A DNA stretch of 64,000 nt from a virus, in IMG/VR virus record IMGVR_UViG_3300009104_002192, positions 78,349 through 142,348 of that record, one strand, 5' to 3'. Below are positions 1 through 64,000 of this stretch, one piece after another. The notes below the pieces were generated by a model. The model did not search any database. It was not told the DNA's origin and saw nothing but the letters and a program-made list of their open reading frames with translations. The first letter of the stretch is position 1. Every line of letters starts with the position of its first letter. The position numbers and the translations under genes are program-made.

Positions 1-30
1 ATACCAGAGGTGAACTCATAAGGATATAAA

Positions 31-3000
31 ATGTCATCAGCATCATGGTTTACAAATAGATCTGGAAACGTAGCTGGGGGATCCTCTAACGAGGCGGTTG
101 GACCTACCGGGCCTACAGGAGCTACTGGAGCTACTGGAGCTACAGGGGCCACGGGCGCGACCGGGGCTACGGGGACGGATGGGCTCGCAGGCGCAGGAGT
201 AACTTGGAAAGGAACTTGGTCTGACGCTACATCTTATGTGGCTAATGATGTAGTTTATTATAACGGCACTGCTTACATTTCTATACTTGCTGGAACTAAC
301 AAGCAACCAAATACGGAAACGACTTATTGGGATGCTTATACCGCTGGTATAACTGGCCCAGCCGGAGCGACAGGAGCCGCTGGACCCACAGGGGCGGCTA
401 GTACTGCTCTCGGTCCTACAGGAAGTATCGGTGCAACAGGAGCAACAGGCTCTATTGGTCGATTTGGGGGCAATAGTCAAAGATTTAAATTTAGCGACAG
501 CATTTTAGATAGCGACCCCGGAAACGGCACATTAAGATTAAATCATGCGACTATACCTAACGTAACAAAAATTTTCTTAGACGATGCTGATGCTTCTGGG
601 GTGGGCGTAGAAAACTGGATAGGAACCTTAGACGATAATTCAACAAATTCTAAAAGAGGAAGCTTAACTTTATTTGACGAAGTCGATCCGAATAATTATG
701 TAATATTCTATATTAACGGAGAAAACGAAACAGAAACAGGCTATAAGAAAATCAATGTTTCTCACGTAGCTAATTACGGATCGTTCACGAATGATAACGT
801 CCTCGTTTTAAGTTTCGTGGCTTTTGGAGAAAAAGGCGACGTAGGTTCCGCGGGAGACGCAGGCGTAACCGGAGCAACTGGTCCTACCGGAGCAACAGGC
901 GGATTAGGCGCAACTGGCTCTACCGGTGAAAAGGGAGCCACGGGGGCGGCTAGTACTGTAATCGGACCAAAGGGTCCAGCAGGTCCTACTGGGGCAATTG
1001 GGCCCACAGGCTCTGTGGGAGCTACGGGAGAAGGAGATAAATATGCTACAACCTCGAGTTCTTCTTTATCTATAACTACTGGCTCAATCAGTTTAACAGT
1101 CGGAACAAGTCTTTCTTACTCTGTCGGTCAATCCGCTATCATTGCCTATAACTCCAGCAATCAAATGTCTGGAGCGGTCACTTCTTACGATTCTTCAACT
1201 GGAGTCTTAGTGGTCAATGTAACTTCTCTTACTGGGTCCGGCTCTTATGGCGTTTGGTCGGTTAACCTTAGTGGCGCAGCGGGACCCGCAGGGCCACAAG
1301 GGGAAGACGGCATTGCTGGTCCAAGCGGCCCAATAGGGCCCACTGGATTATTAGGTGGACTTACTTATCTAATAACGGTTCAATCTAAAAGCTCTGCTCA
1401 CCCTCATTATGGGGAGGGTTATTCTTCGGGTTTTGTAGTAAACGGAACAGAAGGTAAACCTTTGAATTTAATAAGGGGATATACTTACTATTTTGACTTA
1501 TCTCATTCCTCTAATACTAGTAGGCTATATATTTCGACAAGTTCTGAAGGTGGGGGGCTTAATCAGCCGGGCGAGGTGACTTCAGGAGTCACGACTTCTG
1601 GAACAGCTGGAACAGATTATATTCTAACTTATACTGTCCCTATTGATGCTCCCGACACTTTATATTACTGGAGCGCTGCGGCGTCATACATGGGTGGAGC
1701 GATTTCTGTAGGAGACTTTGGGCCAACTGGGCCTACTGGCGAGGCAGGGCCTACTGGCGGGATAGGCGTTACGGGACCAACGGGTCCCGCAAGTACTGCT
1801 CTCGGTCCTACTGGAATAGCTGGGCCAATTGGTAACACCGGAGCAACAGGACCCACGGGCCCAACTGGAGCGGTTGGTGGTGCCGGAGCTACGGGAGCCG
1901 ATGGGGATGCAGGACCTACAGGAGCTACAGGAGCTACAGGAGCAGTGGGTCCCGAGGGGGATGCTGGCCCGACAGGACCAATAGGAAATACTGGTGCTGT
2001 TGGCCCTGAGGGTGCCGTCGGAGAAGCTGGCCCTACGGGTGCAGCGGGTGACGAGCCAGTAGTGGTTAACTATTCTGTTAAAATCGTAGACAGCAAGTAC
2101 CTCATAACTCAAGAGGGCGAGGGTTGGACCTCTAATTCTATACTTAAAATATATAAAGGCTTCACTTATGAATTTGATTTGTCTGACAGTTCTAACTCGG
2201 GCAAAACGTTTAAGCTTTCCGCGGATCCAGATGGAACGCACTCTTCGGGTATGGAATGGACTACCGGCGTAACAGTTACGGGAACGTCAGGGTCCTCAGG
2301 AGCTAAACTAAGATTTAAAGTCCCTCACGTAGTTCCAAATATTTTATATTATTACTCTAAAGAGCTACCCGCCGCTGGAGGAACTGGATATATAAACGTT
2401 TCTGTAATTTCTACAGGAGCTACAGGCGCAACTGGAGCTACAGGGAGCACGGGAGCTGCAGGCGCAACTGGAGCTACGGGGAGCACAGGAGCTACAGGCG
2501 CAACTGGAGCTACGGGGAGCACAGGAGCTACAGGCGCAACTGGGGCTACAGGAGCCACAGGAGTGGACGGCCTTCAGGGGGTAGCGGGAGCAGTCGAGCA
2601 TGTAATTACCGTAGACAGCTCAGCCATGGTTGTAAATGGAATAATAAGAGATACATTACATTTATTAAAAGGTTATACTTATTATTTTAAAGAGACACAC
2701 TCTTCTACGGCTGGGCATCAAATTTATATAGCTACCTCTCCCGGAGGAGAAGGAGCAAACCCATACAATTATGGACATAGTTATTCTGGAACAGCTGGAA
2801 CAGACGGAAACCTTACCTTCACTGTTCCTCATGATGCTCCTGCAATTTTATATTATGAATGTCTTCATCACCCCAACATGGGTGGAACTTTAACTATATC
2901 TGACGAAGGTCCGACAGGCCCCACGGGAACGAAAGGAGAAACAGGGGCGACAGGGACAAAAGGAGAAGATGGGAAAGTGGGAAATACTGGCCCTGCAGGC

Positions 3001-3639
3001 GCAGCTAGCACTGAACCCGGTCCTACTGGGTCTACAGGACCTACAGGCGCGGTGGGCATGGGCGGATCAGGGGGGACGACCCCAACTATTTCAACAAAAG
3101 GTATAGAGGCGTATGTCGGGAATAGCCTATGTTTTAACCCGTTCGAGTCTTCCGAACAATTTCATGTTAATAACTCTCTGGGGGAAACATTAAATTCTCT
3201 TCAAATTATAAATCACGGAGGTTTTATACCAGAGCCTTGCGAAATCGGATCGTACAAAGCTTATATAGTCAGTAGTGATTTAGATAGTTCTAGCGCTTGC
3301 TCTATTACAATTTATAAAAATGGGGTTTCTACAGGTATTACGAGTGTAGTAAACGGTTCCTCATACGCAGGCCAAACAGTTCATTTAATTAACGAAACGA
3401 GTGGCCAACCAAACAGTTTGAATTTATCGGCTGGAGATAAAATAACGGCCGTTTGTGTTTGTAGTGGAGTAGAGAACAGTAGAGGGGTTATCTTTAAACT
3501 TTCCGGAGTAACTTCAGTAGGCGTAGGTCCAACAGGCCCAGCCGGAGACGCAGGCGCAGGTGGAAATACTGGTCCCACAGGGGCTACTGGGAGTGTAAAT
3601 ACCAGTGATATTATAAAATATACCTTAATTTTTGGATAA
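31..3639 (+). CDS. Collagen-like tail fibre with cupredoxin-like domains
   Basis: Virion fibre protein of 1,202 residues. Gly-X-Thr/Gly-X-Pro collagen-type stretches (GPTGATG pattern) alternate with folded domains. Residues about 57-105 resemble a carbohydrate-binding motif (Y..xD.V.Y.G..Y..., ending YW). Three related beta domains lie at about 443-560, 674-794 and 855-960, each with a YTY-(Y/E)-F strand and an LYY(Y/W/E) strand. The third ends C-x2-H-x2-M like a blue-copper site; the first two lack the Cys and His. A different beta-rich head occupies about 1020-1170. The motif AAST-x-x-GP (PAST in one copy) recurs at collagen junctions. The start follows AAGGA ('aaggatataaaatg'). Collagen stretches usually trimerise fibres in phages. 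Assignment as a tail or side fibre, rather than head fibre, is inference. Confidence 0.8.
2416..2559 (+). repeat. 36-bp tandem repeat, four copies, in fibre gene
   Basis: Near-identical 36-bp units start at 2416, 2452, 2488 and 2524, each encoding a 12-residue collagen segment ([12 protein letters not shown] type). They are in frame and differ by only a few bases, so this stretch probably expands and contracts by recombination or slippage and so changes fibre length. Confidence 0.9.
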
Positions 3640-3643
3640 TTAT

Positions 3644-3967
3644 ATGATTGCTAATACTATAATTAATAATACAGCTACAGATATTCTAGAGACCCCTGTA
3701 GATTCAGCTATAACTGCGTATGCGGGGGTTGGGATGTTTTTCTGTAATGCCGGCGCAACTAATGAAAGTATTAATATTTATGCGGTCCCTAGTGGTCAAG
3801 TAGCTTCGGAAAATAACATGGTTATTAAAGACTTAACCGTGGTCACTGGAGACACATATGAATTTAGTGCTGAAAAATTTTTATTAAATAAGGGAGAAAG
3901 TCTTGTGGCCAGTGGCCAAAATGGGGGTTTAATATCAGCAACAATTACTTATACGGATATAACATAA
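3644..3967 (+). CDS. Small beta-rich virion protein
   Basis: About 107 residues. The reading frame is open from a TTG at 3632 inside the previous gene, but ATG 3644, just after the fibre stop codon, is the likelier start. The sequence has the pattern VPSG...N.MVIKDL...GDTYEF...[13 protein letters not shown], which I associate with small beta-sandwich structural proteins in marine phage structural clusters; no biochemical role is known to me. It lies in a same-strand run of fibre genes with 2-15 bp gaps, so it is probably a fibre- or tail-associated decoration protein. It has no signal peptide or membrane segment. Confidence 0.6.
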
Positions 3968-3968
3968 A

Positions 3969-4223
3969 ATGTCTAGCTTTATAAATAAACAAGGAAGCGA
4001 CTTAACAGGTCCAGTAGGATCTGCAGGACCCACCGGACCTACTGGCGCTGATGGTCAGTCGGGTAACACAGGAGCTGCTGGCTCCACAGGCGCTACGGGA
4101 GCTACGGGTGCTGATGGTGCGCAAGGCAATACAGGGGCTACTGGCGCTGATGGTGCGCAAGGAGAGACTGGTCCGGCTGGAGTAGCTGCTATCAGCGTAT
4201 TAGAATTACAAATTTTTAGTTAA
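3969..4223 (+). CDS. Short collagen-like protein
   Basis: 84 residues. A short N-terminal segment ([12 protein letters not shown]) is followed by roughly 20 Gly-X-Y triplets ([21 protein letters not shown]) and a short hydrophobic tail ending LELQIFS. A 36-bp DNA repeat encodes the two GADGAQG blocks. It has the composition of the large fibre but no folded domain. It could be a separate trimeric stalk, or a reservoir of repeats recombining with the large fibre gene. Its start is 1 bp after the previous stop codon. Confidence 0.7.
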
Positions 4224-4237
4224 AAGGAATTTAAACA

Positions 4238-4594
4238 ATGGCAACATTCACAAAACATAAATTAAGTGGATCTACAGATGGTAAAGGGGTCAAGGTGACA
4301 TCTAATCTCGCAGGCTCGGGAGTAACGGTACACACTGCCGTCACAGGGACTACAGATTTCGATGAAGTATGGTTGTATGCATATAATTCAGACTCTGCAA
4401 GCGTTAACGTAACTGTAGAGTTTGGAGGAACAACTTCTCCTGATAATACTATCACTCAGTCTGTTCCTGCTCAATCAGGACTATATTTATTGATACCGGG
4501 TTTTCCCTTGCAAAACTCAGCTGTAATTTCAGCTTATGCTAGCAAGCAAAACGTGGTTTCTTTATATGGTTTTGTTAATAGGATTGATCAGTAA
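4238..4594 (+). CDS. Conserved phage virion protein (GFVNRI family)
   Basis: 118 residues, with a good ribosome site (AAAAGGA, then ATG). The pattern STDGKGVKV...TVHTAV.GT..FDEVWLYAYN...VTVEFGGTT.PDNTI...GLYLLIPG...GFVNRI is one I recognise from short virion-associated proteins beside tail fibre genes in many phages; it has no accepted name. It is predicted beta-rich, with no transmembrane segment. Position between collagen-like genes and the giant adhesin supports a structural or receptor-binding accessory role. Exact function unknown. Confidence 0.65.
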   Translation: MATFTKHKLSGSTDGKGVKVTSNLAGSGVTVHTAVTGTTDFDEVWLYAYNSDSASVNVTVEFGGTTSPDNTITQSVPAQSGLYLLIPGFPLQNSAVISAYASKQNVVSLYGFVNRIDQ

Positions 4595-4613
4595 TAGAGA
4601 GTAAACTCTTAAA

Positions 4614-7600
4614 ATGAGAAATGCAAGATCAAAGTCTACTTTTAGGCCTAGGTGGAGGCGAAGGATTGCAGGAAAAGCAGGAGGTCAGGCTTATCCGATT
4701 TTAAAATCCGTCACGTCTTCGACCGGAGATTTCATTTATGATCCTGAGGTCTCTGCTTGGGCAAAAAGAGTTAATTCTGCAGGAGGATCCGTATCTAATA
4801 GTTGCCTAGAGGCTTCTAGCGCTTTCATTAGGACGATCAAAAATCAGCCGGGCTTAAGACAAAAAATCAAAAGGTTAAATCTCTTTTGTGGCTCAAATCT
4901 AGACTCCTCTTTAATGCCTCTGATCATTGACGAAGGGCCTACTCAGGACATTAACCATAATTTTGCATCAACAGAATACTCAGAAAAGTCTGGGATTAAA
5001 AATTCAACAGCTTCTGGAAATAAATATTTAGATACAGGTCTCGATCTTTCGTGGTCCGCTGTTGGCCTAACTTTTAATGATGCTCATATAGCAATTAGCA
5101 CCTTGGGAGCGAATACTTCTTCTTCTTACAAAGAATGGATAGGTAGGGATCACTTCTCCCTAGGATCTAACAAAGAAAACAGAAAACTTCAATTTAGGGT
5201 GGGAGAACATACAATTTATGCTGATAATCCAAACCCTCAACAAGGAGCTTGTATGGGGTTTTATCTAGGTAATTGCTGGTGGGGGGACGTAAGTCTTCGT
5301 TTAAATAATAGATCATTAGAAAATATAAACGTCTCTAATAATTCCCCCAGCAACGCTGATTTGTCTCAAAATTTTCATATATTTAAAAGGAATACAGCTT
5401 ATTCAGCCCCTGATGATTTCGATCAAACAGTAAACTTTTATTCAATAGGCTTAGGTTTAAGCGATTCTGAAGCAACAGTTTTATACGATGCTGTTTCAGT
5501 ATTTAATCAGGCAAAAAATAGAGAGTTATTCGAAGCTTTAGATATTGAGGTTTGGAAATGGGCTAACCATAGAATCCCTGAAGCAGTGGGAGATGCTTCA
5601 GCTCACTTTAGCTCTTTACTGGTTCAAAATGCTAGCGCTTGGATGGAGTCCATTAAAAATAATAATTTAAGAGAAAAAATAAATAGAGCTAACTTATTCT
5701 TGGGAAAAAGCTCTTCTAACTATGGTTATTTAACCTCTCTTGTTCCTTTAATCATCGACAGCGGCCACAGAACAGATATTAACAATAATTTTCTTAATTC
5801 TGACTATAATCTAAAATTTGGCCTTCATGGAGACGGAGCTACTAAATTTTTAGATACTGGGATAACGACAAGAGAATTAGTCTCTGCCTCTTCAAATTCA
5901 GGACATCTTTCTGTCGAAGCAACTTCTCCAAGTCCAACCAATACTTCGAGTTCTTCATCGAACTGTTTGATAGGCTCTAAGGAGTCAATCTCTACCGCTG
6001 GGGGCGTTGGTATGAGTATCAGTCTGTCTAAGACTAAAATGACCACTAAAGCTTGGACGGCTTTATCCAAAAGTGCTGTTCCTGCGACACAAGGTATGTT
6101 TACTTCTAGCATAGGGGCCGGAGGCTCAAACTCGAACGCTAGGACATATTTTAATGGGGCTTTTTTAAGTGATAATTCTAACGATATACAATCAACGTCT
6201 TACGATTCTTCATTGACAGGCTCTACTATTTCGTTGTTCACTTTAAACACTGTGGAATATGGAAATTTAGGTCACTCATCTCAGTCAATTAAAAGTTATT
6301 CTATTGGCAAAGCTTTAACTGATGACGAAGTGCAAAATTTATATGCAGCGAATTCAAACGTAAAAAGAGTTGAGATTGTTTCTGATGATATGGATTCAGA
6401 AGTATACGATTGGGCAAACTATAGGGTTCCTGCTAACGGAGGTCTCGTTACGCAAAAGGAAGCTGAAGCCGTAAACGCTTGGATGTTAAAAATCAAAACC
6501 TCTTCAGGGTTAAGAGAAAAGCTTAAAAGAGTAAATTTAATGGCCGGATCAAACCTCGCTGCAAAAATGGTTCCCCTTATCGTTGATTCTGGTTATTCTA
6601 AGGTAGATAAAAATACTAACCTATCTGAAGGCGATTCTGTGTCCACGGGCTTAAGAGCTGGCGATGAAAAAAGTATAGATACGACCGTGAAACTTTCAGA
6701 TTTTCTTACAAATAGTTCTGGACACTTTTCGGTAAAAAACTATGCGAGCTTGGACACTTTAATCATGGGGGACACTTTCGCTCATGGGGTCATTACGAAT
6801 CAGTCTTCCTATTCTAGCGAAACGAGCGCGGAGCTTTTGGTTTCCTCCGACCACGTCAATGGTTCCAATGTATTTACTGATTCGTCTGGGGCGGGGCACG
6901 CGATCACGAACCATGGCAACACGAGCCACCAAAACGCGGTTGGTAATCCGTTTGGTTCGGGTAGTGCGATTAAATTCGACGGCTCAAGTGATTATCTAAC
7001 CGTGGCTGATTCGGCATCATGGACTTTCGGCAGCGGAGATTTTACGATAGAAACATGGATAAACTTCTCAGCTTGGGAGAGTACGAACTTCAACACAATA
7101 GCGTGGTTCGGCCCTGTTCAGATTGACTACAAACGAGACGGCGGGACTAAACAGTTGAGAATGTTCTGCTATAGCTCAGGCGGCAATACTTCAAGCATCC
7201 AGACATGGGACGCCTCACTGGATACTTGGTATCATATTGCTGCCGTCAGAGATAGCGGAAACTTACGACTGTTTGTTAATGGGACATCCCTAGGAACTCC
7301 ACCTGCGCATGAGGGCAACACAACTCTTACAAATGCAACCGGAGCGAGTGCGATCATGGCAAGGGCGGCTAACTCCGTTTCGGGAGTTGGAAGCCCAGAC
7401 CGAAAATCTGCTGGCTACATCTACGACTTCCGAGTGTCCAAGGAAGCTAAGTATTCAGATGATTTTTCCAAGCCCACCGCATCTTTCGGGTCCACCGGGG
7501 GCCCCAAGCCTGCCCTCGGCCTCACCATAGACTCAAACGGCGTGAAAGGCTACGTTTGGGACAACAATAGATCAAATGCTGTAAGTTACGCCAAGCTAAA

Positions 7601-10600
7601 TCAAGCGACTACAGAGACGAAAAAGACTGTTGATACTTCCAGTTATTCGCATCCTACCTTGTATTCTGGTCAGCCGATGCCTTACTGGGGGTATCTCAAC
7701 ACCGATCTACCGGGCGAAGAAGATAATCAAGCAGACGTTTCTTATATTGTCGAGGACAATGGTGATCATGTCATTGATATTCCTCAGTTAAAGCAGGCAT
7801 CCACTTGGGGGCCCGGGCCCGCCGCTATCATTGTTTATAAAAATGGTGTCATTCAGACGCATTTGAGCGATTGGATACATCCTTACGCGTGGCCTATACC
7901 TTGGTCGCGTACGCTTACAGATCTGGCTGTTGGAGATAAAATAAAAGTTGTAATCCAATACCCAGATTGGTCCGCGCCCGGCTGGGAAGCGTGGCCAAAC
8001 GTGTGGCGAATTGGAGCGATGGAGAATACTACCGTATTTTTCAAGAGAATAGTTCCCTCAACTCAAAACGCTTTAGACGGTTTGTGGACCGTAAGTAGAA
8101 CTTCAGCCACTGCATCATCTTTGTACTTAGATGGATCCCCCGTGGCTTCTTCTACCGCTTCATCTAATGTGACTAATGTTAGTGACGATTACGTAAACAT
8201 CATGGGGTCTTATTCTGATGATGGATCTATACAAAATCATCATGATAACGCTTCTAGAATAGGATTTTATAGTTTGGGTTTGAGCTTAACAGACGCAGAA
8301 GCTCTTACTTTATCTGAGGCTATAACCGCTTTCGATACCAAGATGAGAAGAGACTTAGATGAAGAAGTCTGGGATTGGGCTTATACTCGGGTTCCTTTAA
8401 ATGGCGGGTCTTTGAGCGAGTCGAACATAAATAATGTAAATACATTCATGCTTGCTCTTAAAACTGAGTCTGGACTAAGAGAGTCTATTAAAAGATTAAA
8501 CGTTTTCGCGGGTTCTAATTTGTCTAGTGCTATGGTGCCTTTGATTAAAGACTTCGGAGACAGTATAGAGAAAAATTATAACTTTACATCTTCAGACGTA
8601 AACCAAGGGCTAAATTCTAGCGGATCAAAATATCTAGATACTGGGATGAGTTTCAGTGAATTAGATATAATATCTTATAGTAATTTTCATGTAGCCTTAT
8701 CTAGAAAAGGTAATTCAGTTAGCGGATACGCCAACTCTGACGCCATCGGTAACGGCTCGATAAGATTGAATTTAACTAATAGGCCTGTAGTTCCAGTGGA
8801 GGGGGCAGATAACTTGATTTATTCTGGAAGTACTATTACTTCAAGTACTGATGGCTCAGGCTTTCTTGTGGGAACCGCAGTTAATAATACAGAAACAAAA
8901 TTATATAAAGGGTCGACAAGTTCCGACACGGGTCCTTTCGATGGTAGCTCATCCATGTCTGCGAACAATTTTATAGTTTGTGGTAATCAAACTGAGGCCG
9001 GGGTTGTAGCACAATTCTCAGGAAGGATCTCTATCTATTCCTTGGGTATTGGGTTAACATCAGGGCAGGTATCAGCTTTTAATAGCGCTGTTTCAGCTTT
9101 AGAACTTTCATTAGAAAGAGGGGATTTTGAGGCTAGTAATTCAGACGCTTGGAAATGGGCTAATATAAATGTTCCTGCTAACGGCGGCCTCGTTAGCCAG
9201 AAACAAGTTACAGCGGTAAACAAGTTCATGGATTCAATAAGTAACATCCATAATCTAAGAGACTCTATTAAAAGAATGAATCTTTTCGTTGGGGAAAATC
9301 TTAACGCCGCCTTGGTTCCTGTCGTATCTGATTTAGGGGCCTCCGTTGAGACAAATAATAATTTTATTTCTAGTGATTACATTTCTACGGGGCCTGACGC
9401 AGGACTAACAGGCGGGTCAGGTAAAACTTTAGATTTAAAAATAAAAGCTAGAGATTTAGGGGATAATTTTGTCATGGCTCTTAGGAGTAATTCGGGATCA
9501 ACTTTTGATAGCTCTTCAAATGCTCCGATAATGGGAGTGGAGGAAGGATTCAGCTCGATGACGATGGGCTCTAACTTGGGTAAATTGTCATTCTTTACTT
9601 CGATTAGCAGCGCTCAAACTATAGACACATCCCATTACATTAAAACTCCCGCCATTTTTAAAGATTTACCTCGAAATTATAATGGCTGCGACATAGTTGG
9701 TAATAGTATTCTTGAGCCTTCCCTAAATACGGACGTTGGCGAATCTTCTTGCGAAACTTTAGAAAACGCTGTTTCTAGTTACGATATACCAAACCACAGT
9801 TTTATTGATAGCTCTTTAAGCCGAAAAATTCTTAACGATCGACTGTACTGCGATTATAGAAATTCGGACATCTTAAGCCGAGGTCAACAATTTTATGGTG
9901 ACGCCGGAGTTAACTTTTCTATTGATCATGAGAAGGGGAGAAACTCTGAGGGCGTAGTGGCTCTGGGTGAAAATGGTGATTTTTGCAAAGGATTTTATTC
10001 TGTTCTCTGCTCGAAAGTTGAGGATTCGAATATTAGCAAACTTAAAATGTATAAAAATGGCCAAGAGATGGTAGAGTCTCAGATGGTTAATCAAAATATT
10101 GGCCCTGCAGCAGAAATAGCTTTATTCGGTAAGCGAAATGGAAGCGTTTTTCACTCCTTCCCTAGTTCAATAAATATCGATTTTTATTGTTTGGGTTCTA
10201 ACGCTGAGACTCCTGACGCATCTAAAAATCCAGACGTTTTAGGTGATGGCTTTTTACCTAACGAAGTTCATAACTTCTTAATTCAACTAGATGTAGATTT
10301 AAACAGAAAAGACTTCCAAAAACCTGATGCTACAAACGGAATACTTGGTAATTTACAAACCTTAACTAGCGAGCTCGATCCCGAGGTCTCAAAATGGGCT
10401 AATGAAAAAGTCCCGAAAGTTGGGGGGAAATTAAATCCTGAGATAGTATTAGCTGTTAATGCTTGGATGACTAAAATTAAAGAACGAGCCGGATTAAGGC
10501 AAAAGCTTAAAAGAGTAAATCTTTTTTCAAGCGTCAACTTGGCGGGCGCTCTCGTACCCATCATTACAGACGAAGGGTACCCTGTCGACTTAAATCAAGG

Positions 10601-11975
10601 AACCGTTCAGTTTTCAGAGGATGATTTTATTCTCGGGAGACTGGATGCGGGGACTTCTTGGAGCAGTCTAGACTCCGTGCCCGAAAAATATTTAGATACA
10701 GGACTTAATCCGTCTAAGGCTGGTATAAGTTGGAGTAATTTTCATATGGGCTTTGCTAGCTCGTCAGAGAAGCTTCACGGAAACAAATTGTTCGGGGCAC
10801 AAGGTTATCCTACCCCCATATCCGTAAATTGTGGAGACGTTATCGGAGACTCTACCTCGAACGACGAAGCCAGAATAAGCACTTACATTGAATGTACCGG
10901 AGGTGTTGATCACCGCGGTGCTGACCCTCGGGATCCTTTGACCCCGGGTCAATCTTGTCGACAATACCTTAATCCAAATTTGGCGCAAGGAAGATTTTCA
11001 AATTATATTCAACTCCCGTCCCATCATGAGGCAACTCATTCAACGCTTTACATGGTGACGAAAAACTCCCACGCACATCCCCACCATCTGAGGACTTTTC
11101 AAAATGGGATATTAAGAGGCATCAAATACAATGGATGGTATGAGAGCCTTGACCAGAAATTTAGAGAAGATAAAAATTTCCTTTTGTTTGCCGAACACGC
11201 AGATCAATTAAATTCATTTGAGCTGGTAGACGACATGATTAAGTATGGCGGTATGATTGTGCCTAGCAGGCATTCTTTAACTCCTATAAAATTTTCAGAT
11301 GGTAGATATTATATATTTGCATTAACGGATCAAAAATTTACTTTACAGAATTTAGTTTACCCATCCTCGAATACAAACAACTGTTTTAAGGAATACGTAT
11401 CGGATGTATATGGTTATGGATGGGAGCCATTAAATTATTCTGAGGTTAAAACCGAATTTTGGAATTCTGATAGACCAGAAGGAGTCTATAACTTCGATAG
11501 GTTAATCAAAGATTTAAAACACGGACATCGTTATGACAAATCTATTGGCTGGTTAGATCCTGATAATATGGAGGGTTTTGGAACCAATCATGCAACACAA
11601 TCAAGCAGGCTATTACTCTACAACGATAAGCAATCGGCTGCTACAAAAGTTTTGAACACACACAACGCTTATGATTCTGACTTAGCTAGCAAAACTATAG
11701 TAAGAAATGTAAATTCATCAGATAAGGATGTAGCTTGTGGGACTTGCGGGTTTGATTTAGTAAGTGCTCCTGTCTTAATGAAAATAGAAGTCCCTAATTC
11801 TTTAAATTATTCGGATACTGTACATAATCAAACATGGGGCTCAGATATAACTTATTATAGTGCCGGAGTTACGATAGAGGATTCTGACGTATCACATCTC
11901 AACAGCGCATACCTCTCCTTTGTTGAAGCTCTGGATCTTAAAAATTATCATGGAACCCATCTAGGCGCATACTAA
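4614..11975 (+). CDS. Giant repeat-containing LamG-like adhesin
   Basis: 2,453-residue virion protein, probably a host-binding fibre or spike. Six copies of a module begin at residues about 43, 310, 594, 1249, 1509 and 1922. Each opens with (D/N)-x-(E/D)-(V/A)-x-x-WA, followed by an amphipathic stretch ending GLR-x-K-(L/I)-KR-x-NLF and VPLI-x-D-x-G; repeats finish with a YS-(L/I)-G strand as in concanavalin-like jelly rolls. Copy three carries an inserted classical LamG/Laminin_G_3 domain (about 740-975; KFDGSSDYLTV, FTIETWINF, WYHIAAVRD, LRLFVNG) and a further beta module, in DNA visibly richer in G+C than its flanks. There is no signal peptide. Carbohydrate recognition is inferred from fold-like motifs, not shown. 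Confidence 0.7.
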   Translation: MRNARSKSTFRPRWRRRIAGKAGGQAYPILKSVTSSTGDFIYDPEVSAWAKRVNSAGGSVSNSCLEASSAFIRTIKNQPGLRQKIKRLNLFCGSNLDSSLMPLIIDEGPTQDINHNFASTEYSEKSGIKNSTASGNKYLDTGLDLSWSAVGLTFNDAHIAISTLGANTSSSYKEWIGRDHFSLGSNKENRKLQFRVGEHTIYADNPNPQQGACMGFYLGNCWWGDVSLRLNNRSLENINVSNNSPSNADLSQNFHIFKRNTAYSAPDDFDQTVNFYSIGLGLSDSEATVLYDAVSVFNQAKNRELFEALDIEVWKWANHRIPEAVGDASAHFSSLLVQNASAWMESIKNNNLREKINRANLFLGKSSSNYGYLTSLVPLIIDSGHRTDINNNFLNSDYNLKFGLHGDGATKFLDTGITTRELVSASSNSGHLSVEATSPSPTNTSSSSSNCLIGSKESISTAGGVGMSISLSKTKMTTKAWTALSKSAVPATQGMFTSSIGAGGSNSNARTYFNGAFLSDNSNDIQSTSYDSSLTGSTISLFTLNTVEYGNLGHSSQSIKSYSIGKALTDDEVQNLYAANSNVKRVEIVSDDMDSEVYDWANYRVPANGGLVTQKEAEAVNAWMLKIKTSSGLREKLKRVNLMAGSNLAAKMVPLIVDSGYSKVDKNTNLSEGDSVSTGLRAGDEKSIDTTVKLSDFLTNSSGHFSVKNYASLDTLIMGDTFAHGVITNQSSYSSETSAELLVSSDHVNGSNVFTDSSGAGHAITNHGNTSHQNAVGNPFGSGSAIKFDGSSDYLTVADSASWTFGSGDFTIETWINFSAWESTNFNTIAWFGPVQIDYKRDGGTKQLRMFCYSSGGNTSSIQTWDASLDTWYHIAAVRDSGNLRLFVNGTSLGTPPAHEGNTTLTNATGASAIMARAANSVSGVGSPDRKSAGYIYDFRVSKEAKYSDDFSKPTASFGSTGGPKPALGLTIDSNGVKGYVWDNNRSNAVSYAKLNQATTETKKTVDTSSYSHPTLYSGQPMPYWGYLNTDLPGEEDNQADVSYIVEDNGDHVIDIPQLKQASTWGPGPAAIIVYKNGVIQTHLSDWIHPYAWPIPWSRTLTDLAVGDKIKVVIQYPDWSAPGWEAWPNVWRIGAMENTTVFFKRIVPSTQNALDGLWTVSRTSATASSLYLDGSPVASSTASSNVTNVSDDYVNIMGSYSDDGSIQNHHDNASRIGFYSLGLSLTDAEALTLSEAITAFDTKMRRDLDEEVWDWAYTRVPLNGGSLSESNINNVNTFMLALKTESGLRESIKRLNVFAGSNLSSAMVPLIKDFGDSIEKNYNFTSSDVNQGLNSSGSKYLDTGMSFSELDIISYSNFHVALSRKGNSVSGYANSDAIGNGSIRLNLTNRPVVPVEGADNLIYSGSTITSSTDGSGFLVGTAVNNTETKLYKGSTSSDTGPFDGSSSMSANNFIVCGNQTEAGVVAQFSGRISIYSLGIGLTSGQVSAFNSAVSALELSLERGDFEASNSDAWKWANINVPANGGLVSQKQVTAVNKFMDSISNIHNLRDSIKRMNLFVGENLNAALVPVVSDLGASVETNNNFISSDYISTGPDAGLTGGSGKTLDLKIKARDLGDNFVMALRSNSGSTFDSSSNAPIMGVEEGFSSMTMGSNLGKLSFFTSISSAQTIDTSHYIKTPAIFKDLPRNYNGCDIVGNSILEPSLNTDVGESSCETLENAVSSYDIPNHSFIDSSLSRKILNDRLYCDYRNSDILSRGQQFYGDAGVNFSIDHEKGRNSEGVVALGENGDFCKGFYSVLCSKVEDSNISKLKMYKNGQEMVESQMVNQNIGPAAEIALFGKRNGSVFHSFPSSINIDFYCLGSNAETPDASKNPDVLGDGFLPNEVHNFLIQLDVDLNRKDFQKPDATNGILGNLQTLTSELDPEVSKWANEKVPKVGGKLNPEIVLAVNAWMTKIKERAGLRQKLKRVNLFSSVNLAGALVPIITDEGYPVDLNQGTVQFSEDDFILGRLDAGTSWSSLDSVPEKYLDTGLNPSKAGISWSNFHMGFASSSEKLHGNKLFGAQGYPTPISVNCGDVIGDSTSNDEARISTYIECTGGVDHRGADPRDPLTPGQSCRQYLNPNLAQGRFSNYIQLPSHHEATHSTLYMVTKNSHAHPHHLRTFQNGILRGIKYNGWYESLDQKFREDKNFLLFAEHADQLNSFELVDDMIKYGGMIVPSRHSLTPIKFSDGRYYIFALTDQKFTLQNLVYPSSNTNNCFKEYVSDVYGYGWEPLNYSEVKTEFWNSDRPEGVYNFDRLIKDLKHGHRYDKSIGWLDPDNMEGFGTNHATQSSRLLLYNDKQSAATKVLNTHNAYDSDLASKTIVRNVNSSDKDVACGTCGFDLVSAPVLMKIEVPNSLNYSDTVHNQTWGSDITYYSAGVTIEDSDVSHLNSAYLSFVEALDLKNYHGTHLGAY

Positions 11976-11995
11976 AACTAAAGAAAGGAAAAAAT

Positions 11996-12244
11996 ATGAA
12001 AATGATTATTCTTAACAACGAAGAACTTTCAGAGTTAGAAAAAATTAACTCAATGAACCTCCACTTGAATAGAGCTATACAAGCTGTAGAGCTAAGTGAG
12101 GGGGAGCATGGTGTAAATTCTGACATTCTTGAAGATCGCGTAACTTGGGAAAAGTGGATTGGTTTTTTACAGGATAAACCAGTAAAAGAAATTGACTTGG
12201 CTGATTTACAAAAAGATATCGACTCTTCTGAAGAAGAAAATTAA
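11996..12244 (+). CDS. Small acidic protein of unknown function
   Basis: 82 residues, rich in Glu and Asp and predicted helical (ELSELEKINSMNLHLNRAIQ). It has a strong ribosome site (AAAGAAAGGA before ATG) and follows the giant adhesin by 20 bp. Small acidic genes directly after phage fibre genes are often fibre assembly chaperones, but nothing in this sequence proves it. Not recognised as a known family. Confidence 0.5.
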   Translation: MKMIILNNEELSELEKINSMNLHLNRAIQAVELSEGEHGVNSDILEDRVTWEKWIGFLQDKPVKEIDLADLQKDIDSSEEEN

Positions 12245-12277
12245 TATCAAAAGTCTTTCTTTTATATATAATAATTA

Positions 12278-13357
12278 ATGAAGACTTTATGCGCGGCTTT
12301 AATCGTCAAGAACGAAAGTAATGTAATATCAAGGTGTTTGAGTAGCTTAAAACCTTATATAGATTACTGGCTTGTCTGCGACACCGGCTCTACAGACTCA
12401 ACCAAAGAGATGGTTCAGTCGGAGCTATCAGAAATCCCGGGAGAACTTCATGAAGTTCCTTGGGTTAATTTCGGTCACAACAGGAGCGAGCTTTTACGCT
12501 TAGCTAAGGGGAAAGCTGATTATTTATTATTGATAGACGCAGATGAAACCTTATCTGTCCACGATCCTGATTTTAAAAATAAGTTAAATTTAGATTCTTA
12601 TTTAATAAAATTTGAAGGAGATTTAGAATGGAGGCAAAAGAAGTTAGTTGGTAATCATATTAATTGGGAATACAAAGGCGTTACTCATGAATATATAACT
12701 TCTAATGAGGATAAAAATTTTCAACCGGCAGACTTTATCAGTTTAAATCATTTTTGCGACGGGGCAAGAAGGCCAGAAAAGTTCGAAGACGATATAAGTC
12801 TATTGAGAAAAGGCATAAAAGAAGAGCCTAAAAATTGTAGATATTGGTTTTATTTGGCTCAGACCCTTTTCGATCTAGGGAGATATAAAAAAGCTTTAAA
12901 AGCTTATGATTCGACAATTCAGCTATCGGAATGGGATGAAGAAATATATTATTCTTTATTTAAAAAAGCCTTATGTTTAAAACATCTTAAGGGCTTTTTT
13001 CCTTATGACCAATTCTTTAAAGCTCATCAATTTCGCCCTTCTAGGTTCGAAGCTATCCATGAGATAATCAGACATTTTAGGGAGAAGGGTTATTACGACA
13101 TGGCTTACTCTTTGTGCAAAAAGGAGATAAATAAGCCTGAAAGTCAAGATTTACTATTCATAGATAAGAGTTTAAACAACTACAAATTAAAAGACGAACT
13201 TGCCGTATGCTCATATTGGGTTGGAGAATTCGAAGAAAGCGGCAGATTAAATGAGGAATTGCTGAAAAACCCAAAAGTGCCAGAATTCGAAAAGAATCGA
13301 ATAAAAACGAACCAGCAGTTTGCTGAAAATAAAATCAAAGAAAAGTGTAATTACTAG
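12278..13357 (+). CDS. GT2 glycosyltransferase with TPR-like tail
   Basis: 359 residues. The N-terminal GT-A domain starts CAALIVKNESNVISRCLSSL and continues VCDTGSTDST and LLIDADE; this last is the DxD-type nucleotide-sugar/metal site. Residues from about 180 form TPR-like helices (YWFYLAQTLFDLGRYKKALKAY), an arrangement common in bacterial GT2 enzymes that glycosylate proteins. It would transfer a sugar from a nucleotide-sugar donor; donor and acceptor are unknown. The start ATG has no Shine-Dalgarno, but a TATAAT-like box lies 5 nt upstream. It sits between fibre genes and neck genes, so virion fibres are a plausible acceptor. A neck gene begins 3 bp after its stop. Confidence 0.8.
   Translation: MKTLCAALIVKNESNVISRCLSSLKPYIDYWLVCDTGSTDSTKEMVQSELSEIPGELHEVPWVNFGHNRSELLRLAKGKADYLLLIDADETLSVHDPDFKNKLNLDSYLIKFEGDLEWRQKKLVGNHINWEYKGVTHEYITSNEDKNFQPADFISLNHFCDGARRPEKFEDDISLLRKGIKEEPKNCRYWFYLAQTLFDLGRYKKALKAYDSTIQLSEWDEEIYYSLFKKALCLKHLKGFFPYDQFFKAHQFRPSRFEAIHEIIRHFREKGYYDMAYSLCKKEINKPESQDLLFIDKSLNNYKLKDELAVCSYWVGEFEESGRLNEELLKNPKVPEFEKNRIKTNQQFAENKIKEKCNY
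13345..13354 (+). promoter_or_regulatory. GTGTAATTAC element before neck genes
   Basis: The ten bases GTGTAATTAC lie 6 bp before the start of the first neck gene, within the end of the glycosyltransferase gene. The same ten bases occur upstream of the tape measure gene (19346-19355). One of a family of GTGTAA elements that could be phage late promoters; function untested. Confidence 0.3.
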
Positions 13358-13360
13358 CGT

Positions 13361-13876
13361 ATGAAAGTAGTAGACATAGCTGACGAACTGTTTAATGAGT
13401 TAGGAGGGCCCTCAACCCTATCTCTTCCAGCTATCGCTTACTGGTTAAGGACCAATATCGGGACTCTTAGTAATTATTTGAATGAAGAATTTAGTTTAAA
13501 TTCTACGTCTTTAGATATAGAAAAAACAGTAGATGAGGAAAAAGTCCAAATCGATGAAGATGAAAAAGATATTTTAAAAAAGATGTATCATATTCATTAT
13601 TATGATATTTTATTAAGAAATACTTTGGCTGCAGCTGGCACCGATAGCGTTGTCGAAATCCAGTCTGACGATACAAGAGTCAGAAGAATCAACAAAAACG
13701 AATTAACTAAAACTTATATCAGTTTGAAAAGGACCGAGCAACAAGAGCTTACCAAGTTAACAAACGGGTATAAACTTAAAAAATCTCAGCCTTTACAGAT
13801 CGCTGGTGATGATACTATAAAGGGACAGTTTCCTCATAGGACTTACGAAAAAAATAAAAACAGGACTCAGGATTAA
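13361..13876 (+). CDS. Putative head-tail connector protein
   Basis: 171 residues, predicted mostly helical (IADELFNELGGPSTLS, AYWLRTNIGTLSNYLNEEF), acidic in the middle and basic at the C-terminus. It is the first of four closely packed genes leading to the tail tube, the position where siphophages keep head-completion/adaptor proteins (HK97 gp6 or SPP1 gp15 type). The N-terminal helical layout fits such adaptors, but no signature is decisive; the call rests mainly on gene order. Confidence 0.45.
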   Translation: MKVVDIADELFNELGGPSTLSLPAIAYWLRTNIGTLSNYLNEEFSLNSTSLDIEKTVDEEKVQIDEDEKDILKKMYHIHYYDILLRNTLAAAGTDSVVEIQSDDTRVRRINKNELTKTYISLKRTEQQELTKLTNGYKLKKSQPLQIAGDDTIKGQFPHRTYEKNKNRTQD

Positions 13877-13879
13877 GCC

Positions 13880-14323
13880 ATGGCTAATTTATTAAGCACT
13901 ACAGACAAGGCTTACTTTACGGGCGTTCTGGGAGATCTTTTCGATACTTTTCAAAGACCCATTAAAGTCCATAAAGAGCCTTTGAAAAAAATCGTAAACC
14001 CTGCTGTAGATGTATACGCAGGGTATGCGGACACGTCTACTCCGGACAATATAGAATTTGTCCCTCAATCTAAAATTTTTGAAGCTATGATATCTTACGT
14101 AGATAAAAGTCAGTCTTCTTTAGATACAGATATAAACATTCAAATACCTAGAAACGCTTCTGTAAGAATTAAAGTTAAACAGGACTGTAGAGATTACATC
14201 AAAACAGGAAGAACTGAAAGGATAGAAATAGACGGAAAAAGCTTTAATGTTATTGGGCAAGAAAGCGTAAAATATAATTTTGGATATTACTTATTTGTAT
14301 ATTACTTGGAACTTACAAAATAA
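13880..14323 (+). CDS. Putative head-closure (stopper) protein
   Basis: 147 residues. An N-terminal helical segment (LLSTTDKAYFTGVLGDLFDTF) precedes a predicted beta barrel (KIFEAMISYVDK, QIPRNASVRIKVKQDC, RIEIDGKSFNVIGQ), the general form of phage stopper/head-closure proteins. It lies 3 bp after the connector candidate, and its stop overlaps the next gene's ATG (TAATG), implying coupled translation. Function inferred from position and shape. Confidence 0.45.
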   Translation: MANLLSTTDKAYFTGVLGDLFDTFQRPIKVHKEPLKKIVNPAVDVYAGYADTSTPDNIEFVPQSKIFEAMISYVDKSQSSLDTDINIQIPRNASVRIKVKQDCRDYIKTGRTERIEIDGKSFNVIGQESVKYNFGYYLFVYYLELTK

Positions 14324-14934
14324 TGGGAAAAATAAATAGACAGGTTTTTAAAAAAGAGATATCGAAAGCCTTTTCGAAAAGTAAGGTTAAGCATTTGGCC
14401 TTTGAGGAAGCTCAAAAAAAAATTGATAGAATTAGAAGAGAGGCTTTGATAGAGTTTAAGCAGCACCCTGTATCAAAAGAATTAAGATCTGGGAAAAGCG
14501 CTAACAACATTTCCAACACTTTGGGAGGCAGAGGAAACCTTTTTACGTTTATAGGGTTCCAAGAAGGAGAAGACCCCACTTTTATTGTGGAGAGAGCCAT
14601 ACAAGATATAAGAATAAATAGAACTCCTAGGATCAGAGAGATAGGTAGAAGCGGAAGGTATGAAATAGCTTTTACAGCAACTTTTCCAAATGTAAAAAGT
14701 CTAGAATCTGTTACACCCATGCCTTTCGAAGGCGGCAGAAGCTGGCTAACTGCGATAGAAAGAGGTATCTCTGGCTTAAGTTATTATATTTATAGTAGAG
14801 TTAATGATATAAAAGCTAGTAGGTCTGGCAAGGGCATACAGTCCGATAGCCCTTATATACCGGGATTAAAATATAGACCAGTAGGATATATATCTTCGAT
14901 ACTCGGCAAAATAAGAAACAGAATTAAGTCATGA
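14323..14934 (+). CDS. Putative neck/tail-completion protein (HK97 gp10-like)
   Basis: 203 residues, basic. The N-terminus has long helices (FSKSKVKHLAFEEAQKKIDR); the middle has beta segments, and the C-terminal half contains Gly and aromatic residues (PFEGGRSWLTAIERGISGLSYY). Size and place, third among the neck genes, match the HK97 gp10-type tail-completion group that joins tail to head. It overlaps its upstream neighbour by 1 bp and its downstream neighbour by 4 bp (ATGA), so translation is probably coupled. No diagnostic motif seen. Confidence 0.45.
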   Translation: MGKINRQVFKKEISKAFSKSKVKHLAFEEAQKKIDRIRREALIEFKQHPVSKELRSGKSANNISNTLGGRGNLFTFIGFQEGEDPTFIVERAIQDIRINRTPRIREIGRSGRYEIAFTATFPNVKSLESVTPMPFEGGRSWLTAIERGISGLSYYIYSRVNDIKASRSGKGIQSDSPYIPGLKYRPVGYISSILGKIRNRIKS

Positions 14935-15797
14935 AAGCTCAATACGAAAATAAGGTAATTTCTAGCACTTTGTTGTGGATGGATCATACCGTAGCCTCTA
15001 TTGGCTCAGGATATACAAATCATAGTTCTTTATTCTATGACGTAGGGAGCCAATGGTATGGATATTACGCTTACGGTTTACCTTACAAACAGGTATTGTC
15101 CGATCATTCTGTTAAGCCTAATGCTCCTACCGACCCGAAGGTAATGACTGGGATATATGTCGATGGCACGTTCACTACACCCGGACAAGGAGACTTGGTT
15201 GACATAGATTACTCTAACGGGCATGTATATTTCTCTTCAGATCAGGCGGGGAAGACTTTAAGCGGAGATTATGCGGTAAAGGACTTTAATGTCTATTTAA
15301 CGAACAAGACCGATCAAGACTTACTTTTCGAGACCAAGGTGGAAACTAGACCTAAGACCAGCACAAATCCGGCCGCTTTAGAAACTGATGTTATTACATA
15401 CCCAGCGATTTTCATTAAGAATTTAGGTGGAAAAAACGAGCCTTGGGCTTTTGGCGGAGTGGACGAGACTATCACTAATGTTAGGGCTATAGTGCTTGCG
15501 GACAGTCAATTTAATCTAGACGCATCGTGTTCTATTTTAAAAGATAGGGTCCGAACAAATATAAAGTTAATTGAAGAAAATAATTACCCATTTAATGCTC
15601 TAGGTGGGTACAAATCAAGTGTATATAATTATACGGGATTAGCGGCCGGTTCCACTAGTCACGTATGGGTAAACGATGTTTACGTTTCTCAGTTTAATGT
15701 AGACTACATAAGCGAGATAAAAAACGCTAATCCTGACGTTTATAGCGCTATTGTAGATGTAGATCTGAGAAGCGAAAACAGAATGCCCAGAGCGTAA
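14931..15797 (+). CDS. Structural protein near tail tube, possibly tail terminator
   Basis: 288 residues, predicted beta-rich (VDIDYSNGHVYFSSDQAGKT, ADSQFNLDASCSILKDRVRT). It has no membrane segment or signal peptide. As the last gene of the neck run and the one directly before the tail tube, it occupies the usual slot of a tail terminator or tail completion protein, although it is longer than typical terminators (130-200 residues). I do not recognise a family; virion role is inferred from context only. Confidence 0.45.
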   Translation: MKAQYENKVISSTLLWMDHTVASIGSGYTNHSSLFYDVGSQWYGYYAYGLPYKQVLSDHSVKPNAPTDPKVMTGIYVDGTFTTPGQGDLVDIDYSNGHVYFSSDQAGKTLSGDYAVKDFNVYLTNKTDQDLLFETKVETRPKTSTNPAALETDVITYPAIFIKNLGGKNEPWAFGGVDETITNVRAIVLADSQFNLDASCSILKDRVRTNIKLIEENNYPFNALGGYKSSVYNYTGLAAGSTSHVWVNDVYVSQFNVDYISEIKNANPDVYSAIVDVDLRSENRMPRA

Positions 15798-15830
15798 AAT
15801 GTTAATTATTTTAATAAATAATTAAAAAAA

Positions 15831-15840
15831 GTGTAAAAAT
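15831..15840 (+). promoter_or_regulatory. GTGTAAAAAT element upstream of tail tube gene
   Basis: GTGTAAAAAT lies 26 bp before the tail tube ATG in an A/T-rich 69-bp gap. Because the tail tube must be made in large amounts and a terminator follows its gene, a strong promoter is expected here. No good TTGACA/TATAAT pair is obvious, which makes this shared element the best candidate. Confidence 0.35.
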
Positions 15841-15866
15841 AAATATCAACTAAGGATTTAAAAATT

Positions 15867-16985
15867 ATGGGAAAAAATAGAATCATTTATCAGAGTCAGG
15901 CCGTGTATGCCGGGCCCGCCGCCCCTAGTGGAACCTATCTCAATGAGACAGGTGTTGCGGCAGGCGTATCATACGCTCAACCTTCGAACCTCCAACGTGT
16001 ACAGAACGTCAACTATAGCTTTGACATTTCTCGTACAGATGTTAACCAATTTGGTGAGCTAGCAAATATCGACCGGGTTATTCTCGAATCTCCTTCTGTG
16101 TCGCTGGACTTCTCTTACTACTTTGCAGATTTTGCAAACGAGAAGACGCTTGGCTTTACCATCATGAACAACTCTACTCTTAAGTCTTCCATCTCTGGAA
16201 TGCTTAACCGAGTGACCGATGAGAGAAATTATTATGTTAGGGTAGTCAACGAAGGTCAAGACGTTAACGATCTTACTGGGGCGACTACAACTGGCACGGG
16301 CGTTAATGACGTGGTTGCTATCGGTAATGCCTTTTTGGCATCTTACTCTAGTGACGCTTCTGTGGGAGACTTCCCAACTGCAAGTATCACTGTGGAAGCT
16401 TTGAATATCGCTTTCGATAAGGGTACCACAGGAAATATTATTCCTGCCATTAACCCCACTACAGGCGGAAAGAAGACGCAAACATATGCACTTCCAGATG
16501 CAAGCTCGAATGTCCAAAACGATTACTCGGTCGTAAGACCCGGAGATATCACCATGGACCTCGCTACGGGGCTTTTAGGTGCAGACGATGGCGACGTTAA
16601 GATCCAAAGCTACAGCTTAAGCTTTGACTTGGCTCGTGAGCCACTGCAGCAGCTTGGAAGTAAGTTCGCGTTTGCTCGTGAAATGACCTTCCCTGTTACG
16701 GTTTCTCTATCTGTTGACGCTCTATTGGGCGATCTGCGTACTGGCAACTTGGCTGACCTCGTTTCTGGTGACGGCACCTCGGTGCACGATCTGGTAATCC
16801 ACCTTAAGAGTGGAGGAGACGACCACTGTCAATATCTCTTGAAGCAGGCTAAGCTTGACGGACACAGCTATAGCACCTCGATTGGTGACAACAAGACTGT
16901 TACGTTGAACTTCAGCTCTCAGATTGGTTCTTCACAGCAAACTGGTGTTGGACTGTTTATGAGTGGTGTTGGACACGACGCATAA
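15867..16985 (+). CDS. Probable major tail tube protein
   Basis: 372 residues. The pattern VQSYSLSFDLAREPLQQLGS followed by FAFAREMTFPVTVSLSVDALLGDL is one I associate with tube proteins of marine phages; the N-terminal half has matching strands (VNYSFDISRTDVNQFGE). Such proteins stack as rings into the tail tube around the tape measure. Codon choice and G+C are visibly different from neighbours (more CGT, CTC, AAC, GGC), as expected for a very highly expressed gene. Its own leader has AAGGA, and a strong terminator follows at 17009-17039, so it can be transcribed in excess. No proteolysis signal seen. Confidence 0.7.
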   Translation: MGKNRIIYQSQAVYAGPAAPSGTYLNETGVAAGVSYAQPSNLQRVQNVNYSFDISRTDVNQFGELANIDRVILESPSVSLDFSYYFADFANEKTLGFTIMNNSTLKSSISGMLNRVTDERNYYVRVVNEGQDVNDLTGATTTGTGVNDVVAIGNAFLASYSSDASVGDFPTASITVEALNIAFDKGTTGNIIPAINPTTGGKKTQTYALPDASSNVQNDYSVVRPGDITMDLATGLLGADDGDVKIQSYSLSFDLAREPLQQLGSKFAFAREMTFPVTVSLSVDALLGDLRTGNLADLVSGDGTSVHDLVIHLKSGGDDHCQYLLKQAKLDGHSYSTSIGDNKTVTLNFSSQIGSSQQTGVGLFMSGVGHDA

Positions 16986-17008
16986 TAAATCTTAAAAGAT
17001 TAAAACAT

Positions 17009-17039
17009 GGGCCCCTCTTTTAGAGGGGTCCTTTTTTTT
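17009..17039 (+). terminator. Rho-independent terminator after tail tube gene
   Basis: A ten-pair stem (17009-17018 with 17022-17031, one G-T pair) with a 3-base loop is followed by eight T residues (17032-17039). It is 24 bp past the tail tube stop codon and would limit read-through into the chaperone genes. Confidence 0.92.
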
Positions 17040-17047
17040 GTATTGGA

Positions 17048-17057
17048 GTGTAAAAAC
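17048..17057 (+). promoter_or_regulatory. GTGTAAAAAC element after terminator
   Basis: GTGTAAAAAC begins 9 bp past the terminator T-run and 29 bp before ATG 17077. A new promoter is needed here if the terminator is efficient. It shares GTGTAAAAA with the element before the tail tube gene. Confidence 0.35.
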
Positions 17058-17076
17058 TAGTAAGGAAAAAGGGAAA

Positions 17077-17310
17077 ATGTCTGGCTTTAATCAGGACGGA
17101 AAAGCTAAGGAATTCATATTCTTTCATAATCGTCGTAAGATAATTAATCTCTACAAACAGTATTTATTTTTACTGGAAGATTTAAAAGAAGACTACGATA
17201 TACCAGATGAAATTTATGAAAGAAATAGGAAGAGAGTGCTTGATTTCGGCAACGACACTATTCGTGAGTTAGAAGAAAATCTGGAAAAATTTGAGATTTA
17301 TTTGAAATAA
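17077..17310 (+). CDS. Small helical protein before tail chaperones
   Basis: 77 residues from ATG 17077, chosen over an in-frame TTG at 17038 because the TTG lies in the terminator tail and AAGGAAAAAGGG precedes the ATG. It is all-helical and charged (FFHNRRKIINLYKQYLFLLEDLKEDYD...VLDFGNDTIRELEENLEKFEIY). It sits between tail tube and tape measure, where tail assembly chaperones are found, so a chaperone or tail assembly cofactor is likely. Family not recognised. Confidence 0.5.
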   Translation: MSGFNQDGKAKEFIFFHNRRKIINLYKQYLFLLEDLKEDYDIPDEIYERNRKRVLDFGNDTIRELEENLEKFEIYLK

Positions 17311-17339
17311 ATTATAATATTTAGGCAAAAGGAAAAGTT

Positions 17340-18251
17340 ATGAGGATATTAAACGAGTTCTTTCTCGAGAAAGAGGAAAACGTTGAGGAAGTAGAGACAT
17401 CTACCAACGAAAAAGGCGAAGAGATAAAAACTACTAAGTCTGTAAAAAAGCCTGTAAAAAAAACCTTCGTAGTTAAAAAACCAAATCGTTCTCTATACGA
17501 TGAGGCAGAATTATTTTATGGCGTCAAGCTTTCTGAAGGTATCAAAGCGGGTCTTTTAACCCGAGCTCTCTTAGCTAAAAGGTTTAATAACGATGGCGGG
17601 ATTCTTAGCGAAAACGAAAAAGATAAATTTGCTACTCTTTACATGGGTCTTTTTGAAAAACAAGCCAAGCTTCAAAAATTGGAAATGAAAGTAGCTAAGG
17701 ATTTAACAGATAAAGAAAAGAAAGAAAAAGAAAAAATCATTGAAGAGTTAGGCGCGTCTAGGGAAGAAATACAAGAGTTTGAGATGGCTCAAGCGAGCTT
17801 ATTTGATCAAACGGCAGAAAATAGAGCCCGTAATAAAACTATTCTTTGGTGGGTATTACAATTGTCTTATGAAAAAGATGGGGATAATTACATAGAGGTC
17901 TTTTCCGGAGACAGTTACGAAGATAAAGTAGCTGAATATGATCGCTATGAAGATCAGGAAGACGACTTCCTAGATGAAATGCTAAAGAAGCTTTCTTATG
18001 TTGTTAGTTTTTGGTTTGTAACCAAGGCTGATACAAAAGAAGAGTTAGACGTTTTATTAAATACTGCTGACGAAGAAGAGATCACAGGGGAGCCTTCTCA
18101 AGAAAAACCTGAAGAAAAACCTGAAGAAAAACCTAAAGAAAAACCTAAAGAAGAGCTTGAAGAAAAGACTAAAGAAAAACCCGTAAAAAAAACAAATCGG
18201 ACAAAAAAAGTTGATAACGATAAGTCCAAAGTTGAAAAAGAAGAAAAATAA
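17340..18251 (+). CDS. Probable tail assembly chaperone
   Basis: 303 residues. The core (about 50-230) includes LYDEAELFYGVKLSEGIKAG, LLTRALLAKRFNNDGG and ENRARNKTILWWVLQLSY, patterns I associate with the gene just upstream of the tape measure in marine phages. Both ends are Lys/Glu-rich and disordered; the C-terminus carries EEKP/KEKP repeats encoded by a 12-bp DNA repeat (about 18100-18165). A chaperone that keeps the huge tape measure soluble is the natural role. It has AAAAGGA before ATG and is followed by a terminator. I found no sign of the lambda G/GT frameshift (see rejected items). Confidence 0.55.
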   Translation: MRILNEFFLEKEENVEEVETSTNEKGEEIKTTKSVKKPVKKTFVVKKPNRSLYDEAELFYGVKLSEGIKAGLLTRALLAKRFNNDGGILSENEKDKFATLYMGLFEKQAKLQKLEMKVAKDLTDKEKKEKEKIIEELGASREEIQEFEMAQASLFDQTAENRARNKTILWWVLQLSYEKDGDNYIEVFSGDSYEDKVAEYDRYEDQEDDFLDEMLKKLSYVVSFWFVTKADTKEELDVLLNTADEEEITGEPSQEKPEEKPEEKPKEKPKEELEEKTKEKPVKKTNRTKKVDNDKSKVEKEEK

Positions 18252-18265
18252 AAATTGATCTTCTT

Positions 18266-18297
18266 AGCCCCACCCGAAAGGTGGGGCTTATTTTTTT
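18266..18297 (+). terminator. Rho-independent terminator after tail chaperone
   Basis: A nine-pair perfect stem (18266-18274 with 18280-18288, loop CGAAA) is followed by a T-rich tail to 18297. The next gene starts only 5 bp later, at 18302, and the only Shine-Dalgarno-like stretch before it (GGTGGGG) is inside the stem. Confidence 0.92.
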
Positions 18298-18301
18298 ATA
18301 A

Positions 18302-19345
18302 ATGAAGAAGCCTGTAAAGAAATTAACCAAGAATAAGCTAAAAGGTTTATATTTAAACGTATTAAAAGGATATACTGTTTGTGAGAAAACGGAGAATCTT
18401 AATGAGTTTTATATTAAACATTTAGATATTCATTCTTCTACGGACATTGATGAAGCTCACGATTCTCATTTCGACAGAGCTAAAAAAAAGGGCTTACCCA
18501 CGGAGGAAGACCAGCTCAAGTATTTAGACAAAGAAGAGCTATGGACAAACAAAGAAGAAATGGAGCTGCAAAATCAAGAGGAAATGATCAAGAGGCTTCG
18601 ACTTTCTAAAAGCAAAGTCATTCTTCAAGCTCAAATTAATTATTTCAATGAGGAGATAGAAAAAGAAACGATTATTCTTCACGAAAAGATAGATAAAAAA
18701 AACGATCTCATGGGGTTCACTGCTGAAGCTTATGCTAACAAAAAGATTAATGAGTTTTATATTTATAATACCTTATATAAGGACCCTGATCTAAAGCAAT
18801 TGTATTTCGAAAAAGAAGAGTTTGACTATATAAATTTTGAAAATTTCTCGAAGTTAATAGCTGCTTACAATGAAAATACAAAACATTATAATGCTTTAAA
18901 CCTGAAGAGAGTAGCTTTAAGCACGTTTTTTTTAAATTATTTTTACCTATGCGACGACAACCCTCAAATATTTTTTGGTAAACCTGTAATTGATTTAACT
19001 TATCATCAGGTAGAATTATTCGGATACGCTAGGCATTTCAAACATATGATGTCTGAAGCTAAGTCTAAACCGCCAGATGAATTTTATGACGACCCAGACA
19101 AGCTTATAGAATACGTAGAAGCGGGTAAAAATGCTGAATCTATAATCGAGAAAGCTCAATCACAAGGTAAGGACAATGCTGCAACCTCTATTGTTGGGGC
19201 GACCAAGGAAGATCTGAAAAGAATGGGTTTATCTGCCGGAAATCATGATGTGGGAGATGTAAATCTAAGCAAAGTGGCGTCTCAAAAAGACGGATCTTTA
19301 GACATGGATGACTTGATAAAAATCCACGAAAAGGGAAGTCTGTAA
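18302..19345 (+). CDS. Helical protein preceding tape measure, possible second chaperone
   Basis: 347 residues, charged and mostly helical (KSKVILQAQINYFNEEIEKE, FSKLIAAYNENTKHYNALNL), with a Gly/Asp-rich C-terminal tail. It lies directly upstream of the tape measure, where lambda-like phages encode the extended chaperone GT. Here it is a separate gene: an in-frame TAA immediately precedes its ATG. It starts 5 bp after a terminator and has no free Shine-Dalgarno, so its expression probably depends on partial read-through or initiation without a leader. Not recognised by family; role inferred from position. Confidence 0.45.
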   Translation: MKKPVKKLTKNKLKGLYLNVLKGYTVCEKTENLNEFYIKHLDIHSSTDIDEAHDSHFDRAKKKGLPTEEDQLKYLDKEELWTNKEEMELQNQEEMIKRLRLSKSKVILQAQINYFNEEIEKETIILHEKIDKKNDLMGFTAEAYANKKINEFYIYNTLYKDPDLKQLYFEKEEFDYINFENFSKLIAAYNENTKHYNALNLKRVALSTFFLNYFYLCDDNPQIFFGKPVIDLTYHQVELFGYARHFKHMMSEAKSKPPDEFYDDPDKLIEYVEAGKNAESIIEKAQSQGKDNAATSIVGATKEDLKRMGLSAGNHDVGDVNLSKVASQKDGSLDMDDLIKIHEKGSL

Positions 19346-19355
19346 GTGTAATTAC
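19346..19355 (+). promoter_or_regulatory. GTGTAATTAC element upstream of tape measure
   Basis: GTGTAATTAC begins at the last base of the preceding stop region and lies 39 bp before the tape measure ATG. It is the same ten bases as at 13345-13354. AAGGAATAAGGA supplies the ribosome site. Candidate late promoter element. Confidence 0.35.
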
Positions 19356-19394
19356 AGATAATATCCCTCGGGTATGTTTATCAAGGAATAAGGA

Positions 19395-22300
19395 ATGGCA
19401 GAATCCGCATCAGTAAGAGTAAGGGCAGAGTTAGACTCGCGCCCCGCAGAGAAAACCTTGGCCCGCTTTGTAAAAAAAGCGGAAAGTGTTGATGTAAGGC
19501 TGTCTTTAAAAGACAAGAACTTTACTCAGCCTCTCGGAAGAATTACCGGAGCCGCTGACGAGTTCAATAAATCTCTCGCTGCTTCGAACGCTCGCGTCGT
19601 AGCTTTCGCGGCCTCAGCTGGGTTAATGTATTCCGTCCAAAGAGCTTTAGTCTCTGTTACTAAATCAGCCATTGAGGTGGAGGCAGCCTTGGCTGATATC
19701 AATGTTATCCTTGGAGCTTCCTCTACAAATCTTGCTAAATTTGGAGATCAATTATTTAAAATAGCAGGGCAAACTGGTCAAGCTTTTCAAACAGTTACCG
19801 TGGCCGCTACTGAATTGGCTCGTCAGGGTTTATCGATGGAGGAAACCCTCAGGCGAACTAAAGATGCCATGATCCTGACTAGATTGGCCGGTATGGATGC
19901 GGCTTCAGCCGTAGACGCCTTAACGGCCTCAATCAACTCATTCAACAAAGCGGCTATCACGTCTACCGAAATAGTAAACAAAATGGCTACAGTCGATGCG
20001 GCCTTTGCGGTAAGTACAAACGATTTAGCGGACGCCTTAAAACGCGTAGGTAGTAGCGCTATTGACGCGGGAGTTAGTTTCGACCAGTTGATGGCTATGA
20101 CTACATCAGTGCAACAGATTACTGCTCGTGGTGGCGCAGTTATCGGTAACTCATTAAAGTCTATCTTCACCCGCATTCAAAGAACCGAGGTTTTGGATCA
20201 ACTGCAAATGTTGGGCGTGGCAGTAAGAGACATGAAAGGAAATACTTTACCAGCTATCCAAATCATGACCCAATTGGCTAAAACTATAGATAGTTTAAGC
20301 TCTGCTCAAAAAGCTAACATTACAGAATTAATGGGTGGCGTCTTCCAAATCAACGTAGTTAAAGCTGCTCTCGGTGATTTAGGTAAGGAATATTCTATTT
20401 ATCAAAACGCTTTAAAAGTTTCTACAGACGCAACCGACGCAGCGACTAAAAGAAATGAAAAGTTAAATGAAACTCTATCTGCTTTAGTAAATAAAACTTT
20501 CCAGAACGTTAAGAAAGCAGGCGCGGAGATCGGCAAATTAACTATCGCTCCAGCCTTGGAGGGGGTGCTAGATAAAGTAAATAGTGCGCTGGAAAAATTC
20601 GACCCGAAAGATTCAGAAAGCACTGGTAATAAAATTGCTCGAGGAATTCTGGAAGGCATAGGTAACTTCATTAAGGGACCCGGGTTAATTATTGGTTTAG
20701 CTGTCATAGGAAAACTTCTTCAACAATTCGGTAAATTTGCTAGCGACTCATTCAAAGAGTTCTTTAATATCAACGAAGCAGCGAAAAAAAGACTCGCTAT
20801 GGAGAAGTTTATTAATCAAGAACTATCTCACAACGAAGATTTAACACAAGCTATATTATCGGGAGAACTGAAAGTTGCTGATGCAGAAAAAATTATATTA
20901 AAAGGTTTAGAAGCTCGAGTTCTCCAGCAGGAGAAATTAAATAGGTTGATCAAGGAGGCTTCTTACGGGCTGAGCCGTAGAGGGGCTCATGCGGCATTGG
21001 TTGATCCGACAGAAGGAACTTACGCAGTTAAGCCTCCTAAAAGGTCTGGTGGCCATGTCCCGAATTTTTCTCAGATAGATATTCAGGCTTTAGTTAAAGA
21101 AGAGTTAACGTCTGCAAGCTATGCAAAATCAGGCACGAAAGCTGTAATTGATACCTTACCCGGTTTAGGACTCCATGTAAGAAATACCGAAGAGAGCATA
21201 TCTTACGCTCCGGGTATGAGGTCTCCTTTTATCAATCCCCCAATTGATAGTCCCGAAGGAAGAACTCATAGAGAAAAATCAATACGGCAGACTGGTATAG
21301 ACCCTTATCAATTATCATCGAGTTCAGGGCTTCCGGGTTTTGCCAAGGCTAACAAAAAAAAGCCTACCCCAAAAATAAAAGACTTAAGATCTAGTAATAA
21401 ATCAAAAGGCGTACTTCTCCCAGAGTTTGGCAGGAACGACACGAACTTAACGTTTCAATCAAGTCTAGCTCAAGTCTTTCCTGACACTAAGAGCCTAGAG
21501 AGGCAGAAATGGGCAGAAAAGGGCTTTACCGGTTTTAAGATGACTGGTGTAAAAGCTGCTAGATTAAGAGAAAAATCTTCAGCCTCTTTCGACACCTTGT
21601 TAGATTCCAATTTCGACCCCGCGATACAAGGCTTGGGTTCATCTATAGTAGGAACCAATAAGGGTAAACTTCCTAAAAAGACCACCGGAAAATTTTCTGA
21701 TTACTTTGATAAAAAAGCTTGGCCTCAAACTAAAGGTCGAATCTTCGAAGCGGCTTTAAATTATGTTGCAGTTAACATGTCTGCAAAAGCTCAAATGAAC
21801 AACAGGCTTGCAGAGATTAAAAATCTTACTGGAGGAGAAACTTGGGATTTCCCAGATATAAAAAATCAATTGGCGTCTTTATATAAGATTCAGCCGGCGG
21901 GGAACTGGGACGCTAAGTCGAACATTGACCAAGGGACTCAAGCCTCTATTATCAAGAAAACTTTGAATACTAAATATCAAGGTAAAACTATTCCAAATAA
22001 ATCTGCCGGATCTATTCCTAACTTCAGCCTAGGCCAAAAAGTTATGGGCATAAATACTATTCAGGCAAAAAACGCGATAGAAAGATTTAGATCTGGAGAA
22101 ATTTCGCAAGCGCAAGGATTAGTTACTCAGATTAATTCTTCCAGAAGTTTATCTTCAGCAGAAAAGAGCACATTGAAAGAGGAGATCAATGCTATTAGAC
22201 GTCAAAAGAAAAACGCAAAGAATCCTAAAGGCCTAACTATCGATGGGACTAATTTAGGGAGCATGCTAGTTCCAAGAGTCGGCTCTTCTCAGGGAACCGG

Positions 22301-25300
22301 TTTAGCTAAGCCTAAAATAGATAAAGACAATACCTTGCTCCGTCAATATCTTTCGAAAAATTACCAAGCGAAAACTGGATTAAATTTTGACAAGCTCCCT
22401 GAAGAAGCGAAAAAGAAAGTCATAAGCTCAACGAAAGCTTCATTTCCTGTTTTGGCTCCTTCTCGAGGCAACAACGTCAACATTGTCGATGATGTAGCCA
22501 CCGCGATAGAAAAAGAAACTAGAAGCTTCGTAGCAAGCATGAAAGGCGGGAGTGAAGCCAAAAAAGCAAACGTACTAAACAACTTAAGCACTCATCAGAG
22601 TAGTATCAGCTCCGCTGCTGGAGCAGTATTTGAGTCAGGAATTAAATCAGCTTTTGATTTAGAAATTGGGAAAACAAATGATAGGTTCGATGTCTCGACC
22701 TCTGCAGGTCTTAAGGAGGCTTTTCCAATTGAAACCCCTTATGGAGAATTTAAAATAGATGATAATAGCCCATTGAGACAAGACATGGCCGCAAAGATTT
22801 TGAGGCAAAAAATACAAATGGGTATAGCTTCCGGGGGGCATGTGCCAAACTTCGCATCTCCCCAATCTTTGACAACGCCGCCTCCGCCGTACACACGTGA
22901 AGAGACCGAGAGATTAATCAAGCTCTGGACCAGCGGCAAAGCAAATCGTTTTGATCCAAACGATTTGTGGGAATCCATGCCTAGGAACAGAAGAGGCCCC
23001 GAGGTAGACCCAATTACGGGGTTACCTGTAAGCCTCAAAAGTCCTACTCACTCAGCCCGTTTGCAAAGGGGCTATCAGGGGAATCCCGCCTTTGGGTTTG
23101 GACTCAGCCCTTGGTCCGGGGGGGCTGTCGAACCAAGAGTAAATCCGAGAACGGGCTTGCCTTATGCTGGGGGTTTTATTCCTAGTTTTAGCAAAAAAGA
23201 TACAAACAGAATGAGAGAGTCTAAACAGGCGGGAGTGCCTTATTCTCAGACTTACCTCAGCTTCGTTGATACGTCGAAATACGCTGGCCCTGTGATAGGG
23301 AACAGAAAGGATGAACCAACCTACCAAGCCCTGATAAAAGCCGTTAGAAGCCATCCTGACCCCAAGAATGCAGGTATGGCAGCGGGTGGATACATCCCGA
23401 GTTTTGCTGATGCTGCAGATGCCCCCGCCCCTCTACCGATAAAGAAGATGAATCTAGATGATCTTGGTTCTGAACCTCTGAAAAGGGTTAAAACGCTAGA
23501 GTCTAAATTGAAAGGCTTTGTAGCGAGGTTAGAAAAAATGAACGAAACTACGGGCGGCTTAAGCCCAGAAGTAAATGAAGCTGTAGAAGAAGCAAAAGGA
23601 GCCCTTTCATTTGTTCAGAAGACTGGGAAAAAGTTAGGAGAGCTTGGTGGTAAAATTCAAGAGCTAGAAGATGAACTGAAGCCGTTGGAAACTGATCTTG
23701 ACGAAGCTAACCTGTCAATTCAGGGAAGCAATACTCATCTTGAGGGCTTACGCGGCGAGCTTGAACAATTTAAAGCCGAGTTGGGTCAAACGGAAGACGG
23801 AGTAACTCTCGCGAGAGAAGATTTGAAAGCATCTAATAATGCTATATCAAGCTTACCCAATCTGGAGGATGGGTATAAAAATTTAAAAACAAAGGAAGAG
23901 GAAAAGCTCCAAGAACTAAGAGCCGCAGAACAAGCTGCTGGAAAACAAGAAAGAAAAAATCTGGTTAATAAGAGAGCTGTGATCCAAGGGGACTTTGACG
24001 AAGAGGGAATGCGCCACGGTCAACCTGATAGAGTGGGGTACACAAAAAGCGTTTTAGGAGAATTAGGAGCAAACGCTGGCCAAGCAGGAGGTAGGAGTTC
24101 GATAAAGACCTTAACGGAGGGGGTTGGAGCTAGCAAGACGGGTCAACTAGATTTAAAGGCTCAAGATGCTCTTGCGATAACTTTACAAAAGCAAAGAAAC
24201 GCCGCAATCATGGGGCAACATGACGAAGCACAGAAGATAGAAGATGAATTCAGGCTTACTCATAAAATCTCAGAAAAACATACGCATACCCAAGATGCTT
24301 TAGATAAAGTTTTTCAGAAAAATTTAGACGCCGGCACAACCATAGGTAACAAGGCCGAGGAAGAAGCAGCCCTGTGGGATAAAACAACACAAGCCAAGAA
24401 GGCTGAGTATGAGACTGCCAAAGACAAGACAAAATTAGCTGAAGGTGAATATAAAGAAGCGAAGAGGCTGAAGGGCTTGCGCGGTAAAAGAGAAAAAGCT
24501 TTAGATAAAGCAACAAGAGCGGAAGAGAAAGCGGCTGATCAGGTAACATTGACTAATCGTAAGATATCAGAAGGAAATCAAGAGCGGGATAAGCAAAAAC
24601 GTAAACAAAAAGATATAAATAATAAAATTGATAAAGTCAACAAGGAGTTGGATGATGAGGTAAAAGCACAGGCGGCAAAAACAAAAGAAGTTGAGGAAGG
24701 CGTAGATAAGGCAAAAAAAGTTAACGATTCCACGGGCAAAGTTGAGAAAGGACTACAAAAAGAAGCTGAGGGTCGTAAAAATCAAAGCTTCGGAGCAGGA
24801 TCATACAATCCGTGGTCTCAGCAAGGGAAAAGATATAAATCTCTAAAGGTTGCTGCTGGTGGAGATACGGATGCACTTGCCGCTCTTGGACTGACTCAAG
24901 GGCAAGCTCAGGGTGAATTAGCTGGAGCTAAAGAACAAAGACAACAAGCCATACAAGGTAAAGCTATGTTGGCTTCAATGGCGTTGCCGATGGTAACGAG
25001 CATGGCTGCTCAACATTTTGAAGAAGGTACTGAAGAAGGCGCGCGCGGCAAGGCGGGGGCGGAGGCAATCGGACAGGCAGGCTCTATGGCTGCTATGGGT
25101 GCGATGTTTGGACCTTGGGGTGCAGCTGCAGGTGCCGTTGTCGGAGCAACAATGGGGATTATAGACGTTTTAGGCAAGTGGGAAGATAAAACTTATGAAT
25201 TTAATACCGCTGCGGAAACAGCAGAGGAGAAATTGACTAAATTCAATAACGCTTCACAAACTTATTTAAAGTCTCTTACTGAATTCAACGAAGTAATGAC

Positions 25301-28300
25301 TTCTACATCTGGTGAAATTGACGGAAATAAAGCTGACAAATTTAGAAAAAATCTTAGCGAAGCTTTACTAAGTATTCCAAGTGAATACAGATTCCAACTT
25401 AGCAAGGCTCAAGGTAATGTAGAAAGGATTCAAGAGATCTTTGCAGAAATTCAAGCAGACTTGCAAAGAGACGCGAATACCAGAAGAGCTCAAGCGGACT
25501 TAGCCACAGAGATAGAAGAAAGAATACCTAGAGGCAAAGGGAAGATGTTTAAAGGAAAGGAGAGTGATAGCGATCAGAAAAAAGTTTTCGAAATGATCAA
25601 GAGTACTTTAGACATGAGTAGGTTTTACGGAGAGGAAGGGGAAAAGCTCGGAGCTAAATTAAGAAACGCTTCTAAAAAAATAGCTAGCGATTTTAGTGGC
25701 TTTAAGGCCGTTTTAAAAGAGGCTGGCGCAGACGCAAAAACCTTAGAATTGCTAGACGATATGCTTGAAGGTGGCGCGTCGAATATAACGCTGTTAGGTG
25801 ATGAATTTGAAAACTTTGGTTCAGACGCCGCTCTCGCTTCTAGAGCAGGAGATAATTTAACCTCTTCAATACTCGCTTATAGAAGAAGAATGGAGGCGGT
25901 CAAAGAAGAACAGGATAGATGGAACTCTATAATGGACGAATCTAAAGAACGAGTTAAAAGACTCGCGTCTGTATTGCTCGACAGATTAAAATTCATAGAC
26001 AACATGAGGAATCAGCGGGCCGCCCATGCTAGAGGCATGGCCATGACCGAAATAAAAGGCAGACAACAGGTAGCTCAACCGTTTATAGATAATATACAAA
26101 AGGTAGACTTAGGAGCTTCGGTTCAACGAGCCGATATGCAAAATAAACAGGTGAACTCTTTAGAAAAACTTAATAGCTCTATTAAGATAGGTTTAATCGG
26201 CACTATAAATGATAAATTTGAAAAACTAACGACTTCTACTGAAAGGATAACTGAAAACGCAAGTGAAGACCAGAACCTTACAAATAACGAGCTACAAAAA
26301 CAAAATAAAACTTTAACAGGATACAGAGACGCTTTAATTAAAGCTGTAACGTCAGCTTCAGGTGGCGGGGACACGTTTCACGAAATAGCCGCCTCAATGA
26401 AAGAAATCATAAAGAAAGCAGAAGTAACGGGTTCTGCGCGCGCCGCATTGGAAAGCGATTTATTAGCCGTCGTAGAAAAAGGAAATCATGACTTGGCGTT
26501 AATGAGTGATGCTCACAAGAATGAACTAGAAACACAAAGACTAAGCGCTCAGTACCAAAAAGAGACTGCTATAAACACAAAGCAAATGGCCCAATTAGGA
26601 ACTATTGGAGGAATGATGGCCGGGCCAGACTTTTCAAAGATTAATAAAGTGTTTGAAGATGCAGCTTTAAGCTCTTTTAGAGCAAACTCTGATCAAGAAG
26701 GAAGCAGGAGCTCTCTAAATATCTTAGATTTATTAAGAAATTTTGCTGGAACATCAGGAGCAGCTTTACCGGCTTCAATGAGAGCAAACGCTGTGGAGGG
26801 GGTAAAAAGTAACCTTTCCACTAAAGTAGCTAGAATCCGATCAGGTATGGAAAGTACCGGGCAAATGACTCCGGAGCTACAAGAAGAACTTGACCAGTTA
26901 AATAATAACCTAGACGAAATAGCAGAAACTAAAGTCGCCGCCCAGCTAAAAGATGTTCCGACTCACTTGCAAACCATTGCGGACAAAATTAGCAGTCTAA
27001 CAGATAAAACCGTAAATGAAGCCTCTATGGAGCAAGCTGTTGCGGCGGCACTAACATCGGTCATGGGCGGTTCTTCTAAGCATATAGTTGATCCTTTAGT
27101 AAGAATAGAATCTATACTTAACTTCCAGAGGGGAATTAACGAAATTAAACAAGTACAGAACAACGTAGCTGATGCGTTAAAGGCTCAACAACAACTAGCT
27201 GGAAATATAGAAACGAGTATGAGTGAAGTGGGAAGTATGGCGATAGACTTGGCTAAGAATGTACCCGACTCTATTTTAGACGCCACTGTAGGAATGAATA
27301 TTAAACAAATTCGAGGTCTTATAGATAACGAAGGACAAGGTTTTACGCAAGATGCGGAGGGGCTTGCTAAACAGAAAGGTGCCCTTCAGAAGTTAATGAA
27401 CGTGGTGATCAAGTTAGACGGCACAATAACGAGGGGTAAGGTTTTCGATACTGACTGGGGGCTAAATTCGCCCGATCTTGTCGCTGAAAGGGAGGACGCT
27501 AAAATTATAGGTGGAAATACAAGTGCGATAAGTAGAACGGGGCAAGGGTCGATGCTTCATAAACAGATAGTAGATTTAAAGGCGAATCAAGAGAAGTTTG
27601 AAAGTGACACGCGTTCAGGTAAGTATGACGAAGCCTTTAATGAGGGGATGAACCTTACAAAAATATCAGCTCTGAAACGGCACATGTACGGCGCGGGCCC
27701 CATATCGGATGTCATCAGGATTACGAAGGAGCATTTAAGGATGAACAAAGAGTTCGGGTTTAAAGGGCCGGGAGAGGGACCCCGAGTCGATCATCAGCTT
27801 ATCGAGAAATTTATTAATAAACTTGTAACATCCTCGGCTTCACTAAAGGGCGATGAGAAACTCGATTTCGGTGCCGTATGGGGTTTACTAAGGGAAGCAG
27901 ATCAGGAATGGGTAAATCAAAAAGGTCCAAGATACGGGATGGCTTTTAATCAGAGTGACGGAGGGAACCTCACTAATCAAAAGAAGGTTGTAAATGCTGC
28001 GCTGCTGGCTTTAGCTACGTATGCTGAGAATCAGAAGTCTGGAGCTAGCATAGATCACTCTGGGTCGTGGTCAGATCAATCTGGGCGAAGGAAGACGGTA
28101 AGGGAAGAAGTAAGAAATCAAATGAACGCGACCATGCAAGGACTTCAGCAGAGAGCCGATGATCCGCTACAAACGGGTAGAAAACATCAAGTGCTACCCA
28201 CTTTCGATCAATTAACGGGAGAGGGGGGGTTGCTAGATAAGCAACTAGTTAAGAACCAAGAAGTGGAAAGTGCTCAAGCGGAAATGCGCAGATTAATGGC

Positions 28301-31300
28301 CCAGTTGACAAAACGCTCAACGGCTGAGCAAGTCAATATGATGAGGGACCGTTATGCTGGAGAGATGAGACAGAGAGAAGGTAAAATGGGCGCTATAGTT
28401 ACTGGACTAGGCATAGGACCGGGCGCAAAGGATGAGGTGATGGACAAATTAAAGAAGGCGAGCTCGGTTGAAGAGGTGACAAAAATCATAAAAGACGCGG
28501 ATGGAGAAGTCTCAGATAAACAAAAAGTCACTCTAGAGCAACTTGAAGGCGAAATACAAGAACATAAAGCTCAGAAAAAAGTCTTAGAAGAAATTACGGC
28601 CATTTATAATCGGAAAAAGGCTACCGCTGCCGCCGCCGCGGCTGAAGAAGAAGAAAAACTGAAAGTAGAAAGAAAAGCTCTAGAAAAGGAAGCAAGCGGT
28701 AAGATCGGCCAAGCTCTAGAGCTAAAAACTCCCGAAGCGAAAAGAGCATTCAATAAAGAGATTAGAAATATGGATTGGAAAAAGCTTTCTGAGCTAAATA
28801 CATATTTCGATGAACAGGAAGCAGGCGTTTTACACGCACTGTATCCGGGCTCGAAGGACCTAGAGGAAGCTTTATCTCCTACAGGAGGCTTACTCGGAGA
28901 AGGGAGTGCGGCTAAGAGGAAAACAGTCAAAGAGATGATGGCGGAGAGAACAAGGCAAGCCGCAGGAAGAACTGCGAATTTATTTGGAGATAATATATTT
29001 AGTTACGATGCAGAACTTCAAAAGGCTGGCTTTAAGGAAAGATATACAAATCCAATGCTTCCCGGACAGAATAATGCTTTTAAAAATGCAAAAATAGATG
29101 ACCCGTTTCAAATCCGCGCTGGAGCAGAAGTCACTTTCATGGATGACAAGGGTATTATAGAAAGCATTAGAGACAGATACGCTACAATTGGAGTTGGCGC
29201 TCAAGAGGCTAAAGCCCTTACGCAAGACGTGGCCAAGAAAGTTATTAAGGGGAGATTGGAAGCCTTCAAACTATTTAAAAATTCAGACTTAAGTTATAGT
29301 CAATATATAGTTAAGTTAGCGGGAGCTGAACTGGAAATGTTTAGAACAGATGCTGCATCCGGGAAAATAAGCCAAGCAGACTTAGCCGGTAAGTTAAAGG
29401 CTCAAGTAGATAAAGAGTTAGGAGAAGGGTTAAATGTCGATCATTTATTCGCTCAGTACTTGCACGCCAACATGTCCATGAATAAGAAAGACTATGATAA
29501 TTTAGCTCGCACAGTTGCAGAGTCAATGGCTTCAGGATTGATGGGACATAAAGGCGGTGGAATTCATTCTGCTCAATTAGTTCAAGATAAGAGTAAAAAA
29601 ATCGTAGACCGTGTGAAGGGCCTTGAATTAGGTAAAAGTCAAACAACGGCTTATACTAATGCTCTAGGAACATTCGAAACATTCCAAATGAATTTTAACC
29701 TAGGCTTAGGGGGCAGAGCACAGATGCTTGCTGCTTTAAATACGAAACTTCAATCTGCTCTTCAGAACACTAGGGGAACAGATGGCGAGATAGAAAAAGC
29801 TTACGATGAATACATAGAAGCTTTAACTACTGGCTTAAGGCCTCAAGATAAAATTATGGAACGTAAGGGCATAATGGATTCTACGGGTAAGAAGGTGGGG
29901 AGAGATCAGATAAAAACTTTAGATTCGAAAGTTGAAAGTATAGTAAACAAATACGAAGGTCAGGCCGCGGCTGGCCTGATAACAGAGGAAGGCCGGACAA
30001 CTCTACAAAATGCTGAAAGCATACTTGAGGCTACAAAGCTAGCTAACGAAAAAGACTTAGTCTCTACGGCCGCTATGACCACCGCAAGAAAGAATTTTTT
30101 AGACGCCTTACTTAAGCATGGATCAGATCAGACGGCGGTTGCTGATGCTTATAGGAATTACGCCGCGTCTGTGGCCGCTAAATTTAAACCGCAAGATTTA
30201 ACCGGTATTAGCGCACAAGTTACGGGGCAATTTGGTCAAGAAATGATGGGACCAGACGCAGGCACTTTTGGCGCAACCTCGCAAGCTATAACCGAGAAGT
30301 ATAATAAGGCGTTCGGGAAGGGACAAATATCGAAAGCAGCAGTACCAAGATTAGCAAAAGCCGAAGGGGCGCTCAAAGCTGCTGAAAGTAAAGCTAAAGC
30401 AGGAGTCTTAACTGCGGAACAATTAACGGGCGCTTATTTGAAATTTCTAAATACTCTCAATTCTGAAACTAATAAGCTTACTGAGGTTCAAGCGGCTTAT
30501 GAGAAATATACAGCGAGCTTAGGTGAGAAAAAGGGCGGGAAGGATTTGGTCACAAGCAGAACCAAAGTCCTTGAGGCTACGAGAAAAGGCGCCACAAGAG
30601 GCGGTCAAGCTGGATTAGTTGAGGAAGTCGAGTCAATAACCAAAGCCAATCAGAGACTTTTCAATAGAGGAAAATTAACCGGTGAAAGCTTAGAAGCTTT
30701 AAATAAAGCAGAAAGTCAGTATCATAATGCTCAAACCAATTGGGCAAACGGTTTATCGAGCACTGCGGCGTTGATGGCTGCAGCATCTAAGAATCTTCAA
30801 GCGGCTGTCGCTTCCGGCAACACTGGTAAAATAAAAAAAGCATTAAATGAATACATATCGAAATTAGATACAGAGCTTAAGCCTCAAGACTATCTTGAAA
30901 AAGCTGGTAAATTCATTCAAAAAAATCAAAACAAAGTAGGAAAAGGTAATAGAGAAGACTTCGCTAAGGATTTGAAAAAAACATCAGACAAGTACGAAAA
31001 GTTAGTTGATGAAGGGTTATTGACCGAGCAGGATGGTCAAATTATTTCTCAAGCTTTAGCAGACTTTGGCGCAGCTCAACAAAACTTCAAAGACGGTTTG
31101 ATTTCTCAATCGCAACTTTTGAAAAGTGCTGAAAATCAATTATCAAAAATCTCTGGCACAAGCGGAAGCGCTGAAATCAAAAAAGCCATGAAAGACTATA
31201 TGAAGGCGTCAACTGAGCCTATCGACGCCTTGTCCACCTTACAAGAGACCGGCAAAGATCTGGGGTCCTTGGGCGGGGGGATACTGGGTAAAGATCTGGG

Positions 31301-33605
31301 CAAATTCAAAAAGCAACTTCAAGGCATAAACCAGTCTTACAACGACTCGGTCAATGATGGTACCCTTACTAGACAAAACGCTAAGACTTTAAAGAAGGCA
31401 GCTAAAGACTTCGCTCTCTCTGAATATGAATTTGGTAAAGAGATGAGAGGTTCAGCGGATCACATTAGCGCAGCTAAATCTCTGCTTGAGAAGCATTTAA
31501 AAGTAGGCAGCAAAAAAACAGAGCAGTCTTTGAAAAAGTATTTAAAAGCTATTGATGGAGCCACGACCCCTTTAGATGTAAAGCAGTTTAATATAGGTCA
31601 AATCACAAAATTTGCAGAACAATTAACTAAGGCGGAAAGAAGAAAATTCCGCAGAAGCTTAAATGGAAAAGATTTCAAAGAGATAAGAGCTTCTAGGGAG
31701 CGTGGAGAAATATCAAGAAAGGAAGAGAAAGATATATCAAGTAAGCTGGGTGAAATCAAAAAGTTAGAAGCCGAGGGCGCCCCTCTTGAAGAAATAAGAA
31801 AAGCTTGGGACGATTACTACAAATTGAGAGGAAGGGCATATGATTCAGAGACTGAATTTATAAAAGGTCTGGCAAATTTTTATAGATTGAGCGGTCAAGG
31901 CGACATTAAAGAGGTAATGGACACCACTAGAAGGGGTATTGTGAATCAATCTAGAGGAGACTTCTCTGACCTTGATGAGGCCCAAGGGTTCAATCAGAAC
32001 TTAATCGACTATCAAAACGAATTAAGGACTATAGCTGCAGAAAGAGGAGCAACCGAAAACGATCTTAAAGATGCCCTTAAGGCTGAAGCCGAATATCAAA
32101 AAATGATTATTGACTTTAACAAAGGCAAGATCCAGTCTAAAGATAGGATAGCTGGTGCTGACGCAGCACTAAAGGCTAAGAGAGCAGCAGGGAAGGACAC
32201 GGCGGACGATTTCCTTGACGCTATGCAGGCAAGATTTTCATACGGCAAAAGAGAGGCGATTCAAGCTATACAAGACACTGTGTTAAATATGATCGATACT
32301 TTTGAAAGCGAATTAAATGACGCTTTATTTAACGCTATTTCGGGAGCTAAAGACGCCAAAGAAGCCTTTAAAGACATGGCTGACGCCATGCTTGATGAAA
32401 TAACTAGAATGAGTATAGAAGCGACCACTAGGGCTGTTATAGGAAGCTTAGGGATACCGGGTATGGCAAGGGGTGGATTGGTAACGGGTGGATCAGGAGT
32501 TAAAGATGATGTTCCTAGGCTGTTACAGGGGGGAGAATTCGTAATAAAGAAAGATTCTGTGGATAAGTTTGGACCGGGATTATTTAAAGCTCTAAATGAA
32601 CAAAATGTTGCCCAGTTTAGTGAGGGGGGGGTTGCTAGCTCTTTAGAGACCCCTTTGCAACGAAGTATGAGGAGTAAGGGTATTGGAATAGGGATGGAGA
32701 AGGTGGAGCATGTCCCTGATCCTCAAGGAGGACTAAGTAGTATTTCTGACACTAAAGGCGGAGGCTCTGGATTTACCTTGAGAAACGCTTTTGTTTTCGA
32801 TGACGATAAAAGGCCTACGGGTGGGGTTCTTGAAGTAGATTCAAGGTTAAGTAGAAGAGCTTTAATGGATCCAGATAACCCGAGGAATAAAGTAAGGATG
32901 GATAAAGAAAAAGCTTTGGTAGATTATACGGAACAAAGAATGCAAGACTGGGAAGATTATCAAGAGGCTATGCAAGATTATTATGATAAAAGAAAAAATC
33001 GGTGGAGAATGGCTGGGTGGAATATAGCTATGCAATTAGGCTTAAATTATATGAAAGGCGATAGGGGTGGTGCTAAAAATAAGGGAGAGGGTCGCTTGCA
33101 TGGAGCATGGGACTGGGTTAATGATAAAATAAATAAAAAGGACAATGAACCTTTCCCGGGTGGACAACAGCCGCAAAGAAGAGCTCAAGGAGGCTTTATT
33201 CCGTTTGCAAACGGAGGTCTTAGCTCTGATAAAATACCAGCTATGTTAACCGCTGGTGAATATATAATGAGTAGAGAGTCCGTAGAGAAATATGGTATCG
33301 ACACAATGCGTAAGTTAAACCAAGGACAAGTAGGGGGGTATGCTAAAGGAGGTTTAGTAAATGAAGGAGGTCCGTCTAGTAGTGGAGCGAGTGGTTTATC
33401 TGGCTCTGTAGCAGGAACTAATAACGTTAACATTACAGTAAATGTTGATAGCACGGGCAAGGCTGATAGTCAGTTATCTTCTCAGGGGAGTGCGGCTTCC
33501 GAATCCGAGCAATCTAAGAATATGGCTAGGCAAATAGAAACAGCAGTTGTGGGGGTGTTGTTACAACAGCAGAAACAAGGCGGTATGCTTAGAAAAACTA
33601 GGTAA
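19395..33605 (+). CDS. Giant tape measure protein with embedded modules
   Basis: 4,736 residues; it sets tail length and is threaded in the tube. Residues about 100-340 match the phage-tail tape-measure core (TELARQGLSMEETLRRTKDA, ITARGGAVIGNSLKSIFTRI). From 552 to 1337, five GG/AG-x-(I/V)-P-(N/S)-F motifs (552, 872, 1147, 1259, 1331) delimit modules; two contain PD-(D/E)XK-like residues (E785, D818/D821, D839-x-K841; E1080, D1099, E1118-x-K1120). Residues about 1360-1800 are coiled coil, then comes a Gly/Ala-rich hydrophobic segment (GAMFGPWGAAAGAVVGATMG). About 3480-4060 is a tandem repeat of period near 115 with a P-(Q/I/L)-D mark. The C-terminus has two tape-measure motifs (DDVPRLLQGGEFVI, DKIPAMLTAGEYIM). 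The gene meets the opposite-strand tail genes with an 8-bp overlap. Confidence 0.93.
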   Translation: MAESASVRVRAELDSRPAEKTLARFVKKAESVDVRLSLKDKNFTQPLGRITGAADEFNKSLAASNARVVAFAASAGLMYSVQRALVSVTKSAIEVEAALADINVILGASSTNLAKFGDQLFKIAGQTGQAFQTVTVAATELARQGLSMEETLRRTKDAMILTRLAGMDAASAVDALTASINSFNKAAITSTEIVNKMATVDAAFAVSTNDLADALKRVGSSAIDAGVSFDQLMAMTTSVQQITARGGAVIGNSLKSIFTRIQRTEVLDQLQMLGVAVRDMKGNTLPAIQIMTQLAKTIDSLSSAQKANITELMGGVFQINVVKAALGDLGKEYSIYQNALKVSTDATDAATKRNEKLNETLSALVNKTFQNVKKAGAEIGKLTIAPALEGVLDKVNSALEKFDPKDSESTGNKIARGILEGIGNFIKGPGLIIGLAVIGKLLQQFGKFASDSFKEFFNINEAAKKRLAMEKFINQELSHNEDLTQAILSGELKVADAEKIILKGLEARVLQQEKLNRLIKEASYGLSRRGAHAALVDPTEGTYAVKPPKRSGGHVPNFSQIDIQALVKEELTSASYAKSGTKAVIDTLPGLGLHVRNTEESISYAPGMRSPFINPPIDSPEGRTHREKSIRQTGIDPYQLSSSSGLPGFAKANKKKPTPKIKDLRSSNKSKGVLLPEFGRNDTNLTFQSSLAQVFPDTKSLERQKWAEKGFTGFKMTGVKAARLREKSSASFDTLLDSNFDPAIQGLGSSIVGTNKGKLPKKTTGKFSDYFDKKAWPQTKGRIFEAALNYVAVNMSAKAQMNNRLAEIKNLTGGETWDFPDIKNQLASLYKIQPAGNWDAKSNIDQGTQASIIKKTLNTKYQGKTIPNKSAGSIPNFSLGQKVMGINTIQAKNAIERFRSGEISQAQGLVTQINSSRSLSSAEKSTLKEEINAIRRQKKNAKNPKGLTIDGTNLGSMLVPRVGSSQGTGLAKPKIDKDNTLLRQYLSKNYQAKTGLNFDKLPEEAKKKVISSTKASFPVLAPSRGNNVNIVDDVATAIEKETRSFVASMKGGSEAKKANVLNNLSTHQSSISSAAGAVFESGIKSAFDLEIGKTNDRFDVSTSAGLKEAFPIETPYGEFKIDDNSPLRQDMAAKILRQKIQMGIASGGHVPNFASPQSLTTPPPPYTREETERLIKLWTSGKANRFDPNDLWESMPRNRRGPEVDPITGLPVSLKSPTHSARLQRGYQGNPAFGFGLSPWSGGAVEPRVNPRTGLPYAGGFIPSFSKKDTNRMRESKQAGVPYSQTYLSFVDTSKYAGPVIGNRKDEPTYQALIKAVRSHPDPKNAGMAAGGYIPSFADAADAPAPLPIKKMNLDDLGSEPLKRVKTLESKLKGFVARLEKMNETTGGLSPEVNEAVEEAKGALSFVQKTGKKLGELGGKIQELEDELKPLETDLDEANLSIQGSNTHLEGLRGELEQFKAELGQTEDGVTLAREDLKASNNAISSLPNLEDGYKNLKTKEEEKLQELRAAEQAAGKQERKNLVNKRAVIQGDFDEEGMRHGQPDRVGYTKSVLGELGANAGQAGGRSSIKTLTEGVGASKTGQLDLKAQDALAITLQKQRNAAIMGQHDEAQKIEDEFRLTHKISEKHTHTQDALDKVFQKNLDAGTTIGNKAEEEAALWDKTTQAKKAEYETAKDKTKLAEGEYKEAKRLKGLRGKREKALDKATRAEEKAADQVTLTNRKISEGNQERDKQKRKQKDINNKIDKVNKELDDEVKAQAAKTKEVEEGVDKAKKVNDSTGKVEKGLQKEAEGRKNQSFGAGSYNPWSQQGKRYKSLKVAAGGDTDALAALGLTQGQAQGELAGAKEQRQQAIQGKAMLASMALPMVTSMAAQHFEEGTEEGARGKAGAEAIGQAGSMAAMGAMFGPWGAAAGAVVGATMGIIDVLGKWEDKTYEFNTAAETAEEKLTKFNNASQTYLKSLTEFNEVMTSTSGEIDGNKADKFRKNLSEALLSIPSEYRFQLSKAQGNVERIQEIFAEIQADLQRDANTRRAQADLATEIEERIPRGKGKMFKGKESDSDQKKVFEMIKSTLDMSRFYGEEGEKLGAKLRNASKKIASDFSGFKAVLKEAGADAKTLELLDDMLEGGASNITLLGDEFENFGSDAALASRAGDNLTSSILAYRRRMEAVKEEQDRWNSIMDESKERVKRLASVLLDRLKFIDNMRNQRAAHARGMAMTEIKGRQQVAQPFIDNIQKVDLGASVQRADMQNKQVNSLEKLNSSIKIGLIGTINDKFEKLTTSTERITENASEDQNLTNNELQKQNKTLTGYRDALIKAVTSASGGGDTFHEIAASMKEIIKKAEVTGSARAALESDLLAVVEKGNHDLALMSDAHKNELETQRLSAQYQKETAINTKQMAQLGTIGGMMAGPDFSKINKVFEDAALSSFRANSDQEGSRSSLNILDLLRNFAGTSGAALPASMRANAVEGVKSNLSTKVARIRSGMESTGQMTPELQEELDQLNNNLDEIAETKVAAQLKDVPTHLQTIADKISSLTDKTVNEASMEQAVAAALTSVMGGSSKHIVDPLVRIESILNFQRGINEIKQVQNNVADALKAQQQLAGNIETSMSEVGSMAIDLAKNVPDSILDATVGMNIKQIRGLIDNEGQGFTQDAEGLAKQKGALQKLMNVVIKLDGTITRGKVFDTDWGLNSPDLVAEREDAKIIGGNTSAISRTGQGSMLHKQIVDLKANQEKFESDTRSGKYDEAFNEGMNLTKISALKRHMYGAGPISDVIRITKEHLRMNKEFGFKGPGEGPRVDHQLIEKFINKLVTSSASLKGDEKLDFGAVWGLLREADQEWVNQKGPRYGMAFNQSDGGNLTNQKKVVNAALLALATYAENQKSGASIDHSGSWSDQSGRRKTVREEVRNQMNATMQGLQQRADDPLQTGRKHQVLPTFDQLTGEGGLLDKQLVKNQEVESAQAEMRRLMAQLTKRSTAEQVNMMRDRYAGEMRQREGKMGAIVTGLGIGPGAKDEVMDKLKKASSVEEVTKIIKDADGEVSDKQKVTLEQLEGEIQEHKAQKKVLEEITAIYNRKKATAAAAAAEEEEKLKVERKALEKEASGKIGQALELKTPEAKRAFNKEIRNMDWKKLSELNTYFDEQEAGVLHALYPGSKDLEEALSPTGGLLGEGSAAKRKTVKEMMAERTRQAAGRTANLFGDNIFSYDAELQKAGFKERYTNPMLPGQNNAFKNAKIDDPFQIRAGAEVTFMDDKGIIESIRDRYATIGVGAQEAKALTQDVAKKVIKGRLEAFKLFKNSDLSYSQYIVKLAGAELEMFRTDAASGKISQADLAGKLKAQVDKELGEGLNVDHLFAQYLHANMSMNKKDYDNLARTVAESMASGLMGHKGGGIHSAQLVQDKSKKIVDRVKGLELGKSQTTAYTNALGTFETFQMNFNLGLGGRAQMLAALNTKLQSALQNTRGTDGEIEKAYDEYIEALTTGLRPQDKIMERKGIMDSTGKKVGRDQIKTLDSKVESIVNKYEGQAAAGLITEEGRTTLQNAESILEATKLANEKDLVSTAAMTTARKNFLDALLKHGSDQTAVADAYRNYAASVAAKFKPQDLTGISAQVTGQFGQEMMGPDAGTFGATSQAITEKYNKAFGKGQISKAAVPRLAKAEGALKAAESKAKAGVLTAEQLTGAYLKFLNTLNSETNKLTEVQAAYEKYTASLGEKKGGKDLVTSRTKVLEATRKGATRGGQAGLVEEVESITKANQRLFNRGKLTGESLEALNKAESQYHNAQTNWANGLSSTAALMAAASKNLQAAVASGNTGKIKKALNEYISKLDTELKPQDYLEKAGKFIQKNQNKVGKGNREDFAKDLKKTSDKYEKLVDEGLLTEQDGQIISQALADFGAAQQNFKDGLISQSQLLKSAENQLSKISGTSGSAEIKKAMKDYMKASTEPIDALSTLQETGKDLGSLGGGILGKDLGKFKKQLQGINQSYNDSVNDGTLTRQNAKTLKKAAKDFALSEYEFGKEMRGSADHISAAKSLLEKHLKVGSKKTEQSLKKYLKAIDGATTPLDVKQFNIGQITKFAEQLTKAERRKFRRSLNGKDFKEIRASRERGEISRKEEKDISSKLGEIKKLEAEGAPLEEIRKAWDDYYKLRGRAYDSETEFIKGLANFYRLSGQGDIKEVMDTTRRGIVNQSRGDFSDLDEAQGFNQNLIDYQNELRTIAAERGATENDLKDALKAEAEYQKMIIDFNKGKIQSKDRIAGADAALKAKRAAGKDTADDFLDAMQARFSYGKREAIQAIQDTVLNMIDTFESELNDALFNAISGAKDAKEAFKDMADAMLDEITRMSIEATTRAVIGSLGIPGMARGGLVTGGSGVKDDVPRLLQGGEFVIKKDSVDKFGPGLFKALNEQNVAQFSEGGVASSLETPLQRSMRSKGIGIGMEKVEHVPDPQGGLSSISDTKGGGSGFTLRNAFVFDDDKRPTGGVLEVDSRLSRRALMDPDNPRNKVRMDKEKALVDYTEQRMQDWEDYQEAMQDYYDKRKNRWRMAGWNIAMQLGLNYMKGDRGGAKNKGEGRLHGAWDWVNDKINKKDNEPFPGGQQPQRRAQGGFIPFANGGLSSDKIPAMLTAGEYIMSRESVEKYGIDTMRKLNQGQVGGYAKGGLVNEGGPSSSGASGLSGSVAGTNNVNITVNVDSTGKADSQLSSQGSAASESEQSKNMARQIETAVVGVLLQQQKQGGMLRKTR
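29700..31600 (+). repeat. About 115-residue tandem repeats in tape measure
   Basis: The mark P-(Q/I/L)-D recurs at residues 3483, 3599, 3830, 3942 and 4059, with a degenerate KDL copy near 3717, giving a period of 112-117 residues. Each unit also has a K-Y/E...G-x-(L/I)-(T/S) segment and a helical A-rich segment. Boundaries are approximate. The repeats are diverged at the DNA level, so they are old duplications. Confidence 0.6.
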
Positions 33606-34443
33606 GTTTATTCTTTAATTCTTGAAGCTCTTTATCTATAGTCATCAAAGCTTGATTAAGTATAGCTTCATTTTTATTTATATCATCTCTAAGTAAGGGT
33701 AAATTTAGATTAGGAGTAAAGTCTGTTAAAATTCTATATTGTGCATTAATTTTATTATCTTTAAGGTAATTTGTTTCAAGTATTAATTCCCACTTAGTCG
33801 TTGAGACTTTTCCATTCTGAGTGTTAGGGGGTAGTGGGTGATTTAAAACTATAACAGTGCCTTTTTCAGAATATAATAAATTAGCTATGGACCTATCTTC
33901 GATTGTCCTTTTGTCAAGCATGTTGAAATTCACCTCTACTTCGGCTTTTCCAAAGACTTGTTTAGTTTCCGGAGCTTCTATATATATTCCATGGGTATCC
34001 ACTTCTATATTAAGGATTCCTCCATTCTTATCAACTTCTGTGACTTTAAGTTGAGTGGGGATGTCTACGTCATTGACTAAATCTTTTTTAGAGAGTCCTC
34101 CTTGAAGGGTAAGGATTTCCCCCTTTTTGAAGTCGGCGCCCTTTTTCTTGATAGATATTTCTGAGACTTCGTACTCTTTGAATGTAAGCCTGATAGAGTC
34201 GTTCAAGCCGAGCTTAAGCCCTGTATTCTCGTGAATAAAGATTTTATCATTTTCGACCCTCTCGAAGTCTTTGATATAAAAGAAGTTTTCTTTATTTACT
34301 ATTTTGTAAAAATTATCATCCTCGTCAAAAACAATAAAGCTTCCCTCTATTAAAGCCCCCCAATCCGCTTGGGAAGAAGCAATAACTTTATTAGTGTCTT
34401 TTAAAATAGAAGCCGTATATCCGAAATGTTTCCTTGTTGCCAT
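33598..34443 (-). CDS. Tail-tip-associated protein of unknown function
   Basis: 281 residues, last gene of the minus-strand tail-tip run. It is predicted beta-rich with a Gly/Lys-rich middle (VSEISIKKKGADFKKGEILT) and a C-terminal helical coiled-coil-like end (NQALMTIDKELQELKNKLT). A domain order of beta body plus C-terminal coil suits a fibre or tip-attachment protein. Its stop codon overlaps the end of the tape measure gene on the other strand. Not recognised as a family; probable virion component by context. Confidence 0.5.
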   Translation of the reverse strand: MATRKHFGYTASILKDTNKVIASSQADWGALIEGSFIVFDEDDNFYKIVNKENFFYIKDFERVENDKIFIHENTGLKLGLNDSIRLTFKEYEVSEISIKKKGADFKKGEILTLQGGLSKKDLVNDVDIPTQLKVTEVDKNGGILNIEVDTHGIYIEAPETKQVFGKAEVEVNFNMLDKRTIEDRSIANLLYSEKGTVIVLNHPLPPNTQNGKVSTTKWELILETNYLKDNKINAQYRILTDFTPNLNLPLLRDDINKNEAILNQALMTIDKELQELKNKLT

Positions 34444-34455
34444 AACCTTGTATAT

Positions 34456-35208
34456 TTAATTTACACTATTTGGTGGTAGATTTATGTTATTTTCGGGCAA
34501 AGCTGCGATAAGAATTGCCTGTTCCCCGCCTTCTTCATCTGGCGCCGAAACCGTAATTTTGGGTCGAAATACGTAAGAACTCCCCACTTGGGTAACTTTT
34601 ACACTTTTTATAGATCCATCTTCTACCTCTGCTTCTGCTTCCATATTGAACCCTTTCTTTAAGGGGTGTCCGTTTGGCCCCTCTATTTCTATTGTCGGTG
34701 GGGAACTGTATCCTTTTCCGGGGTTGTCTATATAAACTTCAAATACGTTATCATAAACATTAAAATTATTTATATCTTTAGTTTTTTTGAACTCGAAGTT
34801 CCTGACAAGATCTGGAATATCTCTTAAGTATTGTTTAATTTTTGCTATTCTTTTCTTACATAAAGAACAATCTTCCTGCTCTAACAACTTAATTATCTCT
34901 ATATCTAGTTTTTGTAAAAGTTTTAATCGAGAGCTTTTTAGTTTTTGTATTTTTTGCTCTATGAGGTGGGATTCTATTTTCACTTTACCTGTTTCTGGGT
35001 TATAGTAATCACCGAACGTCGCCAAGTCATCTTCCGTGTCGTTAAACCATAGGGTCTTGTGAACTGACTCTTGAGAAAATTCTTTAAAGGATAGGCATTG
35101 TCTTACCGCTTCCTCTCTCTGAGTGCTAAAAGGAAAAGAGTAAGTAAGCTTCTCTCCAGATTTTAATACAAAAATTAATATATTATGATTGTCTCTATTT
35201 TCGTTCAT
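34456..35208 (-). CDS. Tail protein with C-terminal beta repeat
   Basis: 250 residues. The N-terminal half is charged and helical and holds a C-x2-C pair (CSLCKKRIAKIKQYL). The C-terminal part, about 155-240, has two copies of a GxGY/GSSY...P-(T/K)-I-x-(I/V) beta motif (GKGYSSPPTIEIEGP and VGSSYVFRPKITVSAP), a pattern common in virion proteins of marine phages. It follows the J-like gene by 2 bp, so it is probably a tail-tip accessory or distal fibre-attachment protein. Confidence 0.5.
   Translation of the reverse strand: MNENRDNHNILIFVLKSGEKLTYSFPFSTQREEAVRQCLSFKEFSQESVHKTLWFNDTEDDLATFGDYYNPETGKVKIESHLIEQKIQKLKSSRLKLLQKLDIEIIKLLEQEDCSLCKKRIAKIKQYLRDIPDLVRNFEFKKTKDINNFNVYDNVFEVYIDNPGKGYSSPPTIEIEGPNGHPLKKGFNMEAEAEVEDGSIKSVKVTQVGSSYVFRPKITVSAPDEEGGEQAILIAALPENNINLPPNSVN
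34457..34466 (-). promoter_or_regulatory. GTGTAAATTA element, minus strand
   Basis: On the minus strand GTGTAAATTA lies 13 bp before the start of the terminal tail gene (ATG at 34443), inside the end of the upstream gene. It is followed by TACAAGGTTA, which is also shared with the leader of the M-like gene at 43039. Could be an internal late promoter. Confidence 0.3.
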
Positions 35209-35210
35209 AA

Positions 35211-38200
35211 TTAATACCCAGTCTTATACCAGCCTGACACATCCCCTGTCCAGCCTATTCCGTCATAGCTTTGAGAAGATACAAACGCATAGTCAATTCC
35301 TAAAGCATCATCGTAACGGCTCCATCCTCCTACCGACCCCCACTGAGCAGTTTTTAGGGCAGTAGTATAATCGTTAGTGGTCACTACCCCAAAGAACGCC
35401 TCTTCTAAATAAGAGTCATCAATTAGTCGACCTAGGTGCACGTCAAAATATCTTCTATTTTTAATTAACCCGCCGTAACCTTGACCAAAGCCCGCAGGGT
35501 GATGGTTCCATACCCCGGGTATGTTTTCTACAATGTCTCCGGGATCAAGCCAAGTCTGTACTGTCCCTGTCGAAAAGATATCTGTCCCTTCTCTAGCAAA
35601 CAGCATAGAGGTTTTAGAGGTCACTGAGCCTGCTGGCCAAGCAGTATACTTACCATTCCAAGCGTTCAAACCTAGAACTGTATACGATGCCAATCGGCCC
35701 GGTAAGTTGGGGGCGGGTAAATTATGTTCATCAAAATAGACTCTGAATCTTCTAAATCCATGTAGCGGTTTGGTGGCATCTATAGTGGGGTCGTCAGGAA
35801 GATAAACTTGTGCTCCTGTTTCATTATAGGAAGGGATGTTGTCGTCATCAATACCACCTGCGTAACCTAGCACTCCTGAAACATACGCTGACCCAACATA
35901 CGGCTCTCCTGAATAAATATCTCTATGCCAAAATTGGGGTACACCGACTCGTAAACCTGTAGCTGTATGCGTGGCGCTTACCTGAACTGATTGTCCTCCC
36001 CAGTCTCCGTATTTAGCTGAACCAGCATCGTACTGTCCTTGGGTAAACCTGCATGAATAACTGTCAGAATAGTTAGGGTAATATCTAATCGGATTTTGAT
36101 ATTCGGTTTCATCTTGCCTGCACCCATAATCAAAAAAGCCATTATATCCGTAAAAATTTTCCACGTCTTTTTTCGATAAGATCCTTACGTTTTGAACCCC
36201 GTTCCCTTCCCAGATTCCGTTTACGTTTATCCTTATCCAAGCATGATAAGGGCTCATGCCTTTAGAGCTCGTAAATTTAGTGGGGTAAATTGGGCAGCCA
36301 GTAAAGCCTTGGTAAGGCGTCCTTGCCCCGCCACTAAACCAAGGGGCACTTCTCACGTATTTTGATCCTAGAACTGGGGTTTCTCCATCTCTTAAGCCGT
36401 AAGCTAGGAAGTCTTCTTCGCTCAGTATATAATTAGAAGTCGACGGATTTCCGACTTGGACTGGGCTTCCCGTAGTATATAAGCCGGTGTTTGCGTGGGT
36501 CGCGCCTAAGGTATCATTGAATTGACTAATGTAAGGTCTAGCAAAACCAACCCAAAGGCCCTCGTTCCAACCTCCACCCCCTGCCGCTTTCCCAGAAACC
36601 GCATAATCAAAAGAGTCGAAAAGGCTCATCGCTACGTAATAAGCTTTATCGAAATTAAAATGATTAGGAGCGTCATAGGTGTTCGTAGCGCTACTGAAGC
36701 CTGCGCCCCAATCGGGTGAAACGATTATCGTATTATTCCTCCTTATAGTCCCGTCGCATGCACAATCAGAATATATAGTGGGCTCTGTAAATGGTATTGA
36801 AATTATCTTATTTTCTGCCCTTGCGTCTGCGTCATTCGTAATGCCTAGCCTGCTGTATCTGGATACTCCTAGTAAGGTGTCAGACCTATCGTTTGCTGGT
36901 ATTCCGGTTAGTCCGCCTAAGGGGGAACTAGGGGCAGACGTGAAGTCTTCGTAAGCGCTAAACGGTGTCGCACTAAGATAAACGTAACCCCCTGCTATAT
37001 CATCTAAGTCGTAACCCATTTGCCTAAAGTTTATATATATTTTCCCGTCGGAAGTAATCATTTGTTCTGTGCATAAGTCTTCATCTCCTTGGCATAAACC
37101 CGGCCTAGCTCCTTGGTTTATAGAATCTCTAGGAGTCATCCAAAAACCAGAGGGTCTTACGTTATTAACTTCCGCTATATCATAACCTGACTGAGGCGGA
37201 TTAAATGCGTCTGTTGAGAACCCTCCATTTATTCTGTCTCTAGCAACCACAGCAATATCGTAATGGCGAAACGGTCCGTTAGGTAACGCATAGTTTTGTT
37301 CAAAAGGAAACTGGAACAAGTTCCGACTACCAGTGTAAGGGCCCCCTATAATATTACCTGTCAAAGCGTTACTACCCGGTAGGGGTTCCCTTATTGTCAC
37401 AACGTACTCTAGCTCGATAGGCGGAGTTTGACCTAAAAAGCTAGCGTCCCAAGTAAAGGCTTGATCTTTACTCTTAGGTTTTATCACAGCTCCTTTGCTT
37501 ATCGTATTGTTGTTAAAGTCGTCTGTCGTCAACCTTAACGAATGAACCGACACATCTCTTATCGGATTGTGCCCTGCTACGCTTATAGCTGGGGATTGAG
37601 CATTCCCGTCAGAAGGAGCTCCCGCTCCGTTAAAAGCGTAAGCTAGAAAATAATGGCTAACGTTAGCCGCAGGTATATGAAAATTAGTAATTTTTGTATT
37701 TGAGGTTGCCGCATTGAGTGTCGCTATTTTGGTTTGAGGTCTAGGTATAGGAGGCACTGTATTTACTATGAAGTCTCCGGTCTCTGGATCGGTAGATGTA
37801 GTATCCCAAGCCGCTCCCGTTTTTAAATAAATATTATAGTGAGAAGTTGAGCCTAGCTGAATAACTCCCCCCGCTCCAGTAGGCACATCAACCGCATAAT
37901 CTATTTTTTTACTGTTTACGGTTAGGTCCCCCAAGGCTCCGGTGATTTTTAAAGGGGCCGGAGGGGCTGATGCAGAACCTACGACATTAGGGTCTCTTGG
38001 AGTAAACACAATTCCAGACTCAATAGCCGCAAATTTACCAGTGTAGTGTTTGCTGGCTGTAATTTCGTGCTGTAATCCGTCGGTTTCTTTAACATCTAGC
38101 ACGTTATAGTACTCTGGCTCATATCGTCTATCATCAATACTCCATGAAACCCCCGTAGCTCTATCGTACCCAGCGGGTATCGTTCCAGTAGGGAAACCTA

Positions 38201-40322
38201 TCACTGAACCAGATATGGGCCCGTTAACTCCTGTCCCTATAATTGTAGAAGAAAAAGTCCAATCGCTCAGAGCAGTGCTGAAAGGAGTTTTAGTTAACTG
38301 GCTTCTCCTCATTTGATCAGCATCAGAAGCTTTAAAGGTCCCATCATTTATTAAGCTATCGTCATACCAATAAGTCGGAGTTGTTAAAGATAGATCATAA
38401 GTGTGATTACTCTCTATGTTCGCATACCTGTCAAGAATTACTCCTGTAGCACTTACATCTATGATTCTACCACCTTGTAAATTTATCCCCCTGTTCTTGT
38501 CTGAAATTTGAATTACGTCTCCGGGTCGCACTAATAGAGAATCTAGGCCTGCAGAGAAGTTAACGGTTTCTTGTTCGTAGTTATTCGTATGTAATATCCA
38601 CCTGCCCAAGCGAATAGCTTGAGTCTTACTCGTGCAACCAAAAGCCGTAACCTCTGTCTCTCTGATTCCGTATTTTCTTATCGCGTCTATGTCCTCAACA
38701 TATTCTAAAGCGGGTTTAAAGAAATTTGTTTTATCTATATACCGAACTACCGCGACAGAAAATCTGGTTTTTTTTGCGCTAGAAGCGTAACTAAAATTCC
38801 CATCGGACACGTTCGAGTTCGTGAATTGAATTATAGGCTCTTTTTCTTTATCTTGGATAGGCTGTACTCCACCCATTCCGTAATATACGATACCTCTAAA
38901 TATACTTGCGAAATCTTGTAAAACTTTAAAAGCTTCTTCTCTAGAATTTATCAATACATTACAGGAGAATCTAGGCTCAACACCATCTTCTCCGTTATCA
39001 ACCATTACGTCACAATATTGTGCTATTTTGTAAAGAGTCCACTTATCTATATTTATAGATTCTATATATTTCCCTAAACCATATCTTTTATTTGTTACTA
39101 AGTCATAAAAAACCCAAGCGGGGTTGTCTGTCCAGTATTTTCCTAGCTCTCTAGCGGCCCCAACGTAGGTGTCATTTAGTTTACCAAATGGTCCAGTTAT
39201 TTCTGTAGAAAAGGTCCCATTCCAATCATCTGGATTATAGTAACTTCTGGTAATCGGGTCGTAATTGCTTGGAATTTTAACCTTTAACAATCTCATATCA
39301 AAAGCTCTGTTGGGTATTTGGCTAAAAAATTCAGCATTAAATCTTGATGCTAATATTGCAGAGTTGGGATAAGATAAATTAGTTTGGAAAACTTCCGTTA
39401 TGGAGTCTATGTAGCTTTCGTTTTGTACGAAAACATTTATAGAATCTAGGGTGAGTCTAGTTGCTTTAAACTCCCAACCTACTAGAAGATCTTTATTGAC
39501 TTCTGCGTCTTCATAATTGGGAGTGGTTGATATTGTTAAAAGATAAGGGCTCGAAATTAAACCTTCAACGTCTGTTTTACCGTGAGCATTTTGCAGCCAA
39601 GCTCCTGCTGTTCCGTCTTTGTAGATCGCTCTATATTCAACATGGAACTCTATCCGAGTTCCAACTTGTTTATTTTGCTCGTCTTCAGTAAACTCTGAGC
39701 CTACTTTAGTATAAGAAAGCGCAGGAATTTTAATATTTATCTCAAGAGAGCTTATGTTTTTATTGTAAAGTCTAAAGTTTTTCGAATAACTTTTTCCGTC
39801 CACCTCTGGTCCGTAAAGTCTCTCGTTGATGACTTTAGTTTTAGTTGTCTTAGTTGCTTCTTCGGAATTTAAAAAGGTATCACTTTTTTTAATTCCTTGG
39901 GGCTCTCCGTCTGAGATAGCCCATCTAAAGTCTTGAAAATTCCAATAGTTCTTATTGTCTTGTCCAGCGGAGACTACGGAGACTTCGTTCAAATATATAG
40001 ATCTTAGGTGATTCTCTGGGAAGCCTCCGAAATCTATGAATTGTCCAGAAGCATAACCAGTTTCCCCTATATTACCAGAAAGTTCATATTCTCCGGAGAC
40101 TAAACCCTCCACTTGTCCTTCGCAAAGTAAGTCTAAAGTGTTAACAATGGTCCTAGAGGTAGTAAGTACTGAGCCAGAAACGATACCAAAGCCACTGCCC
40201 GTGGTTTGGTCTGTGAATGGAATTCCCGATAAGGAAGCAAAAGCATACCCCGCTCCCCCTAAGTCGCCCAAGGCCGCTACCTCGCCGCCTGTAACTGTTT
40301 GATAATTACTTAAAACTGCCAT
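35211..40322 (-). CDS. J: Central tail tip / host specificity protein (lambda J-like)
   Basis: 1,703 residues, longer than lambda J (about 1,130). Residues 63-77 (LDLLCEGQVEGLVSG) match the conserved J-family start (DLL-x-EG-x-(I/V)-EGLV). The next several hundred residues carry hub-like features (NPAWVFYDLVTNKRYGLGKY; GIRETEVTAFGCTSKTQAIR; RPGDVIQISDKNRGINLQGG). From about 750 on, fibronectin-III-like and other beta domains lead to a Trp/Tyr/Gly-rich C-terminus, the usual receptor-binding end. J forms the trimeric tip hub and contacts the host receptor. It directly follows the I-like gene (3-bp gap) as in lambda. The call is firm for the N-terminal half; the receptor is unknown. Confidence 0.85.
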   Translation of the reverse strand: MAVLSNYQTVTGGEVAALGDLGGAGYAFASLSGIPFTDQTTGSGFGIVSGSVLTTSRTIVNTLDLLCEGQVEGLVSGEYELSGNIGETGYASGQFIDFGGFPENHLRSIYLNEVSVVSAGQDNKNYWNFQDFRWAISDGEPQGIKKSDTFLNSEEATKTTKTKVINERLYGPEVDGKSYSKNFRLYNKNISSLEINIKIPALSYTKVGSEFTEDEQNKQVGTRIEFHVEYRAIYKDGTAGAWLQNAHGKTDVEGLISSPYLLTISTTPNYEDAEVNKDLLVGWEFKATRLTLDSINVFVQNESYIDSITEVFQTNLSYPNSAILASRFNAEFFSQIPNRAFDMRLLKVKIPSNYDPITRSYYNPDDWNGTFSTEITGPFGKLNDTYVGAARELGKYWTDNPAWVFYDLVTNKRYGLGKYIESINIDKWTLYKIAQYCDVMVDNGEDGVEPRFSCNVLINSREEAFKVLQDFASIFRGIVYYGMGGVQPIQDKEKEPIIQFTNSNVSDGNFSYASSAKKTRFSVAVVRYIDKTNFFKPALEYVEDIDAIRKYGIRETEVTAFGCTSKTQAIRLGRWILHTNNYEQETVNFSAGLDSLLVRPGDVIQISDKNRGINLQGGRIIDVSATGVILDRYANIESNHTYDLSLTTPTYWYDDSLINDGTFKASDADQMRRSQLTKTPFSTALSDWTFSSTIIGTGVNGPISGSVIGFPTGTIPAGYDRATGVSWSIDDRRYEPEYYNVLDVKETDGLQHEITASKHYTGKFAAIESGIVFTPRDPNVVGSASAPPAPLKITGALGDLTVNSKKIDYAVDVPTGAGGVIQLGSTSHYNIYLKTGAAWDTTSTDPETGDFIVNTVPPIPRPQTKIATLNAATSNTKITNFHIPAANVSHYFLAYAFNGAGAPSDGNAQSPAISVAGHNPIRDVSVHSLRLTTDDFNNNTISKGAVIKPKSKDQAFTWDASFLGQTPPIELEYVVTIREPLPGSNALTGNIIGGPYTGSRNLFQFPFEQNYALPNGPFRHYDIAVVARDRINGGFSTDAFNPPQSGYDIAEVNNVRPSGFWMTPRDSINQGARPGLCQGDEDLCTEQMITSDGKIYINFRQMGYDLDDIAGGYVYLSATPFSAYEDFTSAPSSPLGGLTGIPANDRSDTLLGVSRYSRLGITNDADARAENKIISIPFTEPTIYSDCACDGTIRRNNTIIVSPDWGAGFSSATNTYDAPNHFNFDKAYYVAMSLFDSFDYAVSGKAAGGGGWNEGLWVGFARPYISQFNDTLGATHANTGLYTTGSPVQVGNPSTSNYILSEEDFLAYGLRDGETPVLGSKYVRSAPWFSGGARTPYQGFTGCPIYPTKFTSSKGMSPYHAWIRINVNGIWEGNGVQNVRILSKKDVENFYGYNGFFDYGCRQDETEYQNPIRYYPNYSDSYSCRFTQGQYDAGSAKYGDWGGQSVQVSATHTATGLRVGVPQFWHRDIYSGEPYVGSAYVSGVLGYAGGIDDDNIPSYNETGAQVYLPDDPTIDATKPLHGFRRFRVYFDEHNLPAPNLPGRLASYTVLGLNAWNGKYTAWPAGSVTSKTSMLFAREGTDIFSTGTVQTWLDPGDIVENIPGVWNHHPAGFGQGYGGLIKNRRYFDVHLGRLIDDSYLEEAFFGVVTTNDYTTALKTAQWGSVGGWSRYDDALGIDYAFVSSQSYDGIGWTGDVSGWYKTGY

Positions 40323-40325
40323 ATT

Positions 40326-40997
40326 CTATATCACCCTACCCGCTTCATCAATACGTTTTCTTTCTACTTCATAGTGAGACATTATAACTTGACTACCAAC
40401 AGTTAGTCGACCATACCCTATTGGAACTGGTCCGCCCTCATTGATAATATTAACTGGCCCGTTAAATAAATAGGAATTAGCTAAAGCTTGTGGGTCTGAG
40501 CTAGGGTTAGTTATTTGCCTATCCTCTGGGGGATCAGGAGGCTCTGACAGGGCGTTTGCCAACCCCGCAAAGAACAAGTTCGCTCCGATTATTTTCATCG
40601 TATTGTTTCCTCCGCTCAGCCCAATTAAGGCTGCGCCCCCTAGCATCCCACCCAATCCTCCGCCAAAGTCTAAAGCACCAGCAACGCTATCGAACAAACC
40701 CATGGCTCCTTCTACGACAGGTGCAACATCGATAGTCTTTAGGTTTTTGTACTTTATATTTAATGGGCTAGTCTCCTCGTTCCCGTTGTCCGTAAGGGTA
40801 TTGTTGTTAACCCTTATCGAGAACTTGACCCCTTTTCTCGCTAGAGAATTTATGATAACTCTAAATTTAGAATTAGTCATGGTGTTTATAGCGTGAAGAG
40901 CTTCTTGAACGCTAGACACCGAGAGCTCCCAAGTTTTTCTACCGAGTTTCTTGCCTACAACACCATGAATGTTGATTTTTACTAAATTTTTATTCAT
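40326..40997 (-). CDS. I: Tail assembly protein I-like
   Basis: 223 residues. A ubiquitin-like N-terminal region (KINIHGVVGKKLGRKTWELS) is followed by a Gly/Ala-rich hydrophobic stretch and a C-terminal segment SYLFNGPVNIINEGGPVPIG plus YGRLTVGSQVIMSHY, which is the hallmark of lambda gpI. In lambda, I acts in tail-tip assembly and is not known to remain in the finished virion. It overlaps the JAB gene by 8 bp and precedes J, as expected for K-I-J order. Confidence 0.85.
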   Translation of the reverse strand: MNKNLVKINIHGVVGKKLGRKTWELSVSSVQEALHAINTMTNSKFRVIINSLARKGVKFSIRVNNNTLTDNGNEETSPLNIKYKNLKTIDVAPVVEGAMGLFDSVAGALDFGGGLGGMLGGAALIGLSGGNNTMKIIGANLFFAGLANALSEPPDPPEDRQITNPSSDPQALANSYLFNGPVNIINEGGPVPIGYGRLTVGSQVIMSHYEVERKRIDEAGRVI

Positions 40998-41337
40998 CGT
41001 TTTCTGGCTCTAAGATTTCAAATTTCTCTGTAACGGTATTATATAAAATACTAACGATTTCTAAATCATCGCAAACCCCCTTATCTATGTCAGAGAAGGA
41101 TTGGCCTTCGATAGTGTGCGAATGATATACCGCTAAGATGTCTCCTTCCACTAAGGCGTCTAAATATTCGTCTACAGATATTTTAAAAAAGTTTTTTTTG
41201 TCTTTCGCTATATTTTTACACTCGATCGTCCTTAGGGCTCCCTCTTCCGACTCTATTAAAAAGCCGCAGCATTCCTCCGGAAGGTTTTCGTCTGCGTGTC
41301 TTTTAATTCTGCTTTTTATTTTACTACTTAATTGCAT
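40990..41337 (-). CDS. K: JAB/MPN-domain tail protein (lambda K N-terminal half)
   Basis: 115 residues forming only a JAB/MPN metallopeptidase domain. The metal site is complete: a Glu at 21/22 (PEECCGF), H72-x-H74, seven residues, S82, two residues, D85. Lambda K couples such a domain to an NlpC/P60 peptidoglycan hydrolase; that second half is absent here and not encoded next to it. The role is in tail-tip assembly or cell-wall passage. It starts 1 bp after the L-like gene ends and overlaps the I-like gene. Confidence 0.85.
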   Translation of the reverse strand: MQLSSKIKSRIKRHADENLPEECCGFLIESEEGALRTIECKNIAKDKKNFFKISVDEYLDALVEGDILAVYHSHTIEGQSFSDIDKGVCDDLEIVSILYNTVTEKFEILEPENDE

Positions 41338-41338
41338 T

Positions 41339-42487
41339 TTAGTTGATGCTCGTTCTTGTATTAGTGCCCGGAAACCCTCCGAAAGGTAAGAATTCGTTGG
41401 TGGGGTTACTGTCTGTGCAACCCGCTCCAGAGCAAGTGTGAGCTTTTCCGTTTAACCCCCATCTTAACTTACAGCCTTCTAAGGTCTTAGAGCATTGGTC
41501 AGGTTCCCAATAAATTCCATGAGGGGGGCATACTCCTGAAAAGTAACCGGTCTTCGCTACAAAATAATATTTAACATCATTCCTTTCTAGGAAAACTACA
41601 TCCCCTGTTGTGTATCTAGCTCCCGTTATATAATCTCCAGAAAATTGATTTTGTCCTGTAATTCGACCAAGCCCTTCTCCCGAGTAGAGAGGGAGGCCGT
41701 TAGATCCGGTTACTGTTCCTGATATCATTTCATTATTAGCGTTTGCTACAGGCGCAGCAAAGTCAGGTAAATGACCTGTCGCTCCGAAAATTTCTTTTTG
41801 ATCGTCCCCACTTGTTGGGCCTTGGAATAACTCTTTAAATTCATAGCAACAGCCCTCCCCTCTGTATTGAAATGGGCACTTAGTTGCATATATGACTCTA
41901 GCTGGTAGTCGTAGGTTGTCTAAATCTATCACCGAAGAAAGCTCAAATTGTACGTTATATTTATCTTCATTAGCCTTCCTCTCTATAAAATAAACGTCTC
42001 GAGGGAACTCGGCATCAGAGTCCGCTTCAGTGCCTACTCCCTCTATTGTATCTCCGCCTTGGTCTAAATCTAAGAATTTCGCAAAAGTCCTTACTCTAGT
42101 TACCTTAGCTCCCACTAAATTTTCATAACTTATAAAAACGCTTTTCAAAAGAGAGAACGCGGAGTTCTCTTCCATCCCTTTTACGGCAGTTATGGTTAAC
42201 GTGGGAGTAGGTAGCGTTCCTGTAGAATTCATTTCAAAACCGTTTGTAGTTATAGGGAACGAATAGTAATCATTTCCTTGAAATTTTATTGTCATCCCTT
42301 TTAGGTTGTTCATGTTATGAAACCTAAATGGAAAAGTTGGAGGGTTCACGCCAGAAACCCTTAAGCTCAATAGCTCGCCTATCTCGGTTGCGTCAATTTC
42401 ATAAAGAGTTATTAAGGCTGAGGGGTCCAGCTTCACAACTTCTGTTGCAATACTTTTTAACGAAGTCTCTGCCCCTGTTTTATTCAT
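41339..42487 (-). CDS. L: Minor tail protein L-like (Cys-rich, Fe-S)
   Basis: 382 residues. An N-terminal beta domain (TLYEIDATEIGELLSLRVSG) is followed by a Cys-rich C-terminal half: CPFQYRGEGCCYEF near 208-222, then CPPHGIYWEPDQCSKTLEGC, then CSGAGC, ending FGGFPG. Lambda L binds a 4Fe-4S cluster through C-terminal cysteines, and the FGGFP end is typical of the family. Here the Cys-rich part is larger and contains an insert (YTTGDVVFLERNDVKYYFVA). It lies between M and K, in lambda order, and forms the distal tail ring. Confidence 0.85.
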   Translation of the reverse strand: MNKTGAETSLKSIATEVVKLDPSALITLYEIDATEIGELLSLRVSGVNPPTFPFRFHNMNNLKGMTIKFQGNDYYSFPITTNGFEMNSTGTLPTPTLTITAVKGMEENSAFSLLKSVFISYENLVGAKVTRVRTFAKFLDLDQGGDTIEGVGTEADSDAEFPRDVYFIERKANEDKYNVQFELSSVIDLDNLRLPARVIYATKCPFQYRGEGCCYEFKELFQGPTSGDDQKEIFGATGHLPDFAAPVANANNEMISGTVTGSNGLPLYSGEGLGRITGQNQFSGDYITGARYTTGDVVFLERNDVKYYFVAKTGYFSGVCPPHGIYWEPDQCSKTLEGCKLRWGLNGKAHTCSGAGCTDSNPTNEFLPFGGFPGTNTRTSIN

Positions 42488-42493
42488 AATGTT

Positions 42494-43039
42494 TTAAGGT
42501 ACCTCGTTAAAGTTCGCGGAGACACTCATTACTCCTTGAGCTACGATTGAGCTAGAGAATTCTCTACATATGAATTTTTTTCTAGTATTGTAAGGAGAAG
42601 GAGGGGTGAAGAAAAAGAAATCTTTACCGAATCTAGACTCTAAAAAATGGATGATTGCTGTTGCCTCTTTCATTTTTCTCCCGTCAAAGCTTAAGCTTAT
42701 ATTTACTAACGTATTATTTATTCCGTCTTTCATTCTTTGCTCATACCCGTCCCCAAAAGATATGGCTTTTACTTTCGGAGCATGTTGTACTGAAAAATTA
42801 TAAGACGGTGTCCAGATAAAATGAGGAGATGTAACGTTCCCTGCGCTAGCGTGTTCTGAGGTCGGGGCTGTTATCATACCGCCCCAATAAGCCGCAGCGC
42901 CCCCCGTTGTCGCTGGGGTTTGTTGACAATTGCTACAATCTTGAAGAGCGTACCAATAAAGTCCACCACTCTTTACTATATCATCTTTTTTATAGCTGGA
43001 GCTAGCCGAGTAGTCATCTATGTCGTAAATGGAAGCCAT
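42494..43039 (-). CDS. M: Minor tail protein M-like with N-terminal binding motif
   Basis: 181 residues. The C-terminal two-thirds match lambda M: HAPKVKAISFGDGYEQR, LSFDGRKMKEATAIIHFL, GKDFFFFTPP. The first 50 or so residues are extra: Y-x5-Y-x2-DDIV...YWYA...YWGG, similar to a chitin/carbohydrate-binding motif and to residues about 57-105 of the collagen-like fibre. It is the first gene of the minus-strand tail-tip operon; AAAGGA precedes the ATG. M and L cap the tube at the tip. Confidence 0.82.
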   Translation of the reverse strand: MASIYDIDDYSASSSYKKDDIVKSGGLYWYALQDCSNCQQTPATTGGAAAYWGGMITAPTSEHASAGNVTSPHFIWTPSYNFSVQHAPKVKAISFGDGYEQRMKDGINNTLVNISLSFDGRKMKEATAIIHFLESRFGKDFFFFTPPSPYNTRKKFICREFSSSIVAQGVMSVSANFNEVP

Positions 43040-43064
43040 TTTCCTTTAACCTTGTACCTGTCTA

Positions 43065-43074
43065 TTATTTACAC
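43065..43074 (-). promoter_or_regulatory. GTGTAAATAA element heading minus tail operon
   Basis: GTGTAAATAA on the minus strand lies 25 bp before the M-like start. A plus-strand copy begins 16 bp away at 43091, so the 117-bp divergent gap carries a back-to-back pair, one facing each transcription unit. This is the clearest case for a promoter role. Confidence 0.4.
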
Positions 43075-43090
43075 TCAGCGGTTATAAACC

Positions 43091-43100
43091 GTGTAATAAT
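43091..43100 (+). promoter_or_regulatory. GTGTAATAAT element heading IPT-protein gene
   Basis: GTGTAATAAT on the plus strand begins 66 bp before the start codon of the IPT-domain gene, followed by a T/A-rich tract and GAGGAAAAAGG. It is the mirror partner of the element at 43065-43074. Confidence 0.4.
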
Positions 43101-43156
43101 TATAGGGATTATACTCTTTTTTTTAAAAAAATAAAAAAAAGACAAGAGGAAAAAGG

Positions 43157-44182
43157 ATGCCGTTTTATACCGCAAATAATACTAATTTAAGAATAAACGG
43201 AACTGGATACTACGTTTCAAACGCTTCTATCGATAGCAATGCATCGTTGAGTCCTGTATATAAAATTGGATCGATAGCTTCAGAAGAGTATGTTTCCGAG
43301 GGGCCGGTCCAAGGGGGGCTAAATATGAGCTATTATTTAACTGGCGCAGACCCTATAAAGCAATTAATCAACGAAGACTCTCCCGTATCAGGTAATTTCT
43401 GCGGTCTGTATTTTAACTCTGGATACCTAAACTCTTACTCTTTAAATTTTGAGCCAAATCAACCTCTTCGAGTGTCTGCAGATTTTCTTTTTTTTGGTAA
43501 AATGTCAGGAAGTTTTTCTCCCGAGGGGGCATCTTTGCCAGACGTAGCGATATTAAATTCTTCAGATTTCGAATTTAACGAAACCGGGGTAGTCAACGAC
43601 AATCAAATACTCAGTTTAAGCTATCAATATAATAACACCCTGCAATCATATTATTCTATACAAGAGGTTGGAGAAGGTCTCGCTCCTATAAATGTAAAAA
43701 GCACCGCGAAAAGCGTTTCCTTAGAAGTTGGAACTAATGATTATGATATCAATGTTCCTTCCACGGGTTTGTTGTGTCAGGGGAGGATTGTGTTAAAAGA
43801 TAGCTCCAATGTAGAAAAAGAAAGTTATAACATCAGCGGTGTAATGCGTAGTGAGGGTATGTCTGTCGATCCCTCTACGACCTTAGGAAAAAGCTTAAGC
43901 GTTATGCAAGCTAATTTAGCTATCCCACCAAGTATAGACGGAGTGTCCCCAATAAGTGGACCAACGGGGACGAGCGTGACTCTAAGTGGTTCTAATTTCC
44001 AAGACGTGGAGGCCGTCTTCTTCCAAGGACAAGAGCTATCTCACTCCTCCCCCGTGGGGACAACCGGTATAGCAGTTACCATCCCAAAAAATATGCCGGG
44101 AGGATCAGTTTTAGCTGCGCCTTTTGAAATAAAGACAAGAGGAGGTTCTTCAATATCGACAGGAGTATTTACCGTTTCTTAG
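43157..44182 (+). CDS. Tail-tube-like protein with C-terminal IPT/TIG domain
   Basis: 341 residues. The body is beta-rich with tube-like features (SEEYVSEGPVQGGLNMSYYL, LNSYSLNFEPNQPLRVSADF). Residues about 257-341 form an IPT/TIG immunoglobulin-like domain (GVSPISGPTGTSVTLSGSNF). Ig-like domains decorate many phage tail proteins and can bind surface sugars. It is probably a distal tube or minor tail protein. It stands alone on the plus strand between two minus-strand blocks and overlaps the next gene tail-to-tail by 14 bp. Start supported by GAGGAAAAAGG. Confidence 0.6.
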   Translation: MPFYTANNTNLRINGTGYYVSNASIDSNASLSPVYKIGSIASEEYVSEGPVQGGLNMSYYLTGADPIKQLINEDSPVSGNFCGLYFNSGYLNSYSLNFEPNQPLRVSADFLFFGKMSGSFSPEGASLPDVAILNSSDFEFNETGVVNDNQILSLSYQYNNTLQSYYSIQEVGEGLAPINVKSTAKSVSLEVGTNDYDINVPSTGLLCQGRIVLKDSSNVEKESYNISGVMRSEGMSVDPSTTLGKSLSVMQANLAIPPSIDGVSPISGPTGTSVTLSGSNFQDVEAVFFQGQELSHSSPVGTTGIAVTIPKNMPGGSVLAAPFEIKTRGGSSISTGVFTVS

Positions 44183-44897
44183 GTTTGGCAGCCTGAAGCC
44201 TCTCAATAAGCTCGAATACTTTTATTTTCGGTAGATCATTCAAGGAATTCACCTTCGATATATCATAGTTTTCTGAGTCTAATTTAGACTTTAAAGTATC
44301 GAAAGAAACATTTTTCTTTTTCATTAACTCTTGAAGAAGGGTCTTCGGATCTGATTGGTTTAACGCTTGATCTCCTTGCTGAAGGGAGGCATTAATATTA
44401 TTGCTACCAGAAAGCTCTTCTTTGCCGACAATAGCGATTCTTAAAAAATTACGAACGCAACGAACAAACGCTCGATTTTCTGCACATGCGGCCAAAAAGG
44501 CTTGTCCGAAACCCGTGGTATTGTTAGGCGAAGCATCCCCAATAGCTGAAAACATAACCTCTTGTCCTTCCGTTTCGTAATTAGGTCTCCAAGTTATATT
44601 ACATGTAGCTACTACATAATCAGAACTAGGAGAAACGACATCGTAAGTTACGTTCGTGTATCCTCTGATTTGAGCTAGTTCCTTAATGCCTCCTAAAAGA
44701 ATGATTAACTGCCAGTCTTTTAGTTTGCTAATGTCTGTTTCTCCTTTGGCGCTATCTTTGTTAATGACTAGATACTCTGACTTAATCATTTTTCTCCAGT
44801 CGATCAGCCCGTCTTCTGTGAAAACATAATCAGTATTAGGAAGCAGTCCGTTCTCGTCTCTTACAATCTTTTTGATTTTAGGTTTTTTGACAGCCAT
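44169..44897 (-). CDS. Possible Rad52-like single-strand annealing protein
   Basis: 242 residues from ATG 44897; an upstream in-frame TTG is rejected because a promoter -10 lies between. The core VATCNITWRPNYETEGQEVM followed by IGDASPNN and AFLAACAENRAFVRCVRNFL, then IVGKEEL, is like the Rad52/DdrA-type phage annealing proteins, where an A-E-x-R-A-x-x-R helix follows a beta strand pair. The C-terminus (LLQELMKKKNVSFDTLKSKL) resembles the small helical tail of such proteins. It would anneal ssDNA in replication-linked recombination. No catalytic motif can prove this; moderate confidence only. Confidence 0.45.
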   Translation of the reverse strand: MAVKKPKIKKIVRDENGLLPNTDYVFTEDGLIDWRKMIKSEYLVINKDSAKGETDISKLKDWQLIILLGGIKELAQIRGYTNVTYDVVSPSSDYVVATCNITWRPNYETEGQEVMFSAIGDASPNNTTGFGQAFLAACAENRAFVRCVRNFLRIAIVGKEELSGSNNINASLQQGDQALNQSDPKTLLQELMKKKNVSFDTLKSKLDSENYDISKVNSLNDLPKIKVFELIERLQAAKPKKR

Positions 44898-44902
44898 GAT
44901 AA

Positions 44903-44930
44903 AAGATAAGCGTTTAAGATGAAACAGCAA
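44903..44930 (-). promoter_or_regulatory. Sigma70-type promoter, nearly leaderless
   Basis: Minus strand: an A-tract, TTGCTG (44930-44925), a 16-bp spacer, TATCTT (44908-44903), then only 5 nt to ATG 44897. Transcription would start at or next to the start codon. It sits in the gap after the glycosyltransferase gene. Confidence 0.5.
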
Positions 44931-44947
44931 GCTTTTTTTGAAAAAAA

Positions 44948-46135
44948 TTAAACCCTCTTTAAGAAAATATAATTATCAATTTCTTTCCAGAAGTTCTTGT
45001 TATCAATAACTTTAAGGGGCTCTTTCCCTCCTACCATAGAGGTGGGAGCGGAGTAATTCGCTGCAGCTTCTCCATAAAAGACTTCTCCCTCTTTTATTAG
45101 AAACCTAGAACTTCTATAATAAAGATTATCTAGATCTTGAGACTTCAAAAAATCTAAATCTTTCTTACTGGGATTATCCCTAGAATGGATCTTCCCAAAA
45201 TCTAAATATTTAAATTTCAACTTTTCTAACTCCGCCCCTTGTTTCTCTGTCATAAGCAAACACTCTATGCCTGCTTTATAAACATCTTCTACGTACTGGA
45301 CGCTATCTGATTGCCCTAAGACATAGACAAATTGAGTAATATTATTTTTAAAATGTTTTAAAATATTTAAAGAAACAGGCTTTCTCGTAATGATATTACA
45401 TTTACAAGTGTGTAACTGCTGGACTAAAGTCTCCTCGTTAAACTCAAGATCCATTCTAACTATTAGAGAATCAACATTTAAAGCAGAAGCGTCTATAGCT
45501 CCACCTATAGGGACGAATTCTAAACTTTTATTGGTGTAATTTTTCCCAATAAAGAGGGTTTCGTACGGGAATTTGAAAGGAATACCAAGTAGCTCGCAGA
45601 CTTGTCTTGCTATTTGTTCGGGCTTAATTTTATTGATGCTTTTATCTTCCTCTTGCACGGAGTAAGAGAACTTGTTGTTTTCATTTTGGGGGAGAATTAA
45701 TCTTAAGTCTTCCCGTCTAGAAAAGAAAGGACCAGAGTTCTTAGGTGAAGAGTCCGAAAATAGAGATACTATTTTTTTGTTAAAATGAGAAGCTAAATGA
45801 TTAGTAAAACCATCTACGCCTAAATGAAGCATCGATTTATTTATAGTATAAGCTAATTGGTTCGGTGACATTAAGCCGCTGGCATCATGAATTTTTTCGT
45901 ATTTTTGTTCTTCTTGTTCTGGAGAAACTTTAAGTATAGCGATACCTTTCTCGTCCAACATGGGAAACAGTATGTCTAGGCACTCCTGCCAATAGTCATA
46001 ATGTCTGGAAGGGAAAATCCCGCTGGGATCAAATGAAATAAATTTTTCAATATTTAAAGGGAAAAATTTTTCGTAAATAAAGGGCTTGTTTATTCTAAGT
46101 CCTGTATTTAGAGAATAACAATCAAGTAAATGCAT
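44948..46135 (-). CDS. GT9-like glycosyltransferase (heptosyltransferase-type)
   Basis: 395 residues. The stretch LAYTINKSMLHLGVDGFTNH followed by LASHFNKKIVSLF matches the nucleotide-sugar-binding C-lobe signature of GT9/ADP-heptose transferases (D/H-x-G..HLA...G.P.V.LF). The N-terminus is short for GT9 and lacks a clear acceptor lobe; instead a second alpha/beta region follows (about 215-330). It may therefore be a rearranged GT-B enzyme or a binding-only homologue. The acceptor could be LPS core of the host or the virion. It lies between a DUF1360-like membrane protein gene and the annealing-protein candidate. Confidence 0.6.
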   Translation of the reverse strand: MHLLDCYSLNTGLRINKPFIYEKFFPLNIEKFISFDPSGIFPSRHYDYWQECLDILFPMLDEKGIAILKVSPEQEEQKYEKIHDASGLMSPNQLAYTINKSMLHLGVDGFTNHLASHFNKKIVSLFSDSSPKNSGPFFSRREDLRLILPQNENNKFSYSVQEEDKSINKIKPEQIARQVCELLGIPFKFPYETLFIGKNYTNKSLEFVPIGGAIDASALNVDSLIVRMDLEFNEETLVQQLHTCKCNIITRKPVSLNILKHFKNNITQFVYVLGQSDSVQYVEDVYKAGIECLLMTEKQGAELEKLKFKYLDFGKIHSRDNPSKKDLDFLKSQDLDNLYYRSSRFLIKEGEVFYGEAAANYSAPTSMVGGKEPLKVIDNKNFWKEIDNYIFLKRV

Positions 46136-46141
46136 TATGTT

Positions 46142-46489
46142 TTATTTTGTTATGTTTTTTGTAATTACAGAATAGAGTATTAAGCTGATTACATAGTAGG
46201 CTCCAGTAAAAAATATACCTAATGTTGATAAGGCTACTATAATACTAACCCACAACCCCAGACAATAAGGACAGGTAATTAACCTAACAAAAAAGCTATT
46301 ATGGTAAAGGTTTAGGTAGTCGTGATAACTAAGAGTAGGATCTTTTTTCAATTTATTTTCATACGTTCTCAATTTGAAGAATTTATCAAAATTAAATATC
46401 CTAACATACTCTTCGAACGCTTCAGTATTGAACCAAACGATCAAAAAGGTTGATATTAAAGAGCTATATAAAAATATATCTAAAATCAT
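46142..46489 (-). CDS. DUF1360-like membrane protein
   Basis: 115 residues. It has an N-terminal transmembrane helix (about 2-20), a cytoplasmic loop with charged residues, then the motif CPYCLGLW and two more hydrophobic segments (about 83-110). C-x2-C-x-G-x-W next to a membrane helix is typical of the DUF1360 family found in phages and bacteria. Function unknown. It overlaps the AT-hook gene by 4 bp (ATGA), so the two are translationally coupled. Confidence 0.65.
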   Translation of the reverse strand: MILDIFLYSSLISTFLIVWFNTEAFEEYVRIFNFDKFFKLRTYENKLKKDPTLSYHDYLNLYHNSFFVRLITCPYCLGLWVSIIVALSTLGIFFTGAYYVISLILYSVITKNITK

Positions 46490-46707
46490 TCAGAAATTTT
46501 CCTATAAACTAACTTAGGTCTTCCTTTTTTCGGCTGCCTAATTTTGCCTACTATGACAACTTCTTGGTTTTTTATAGCTTCTTGAAGCTTAATGTGAATT
46601 AAGCCATCAGAAAGACTTTCTCTAGAGTTATTTTTAATATCACTAGAGGTGAAGTCTTGATTTGGCCACTCGATATGCTTCCTAGGTCTCCCTCTTTTCT
46701 TACTCAT
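46486..46707 (-). CDS. Small AT-hook-like DNA-binding protein
   Basis: 73 residues from ATG 46707. An upstream in-frame ATG at 46740 is rejected because a TTTTGT-N17-TATACT promoter overlaps it. Two AT-hook-like motifs frame the protein: KKRGRPRKH at residues 3-11 and KKGRPKL near the C-terminus. AT hooks bind the minor groove of A/T-rich DNA. It could be a transcription or nucleoid-type factor. It is first in a minus-strand operon and divergent from the next plus-strand operon. Confidence 0.6.
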   Translation of the reverse strand: MSKKRGRPRKHIEWPNQDFTSSDIKNNSRESLSDGLIHIKLQEAIKNQEVVIVGKIRQPKKGRPKLVYRKISE

Positions 46708-46713
46708 GTTTTT

Positions 46714-46742
46714 AGTATAATGCATAAATACAAAAAACAAAA
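46714..46742 (-). promoter_or_regulatory. Sigma70-type promoter, nearly leaderless
   Basis: Minus strand: TTTTGT (46742-46737), 17-bp spacer, TATACT (46719-46714), then 6 nt to ATG 46707. An A-tract lies just upstream. Spacing predicts a transcript beginning at or beside the start codon. Confidence 0.5.
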
Positions 46743-46781
46743 GTTTTTTTTTAAAAAAAATGAAAATAAACTAATATAGTT

Positions 46782-47180
46782 ATGACTATTTATGAAGCCG
46801 GAGCCGAATTGTTCGGCTGGTATGCAGAGCACGACTGCTATAATACAAAAAAAGATTATAACAAACTAGTATTAGTCTCTGATACGCCAGATGAAGATAA
46901 GGCAGCCATAGCTTGTGCTCTAGAAAGTTTCCAAGAGACGGGGATAATCAAAAAGAAAGAGTCTGAAGAGGGAGAATTCTGGGTTTTAAATAAAAAATTC
47001 TCTGCAAGCTCCCAATCTGTGGAAATAACTTCTGCCACAGCACAAAAGATCCACGGTTTGGTTAATTTATATACAGAAACAGCGGGATTAGGGGAGAAAC
47101 ATGCGTGTGATCCTTTGGATATTTGCGAAAGGGATATAGAGATTTTGATAGCTTCAATCTTAATCTTATCAAAAAATTAA
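46782..47180 (+). CDS. Unknown protein, first in plus-strand operon
   Basis: 132 residues. The first half looks helical with a possible winged-helix-like segment (AAIACALESFQETGIIKKKE...GEFWVLNKKF), the second half helical (AQKIHGLVNLYTETAGLGEK). It contains several Cys (CYN, ACA, ACD, ICE) without a clear metal pattern. It has no Shine-Dalgarno; TAATAT lies 4 nt before the ATG, again suggesting a leaderless transcript. It is divergent from the AT-hook gene. Family not recognised. Confidence 0.5.
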   Translation: MTIYEAGAELFGWYAEHDCYNTKKDYNKLVLVSDTPDEDKAAIACALESFQETGIIKKKESEEGEFWVLNKKFSASSQSVEITSATAQKIHGLVNLYTETAGLGEKHACDPLDICERDIEILIASILILSKN

Positions 47181-47189
47181 ATTTTTTCC

Positions 47190-47218
47190 TTGCCAAGGAG
47201 GTGAAAGAGCCCTATATA
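47190..47218 (+). promoter_or_regulatory. Sigma70-type promoter for nucleotide-metabolism operon
   Basis: TTGCCA (47190-47195), 17-bp spacer, TATATA (47213-47218). The -35 overlaps a short perfect palindrome, CCTTG-C-CAAGG (47188-47198), a possible operator. The predicted leader of about 80 nt contains two TAACGTAAC direct repeats at 47266 and 47296, exactly 30 bp apart, the second ending just before the start codon. Confidence 0.5.
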
Positions 47219-47305
47219 TATTTATTCAGTTTTAATTTGCTGAGAAAATTTTAATAAAAAATAAATAACGTAACCTAAACGATACCGATATACGTTAACG
47301 TAACG

Positions 47306-47923
47306 ATGAATACAAAAATTATAGGATTAAGTGGAGTAGCCGGATCAGGAAAAGATTTATTTTCTAAGATGCTCTTGGAGAGAGCACCAGAATACAAGAA
47401 ACTAAGCCTTGCCTCAAATCTAAAGACAGATTTAAGACAAAAAATTATTGATCAATATGATATTGATATTTTTAATTGTTCTAGAAAAGAAAAGAATTCC
47501 ATAAGGCATGAACTGGTCAATTATGGAAGTAGAAAAAGAACTGAGTCTAAAGGGAGGTTCTGGATTGAAAAGTTAAATCAAGAAGTGGAAAGCATGGAGG
47601 ACTCTATCTGTATTACAGATATTCGATATGATGATTATGAATTCGATGAGGTATACTGGTTAAAAAAGGAATTAAATGGAGTTTTAGTCCACATTGAAAG
47701 GTTTACTATTTTAAATAATAATAAAAAAATTATCGAAGCAGCTAACGAAGAAGAACGTCGAAATGATCCCAAGCTAAGAGAACAAGCTTCTTATAATGTA
47801 CAATGGCCGACATTCGAGGAGAATATCGAAAAACACGCAGGGGGATACGTTAATAGTTTTTTAGCTTGGTTAAGAAATTATGATGAAACCATTAGAGGAC
47901 AATCAACTAATCTGGAGAGTTAA
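47306..47923 (+). CDS. Deoxynucleoside monophosphate kinase
   Basis: 205 residues. P-loop near the N-terminus, GVAGSGKD (residues 10-17), then SLASNLKTDLRQ and the acidic core ICITDIRYDDYEFDEV, as in phage dNMP kinases (T4 gp1 and relatives). It phosphorylates dNMPs to dNDPs for phage DNA synthesis, complementing the ribonucleotide reductase downstream. Its 3' end overlaps the sigma-factor gene by 44 bp. The C-terminal domain (HAGGYVNSFLAWLRN) is slightly extended. The acceptor base cannot be read from sequence. Confidence 0.75.
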   Translation: MNTKIIGLSGVAGSGKDLFSKMLLERAPEYKKLSLASNLKTDLRQKIIDQYDIDIFNCSRKEKNSIRHELVNYGSRKRTESKGRFWIEKLNQEVESMEDSICITDIRYDDYEFDEVYWLKKELNGVLVHIERFTILNNNKKIIEAANEEERRNDPKLREQASYNVQWPTFEENIEKHAGGYVNSFLAWLRNYDETIRGQSTNLES

Positions 47924-48488
47924 AGTCAGAAAGTGTGATATTAGTCTAATTGAATTAATCAAGAGACACTCTAGGTTGTTTTATAAAATTTCTCAAAAAT
48001 ATTTTCCATTTACTGTTAGACCAAACTCACAAAGCGTAGAAGATATAATTGGTAGCTGTGACTCTATAATTTACGAAGCGGTTCTTGAATATAAACCGAG
48101 AAAGAAAGTCAAGTTCTCAACTTGGTTGGGTAACTTTGTTAGATACAAGTGTTTGAATTATTTAAATAAAAACTCTAAACTAATAGATACAGATCAGGAT
48201 AAAATGGACTTCTTTTTCCAAAAAAAATCGTTAGAAAATTTCGGGAACGTCAAACGTAAGGATGATTACGTTTTTGTTAACAGTTTGATATCGCAATTTA
48301 AAGATGATAGAATGAAGAAGGTTTTCGAACTGAGATATTTCTCTGGATTAAAAAAAATGACATGGGTAGACATAGGAAAAAAGCTAGAGCTTAGCGCTCA
48401 AACCGCGATAAATCTACATAACAGGGGGAAAGCTATCCTAAAGAAGAAGTTTGATAGTGAGCTGAATTTTGCAGATAAAATTTTGTAA
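47880..48488 (+). CDS. Phage RNA polymerase sigma factor
   Basis: 202 residues. A region-2-like helix set (SVEDIIGSCDSIIYEAVLEY...KVKFSTWLGNFVRYKCLNYL; F-S-T-W and R-x-x-x-x-N-x-L are core-binding and -10 features) and a region-4 helix-turn-helix (VFELRYFSGLKKMTWVDIGK, LSAQTAINLHNRGKAILKKK). Region 3 is essentially absent, as in compact phage late factors such as T4 gp55. It would direct host RNA polymerase to phage promoters, perhaps the GTGTAA elements seen before structural genes. It starts inside the kinase gene (ATGATG), with 44 bp of overlap and no other in-frame ATG. Confidence 0.75.
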   Translation: MMKPLEDNQLIWRVKVRKCDISLIELIKRHSRLFYKISQKYFPFTVRPNSQSVEDIIGSCDSIIYEAVLEYKPRKKVKFSTWLGNFVRYKCLNYLNKNSKLIDTDQDKMDFFFQKKSLENFGNVKRKDDYVFVNSLISQFKDDRMKKVFELRYFSGLKKMTWVDIGKKLELSAQTAINLHNRGKAILKKKFDSELNFADKIL

Positions 48489-48496
48489 AAAAAAGC

Positions 48497-48524
48497 TTGC
48501 GTATTAATTTATTATACATATATT
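48497..48524 (+). promoter_or_regulatory. Sigma70-type promoter, nearly leaderless
   Basis: A-tract, then TTGCGT (48497-48502), 16-bp spacer, TATATT (48519-48524), 9 nt to ATG 48534. The start codon lacks a Shine-Dalgarno. It has the same A7-(G)CTTGC upstream block as the promoters at 44903-44930 and 55079-55107. Confidence 0.55.
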
Positions 48525-48533
48525 GGCTTTGTA

Positions 48534-48824
48534 ATGAGTGAAGAAAATAAAACACCGAGTAAATGGCAGCAACGAGAAATTGGAGCCCTTTGGAAAAACG
48601 AAGGACGTAACCAAAAGTATCTAGCTGGTCACGTAAAACTACCAGATGGCACCGAACAAAAGGTTGTCATTTTTAGCAACAAGAATCGTTCTAGCGATAA
48701 AGCTCCCCATTTTAGGGTGTATAAATCGGAAGACCAAAAAGCTTCGACCGAAACTACATCTACTGATTTGGACGACATGGATAATAGCGGCTCAGTATCT
48801 ACTGACGACGCAGATCTTATTTAA
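48534..48824 (+). CDS. DUF736-like small protein
   Basis: 96 residues. IGALWKNEGRNQKYLAGHVK, then VVIFSNKNR and APHFRVYKSE is the DUF736 layout (IGALW...YLSG...IF.N.K....P.FRVY), a small beta-rich protein family found in phages, plasmids and conjugative elements, with no settled function. The C-terminal 25 residues are acidic and disordered, like the acidic tails of ssDNA-binding proteins; a nucleic-acid role is possible but unproven. First gene of its transcription unit. Confidence 0.6.
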   Translation: MSEENKTPSKWQQREIGALWKNEGRNQKYLAGHVKLPDGTEQKVVIFSNKNRSSDKAPHFRVYKSEDQKASTETTSTDLDDMDNSGSVSTDDADLI

Positions 48825-48837
48825 GGAACATTAAAAC

Positions 48838-49926
48838 GTGAAACAGTTCTGCGTCAATGCCCCTATCAACAGTGTTTCTTTCGGTCAAGTAACTACGGCC
48901 GTTCTTTTAGAAATGCTCGATAGGGGTATTGAGCCGAACCTTTTCCCAATTGGTGGGAAAATTGATCTTTCTTCCCAAGACTTTGATGAAGAACAGGTCC
49001 AGAAGCTGGAAAAGCTTGCTTCGACAAGTTTATCTTCTCACAAGAGAGAAGATCCTTCTTTCAAATTGTGGCATTTTAACGGTAGTCTAGAGTCCTTTTC
49101 CAAGGAACAGTTATTGTTAACTTTCTACGAAACAGATTCCCCCACGGAAGAAGAGCTAAACTGCTTCAACTCAAACCGAGTTCTCCTAACTTCTAAATAC
49201 GCTGTAGAAGTTTTCAGAGATAAGGGGGCAAACGCTGAGTACGTGCCTTTATTTTTTGATAAATTTAATTTCAGGGCTAAAGAAAGAAAATATTTTTCTG
49301 ATGGTAGAATCGTATTCAATCTATGCGGTAAATTTGAGAAAAGAAAACATCACCCAGAAGTTTTAGATGCTTGGGCTAGAAAATACGGGAATAATACTAA
49401 ATACTTTTTACAGTGCGCTATTTTTAATCCTTTTTTATCTCCAGAAGTAAACGATCAACTTATCAGTGACGCCCTAAGGGGAGTTAGGTATAATAATATA
49501 CAAGTCTTGAGACCGATGGCTAAGAATTCCTTATATAATGATTTTTTAAATTCGGGTAACATCGTAATCGGAATGTCTGGAGGAGAAGGCTGGGGTCTTC
49601 CAGAGTTTCATTCGATTGCCTTAGGTAAACATTCTGTGATGTTAAACGCTCATTCGTATAAAGATTTTATTACTGAAGAAAATTCTGTATTAGTCGAGCC
49701 TAATGGTAAAGTTGATTCTGAAGACGGTCTCTTTTTTAAAAAGGGAGACCCATTCAGTCAGGGCCAATTTTTTAAATGGGATGAAGATGACTTTATAGAC
49801 GGGTGCGAAAAAGCTATAAAAAGAGTGGAGTCTAATCCCATTAACGAAGCGGGACGAAAACTACAAGAGGACTTTCCTTTATCTCAGACGGTTGATACGA
49901 TTTTGAAAAAAATTGAGGAGATGTAA
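48838..49926 (+). CDS. GT4-family glycosyltransferase
   Basis: 362 residues, GTG start with AAGGA upstream. It is a GT-B enzyme; the C-terminal lobe has GRIVFNLCGKFEKRKHHPEV (start of the donor domain) and MSGGEGWGLPEFHSIALGKH, the E-x7-E type donor-binding motif of GT4. It transfers a sugar from a nucleotide-sugar donor with retention of configuration; donor and acceptor unknown. It lies in the operon with dNMP kinase and ribonucleotide reductase, away from the other sugar genes, so expression may be early. Confidence 0.8.
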   Translation: MKQFCVNAPINSVSFGQVTTAVLLEMLDRGIEPNLFPIGGKIDLSSQDFDEEQVQKLEKLASTSLSSHKREDPSFKLWHFNGSLESFSKEQLLLTFYETDSPTEEELNCFNSNRVLLTSKYAVEVFRDKGANAEYVPLFFDKFNFRAKERKYFSDGRIVFNLCGKFEKRKHHPEVLDAWARKYGNNTKYFLQCAIFNPFLSPEVNDQLISDALRGVRYNNIQVLRPMAKNSLYNDFLNSGNIVIGMSGGEGWGLPEFHSIALGKHSVMLNAHSYKDFITEENSVLVEPNGKVDSEDGLFFKKGDPFSQGQFFKWDEDDFIDGCEKAIKRVESNPINEAGRKLQEDFPLSQTVDTILKKIEEM

Positions 49927-49927
49927 A

Positions 49928-50290
49928 ATGCCTTTTTATATTTTTGTCAATCCTGATACAGGAGAGGAGATTGAAATTCAACAAAAGATGAAAGAGCCCC
50001 ATGTCTATATTGATCAAAATGGGTTAGAGTGGCAGAGAGTTTTCGTTTCCCCCCAAGCTTGTAACGGGATGAATCATGATCCCTTTAACCCAAGCCATTT
50101 TTTAGAGAAAAGTCGATACTCTAATACGTCTACCTATGGAGAGCTTGAGGATAGAGCTAAAGAGGATAGTGCTCGTAGGGCCAGTAAGAACGGCGGGGTA
50201 GATCCTTTTAAGAAAAAGTGGTTTAAAGACTACTCTAAAAGGAGAAAAGGCAAGAAGCATCGTGACGATCCGTCTCGATTTTCCGACTAG
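49928..50290 (+). CDS. Small FmdB-like protein without zinc cysteines
   Basis: 120 residues from ATG 49928, which has GAGGAG upstream; an in-frame TTG at 49913 is less likely. The N-terminus (MPFYIFVNPDTGEEIEIQQK) has the shape of FmdB-type zinc ribbons, but the Cys pairs are missing. The C-terminal half is Lys/Arg-rich (KKKWFKDYSKRRKGKKHRDD) and likely disordered or nucleic-acid binding. It lies 1 bp after the GT4 gene. Function unknown. Confidence 0.5.
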   Translation: MPFYIFVNPDTGEEIEIQQKMKEPHVYIDQNGLEWQRVFVSPQACNGMNHDPFNPSHFLEKSRYSNTSTYGELEDRAKEDSARRASKNGGVDPFKKKWFKDYSKRRKGKKHRDDPSRFSD

Positions 50291-50362
50291 TACACTAACT
50301 ATTAACACGGAATAAAAAAATCGACTCTTCAGTTCTTTTTTCTTTATTTAATCACTAAAAGC

Positions 50363-50380
50363 ATGTAATATGTTTTACAT
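50363..50380 (+). promoter_or_regulatory. Inverted repeat upstream of nrdA
   Basis: ATGTAA (50363-50368), six bases, TTACAT (50375-50380) form a perfect 6-bp inverted repeat 25 bp before the nrdA ATG. The form is that of an operator for a dimeric repressor. It does not match the NrdR-box consensus I know, so the regulator is unidentified. Confidence 0.35.
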
Positions 50381-50404
50381 CTTTCAAGAAAAAACGAACT
50401 TCAA

Positions 50405-52870
50405 ATGAGCGGCAAAATTAACGTAAAAAAAAGAAACGGGAGACTAGAGCCCCTTAACATCGACAAGATAAATCTATGCGCAGAAAGAGCTTGCGGTGAA
50501 CTAGAAAATGTTTCAGCAAGTGAAGTGGTCTTAGACGCGCACGTTCAGCTTTACGATAAAATCACTACGAAAGAGATCGACAAGGCGCTTATCATGTCTG
50601 CTCGGTCTAAAATCGAAAAAGATCCTAACTATTCCTATGTAGCTGCTCGTTTATTTTTAGGAAATATTCATAAAGAAGTCTTTGGAGAGAGTAGAGATAA
50701 GGATATGTTTGAGCAGCAATACAGGCTTTCTTTCGTAAGAAATATTAAAAAGCTTGTTAAGTTTGGAACTTTAAGCGACAAACTTTTATCTTACGACCTT
50801 AAAAAACTTTCAGAACATTTAGTGCTAGATCGTGATTATAAATTTAAATACCTTGGGCTGCAAATTGTGCACGATCGTTATCTTTTACATATAGATGGTA
50901 GGCGTTTAGAAGCCCCACAAGCTTTCTGGATGCGTGTCGCCATGGGTCTAGCCCTTAACGAAGACGACAAGGAGGGTAAGTGTATCGAGTTCTATAATGC
51001 AATTTCTCAATTTTATATTTGTCCCTCTACGCCGACCCTGTTTAATAGTGGTACAGTCCGTAGTCAGTTAAGCTCTTGTTATCTAAACACATTCGATGAT
51101 AGCATTGATGGGATATTCGAGGGCTTATGGCAAGAAGCGCGTAAAAGTAAATTTGCTGGCGGTCTTGGTTTTGATGTCACTCCGTTTAGAGCCAGCAACT
51201 CTTACGTAAAAGGAACGAATGGGAAATCCTCAGGACTTATCCCTTGGCTTAAAATCTACAACGACACACTTATCGCTGTTGATCAAGGAGGGAAAAGGCC
51301 GGGAGCAGGATGCGCTTACATAGAATCTTGGCATCTAGACATTGAAGATTTTCTTGACCTTAAGAAGAATACAGGAGACGATCGTCGTCGTTGTCATGAT
51401 ATGAATACAGCCAACTGGCTTCCTGATTTATTTATCAAGAGAGTACAAGAAGATGGCGACTGGTATTTATTTTCCCCTTCAGATACTAGAGACTTACACG
51501 AGCTTTACGGAGAGGCTTTTGATAAAAAATATAAATCTTACTGTAAAAAAGCGGAAAAAGGAATTATAGAGAATTTTAAAAAAGTAGAAGCTAAAGACCT
51601 TTGGAAAAGGATGCTCCGTGTGCTATTTGAAACGGGACACCCTTGGATGACCTTTAAGGACAACGCTAACATGCGTTACTCTAACGCTCACGAAGGCGTA
51701 GTCCATAGCTCAAATCTTTGTACTGAAATCTTTCTACATACAAAACCATCTAAATATGAATTAGGTGAAAAAACAGAGGTAGGAGAAACAGCGGTATGCA
51801 ATTTAAGCTCTATAAACTTAAAAGAACATATAAAAGAAAATAACAAATTAGATTATAAATTATTAGCTAAAAATATAGCTATTCAAATGAGGATGCTAGA
51901 CAATGTTATTGATTTAAACTTCTACCCAACGAAAGAAGCAGAGAAGGCCAACATGAGCCATCGACCCGTCGGAGCAGGTACGATGGGCTGGGCAGATGTT
52001 TTTAATGCTCATAAAATCAATTTCTCTTCAGAAGATGCAGTGAAGTTCTCTGACGAATTGTATGAATTTATATCCTATCATTGCCTACAGAACTCTAGCA
52101 AGCTAGCAGAAGAAAAAGGGTCTTATTCCTCATATGAAGGCTCTCTATGGAGCCAAGGGATATTACCTATTGACACTTATAAATCTTTAATGGACTATTT
52201 AGGAGAGAAACCTATTATTCATAGAGGTAAAAAATATGTCCCTGAATTGGATTGGAAAGATTTACGTGCTTGTATTGGGTTACACGGGATGCGTAATAGT
52301 AACACTATGGCTATCGCTCCTACTGCTACTATATCTTATATTCAAGGTTGCTCTGCTTCTATTGAGCCCGATTTTTCTACTTTGTTCGTATATGAAAACA
52401 AAAGCGGGAACCTTACGATCGTAAACGAGTGGTTTATTAACGAATGTAAGGGGCTGGGGGTATGGAACCCAAAACTAATTGAGATGCTTAAAGCTGTCGA
52501 TGGGGATGTTTCTCGTTTAAACGGCGAGCTTCCCGAAGACCTTAAGAGCCGTTATCGAACAGCCTTTGACCATGATCAATTTTTATTAATTGATTCTGCT
52601 GCAGCTAGACAGAAATGGATAGACATGGGACAAAGTTTAAACTTGTTTAACTCCTCGACTTCGCTTAAGTATTTAAATGACCTTTATATGCATGCTAGAA
52701 ACAGAGGGTTAAAATCAACATATTATTTGAGAAATCGTGCAGCAAGCAAAATTGAAAAGTCTACGGGTGGTGGTGACGTTAGTGATAATGATCCAAGTGA
52801 TAGTGATAGTGATGAGCTTGATCCTAAGGCTTGCAGCATCCTAGACCCAACATGTGAGAGTTGTCAATAA
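50405..52870 (+). CDS. nrdA: Ribonucleoside-diphosphate reductase alpha subunit, class I
   Basis: 821 residues; reduces ribonucleotides to deoxyribonucleotides for phage DNA synthesis with the R2 protein encoded next. The N-terminal ATP-cone region (about 1-95; KKRNGRLEPLNIDKINLCAE) is followed by the catalytic barrel: SSCYLNTFDDS (first redox Cys), SNLCTEIFLHT (Asn-x-Cys-x-Glu catalytic triad), VCNLSSINL (second redox Cys), MAIAPTATISYIQG. A TYYLRNRAAS segment keeps the paired Tyr of the radical path, and the C-terminus ends CESCQ, the flexible Cys pair. The stop overlaps the start of nrdB by one base. Confidence 0.95.
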   Translation: MSGKINVKKRNGRLEPLNIDKINLCAERACGELENVSASEVVLDAHVQLYDKITTKEIDKALIMSARSKIEKDPNYSYVAARLFLGNIHKEVFGESRDKDMFEQQYRLSFVRNIKKLVKFGTLSDKLLSYDLKKLSEHLVLDRDYKFKYLGLQIVHDRYLLHIDGRRLEAPQAFWMRVAMGLALNEDDKEGKCIEFYNAISQFYICPSTPTLFNSGTVRSQLSSCYLNTFDDSIDGIFEGLWQEARKSKFAGGLGFDVTPFRASNSYVKGTNGKSSGLIPWLKIYNDTLIAVDQGGKRPGAGCAYIESWHLDIEDFLDLKKNTGDDRRRCHDMNTANWLPDLFIKRVQEDGDWYLFSPSDTRDLHELYGEAFDKKYKSYCKKAEKGIIENFKKVEAKDLWKRMLRVLFETGHPWMTFKDNANMRYSNAHEGVVHSSNLCTEIFLHTKPSKYELGEKTEVGETAVCNLSSINLKEHIKENNKLDYKLLAKNIAIQMRMLDNVIDLNFYPTKEAEKANMSHRPVGAGTMGWADVFNAHKINFSSEDAVKFSDELYEFISYHCLQNSSKLAEEKGSYSSYEGSLWSQGILPIDTYKSLMDYLGEKPIIHRGKKYVPELDWKDLRACIGLHGMRNSNTMAIAPTATISYIQGCSASIEPDFSTLFVYENKSGNLTIVNEWFINECKGLGVWNPKLIEMLKAVDGDVSRLNGELPEDLKSRYRTAFDHDQFLLIDSAAARQKWIDMGQSLNLFNSSTSLKYLNDLYMHARNRGLKSTYYLRNRAASKIEKSTGGGDVSDNDPSDSDSDELDPKACSILDPTCESCQ

Positions 52871-53880
52871 TGAGTAAAACAGGATTATTATTAGGAGAGG
52901 AGGTCGCAGGGGTAAATCAAATTTTACCTCACAAACATAAACTGGCTTGGGATTTATTTATTAAGGGGGTGGCTAATAATTGGTCCCCAGCAGAGATAAA
53001 TATGTCTACCGACATTGAGCAATGGAAAGGCGACGATCTCTTAAAAGATGAAAAGCTTTTAGTTAAAAGATGTTTGGGTTTTTTTGCAGGTACCGAGTCC
53101 TTGGTTGGCAATAACCTACTGCTTACAGTTAACAGATGGATTACAGACGCAGAGTGTAGACAATACATCCTTAGACAGGCTTACGAAGAGTCTTTGCATA
53201 ATTGGACCGTCGTTACTTGCTGTGATACTTACGGTTTAAAAATATCTGAAGTCTATGAGGCTTATTTGAACGTGCCCTCTATTAAAGCTAAGGACGACTT
53301 CTTAATGGAAATTACAACAGATACGAATAGGCAGGATTTTTCTACTAAAACCGTAGAAGGTAAACGAGAATTTCTTAGAAATCTAATTACTTACTATATC
53401 GTTTGCGAGGGCACGTTTTTCTTTAGCGGTTTTGCGATGTTACTTGCGTTAGGCAGACAGAATAAACTTCCCGGACTTTCTGACCAGATCAGATATACTC
53501 TTAGAGATGAGAGTTTACACATACAGTTTGGGACTTATTTAATAAATACAATCAAAGAACAATACCCATCAGTGTGGACAAAAAAATTTGAACAAGAAAC
53601 CACAGAGCATATAAAGAAAGCGGTTGAACTAGAGATAGCCTACGCTCATGATGTTCTGCCGAGAGGGATATTAGGCCTGAATGCTGAAATGTTTGTTGAT
53701 TACATGCAATATATAGGTAATAGGCGTTTAGAAGGTATTGGTATTGACTTTCGTTTCGATAGCGACAACAATCCATTTCCATGGCTTGCTGAAGTTGTAG
53801 ATATGGGAGCAATGACTAATTTTTTCGAAAGAAAAGTTAAAGATTATCAAAGCTCAGGAGTTTTAGAAGATGACTTCTAG
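52870..53880 (+). CDS. nrdB: Ribonucleotide reductase R2 subunit, class Ic-like
   Basis: 336 residues from ATG 52870 (TAATG overlap with nrdA). Supplies the radical initiator for NrdA. The metal ligands read E76 (AGTESL), E107 and H110 (EESLHN), E180 (CEGTFFFSG), E214 and H217 (DESLHI). The residue four after the first His, Tyr in class Ia, is Val114 (H-N-W-T-V). The first ligand is Glu rather than Asp. Val/Phe/Leu at that position with Glu is the pattern of class Ic Mn/Fe enzymes; the assignment is inferred from these residues. The length and helical layout are normal. The gene ends on a CTAG shared with the opposite-strand peptidase gene. Confidence 0.92.
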   Translation: MSKTGLLLGEEVAGVNQILPHKHKLAWDLFIKGVANNWSPAEINMSTDIEQWKGDDLLKDEKLLVKRCLGFFAGTESLVGNNLLLTVNRWITDAECRQYILRQAYEESLHNWTVVTCCDTYGLKISEVYEAYLNVPSIKAKDDFLMEITTDTNRQDFSTKTVEGKREFLRNLITYYIVCEGTFFFSGFAMLLALGRQNKLPGLSDQIRYTLRDESLHIQFGTYLINTIKEQYPSVWTKKFEQETTEHIKKAVELEIAYAHDVLPRGILGLNAEMFVDYMQYIGNRRLEGIGIDFRFDSDNNPFPWLAEVVDMGAMTNFFERKVKDYQSSGVLEDDF

Positions 53881-54413
53881 AACAAAACTAAGCCTTTAAT
53901 TTCTTGAATCTTAACTAGTCCGTACCAAGACATACTTCTATTGTCTCCTATCACCCATACGTATCCTTCAGGGACTTTTCCGACATCTTCGTCTGTATTT
54001 AGAAACAGCCATTCGTTTTTTGGTTTTTTCATTCTCTCTTCTTCTGGCTCTAACCAATATGTGATATTTTTATTGGGAGAACGACTATCTACATATTGTT
54101 TCCCATTTATGAAAATATATCCGTTTTGGATTTTTATATAGTCTCCCTCCAGACCGATGACCCTTTTTATTACGCTATCCCCGTCCTTTTCATCTACAGC
54201 AATAATCACCTGTCCCCTTTGAGGAGTCCAGTTTTCTCCTAACGATTTAGCTCTATGGATTAGTATCAATTCTTTATCTTCGTAAGTTGGCAACATGCTC
54301 TCTCCGGTGGAATAAATAAACCCAAAATCCTTAAAAAATGGGTAAGTAATGATTATTACAATTAAACATACCCTAAAGATTTTGTTCTTAAATATGGATT
54401 TTATAGTATTCAT
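53877..54413 (-). CDS. Signal peptidase I
   Basis: 178 residues. An N-terminal membrane helix (about 13-27, VCLIVIIITYPFF) is followed by the S26 peptidase domain: GESMLPTY with catalytic Ser39, SVIKRVIGLEGD with general-base Lys83, and VPEGYVWVIGDNRSMSWYGL, the conserved C-terminal box. It would cleave signal peptides on the outer face of the inner membrane. It is the only minus-strand gene within a long plus-strand region and overlaps the end of nrdB by 4 bp. Substrates are unknown: host exported proteins or a phage membrane protein. Confidence 0.88.
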   Translation of the reverse strand: MNTIKSIFKNKIFRVCLIVIIITYPFFKDFGFIYSTGESMLPTYEDKELILIHRAKSLGENWTPQRGQVIIAVDEKDGDSVIKRVIGLEGDYIKIQNGYIFINGKQYVDSRSPNKNITYWLEPEEERMKKPKNEWLFLNTDEDVGKVPEGYVWVIGDNRSMSWYGLVKIQEIKGLVLF

Positions 54414-54415
54414 CA

Positions 54416-54425
54416 GTGTAAGTAT
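54416..54425 (+). promoter_or_regulatory. GTGTAAGTAT element with TATTAT box
   Basis: GTGTAAGTAT is followed by TATACAC 31 bp before ATG 54456, in the short divergent gap between the signal peptidase and a small membrane protein. Could act as promoter for the plus-strand gene; weak evidence. Confidence 0.25.
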
Positions 54426-54455
54426 TATACACCCAACAACTGGGATGAAAATATT

Positions 54456-54707
54456 ATGAAAAGAAAGAGAACAAAAAAACAGTTAACTTTATGGGGAAAA
54501 GTTAAAAATAAAGCAATTTCCCTTAAAAATCATGTTTTAGATCACGCTTCTCACTGTCTCACATGCCACGAATTTTGGACGAACGTCTTAGTGGTATTGT
54601 TCGGCTTATCTTTATTGTGCCCGATAGTTAATTGGACGGCCTCATTAGGCTGGCTTGCTGTCGGCTGGGGATTAATCCGAATCCATAGAGACTGTTGGGA
54701 TTGGTAA
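54456..54707 (+). CDS. Small membrane protein with Cys pair
   Basis: 83 residues. A basic N-terminus (MKRKRTKKQLTLWGK) precedes C-L-T-C-H near residue 36 and two hydrophobic segments (TNVLVVLFGLSLLCPIV; ASLGWLAVGWGLI), ending HRDCWDW. It could be a small holin-like or membrane-anchored regulatory protein; no family recognised. It is followed by a terminator at 54734, so it is probably a single-gene unit. Confidence 0.5.
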   Translation: MKRKRTKKQLTLWGKVKNKAISLKNHVLDHASHCLTCHEFWTNVLVVLFGLSLLCPIVNWTASLGWLAVGWGLIRIHRDCWDW

Positions 54708-54733
54708 AAACAATTAAAATGAAATAATATAAG

Positions 54734-54766
54734 GCTTCCTCTTTATCTTTAGAGGGAGCTTTTTTT
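54734..54766 (+). terminator. Rho-independent terminator
   Basis: A nine-pair stem (54734-54742 with 54751-54759, one G-T pair), 8-base loop and seven T residues (54760-54766). It follows the small membrane protein gene; the next gene starts 18 bp later. Confidence 0.88.
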
Positions 54767-54767
54767 C

Positions 54768-54777
54768 GTGTAATTAT
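54768..54777 (+). promoter_or_regulatory. GTGTAATTAT element after terminator
   Basis: GTGTAATTAT begins 1 bp after the terminator T-run and 17 bp before ATG 54785, a start without a Shine-Dalgarno. A promoter is needed here; no good -35/-10 pair is seen, so this repeated element is the best candidate. Confidence 0.35.
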
Positions 54778-54784
54778 ATATGTA

Positions 54785-55069
54785 ATGGATTATCAAATCG
54801 TATTTAACATTGCTTTAACTGTTGCTGGGACTATTGCGGGTTGGTTTTTCAAGGTCGTTTATGACTTAATTAAAGATCTCCAAGACGAACTTAATGACTT
54901 AGAAGACAAACACGACAGCGATCACCGCCTTGTCACAGATAAAGTCAACGATTTAGCTCTTTCTCTTCCTGAAAAGTATGTAAACAAAGGAGATTTTGAT
55001 AATTTAGTTAAAGTTATGCATCACAGGTTCGACAAGCTGGAAGAGAAAATTGATTCTTTAAAAAGATAA
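54785..55069 (+). CDS. Small membrane-anchored coiled-coil protein (holin/spanin-like)
   Basis: 94 residues. One N-terminal membrane helix (about 5-24, VFNIALTVAGTIAGWFFKVV) is followed by a charged coiled coil (LIKDLQDELNDLEDKHDSDH) and a second helix (KYVNKGDFDNLVKVMHHRFD). This layout recurs in short phage proteins annotated as holin-like or lysis accessory proteins. No endolysin lies nearby, so a lysis role is unsupported by context. Confidence 0.5.
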   Translation: MDYQIVFNIALTVAGTIAGWFFKVVYDLIKDLQDELNDLEDKHDSDHRLVTDKVNDLALSLPEKYVNKGDFDNLVKVMHHRFDKLEEKIDSLKR

Positions 55070-55078
55070 TAAAAAAAC

Positions 55079-55107
55079 TTGCTTAAATGAGCCTGAATCC
55101 GTATTAT
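55079..55107 (+). promoter_or_regulatory. Sigma70-type promoter for sugar cassette
   Basis: A7 tract, TTGCTT (55079-55084), exact 17-bp spacer, TATTAT (55102-55107), 11 nt to ATG 55119. This is the best promoter in the window. It would drive the run of closely spaced sugar, recombination and sulfotransferase genes up to about 63221; the leader would be only a few nucleotides and contains no Shine-Dalgarno. Confidence 0.65.
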
Positions 55108-55118
55108 TATAATGTAAT

Positions 55119-56618
55119 ATGGATTTTTCTTTTGGAATAGTCACGAGTGGGGAAGATCATGATAGACTTCTCGAAATTGTAGAGTCTATTCATAGCCAAA
55201 AGATACCCAATTACGAGATTATTATCGTAGGCGGAGACGGTAGCGTTTTCTTTTCGGAAGACTCAAAATTCTTAAAATCTGCTGAAGGATGTAATTTTTC
55301 GTTTAGGCATATCCCCTTTCAAGAATCCCTAGAGCCATCAGGCTGGATTTCAAAAAAGAAAAACATAATAACTTCCTTAGCTGTTTTTGATCACGTCGTA
55401 TACCTGCACGATTACCACGTTTTTCAAGAGGGGTGGTATCAGAGCTTTGTAGAGTTTGGCTCGGACTGGGATATATGTATGAACTCTATCCTGACGATAG
55501 AGGGGGAGAGGTTTAGAGACTGGATAACTTGGGATCACCCAGAATTAGGGAGACAGGCTGAGCTAGATTATGACGATGACAAAAAACTTGAATATCAATA
55601 TATATCTGGAGGGTATTGGGTCGCTAAGAGAAGGGTGATGCTGTATAACCCTATAGACGAAAAGTATACGCGAGGCACAGAGTATGAAGACGTGGACTGG
55701 TCGTTGAGAGTGAGGGGGAACTACAGATATCGGATGAACAAAAACTCCGTAGTGAAGCATAACAAAGTCCATAGAGAAACTCACACTAGGGGATATTTTC
55801 GAGCGCTAGAGATGGGGAAAGAAGAGCCAGAGGAGAACATTAAAAACTGCTGGATATTAACTTTCGATAGGCCCAAGGCTTTAAACAGACAAATCAAAAC
55901 TTTCGGAGAGTATGGCTTTAAAGTAAACGTATTCTCTAACCACCCAGAAGTTGACATAGAAGAAGACAATAAAAAATATGTAGATCAAATTATAATCAAC
56001 AATCTTTCAGACCCCAAGGCGACCTCTTACTGCGCTAGAAGCTGGAACAATATGTTTATAAAATGTTTTATAGATAAGGAGGTGGACGGCTCTGTATTTG
56101 TCCAAGACGACACGCACGTGCATCATCCAGAGCTTGGAAAATATTTAATAAATAAAGCTAAAGAGTATGATTTTATCTGGGGTCCCTTAGGAGATACTTT
56201 TTTCTTTTTAAAGAGAGAAGTCTTAAAAAAAGTTGGATGGTTTGATGAAAGGTATTTAGGTTGCTACTGCGCAGATGCAGATTTTTTAAAGAGGGTTTAT
56301 TTTAATTATGATAAAAACAAAATAAGCATACAAGAAATCCATGACTGGGGATTCGAGCATAATTCAATAAAAATATCAGAATATATTGATTGGAGTATGG
56401 CTTCTAGAGGAGTAGACGAAAGCTACAAAAACCAACATGATCAATTACAGAATGATTGTGGGCAGGACAAAGTAGTTTCTTATTCTCAAGGTCACTTTAA
56501 AAGTAAGTGGCAGACCCCGGGAAATGGCTTGAACAATATAGGACCAATTATAGACTATGAGCCGCCAGATGTCGTTCATGAGATAGATTGGTACCCTTGG
56601 TTTAGTAAAATTATTTAA
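55119..56618 (+). CDS. Two-domain glycosyltransferase (GT-A type)
   Basis: 499 residues with two GT-A-like halves. The first (about 1-235) has GIVTSGEDHDRLLEIVESIH, IIIVGGDG, VVYLHDYHVF and TEYEDVDWSLRVR (E-D-V-D-W, the acceptor/catalytic box of GT2). The second (about 245-430) begins CWILTFDRPKALNRQI, has VFVQDDTHVHHPE (a D-D metal-site candidate), FDERYLGCYCADADFLKRV. Fused bifunctional transferases add two sugars in sequence. It heads the sugar cassette and is driven by the promoter just upstream. Donor and acceptor unknown. Confidence 0.75.
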   Translation: MDFSFGIVTSGEDHDRLLEIVESIHSQKIPNYEIIIVGGDGSVFFSEDSKFLKSAEGCNFSFRHIPFQESLEPSGWISKKKNIITSLAVFDHVVYLHDYHVFQEGWYQSFVEFGSDWDICMNSILTIEGERFRDWITWDHPELGRQAELDYDDDKKLEYQYISGGYWVAKRRVMLYNPIDEKYTRGTEYEDVDWSLRVRGNYRYRMNKNSVVKHNKVHRETHTRGYFRALEMGKEEPEENIKNCWILTFDRPKALNRQIKTFGEYGFKVNVFSNHPEVDIEEDNKKYVDQIIINNLSDPKATSYCARSWNNMFIKCFIDKEVDGSVFVQDDTHVHHPELGKYLINKAKEYDFIWGPLGDTFFFLKREVLKKVGWFDERYLGCYCADADFLKRVYFNYDKNKISIQEIHDWGFEHNSIKISEYIDWSMASRGVDESYKNQHDQLQNDCGQDKVVSYSQGHFKSKWQTPGNGLNNIGPIIDYEPPDVVHEIDWYPWFSKII

Positions 56619-56625
56619 TATCATT

Positions 56626-57417
56626 ATGTTAATAGAGTATAAAAAAATAAAAAACGACCCATCTCTTAAGCATTTTGACGAGACGGACTTTACTGTTATA
56701 GACGAGACTAACAGTAGTCCGGGAGACACAGCCAAAAGGTTTAAGGTGGGGTGGAGTAGTGCCGAAGAGCATGGAACTGTTTGTGGGATGGGTTCTACGA
56801 AGGAAAATACTGCTAACGTATTGAAATCTTTGCCTTATGTATTCAAAAGCATTAACGCTAAAAAGGTGAATGATGCGGGCTGTGGAGATTTCGCTTGGGT
56901 TAAACACGCTGACTTAAAAGGAATAGACTACATGGGGTACGACGTGGCAGAGTGGGCCGAGCAAGATGAATTTAAATTTAAGAAGCTAGATGTCATAAAT
57001 CAAAAAATGAGGAAAGCCGATCTAATAATTTGTAGGGACGTTTTTTTTCATATACCGAACAATCTAATTATAAAAGCTATTAAGAATATGAAAGCATCGA
57101 AGACTCCTTATTTATTGTGTTCCTCAGCATACATAGCTCCTTACGATCACGGAGACATGACTCTTGGTGAGCCCGAGCATGACGGCTTGAAGATTTTTAA
57201 TAACGAGAGTCGTGAAAAATTCCAATGGACTAAGGATGGAGAAGACCTTGTCGCAAGTTTTGGTTTAAATTCGAGCCGCACGTCTGTTCCATTTTGCACT
57301 GTAAATTTAGAAGCGCCCCCTTTCAATTTTCCAGATCCGATCCTTTCTATTACAGAAAGAGATCAGAATAATAGGTTCCTAGGGCTTTGGAACCTTAAGG
57401 ATATTAGCTTGGATTAA
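56626..57417 (+). CDS. SAM-dependent methyltransferase
   Basis: 263 residues. Class I Rossmann methyltransferase: motif I NDAGCGDFAWVKHA (about 85-98), MGYDVAEWAE (motif II acidic residue) and ADLIICRDVFFHIPNN (motif IV). The N-terminal 80 residues and the long C-terminus (GDMTLGEPEHDG...) are probably substrate-specific. Next to glycosyltransferase and nucleotidyltransferase genes, a sugar methyltransferase is the likely role; substrate not readable from sequence. Confidence 0.75.
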   Translation: MLIEYKKIKNDPSLKHFDETDFTVIDETNSSPGDTAKRFKVGWSSAEEHGTVCGMGSTKENTANVLKSLPYVFKSINAKKVNDAGCGDFAWVKHADLKGIDYMGYDVAEWAEQDEFKFKKLDVINQKMRKADLIICRDVFFHIPNNLIIKAIKNMKASKTPYLLCSSAYIAPYDHGDMTLGEPEHDGLKIFNNESREKFQWTKDGEDLVASFGLNSSRTSVPFCTVNLEAPPFNFPDPILSITERDQNNRFLGLWNLKDISLD

Positions 57418-57418
57418 A

Positions 57419-58801
57419 ATGATTAAACTTGTCATATTTGACATGGATGGAGTTCTTGTGGATGCGAGAGAACTTCACTACGAAGCTCTCAACAGGGCCC
57501 TCGCAGAGGTCGATGAAAAATTTGTAATATCTAGAGAAGAGCACCTATCTACCTACGACGGATTACCCACCTCAAAGAAACTTAACGCCTTGACAGAGGA
57601 TAAAGGGCTACCCAAAGAGTGTCACGAAAAAGTCTGGAAAGGTAAACAGGAAGCAACTCAACGAATAATTAACGAAGAGATGTCTCACGACGAGAGACTT
57701 AGGCAAATACTTAAAGCGTTAAAGAAAGACGGGCGCTCCATATGTGTGGCTTCAAACTCTATTAGAGAGAGCGTAAAGTTAATGTTGATGAGGAAGGGGC
57801 TTTTAGAGTTTATCGATTTTTATTATTCGAATCAAGATGTCAAAAACCCTAAACCTAACACTGAGATGTACTTGAAATGCATGATAAAGGCGGGGGTAGA
57901 TCCCGTAGACTGCATCATTATAGAAGATTCTCACATTGGTAGACTAGGGGCAGAAAGATCAGGGGCTCACCTCTGTGCGGTCACGAACGTAGAAGACGTA
58001 TCTTACGATAAAATAAAGCAATGTATAGTTGAAGCAGAAGGAAAAAGCGTTTTTAAGCCTAAATGGCAGGGAGGAAATATGAAAGTCTTAATACCTATGG
58101 CGGGAGCAGGGAGCCGTTTCCAGCAAGCTGGATATACGTTTCCTAAGCCTCTAATTGAAGTTTACGGAAAGCCCATGATACAAGTCATAGTAGATAACTT
58201 GAACGTGGACTCGGAACATATTTTTATAGTGCAGGAAAAACACTATGAAGAATATCATTTACAGCAGACTTTAGAAACAATATCCCCTCATTGTAAAATC
58301 GTGCGAGTGGACAAGCTGACAGAGGGCGCAGCATGTACCACCCTGCTAGCGGAAGAGTATATTGATAATGACGAACCGTTATTGATAGCAAATTCAGATC
58401 AGTTTGTTGATTGGGACAGTAATCTATTTATGTACTCAATGCTGGGAGATCAAATTGACGGAGGCATACTAACCTTTAAATCTGCTCACCCCAAGTGGAG
58501 CTACGCTAAGTTAAATGAAGAGGGCTTCGTTTCTGAGGTCGCGGAGAAAAAACCAATTAGCGACATTGCTACGGTTGGAATTTATTTTTGGAAAAAAGGC
58601 TCAGATTATGTTAAGTATGCTAAACGGATGATTGACAAAGACATAAGGGTGAATAATGAGTTCTATACCGCCCCCGTTTATAATGAAGCTATAGCAGATA
58701 ATAAAAAAATTAAAATTTTTAACATCGATGAAGACGGGATGTGGGGACTCGGAACCCCAGAGGACTTAGATTACTTTCTAAAAAATCATGAAAAAATATA
58801 A
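57419..58801 (+). CDS. HAD phosphatase fused to sugar nucleotidyltransferase
   Basis: 460 residues. The N-terminal HAD hydrolase (about 1-210): FDMDGVLVDARELHYEAL with nucleophile Asp8, CVASNSIRESV, then KNPKPNTEMY and IIIEDSHIGRLGAERSGA. The C-terminal nucleotidyltransferase (about 221-455) starts MKVLIPMAGAGSRFQQAGY, has FPKPLIEVYGKPMIQ, and NSDQFVDWD with its metal-binding Asp. Together they would remove a phosphate and activate a sugar-1-phosphate. The internal Met221 (nt 58079) is preceded by AGGGAGGA, a strong Shine-Dalgarno, so the second domain may also be made alone. The sugar is unknown. Confidence 0.82.
   Translation: MIKLVIFDMDGVLVDARELHYEALNRALAEVDEKFVISREEHLSTYDGLPTSKKLNALTEDKGLPKECHEKVWKGKQEATQRIINEEMSHDERLRQILKALKKDGRSICVASNSIRESVKLMLMRKGLLEFIDFYYSNQDVKNPKPNTEMYLKCMIKAGVDPVDCIIIEDSHIGRLGAERSGAHLCAVTNVEDVSYDKIKQCIVEAEGKSVFKPKWQGGNMKVLIPMAGAGSRFQQAGYTFPKPLIEVYGKPMIQVIVDNLNVDSEHIFIVQEKHYEEYHLQQTLETISPHCKIVRVDKLTEGAACTTLLAEEYIDNDEPLLIANSDQFVDWDSNLFMYSMLGDQIDGGILTFKSAHPKWSYAKLNEEGFVSEVAEKKPISDIATVGIYFWKKGSDYVKYAKRMIDKDIRVNNEFYTAPVYNEAIADNKKIKIFNIDEDGMWGLGTPEDLDYFLKNHEKI
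58071..58081 (+). promoter_or_regulatory. Internal Shine-Dalgarno and start inside fusion gene
   Basis: AGGGAGGAAAT precedes in-frame ATG 58079 exactly where the nucleotidyltransferase domain begins (its GxGSRF motif is a few residues later). This is the strongest Shine-Dalgarno in the cassette and suggests separate initiation, or a recent fusion of two formerly separate genes. Confidence 0.55.
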
Positions 58802-59114
58802 TCTAAATGATATGACAGGGGGCTGGGTAGCGGGCGACTTTAGTCCAACCATTATCGAAACCAAAGATTTTGAGGTTTCGGTTAAGCATTATAAGAAGGG
58901 AGAGTACCAAGAGAAGCACGTCCATAAAAAAGCGGACGAGTTATCTATTATTGTGCAAGGTTCAGCAAGGATGAATGGAGAAACTTATGAAAAAGATGAT
59001 ATTATTTTAATGGAGAAAGGAGAGGCTACAGATTTTTATCCTTTGGAAGACGGCACCATAACTTGCGTTATCAAGACCCCTTCTGTTGTAGGAGATAAAT
59101 ATCTTGTTGATTAA
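58788..59114 (+). CDS. Cupin-domain protein
   Basis: 108 residues. A single small beta barrel: VKHYKKGEYQEKHVHKKADE (cupin motif 1: H-x-H then E) and a later MEKGEATDFYPLEDGTI (motif 2 lacks a His; Asp/Tyr instead). Cupins here act as sugar isomerases or epimerases or as sensors; the small size suits either. It overlaps the end of the fusion gene by 14 bp, so the two are co-translated. Confidence 0.65.
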   Translation: MKKYNLNDMTGGWVAGDFSPTIIETKDFEVSVKHYKKGEYQEKHVHKKADELSIIVQGSARMNGETYEKDDIILMEKGEATDFYPLEDGTITCVIKTPSVVGDKYLVD

Positions 59115-59116
59115 AA

Positions 59117-59551
59117 ATGATTCTTATAGCACATAGAGGAAATACTTCTGGAGCTAAACCTCTTGTTGAAAACGATCCGGTATATATAAAACTAGCTCTC
59201 GAAGAAGGATTTAACGCAGAGGTAGACGTTTGGTTTATTAATGGTAATTATATTTTAGGTCATGACTCTCCTCAATATTTCGTTAAAGAATCTTTTTTAG
59301 AGGATGACAGACTATGGTGCCATGCTAAGAGCCCAGAAACTCTTAAGGCTATGGTCAAGAATAAAAAAATACACTGTTTTTGGCACCAGAAAGATGATGT
59401 GACATTAACTTCTAGAAATATTATTTGGACTTATCCCAAAAAAAAATTATTAAAAGGGGCAGCTTGCGTAATGCCAGAACTAGGTTACGAAGGCAACATC
59501 GAAGAATGTTGTGCTATATGTAGCGATTATATAAAGGACTATAAAAAATGA
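59117..59551 (+). CDS. GDPD-like TIM-barrel protein
   Basis: 144 residues. It begins MILIAHRGNTSG and continues FNAEVDVWFINGNYILGHDS, the HRG...E-x-D...H signature of the PLC-like phosphodiesterase/GDPD barrel. It is shorter than bacterial GDPDs (about 240), and the C-terminal half is reduced. It may cleave a phosphodiester on a lipid- or sugar-linked phosphate, fitting its place between cupin and dehydratase genes. Catalytic competence uncertain because of the short length. Confidence 0.6.
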   Translation: MILIAHRGNTSGAKPLVENDPVYIKLALEEGFNAEVDVWFINGNYILGHDSPQYFVKESFLEDDRLWCHAKSPETLKAMVKNKKIHCFWHQKDDVTLTSRNIIWTYPKKKLLKGAACVMPELGYEGNIEECCAICSDYIKDYKK

Positions 59552-60621
59552 AAAAAGTATTAGTAACAGGAATCTTAGGCCAAGATGGAGCAAACATGGC
59601 TGAATATTTACTTCTTAGAAACGACGAGCCCGTTCAGGTATACGGCATGATGCGTAGAAGCTCTATACCTAACTTTACTAATACTGATAAGTTCAGACAT
59701 CATGACAACTTTGAGTTTGTGTATGGAGACTTATCTGACGATGTGAGTATTGATAATTTAATTAAAAGAATAGAACCCGATTATTTTATCAATTTTGCAG
59801 CTAACTCTTTTGTTGGTTGTTCTTGGGATATGCCAGAGCAGGTGATGGACGTTAATGCTTTGGGTGTTCTTAGATGCCTAGAGTCTATACGTAAATTTAA
59901 ACCTGATTGTCGTTTTTATAGCGCTGGTAGTAGTGAAGAATGGGGAGATGTAGACTATTCTCCTCAAGACATAGATCACCCAATTAAACCAAGGAGCCCA
60001 TACGGAGCTTCGAAAGCTTCCGCCAGACATTTAATTAAAGTTTACAAAGAGTCTTATGGTTTGTACGCGGTACACGGAATACTTTTTAACCATGAAGGGA
60101 CTAAGCGAGGGGAGGAGTTTGTTACTCGTAAAATTACGAAGGGTGTTGCTAGAATTAAAAAACATTTAGAAAACAGAGACCTAGCAATAGAAGCGGTAGA
60201 GCCTATAGAGTTAGGAAACTTGGAAGCTAAACGAGATTGGAGCGATAGCGAAGATTTTGTAGAGGGCGTTTGGTTAATGCTTAATCAGAACGAGCCTAAA
60301 AACTACATCTTAAGTAGTGGAGAAACGCACTCGATTAGAGAGTTCTTAAATAAAGCCTTTAAGTACGCGGGTATATCTGGTTGTTGGGTTGATATAGAAG
60401 GAGAGCCCTTGAAGACTAAATTTATGCTTAATTCAAACATGCCTGAACCTTTAGTAGTAATTAACGAAAAGTTTTACAGGCCAGCGGATGTTGACCTTTT
60501 ACTGGGAGACTCTACCCCAATCAGAGAGGAACTTGGGTGGAACCCAAAAGTTTCATTTGACGAATTAGTGAAAAAGATGGTAAACTTTGATATTGAAATC
60601 GAAAAAAGAAAAAGTAATTGA
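59548..60621 (+). CDS. gmd: GDP-mannose 4,6-dehydratase-like SDR
   Basis: 357 residues. Extended SDR: VTGILGQDGANMAEYLL (NAD(P)-binding GxxGQDG), MMRRSS, AANSFVGCSWDMPEQVM, SAGSSEEWGD, and YGASKASARH (YxxxK with Tyr and Lys catalytic), then LFNHEGTKRGEEFVTRK, YILSSGETHSIREF and SDSEDFVEGVWLML. These are the features of GDP-mannose 4,6-dehydratase, which makes GDP-4-keto-6-deoxymannose, precursor of fucose, rhamnose and perosamine. No matching epimerase/reductase (fcl, rmd) or aminotransferase lies in the window, so host enzymes may complete the sugar. Confidence 0.85.
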   Translation: MKKVLVTGILGQDGANMAEYLLLRNDEPVQVYGMMRRSSIPNFTNTDKFRHHDNFEFVYGDLSDDVSIDNLIKRIEPDYFINFAANSFVGCSWDMPEQVMDVNALGVLRCLESIRKFKPDCRFYSAGSSEEWGDVDYSPQDIDHPIKPRSPYGASKASARHLIKVYKESYGLYAVHGILFNHEGTKRGEEFVTRKITKGVARIKKHLENRDLAIEAVEPIELGNLEAKRDWSDSEDFVEGVWLMLNQNEPKNYILSSGETHSIREFLNKAFKYAGISGCWVDIEGEPLKTKFMLNSNMPEPLVVINEKFYRPADVDLLLGDSTPIREELGWNPKVSFDELVKKMVNFDIEIEKRKSN

Positions 60622-60982
60622 GAGATTATTAGCCTTCGGCTTCGTTAAGCCTCAATGTTTATATATATTAAAAAATTTTGAGTTCCAAAGGGTGGTAGAT
60701 GTTACCAACTATTTCAATTGGTTAAAAAGGAATAAACCTAGTAAAGATCATACTCAAAAATATTTTTATTTTCTTTTAAAAAATTTTGATTTTGATAAAA
60801 CTTGGGCGGAATACCAAAGATACTATAACGAGAAGAAAAACACAGCCTCTCTTGACTTTTCGAAGAAAAAGAAGTACCTTTTATCTGGTAAAAAGGTAGG
60901 CAAAGATGGAGAGGTTGATAAGAAACCTAAGAATGTTATAGACTTTATTAAAAATGGCACGAAAAGCGAAAACACAAGCTGA
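60587..60982 (+). CDS. Unknown basic helical protein upstream of recombinase
   Basis: 131 residues if the first TTG (60587) is used; no ATG lies in the N-terminal part, so the start is uncertain (TTG 60593 is also possible). It is basic and helical (VTNYFNWLKRNKPSKDHTQK) with a Lys-rich C-terminus. It overlaps the dehydratase gene by 35 bp and the recombinase gene by 29 bp. Overlap on both sides argues for a real coupled gene; function unknown, perhaps a recombination mediator. Confidence 0.5.
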   Translation: MILKSKKEKVIERLLAFGFVKPQCLYILKNFEFQRVVDVTNYFNWLKRNKPSKDHTQKYFYFLLKNFDFDKTWAEYQRYYNEKKNTASLDFSKKKKYLLSGKKVGKDGEVDKKPKNVIDFIKNGTKSENTS

Positions 60983-62051
60983 GACAGGCTCCCCACTGGG
61001 CCAGATACAACAGTATCTAGAAGATCATAAGGGAGATCATTACAATTTCGAAGAAGAGAGGAAATATACTATTTCTAGTGGAAGCCTTTTGTTGGATATA
61101 GAAATGGGTGGGGGCATTAAACCCGGCATTATTAGAGCTTCAGGAGTCACAGAGGGAGGAAAAACTTCATGTGCTTTATCTTTTGCTCGTAACTTCCAAA
61201 AGATGGACAACTCAATGGTTATTTACATTAAAGCCGAGGGTCGACTTTCTGATGATATGATTGACAGGGCGGGCATAGATACTAATGAGGAAAAATGGTT
61301 TGTATATAAATGTAACGTTTATGAGTCGGTTATAGACTTCATGAGGCAAATGGTTAAAGATAACCCCACAGACACAAGATATATGTTCATTATTGATTGT
61401 ATGGATGCCCTAGTTCCTAGAGGTGATCTTGAGAAGGGGGCGGACGAAGCACTTAAAGTTGCGGGAGGTTCTCTTCTTAGCTCAGACTTCTTAAGGCGTA
61501 TGGCTTTAGGTTTAGCTACTCGTGGGCACATTTGCTATATGATTTCTCAAGTGAGGGCGACAGTTAAGATTAACCCTTACGAGAAAGGAGATCCAAAGAT
61601 TACTAATGCTTCAGGAGGCAACGCTATACTTCATTATAGTGATTGGATTTTAGAATTTCAACCCCGTTGGAATAAGGACTTGATTACTACTGGTCCGAAG
61701 GGCAAAGAGGAGCAGCTGGGTCATTGGTGTAAAATAATTTTTAGAAAAACCTCCAATGAGAAAACAGGGGTGGAAGTAAGATATCCGATTAAATACAGAG
61801 CTCAGGCTGGCCAAAGCATCTGGGTCCAAAAAGAGGTAGCAGATATGATGATAGCTTGGGATATGGCCGTAACTAAGGGGGCTTGGGTTACGGTTTCTGA
61901 CGAAATTATAGAAGAAGTCAAAGAAAAAACTGGTTTAGAATTTAAAAAGCAGCATCAGGGTGTAGATAACTTTGGAAAGTACTTCGAAGAAGAGCAAGAG
62001 ATTGGAAAATTTATGTTTAAGAAGTTTAGAGAAGCCTTAAAGAAACAATGA
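60954..62051 (+). CDS. RecA/UvsX-type recombinase
   Basis: 365 residues. RecA-fold ATPase: SGSLLLDIEMGGGIKPG, Walker A G64-V-T-E-G-G-K-T71, IYIKAEGRLSDDM (RecA 'YIDTE' region with Lys-Ala-Glu), YMFIIDCMDALVPRGD (Walker B), ISQVRATVKINP. The size and motif set agree with phage UvsX/RecA proteins that drive strand exchange in recombination-dependent replication. It sits, oddly, inside a sugar-enzyme run; neighbours on both sides overlap it. With the annealing-protein candidate it would form a recombination set. Confidence 0.85.
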   Translation: MARKAKTQAETGSPLGQIQQYLEDHKGDHYNFEEERKYTISSGSLLLDIEMGGGIKPGIIRASGVTEGGKTSCALSFARNFQKMDNSMVIYIKAEGRLSDDMIDRAGIDTNEEKWFVYKCNVYESVIDFMRQMVKDNPTDTRYMFIIDCMDALVPRGDLEKGADEALKVAGGSLLSSDFLRRMALGLATRGHICYMISQVRATVKINPYEKGDPKITNASGGNAILHYSDWILEFQPRWNKDLITTGPKGKEEQLGHWCKIIFRKTSNEKTGVEVRYPIKYRAQAGQSIWVQKEVADMMIAWDMAVTKGAWVTVSDEIIEEVKEKTGLEFKKQHQGVDNFGKYFEEEQEIGKFMFKKFREALKKQ

Positions 62052-62818
62052 TCTCCTTAGATAAAAAATTTATTTTTATGCACATCCCCAGAACGGGAGG
62101 GACAAGTGTAGAAAATTCGGTTTTGTCTAATTACGCTTACTATCTAGAGTCTGAACTAGAATCAGATAACCCAAACACTTTTATACAAAAGTATTGGGGT
62201 GGAGAATTTTTAGATAAGCGTCAAGCTAACTATAATGATGGAAGTTTAACTGAGAAGGGAATGCTCGTAGGTAAACATTTTAATCTTTATGAATATTATT
62301 TAGCTTTTACTAACAAGCATGATATTGATAAGTACTTTGCCGAGCAAGACGCTGGAGATACATTGAGGAACCCATTAGATGATTTTTATAGATTCACTAT
62401 CGTAAGAAATCCTTGGGATAGGATTGTTTCTTACTTTTTCGCGGCAGCGAAAGAATATAATGAAGAAAATTTTAAGCATTTTGTGAGCATGGGTCAGTAC
62501 GTTTTCACAGATAATGAGAGGCCTGATTATTTTAAGGATGATCTAGCTTTAATTTTTAATACTCATTCAATCAGCTCTTGGCTTAATAATGACTCCAGCC
62601 TTTTTGATCATTTTATGAGGTTTGAGAATATAAATGAAGACTTTAAGACTGTTTGTGAAGATTTAGACATAGACTATGAAGAGCTACCCCACGTTAATAA
62701 AACAACGGAGAAGAAAAATCATTATAGTTATTACTACAACGACGAGACAAGAGCTATAGTAGCAGAAAACTATGCGGATGATATAAAGAACTTTGGGTAC
62801 GAGTATGAGACTGTATAA
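62048..62818 (+). CDS. Sulfotransferase (PAPS-dependent)
   Basis: 256 residues. MHIPRTGGTS near residues 11-20 is the 5'-phosphosulfate-binding loop, and IVRNPWDRIVSYF (about 118-130) the 3'-phosphate-binding motif of Sulfotransfer_2-type enzymes. It would transfer sulfate from PAPS to a hydroxyl, most likely on a carbohydrate. No signal peptide is seen, so it acts in the cytoplasm. It overlaps the recombinase gene by 4 bp (ATGA). It fits the cassette as the enzyme that adds negative charge to a finished glycan. Confidence 0.82.
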   Translation: MISLDKKFIFMHIPRTGGTSVENSVLSNYAYYLESELESDNPNTFIQKYWGGEFLDKRQANYNDGSLTEKGMLVGKHFNLYEYYLAFTNKHDIDKYFAEQDAGDTLRNPLDDFYRFTIVRNPWDRIVSYFFAAAKEYNEENFKHFVSMGQYVFTDNERPDYFKDDLALIFNTHSISSWLNNDSSLFDHFMRFENINEDFKTVCEDLDIDYEELPHVNKTTEKKNHYSYYYNDETRAIVAENYADDIKNFGYEYETV

Positions 62819-63221
62819 TGTTTACGGTAAGCTTCAAAATAAACGGGTAACAAAATTTCTTATAGACTGGGAGAAGCCTTCTCGTTCTAAAATCCAGTTC
62901 AAAACAAAGCAATTTTTAAAGACTTTTTGGCGGAATCAGATAGTTTATGAAGAATTTCCTGTCTACGGTACAAAAATGAAAGTAGACATCTTAAACGCGA
63001 CAAAAAAGATAGCCGTAGAAGTGCAAGGAGAGCAGCATAATAGTTTTAATAAGTTTTTTCATGGTAATTCTCGCCTTAAATATCTTCAATCAATTAAGAG
63101 AGACGTAGAGAAAGCTGAATGGCTAAAAAAGAACGGTTATACCTTAATTGAGATACATGAGAAAGAAGTAAAATCTTTAAATAAAGAGTTTTTTTTAAAA
63201 AAATTTAATATCGCCCTATAA
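62805..63221 (+). CDS. PD-(D/E)XK-type endonuclease-like protein
   Basis: 138 residues from ATG 62805, overlapping the sulfotransferase gene by 14 bp; an in-frame TTG at 62793 is less likely. EEFPVYGTKMKVDILNATKK with IAVEVQGEQHN is the D-x-n-E-V-Q core (Asp then Glu-x-Gln) of VSR/DUF559-type nucleases, followed by KAEWLKKNGYTLIEIHEKEV (the K-x-G-Y..I-E-I helix-strand). It would cut DNA, in recombination, repair or host DNA degradation. The context next to recA favours recombination or homing-type roles. Confidence 0.65.
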   Translation: MRLYNVYGKLQNKRVTKFLIDWEKPSRSKIQFKTKQFLKTFWRNQIVYEEFPVYGTKMKVDILNATKKIAVEVQGEQHNSFNKFFHGNSRLKYLQSIKRDVEKAEWLKKNGYTLIEIHEKEVKSLNKEFFLKKFNIAL

Positions 63222-63351
63222 AGGTTACTATGTGTAATACCACCTGTAGGTGTAGGTTTGGCGATGTACAAGGATTATAGGCGTTTTCCTTTAGTTTTCG
63301 GCAAAAGCAATAGATTACTTCGCGGTTATTTATTGTTTGTCTTTCCATCAT
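63205..63351 (-). CDS. Possible 48-residue protein, minus strand
   Basis: An ATG at 63351 (or 63348) on the minus strand is preceded by GGGGAGGG, a very strong Shine-Dalgarno at 4 nt, and opens 48 codons to a TAA at 63205-63207. The product contains YCFC, and C-x-C and a further Cys, but no clear metal-binding spacing. It lies in the 165-bp gap between the nuclease-like and repeat-protein genes. It may be real or the Shine-Dalgarno may be chance from an adjacent hairpin. Confidence 0.3.
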   Translation of the reverse strand: MMERQTINNREVIYCFCRKLKENAYNPCTSPNLHLQVVLHIVTFIGRY

Positions 63352-63356
63352 TATCC

Positions 63357-63374
63357 CTCCCCTTTAGAGGGGGG
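63357..63374 (+). promoter_or_regulatory. Hairpin overlapping ribosome site of repeat protein
   Basis: Stem of about 6 pairs (63357-63362 with 63369-63374, loop TTTAGA). The right arm is the GGGGGG that serves as Shine-Dalgarno for ATG 63387, so the hairpin may hold it closed. On the other strand the same bases give the ribosome site of the 48-residue candidate. No T-run follows, so this is not a terminator. Confidence 0.35.
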
Positions 63375-63386
63375 TGTGTTACCTAG

Positions 63387-64000
63387 ATGGCTGGCTCAGC
63401 AACGCTTTATATTAAGGATCTTCTCGGCAGTTGTTCTAACAACACTTATGCGTGTGATTGCGGGCGAGGTTGGGGCACCAGTGCTGCGGCTATTTCAAAC
63501 GGCCCCAGTGCGGCCATTACTATTACAGTTTTTTGGACTAGTAGCGATAGTACCCTTTCAGCGGCAATTTCCAGTGGGGCCACAGTTTATTGTCAATCCT
63601 CGGGAGAAGCTCATTTACTTACTATTGACCCTAGTGATGACGAAGGGTCTAGTGGCACTGATACTCCTTGTGATGATTGCGGTAGTAATGGACTATTAGA
63701 GGCTGGGGCGACTTGGGTTTGGGATGCCGCTGGGAATAGAGCCGTTTCAATTAGCGATGGCAGTACTCTTGATGGTAGTGCAGGAGGAGCAACGGTTACG
63801 CCTACGGTCAGTGATTCGAATACTCCAAGCAACACGCCTTCGAATACGCCTTCGAATACTCCTTCGAATACTCCAAGCAATTCGGGAACGCCGAGCAATA
63901 CGCCTTCGAATACTCCGAGCAACACGCCTTCGAATACTCCTAGTAATTCGGGAACGCCGAGCAATACACCTTCGAACACTCCGAGTAACACGCCTTCGAA
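63387..64000 (+). CDS. TPSN-repeat virion-type protein, continues past window
   Basis: At least 204 codons from ATG 63387 with no stop before the window ends. Start supported by AGGGGGG upstream. The N-terminus (MAGSATLYIKDLLGSCSNN) leads to a Cys-rich segment with CDCGRGWG, then a beta-rich region and CDDCGSNGLL. From about residue 144 it becomes a tandem SNTP/TPSN repeat broken by a regular GTPSN variant. Such Ser/Thr/Pro-rich arrays are usual in extracellular stalks and are good O-glycosylation targets. Probable virion fibre or adhesin; it would restart the structural gene block seen at the left of the window. Confidence 0.7.
   Translation, partial: MAGSATLYIKDLLGSCSNNTYACDCGRGWGTSAAAISNGPSAAITITVFWTSSDSTLSAAISSGATVYCQSSGEAHLLTIDPSDDEGSSGTDTPCDDCGSNGLLEAGATWVWDAAGNRAVSISDGSTLDGSAGGATVTPTVSDSNTPSNTPSNTPSNTPSNTPSNSGTPSNTPSNTPSNTPSNTPSNSGTPSNTPSNTPSNTPS
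63816..64000 (+). repeat. 12-bp coding tandem repeat (SNTP)
   Basis: Units of 12 bp close to TCGAATACTCCT or TCGAACACGCCT run to the window edge, with an SNSG variant (AATTCGGGAACG) about every 60 bp, giving a higher-order repeat. In frame throughout. Synonymous changes between units show selection for the protein repeat. Confidence 0.85.

Follow-up and report, generated by a model that had tools for sequence, protein, structure and literature searches.

Polymorphic cassettes with a putative nuclease-type module in the tape measure proteins of uncultured phages

The window, i.e. the whole stretch of 64,000 nucleotides analysed here, contains a very long open reading frame, for which an earlier note had proposed two copies of a PD-(D/E)XK-like catalytic motif inside a tape measure protein (TMP). 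To our knowledge, TMPs have so far been regarded as rulers that carry a cell-wall enzyme at most, and the locus raises the question whether such a protein can also carry a nuclease. Since the PhageMin_Tail domain PF10145 was found in the 4736-aa reading frame (E 3e-27), its product is a TMP. The same domain was present in 4 of 4 relatives scanned, the N-terminal region is common to 143 related TMPs, and the neighbouring genes encode lambda-like tail J/I/L proteins, so that the N-terminal domain is accompanied by a tail gene cluster.

The positions of the two modules and of the motifs around them are given in Table 1. All residues named in the earlier note were found at their places, and the signature residues are intact in both modules. 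The GG/AG-x-(I/V)-P-N-F-type motifs described behind both modules were present as well, at aa 871 and 1147. While a nuclease-like enzyme module in the TMP is still the best reading, two details of the proposal had to be corrected. According to the family alignment, it is D818 (in W-D-F-P-D) and not D821 that represents the invariant Asp in module 1. Furthermore, the modules are not two duplicates but divergent members of one family; a recent duplication was ruled out, since the closest relatives in other phages differ between the two.

Table 1. Features of the tape measure protein gene, in positions of the window.
Feature	Position	Strand	Basis
Tape measure protein (TMP), 4736 aa	19395..33605	+	ORF; PF10145; PHROG tail length tape measure families
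PhageMin_Tail domain, aa 126-312, conserved TMP backbone	19770..20330	+	PF10145; N-terminal region common to relatives
GGHVPNF motif, aa 552-558, cassette border	21048..21068	+	border role shown in relatives
Cassette 1 with nuclease-like module (HMM match aa 761-864)	21297..22004	+	HMM
G781-R-I-F-E785, helix motif, signature Glu of module 1	21735..21749	+	motif, family alignment
D818, signature Asp of module 1	21846..21848	+	HMM alignment
D839-A-K841, (D/E)-x-K of module 1	21909..21917	+	motif, HMM alignment
K855, conserved K/Q 14 residues past motif Lys, module 1	21957..21959	+	alignment
AGSIPNF motif, aa 871-877, cassette border	22005..22025	+	motif
Cassette 2 with nuclease-like module (HMM match aa 1066-1138)	22212..22832	+	HMM; AlphaFold model
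G1076-A-V-F-E1080, module 2	22620..22634	+	motif
D1099, signature Asp of module 2	22689..22691	+	motif, HMM alignment
E1118-F-K1120, (D/E)-x-K of module 2	22746..22754	+	motif, HMM alignment
K1134, conserved K/Q, module 2	22794..22796	+	alignment
GGHVPNF(A) motif, aa 1147-1153, cassette border	22833..22853	+	motif
GGFIPSF motif, aa 1259-1265	23169..23189	+	motif
GGYIPSF motif, aa 1331-1337	23385..23405	+	motif

Related TMPs were gathered by the DNA pattern of the IPNFA motif; pieces of the window used as query for related loci returned only a 100% identical contig. A first HMM, for which 22 modules from other phages and no window sequence were used, matched the window TMP exactly twice, at module 2 with 36.4 bits and at module 1 with 18.5 bits (E-values of 2.9e-10 and 1e-4 among 1279 ORFs), and the iterated HMM yielded 45.1 and 24.1 bits for the two. 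In total, uncultured phages provided 165 TMP frames with about 170 copies of the module. Conservation was counted over 91 copies less than 60% identical, bearing in mind that an HMM search favours copies retaining the signature: Glu was found in 87 of 89 (Asp in the other two), Asp in 90 of 90, D/E and K each in 89 of 91, and the K/Q located 14 residues past the (D/E)-x-K Lys in 90 of 90. Accordingly, G, E, D, (D/E)xK and the later K/Q are kept in 97-100% of the 91 copies, while nearly all else varies and the identity outside the signature amounts to about 15-17% across homologous modules. The E/D/(D/E)xK positions, for which free variation in homologous TMPs had been named as a refutation, are thus near-invariant in about 170 modules. 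A GGxIPNFA-type motif occurs in all 165 module-bearing ORFs, and 93 of the 125 motif-bearing ORFs longer than 1800 aa carry the module. A tblastn search against 50,697 named phages found no module, with one weak match to the linker. Since the module was also absent from 595 of 595 other bacterial genomes, with the positive control G002 being detected, it is regarded as phage cargo.

In the TMPs of this family the module follows the conserved N-terminal domain and lies between GGx(I/V)PNF(A) motifs, and in the relatives it is an exchangeable cassette bordered by them. In 518 of 707 TMP pairs, the N-terminal parts were at least 60% identical, yet the modules showed at most 30% identity. For one pair (L020 and L090), the DNA is 96% identical until GGYIPNFA ends with its last base; across the module no alignment is possible, and the similarity returns at the next motif. 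Among 1645 ends of identity blocks, 53% are no more than 30 nt away from a motif end, compared to a random expectation of 3.6%. Between L020 and L090, a large part of the helical TMP region as far as about aa 1800 is exchanged too, and therefore the variability extends beyond the enzyme-like part. Divergent cassettes, a conserved carrier and sharp borders, as expected of a polymorphic carrier, were hence found in the relatives; for the window phage itself, a close relative with another cassette was not found.

Other cargo occupies the space between the motifs as well. One TMP (L247) contains a GNAT domain above the Pfam cut-off, and a P-loop was observed in 17 of 17 members of one module class. 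A second module type with the pattern S-[IV]-D-G...E-[VI]-K, detected in 6 TMPs, is located in the same slot and shows the canonical short spacing from D to ExK. In a comparison of the A5 and A4 profiles, the ExK and the later K were in register without reaching significance.

The order E...D...(D/E)xK...K/Q is that of the residues which bind metal and catalyse the reaction in PD-(D/E)XK-type nucleases. With Mrr_cat (PF04471), VRR_NUC (PF08774) and UPF0102 (PF02021) the modules share the G-x-x-F-E helix motif, the Asp, the (D/E)-x-K on a strand and the K/Q in the helix behind it. In AlphaFold models of two modules (pLDDT 78 and 83; for the cassette 2 module pLDDT 77.7 and pTM 0.72), the Glu belongs to a long helix, the Asp opens a strand, ExK is located on the strand after it, and the helix behind that strand contains K/Q. 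In contrast to the known families, extra strands are placed ahead of the Glu helix, the Asp resides on just one short strand, and D and (D/E)xK are separated by a helical stretch. The alpha-beta-beta-beta-alpha-beta fold, on which the nuclease assignment had been made to depend, was therefore not seen, as both models show another strand order. Neither a PDB fold match nor a significant profile match could be obtained: Foldseek of the two models against the PDB gave no credible match to a PD-(D/E)XK member (best E 0.76 and 1.6, with TM below 0.25 when normalised to the query, among the matches listed), and BFVD gave no fold match either. In hhalign comparisons with VRR_NUC, UPF0102 and Mrr_cat, P ranged from 0.12 to 0.21 and was not significant; of three controls between known families two were significant (P 3e-4 and 7e-4) and one was not (0.39). 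The profiles of Pfam, PHROGs, NCBIfam and PADLOC offered no link beyond single weak matches. Plant lectins among the PDB sequence matches (E 0.03-0.15) were judged as chance, because they stem from the short string F-K-G-T-V-F-E. Altogether, residue order and conservation speak for the proposed PD-(D/E)XK core, while core topology and structural similarity do not. The core might conceivably be a circularly permuted one.

These structural deviations could also be explained by a different enzyme, i.e. a new alpha/beta fold using E, D, (D/E), K and K/Q for a reaction like that of a phosphoesterase or nucleotide hydrolase, with a merely convergent likeness to PD-(D/E)XK. We consider this rather unlikely: the unfamiliar strand order and the missing fold and profile links would be expected, but the Glu helix, the Asp, the (D/E)xK strand and the K/Q helix match the PD-(D/E)XK set in order and spacing, and the second module type in the same slot even has its canonical short spacing. 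A non-catalytic, hypervariable domain contacting inner-membrane or periplasmic proteins of the host or tail chaperones, whose charged residues would form a structural salt-bridge core, appears less probable still. That TMPs contact proteins of the host envelope during ejection is known and established for HK97, and an exchange between near-identical phages is also seen for receptor-binding regions. However, D and (D/E)xK are conserved almost absolutely in copies less than 25% identical, as is typical for active sites, and the neighbouring cassettes (GNAT, P-loop) are enzyme-like.

Since the TMP is located in the tail lumen near the DNA end, the module could act on the DNA of the phage itself or on virion assembly, by end trimming or clearance of packaging, instead of on the host. 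This is very improbable, as such housekeeping would not predict that versions of 20-30% identity are swapped between near-identical phages. A chance resemblance within ordinary tape-measure filler can practically be dismissed. Two matches to the pattern compare to 0.21 expected in the shuffled TMP (P=0.014, for the pattern alone and post hoc), which is a modest significance; the independent HMM matches are stronger, and the conservation across the whole family and the confident globular AlphaFold model point in the same direction.

The modules are therefore most likely polymorphic, TMP-borne enzyme cassettes. With somewhat more confidence than doubt, we assign them to a large and hitherto undescribed cassette family of the E...D...(D/E)xK...K/Q nuclease type, which is swapped at GGx(I/V)PNF(A) motifs and would be ejected with the DNA. 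From the residue set we infer that the cassettes are probably metal-dependent nucleases, and they may be delivered into the cell together with the genome. More tentatively, the TMP may be a general, re-loadable carrier of enzyme cassettes with GGxIPNFA connectors, whose commonest cargo has a new or circularly permuted nuclease-type fold, diversifies like polymorphic toxins and enters the host with the genome. In the proposed mechanism, the TMP, lying in the tail tube, would leave it before the DNA or together with it, and the module would then fold in the periplasm or cytoplasm. There it would cleave nucleic acid, which may be the chromosome or RNA of the host or resident rival elements, and thereby aid the take-over of the host. 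Inhibitors from host or rivals, or changing targets, might drive the swapping. If this is true, the TMP serves as a loading dock for enzymes that can be exchanged, and first-strike effectors are delivered within a structural protein by a widespread group of uncultured phages. The central region of many TMPs, which usually lacks annotation, could then be interpreted. The GGxIPNFA borders provide a simple handle for finding cassettes, and the idea is testable with ordinary protein assays.

Enzyme domains within TMPs are known from mycobacteriophage TM4 and from YomI of SPbeta, which carry peptidoglycan hydrolase motifs; these are cell-wall enzymes aiding penetration and not nuclease-like cassettes. 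In the literature covered, which leaves out most subscription journals, nothing relevant was found on a nuclease module in a TMP or on the IPNFA motif. Near-identical cryoconite phages interchange homologous gene variants including those of the TMP (PMC7468147), which resembles the swaps described here, whereas the passages concerned mention no enzyme cassette or border motif. The polyvalent proteins of phages and conjugative elements (Iyer et al. 2017, PMC5512222), a source in whose main text the word 'tape' is absent, are likewise large injected proteins stringing together unrelated enzymes such as ART, GNAT and DNases; in our case the carrier is a TMP, the nuclease-like family is new and the cassettes are bordered by GGxIPNFA. 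Sle1 and Tme, TMP-derived effectors of contractile injection systems (PMC13277306, in which 'nuclease' is not mentioned), are also tube-ejected carriers of diverse functional domains, but belong to bacterial nanomachines and bear these domains at the C-terminus, unlike the internal cassettes of the phage TMPs. Polymorphic toxin systems (PMC3482391) share the conserved carrier, the exchangeable enzyme cassettes and the sharp borders, while the cassettes of the TMP are internal instead of C-terminal and their carrier is a structural protein of the virion.

Comparison with related phages establishes a large new family of tape measure protein (TMP) modules with an invariant enzyme-like residue set and with exchange bordered by GGxIPNFA motifs. 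The window TMP has a PhageMin_Tail match (E 3e-27, aa 126-312) and five copies of the GG/AG-x-(I/V)-P-(N/S)-F motif, at aa 552, 871, 1147, 1259 and 1331. Neighbouring genes code for lambda-like tail proteins, namely J and I, Phage_tail_L and a tube-like protein. If alpha-helical throughout, the protein would measure ~710 nm, corresponding to an unusually long tail. The earlier note had proposed PD-(D/E)XK-like catalytic motifs in two neighbouring modules, and all eight residues it named are present at their positions; D821 of module 1 is among them, but the Asp aligned with the family is D818. Compared to 0.21 occurrences expected in the shuffled protein, the pattern was observed twice (P 0.014, post hoc), and therefore, taken without homologues, it is suggestive only.

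Protein searches with the window sequence returned an identical contig as the sole match, and no match was found among named phages. Scanning IMG/VR for AGGx(I/V)PNFA as a DNA pattern turned up 120 stretches, with nearly all matches inside long ORFs, and two additional DNA patterns yielded more. An N-terminal TMP region is common to 143 relatives, and PF10145 was found in all four relatives scanned in full. The inter-motif modules are about 70-600 aa long; a linker, A-x-x-R-E-x-x-A-G...P, is conserved after the IPNF motif in many related TMPs.

An HMM built from 22 motif-selected modules of other phages, with the window sequence left out, gave two matches in the window TMP, one of 36.4 bits (E 2.9e-10) at aa 1066-1138 and one of 18.5 bits (E 1e-4) at aa 761-864, and also found about 85 further copies. 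Since the seeds were selected by motif, conservation was scored on non-seed matches. Among these, dereplicated to 52, G and D were present in all and E in 50, the other two carrying Asp; the later positions were D/E in 50/51, K in 50/51 and K/Q in 51/51. Although the mean column identity is only 15-17%, G, E, D, D/E, K and the K/Q 14 residues later were kept at 97-100% in 91 copies less than 60% identical (from all 170 matches), figures that are somewhat optimistic because the search prefers copies keeping strong columns. The conservation of E/D/(D/E)xK anticipated for homologous TMPs was thus upheld. A GGx(I/V)PNF(A)-type motif occurred in 165/165 module-bearing ORFs, and the module in 93 of the 125 motif-bearing ORFs above 1800 aa. 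A search with the module alignment detected its positive control, a phage-like contig within a Flavobacteriaceae MAG, but nothing in 595 further genomes from two bacterial phyla.

The PD-(D/E)XK fold expected earlier was not borne out by two structure models. Model 1 covers aa 940-1150 of the window TMP (57 sequences; pLDDT 77.7, pTM 0.72) and comprises strand 955-962, a helix, strand 996-1001 and helices, followed by a long helix (1054-1086) bearing E1080, a two-residue strand after D1099, a short helix, strand 1116-1119 with E1118 and helix 1125-1145. Model 2, of a related phage module (70 sequences; pLDDT 82.8, pTM 0.71), shows the same order with three N-terminal strands. The predicted succession of Glu helix, Asp, ExK strand and K/Q helix fits PD-(D/E)XK locally, whereas the models lack the canonical core's first and last strands, which the N-terminal ones may replace. 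Neither model matched solved structures (best E 0.76 and 1.6), nor did model 1 match BFVD. With hhalign, the module profile gave P 0.12-0.21 against VRR_NUC, UPF0102 and Mrr_cat, compared to 3e-4 and 7e-4 for two of three known-known control pairs, and no consistent match was found in Pfam, PDB sequences, PHROGs, PADLOC or NCBIfam. Superfamily membership is therefore not claimed.

Among 707 TMP pairs with N-terminal parts at least 60% identical, the modules were at most 30% identical in 518. In one pair, L020 and L090, identity is 90-99% over aa 1-800 and mostly about 94% again beyond about aa 1800, but drops to 18-28% from the motif at 790 to that at 1044. A 96% identical DNA block stops at L020:7031, where GGYIPNFA has its final base; the two sequences become similar again at 7769, close to the next motif. 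Over all pairs, which are non-independent and come from loci chosen for carrying the motif, 53% of 1645 block ends fell 30 nt or less from a motif end (3.6% for random positions; seen in 113/144 TMPs), and 27% of block starts were equally close to a motif start (3.8% for random positions). Judged from these alignments, the motif is an edge of exchange between related TMPs. A large part of the helical middle also differs in pairs of this kind, so exchange extends past the enzyme-like part; in L020 and L090, otherwise near-identical phages, it diverged as much as the cassette (aa about 1100-1800). Since the closest N-terminal region is only 62% identical, exchange in the window phage's own TMP is inferred from relatives. 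The earlier note saw the nuclease-like motifs but missed this exchange, the more remarkable fact.

Other modules also occupy the space between motifs. Walker A was found in 17/17 members of one class, and a second nuclease-like module, S-[IV]-D-G...L-L-E-[VI]-K-[AS]-G, occurs in six TMPs with canonical PD-(D/E)XK spacing. A GNAT module lies in the L247 TMP, above the Pfam cut-off, and one is also present in the L051 TMP. Pfam gave no support for the ART-like and kinase-like modules.

Coordinates of TMP features in the window and related phage loci (L numbers), and of other window genes
Feature	Location	Strand	Remarks
TMP, 4736 aa	window 19395..33605	+	ORF; PhageMin_Tail domain; tape-measure PHROG matches
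Short resemblance to linker	window 23190-23384 (TMP aa 1266-1330)		
Degenerate protein repeats	window 28692-32444 (TMP aa about 3100-4350)		period about 115-116 aa
Second nuclease-like module	TMP aa about 300-840 in L175, L156, L218, L246, L196, L234		slot of same kind
GNAT acetyltransferase module	L247:3009-3536		inside TMP; above Pfam cut-off
P-loop modules	L246:171-680; L016, L020, L071, L080, L090		in TMPs; Walker A GPxGSGKT/S
ART-like module	L036:7882-8556	-	by eye: LYRG...TTTSF...NEREV
Kinase-like module	L041:2610-3212	+	by eye: HGSN...DPG
Ribonucleotide reductase large and small subunits, RecA-like protein	window 50405-53880 and 60954-62051		
Surface-sugar gene set	window 12278-13357, 44948-46135, 57419-60621		glycosyltransferases, HAD/nucleotidyl transferase fusion, GDP-mannose dehydratase

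Altogether, metal-dependent nuclease chemistry appears moderately probable for the module, which would be ejected into the host and act there. No nuclease-like cassette in a tape measure was found in the literature searched, the scope of which excluded most subscription journals. Among known systems, the closest precedents are polyvalent proteins (PMC5512222), polymorphic toxins (PMC3482391), effectors of contractile systems that derive from TMPs (PMC13277306) and flexible TMP variants (PMC7468147).
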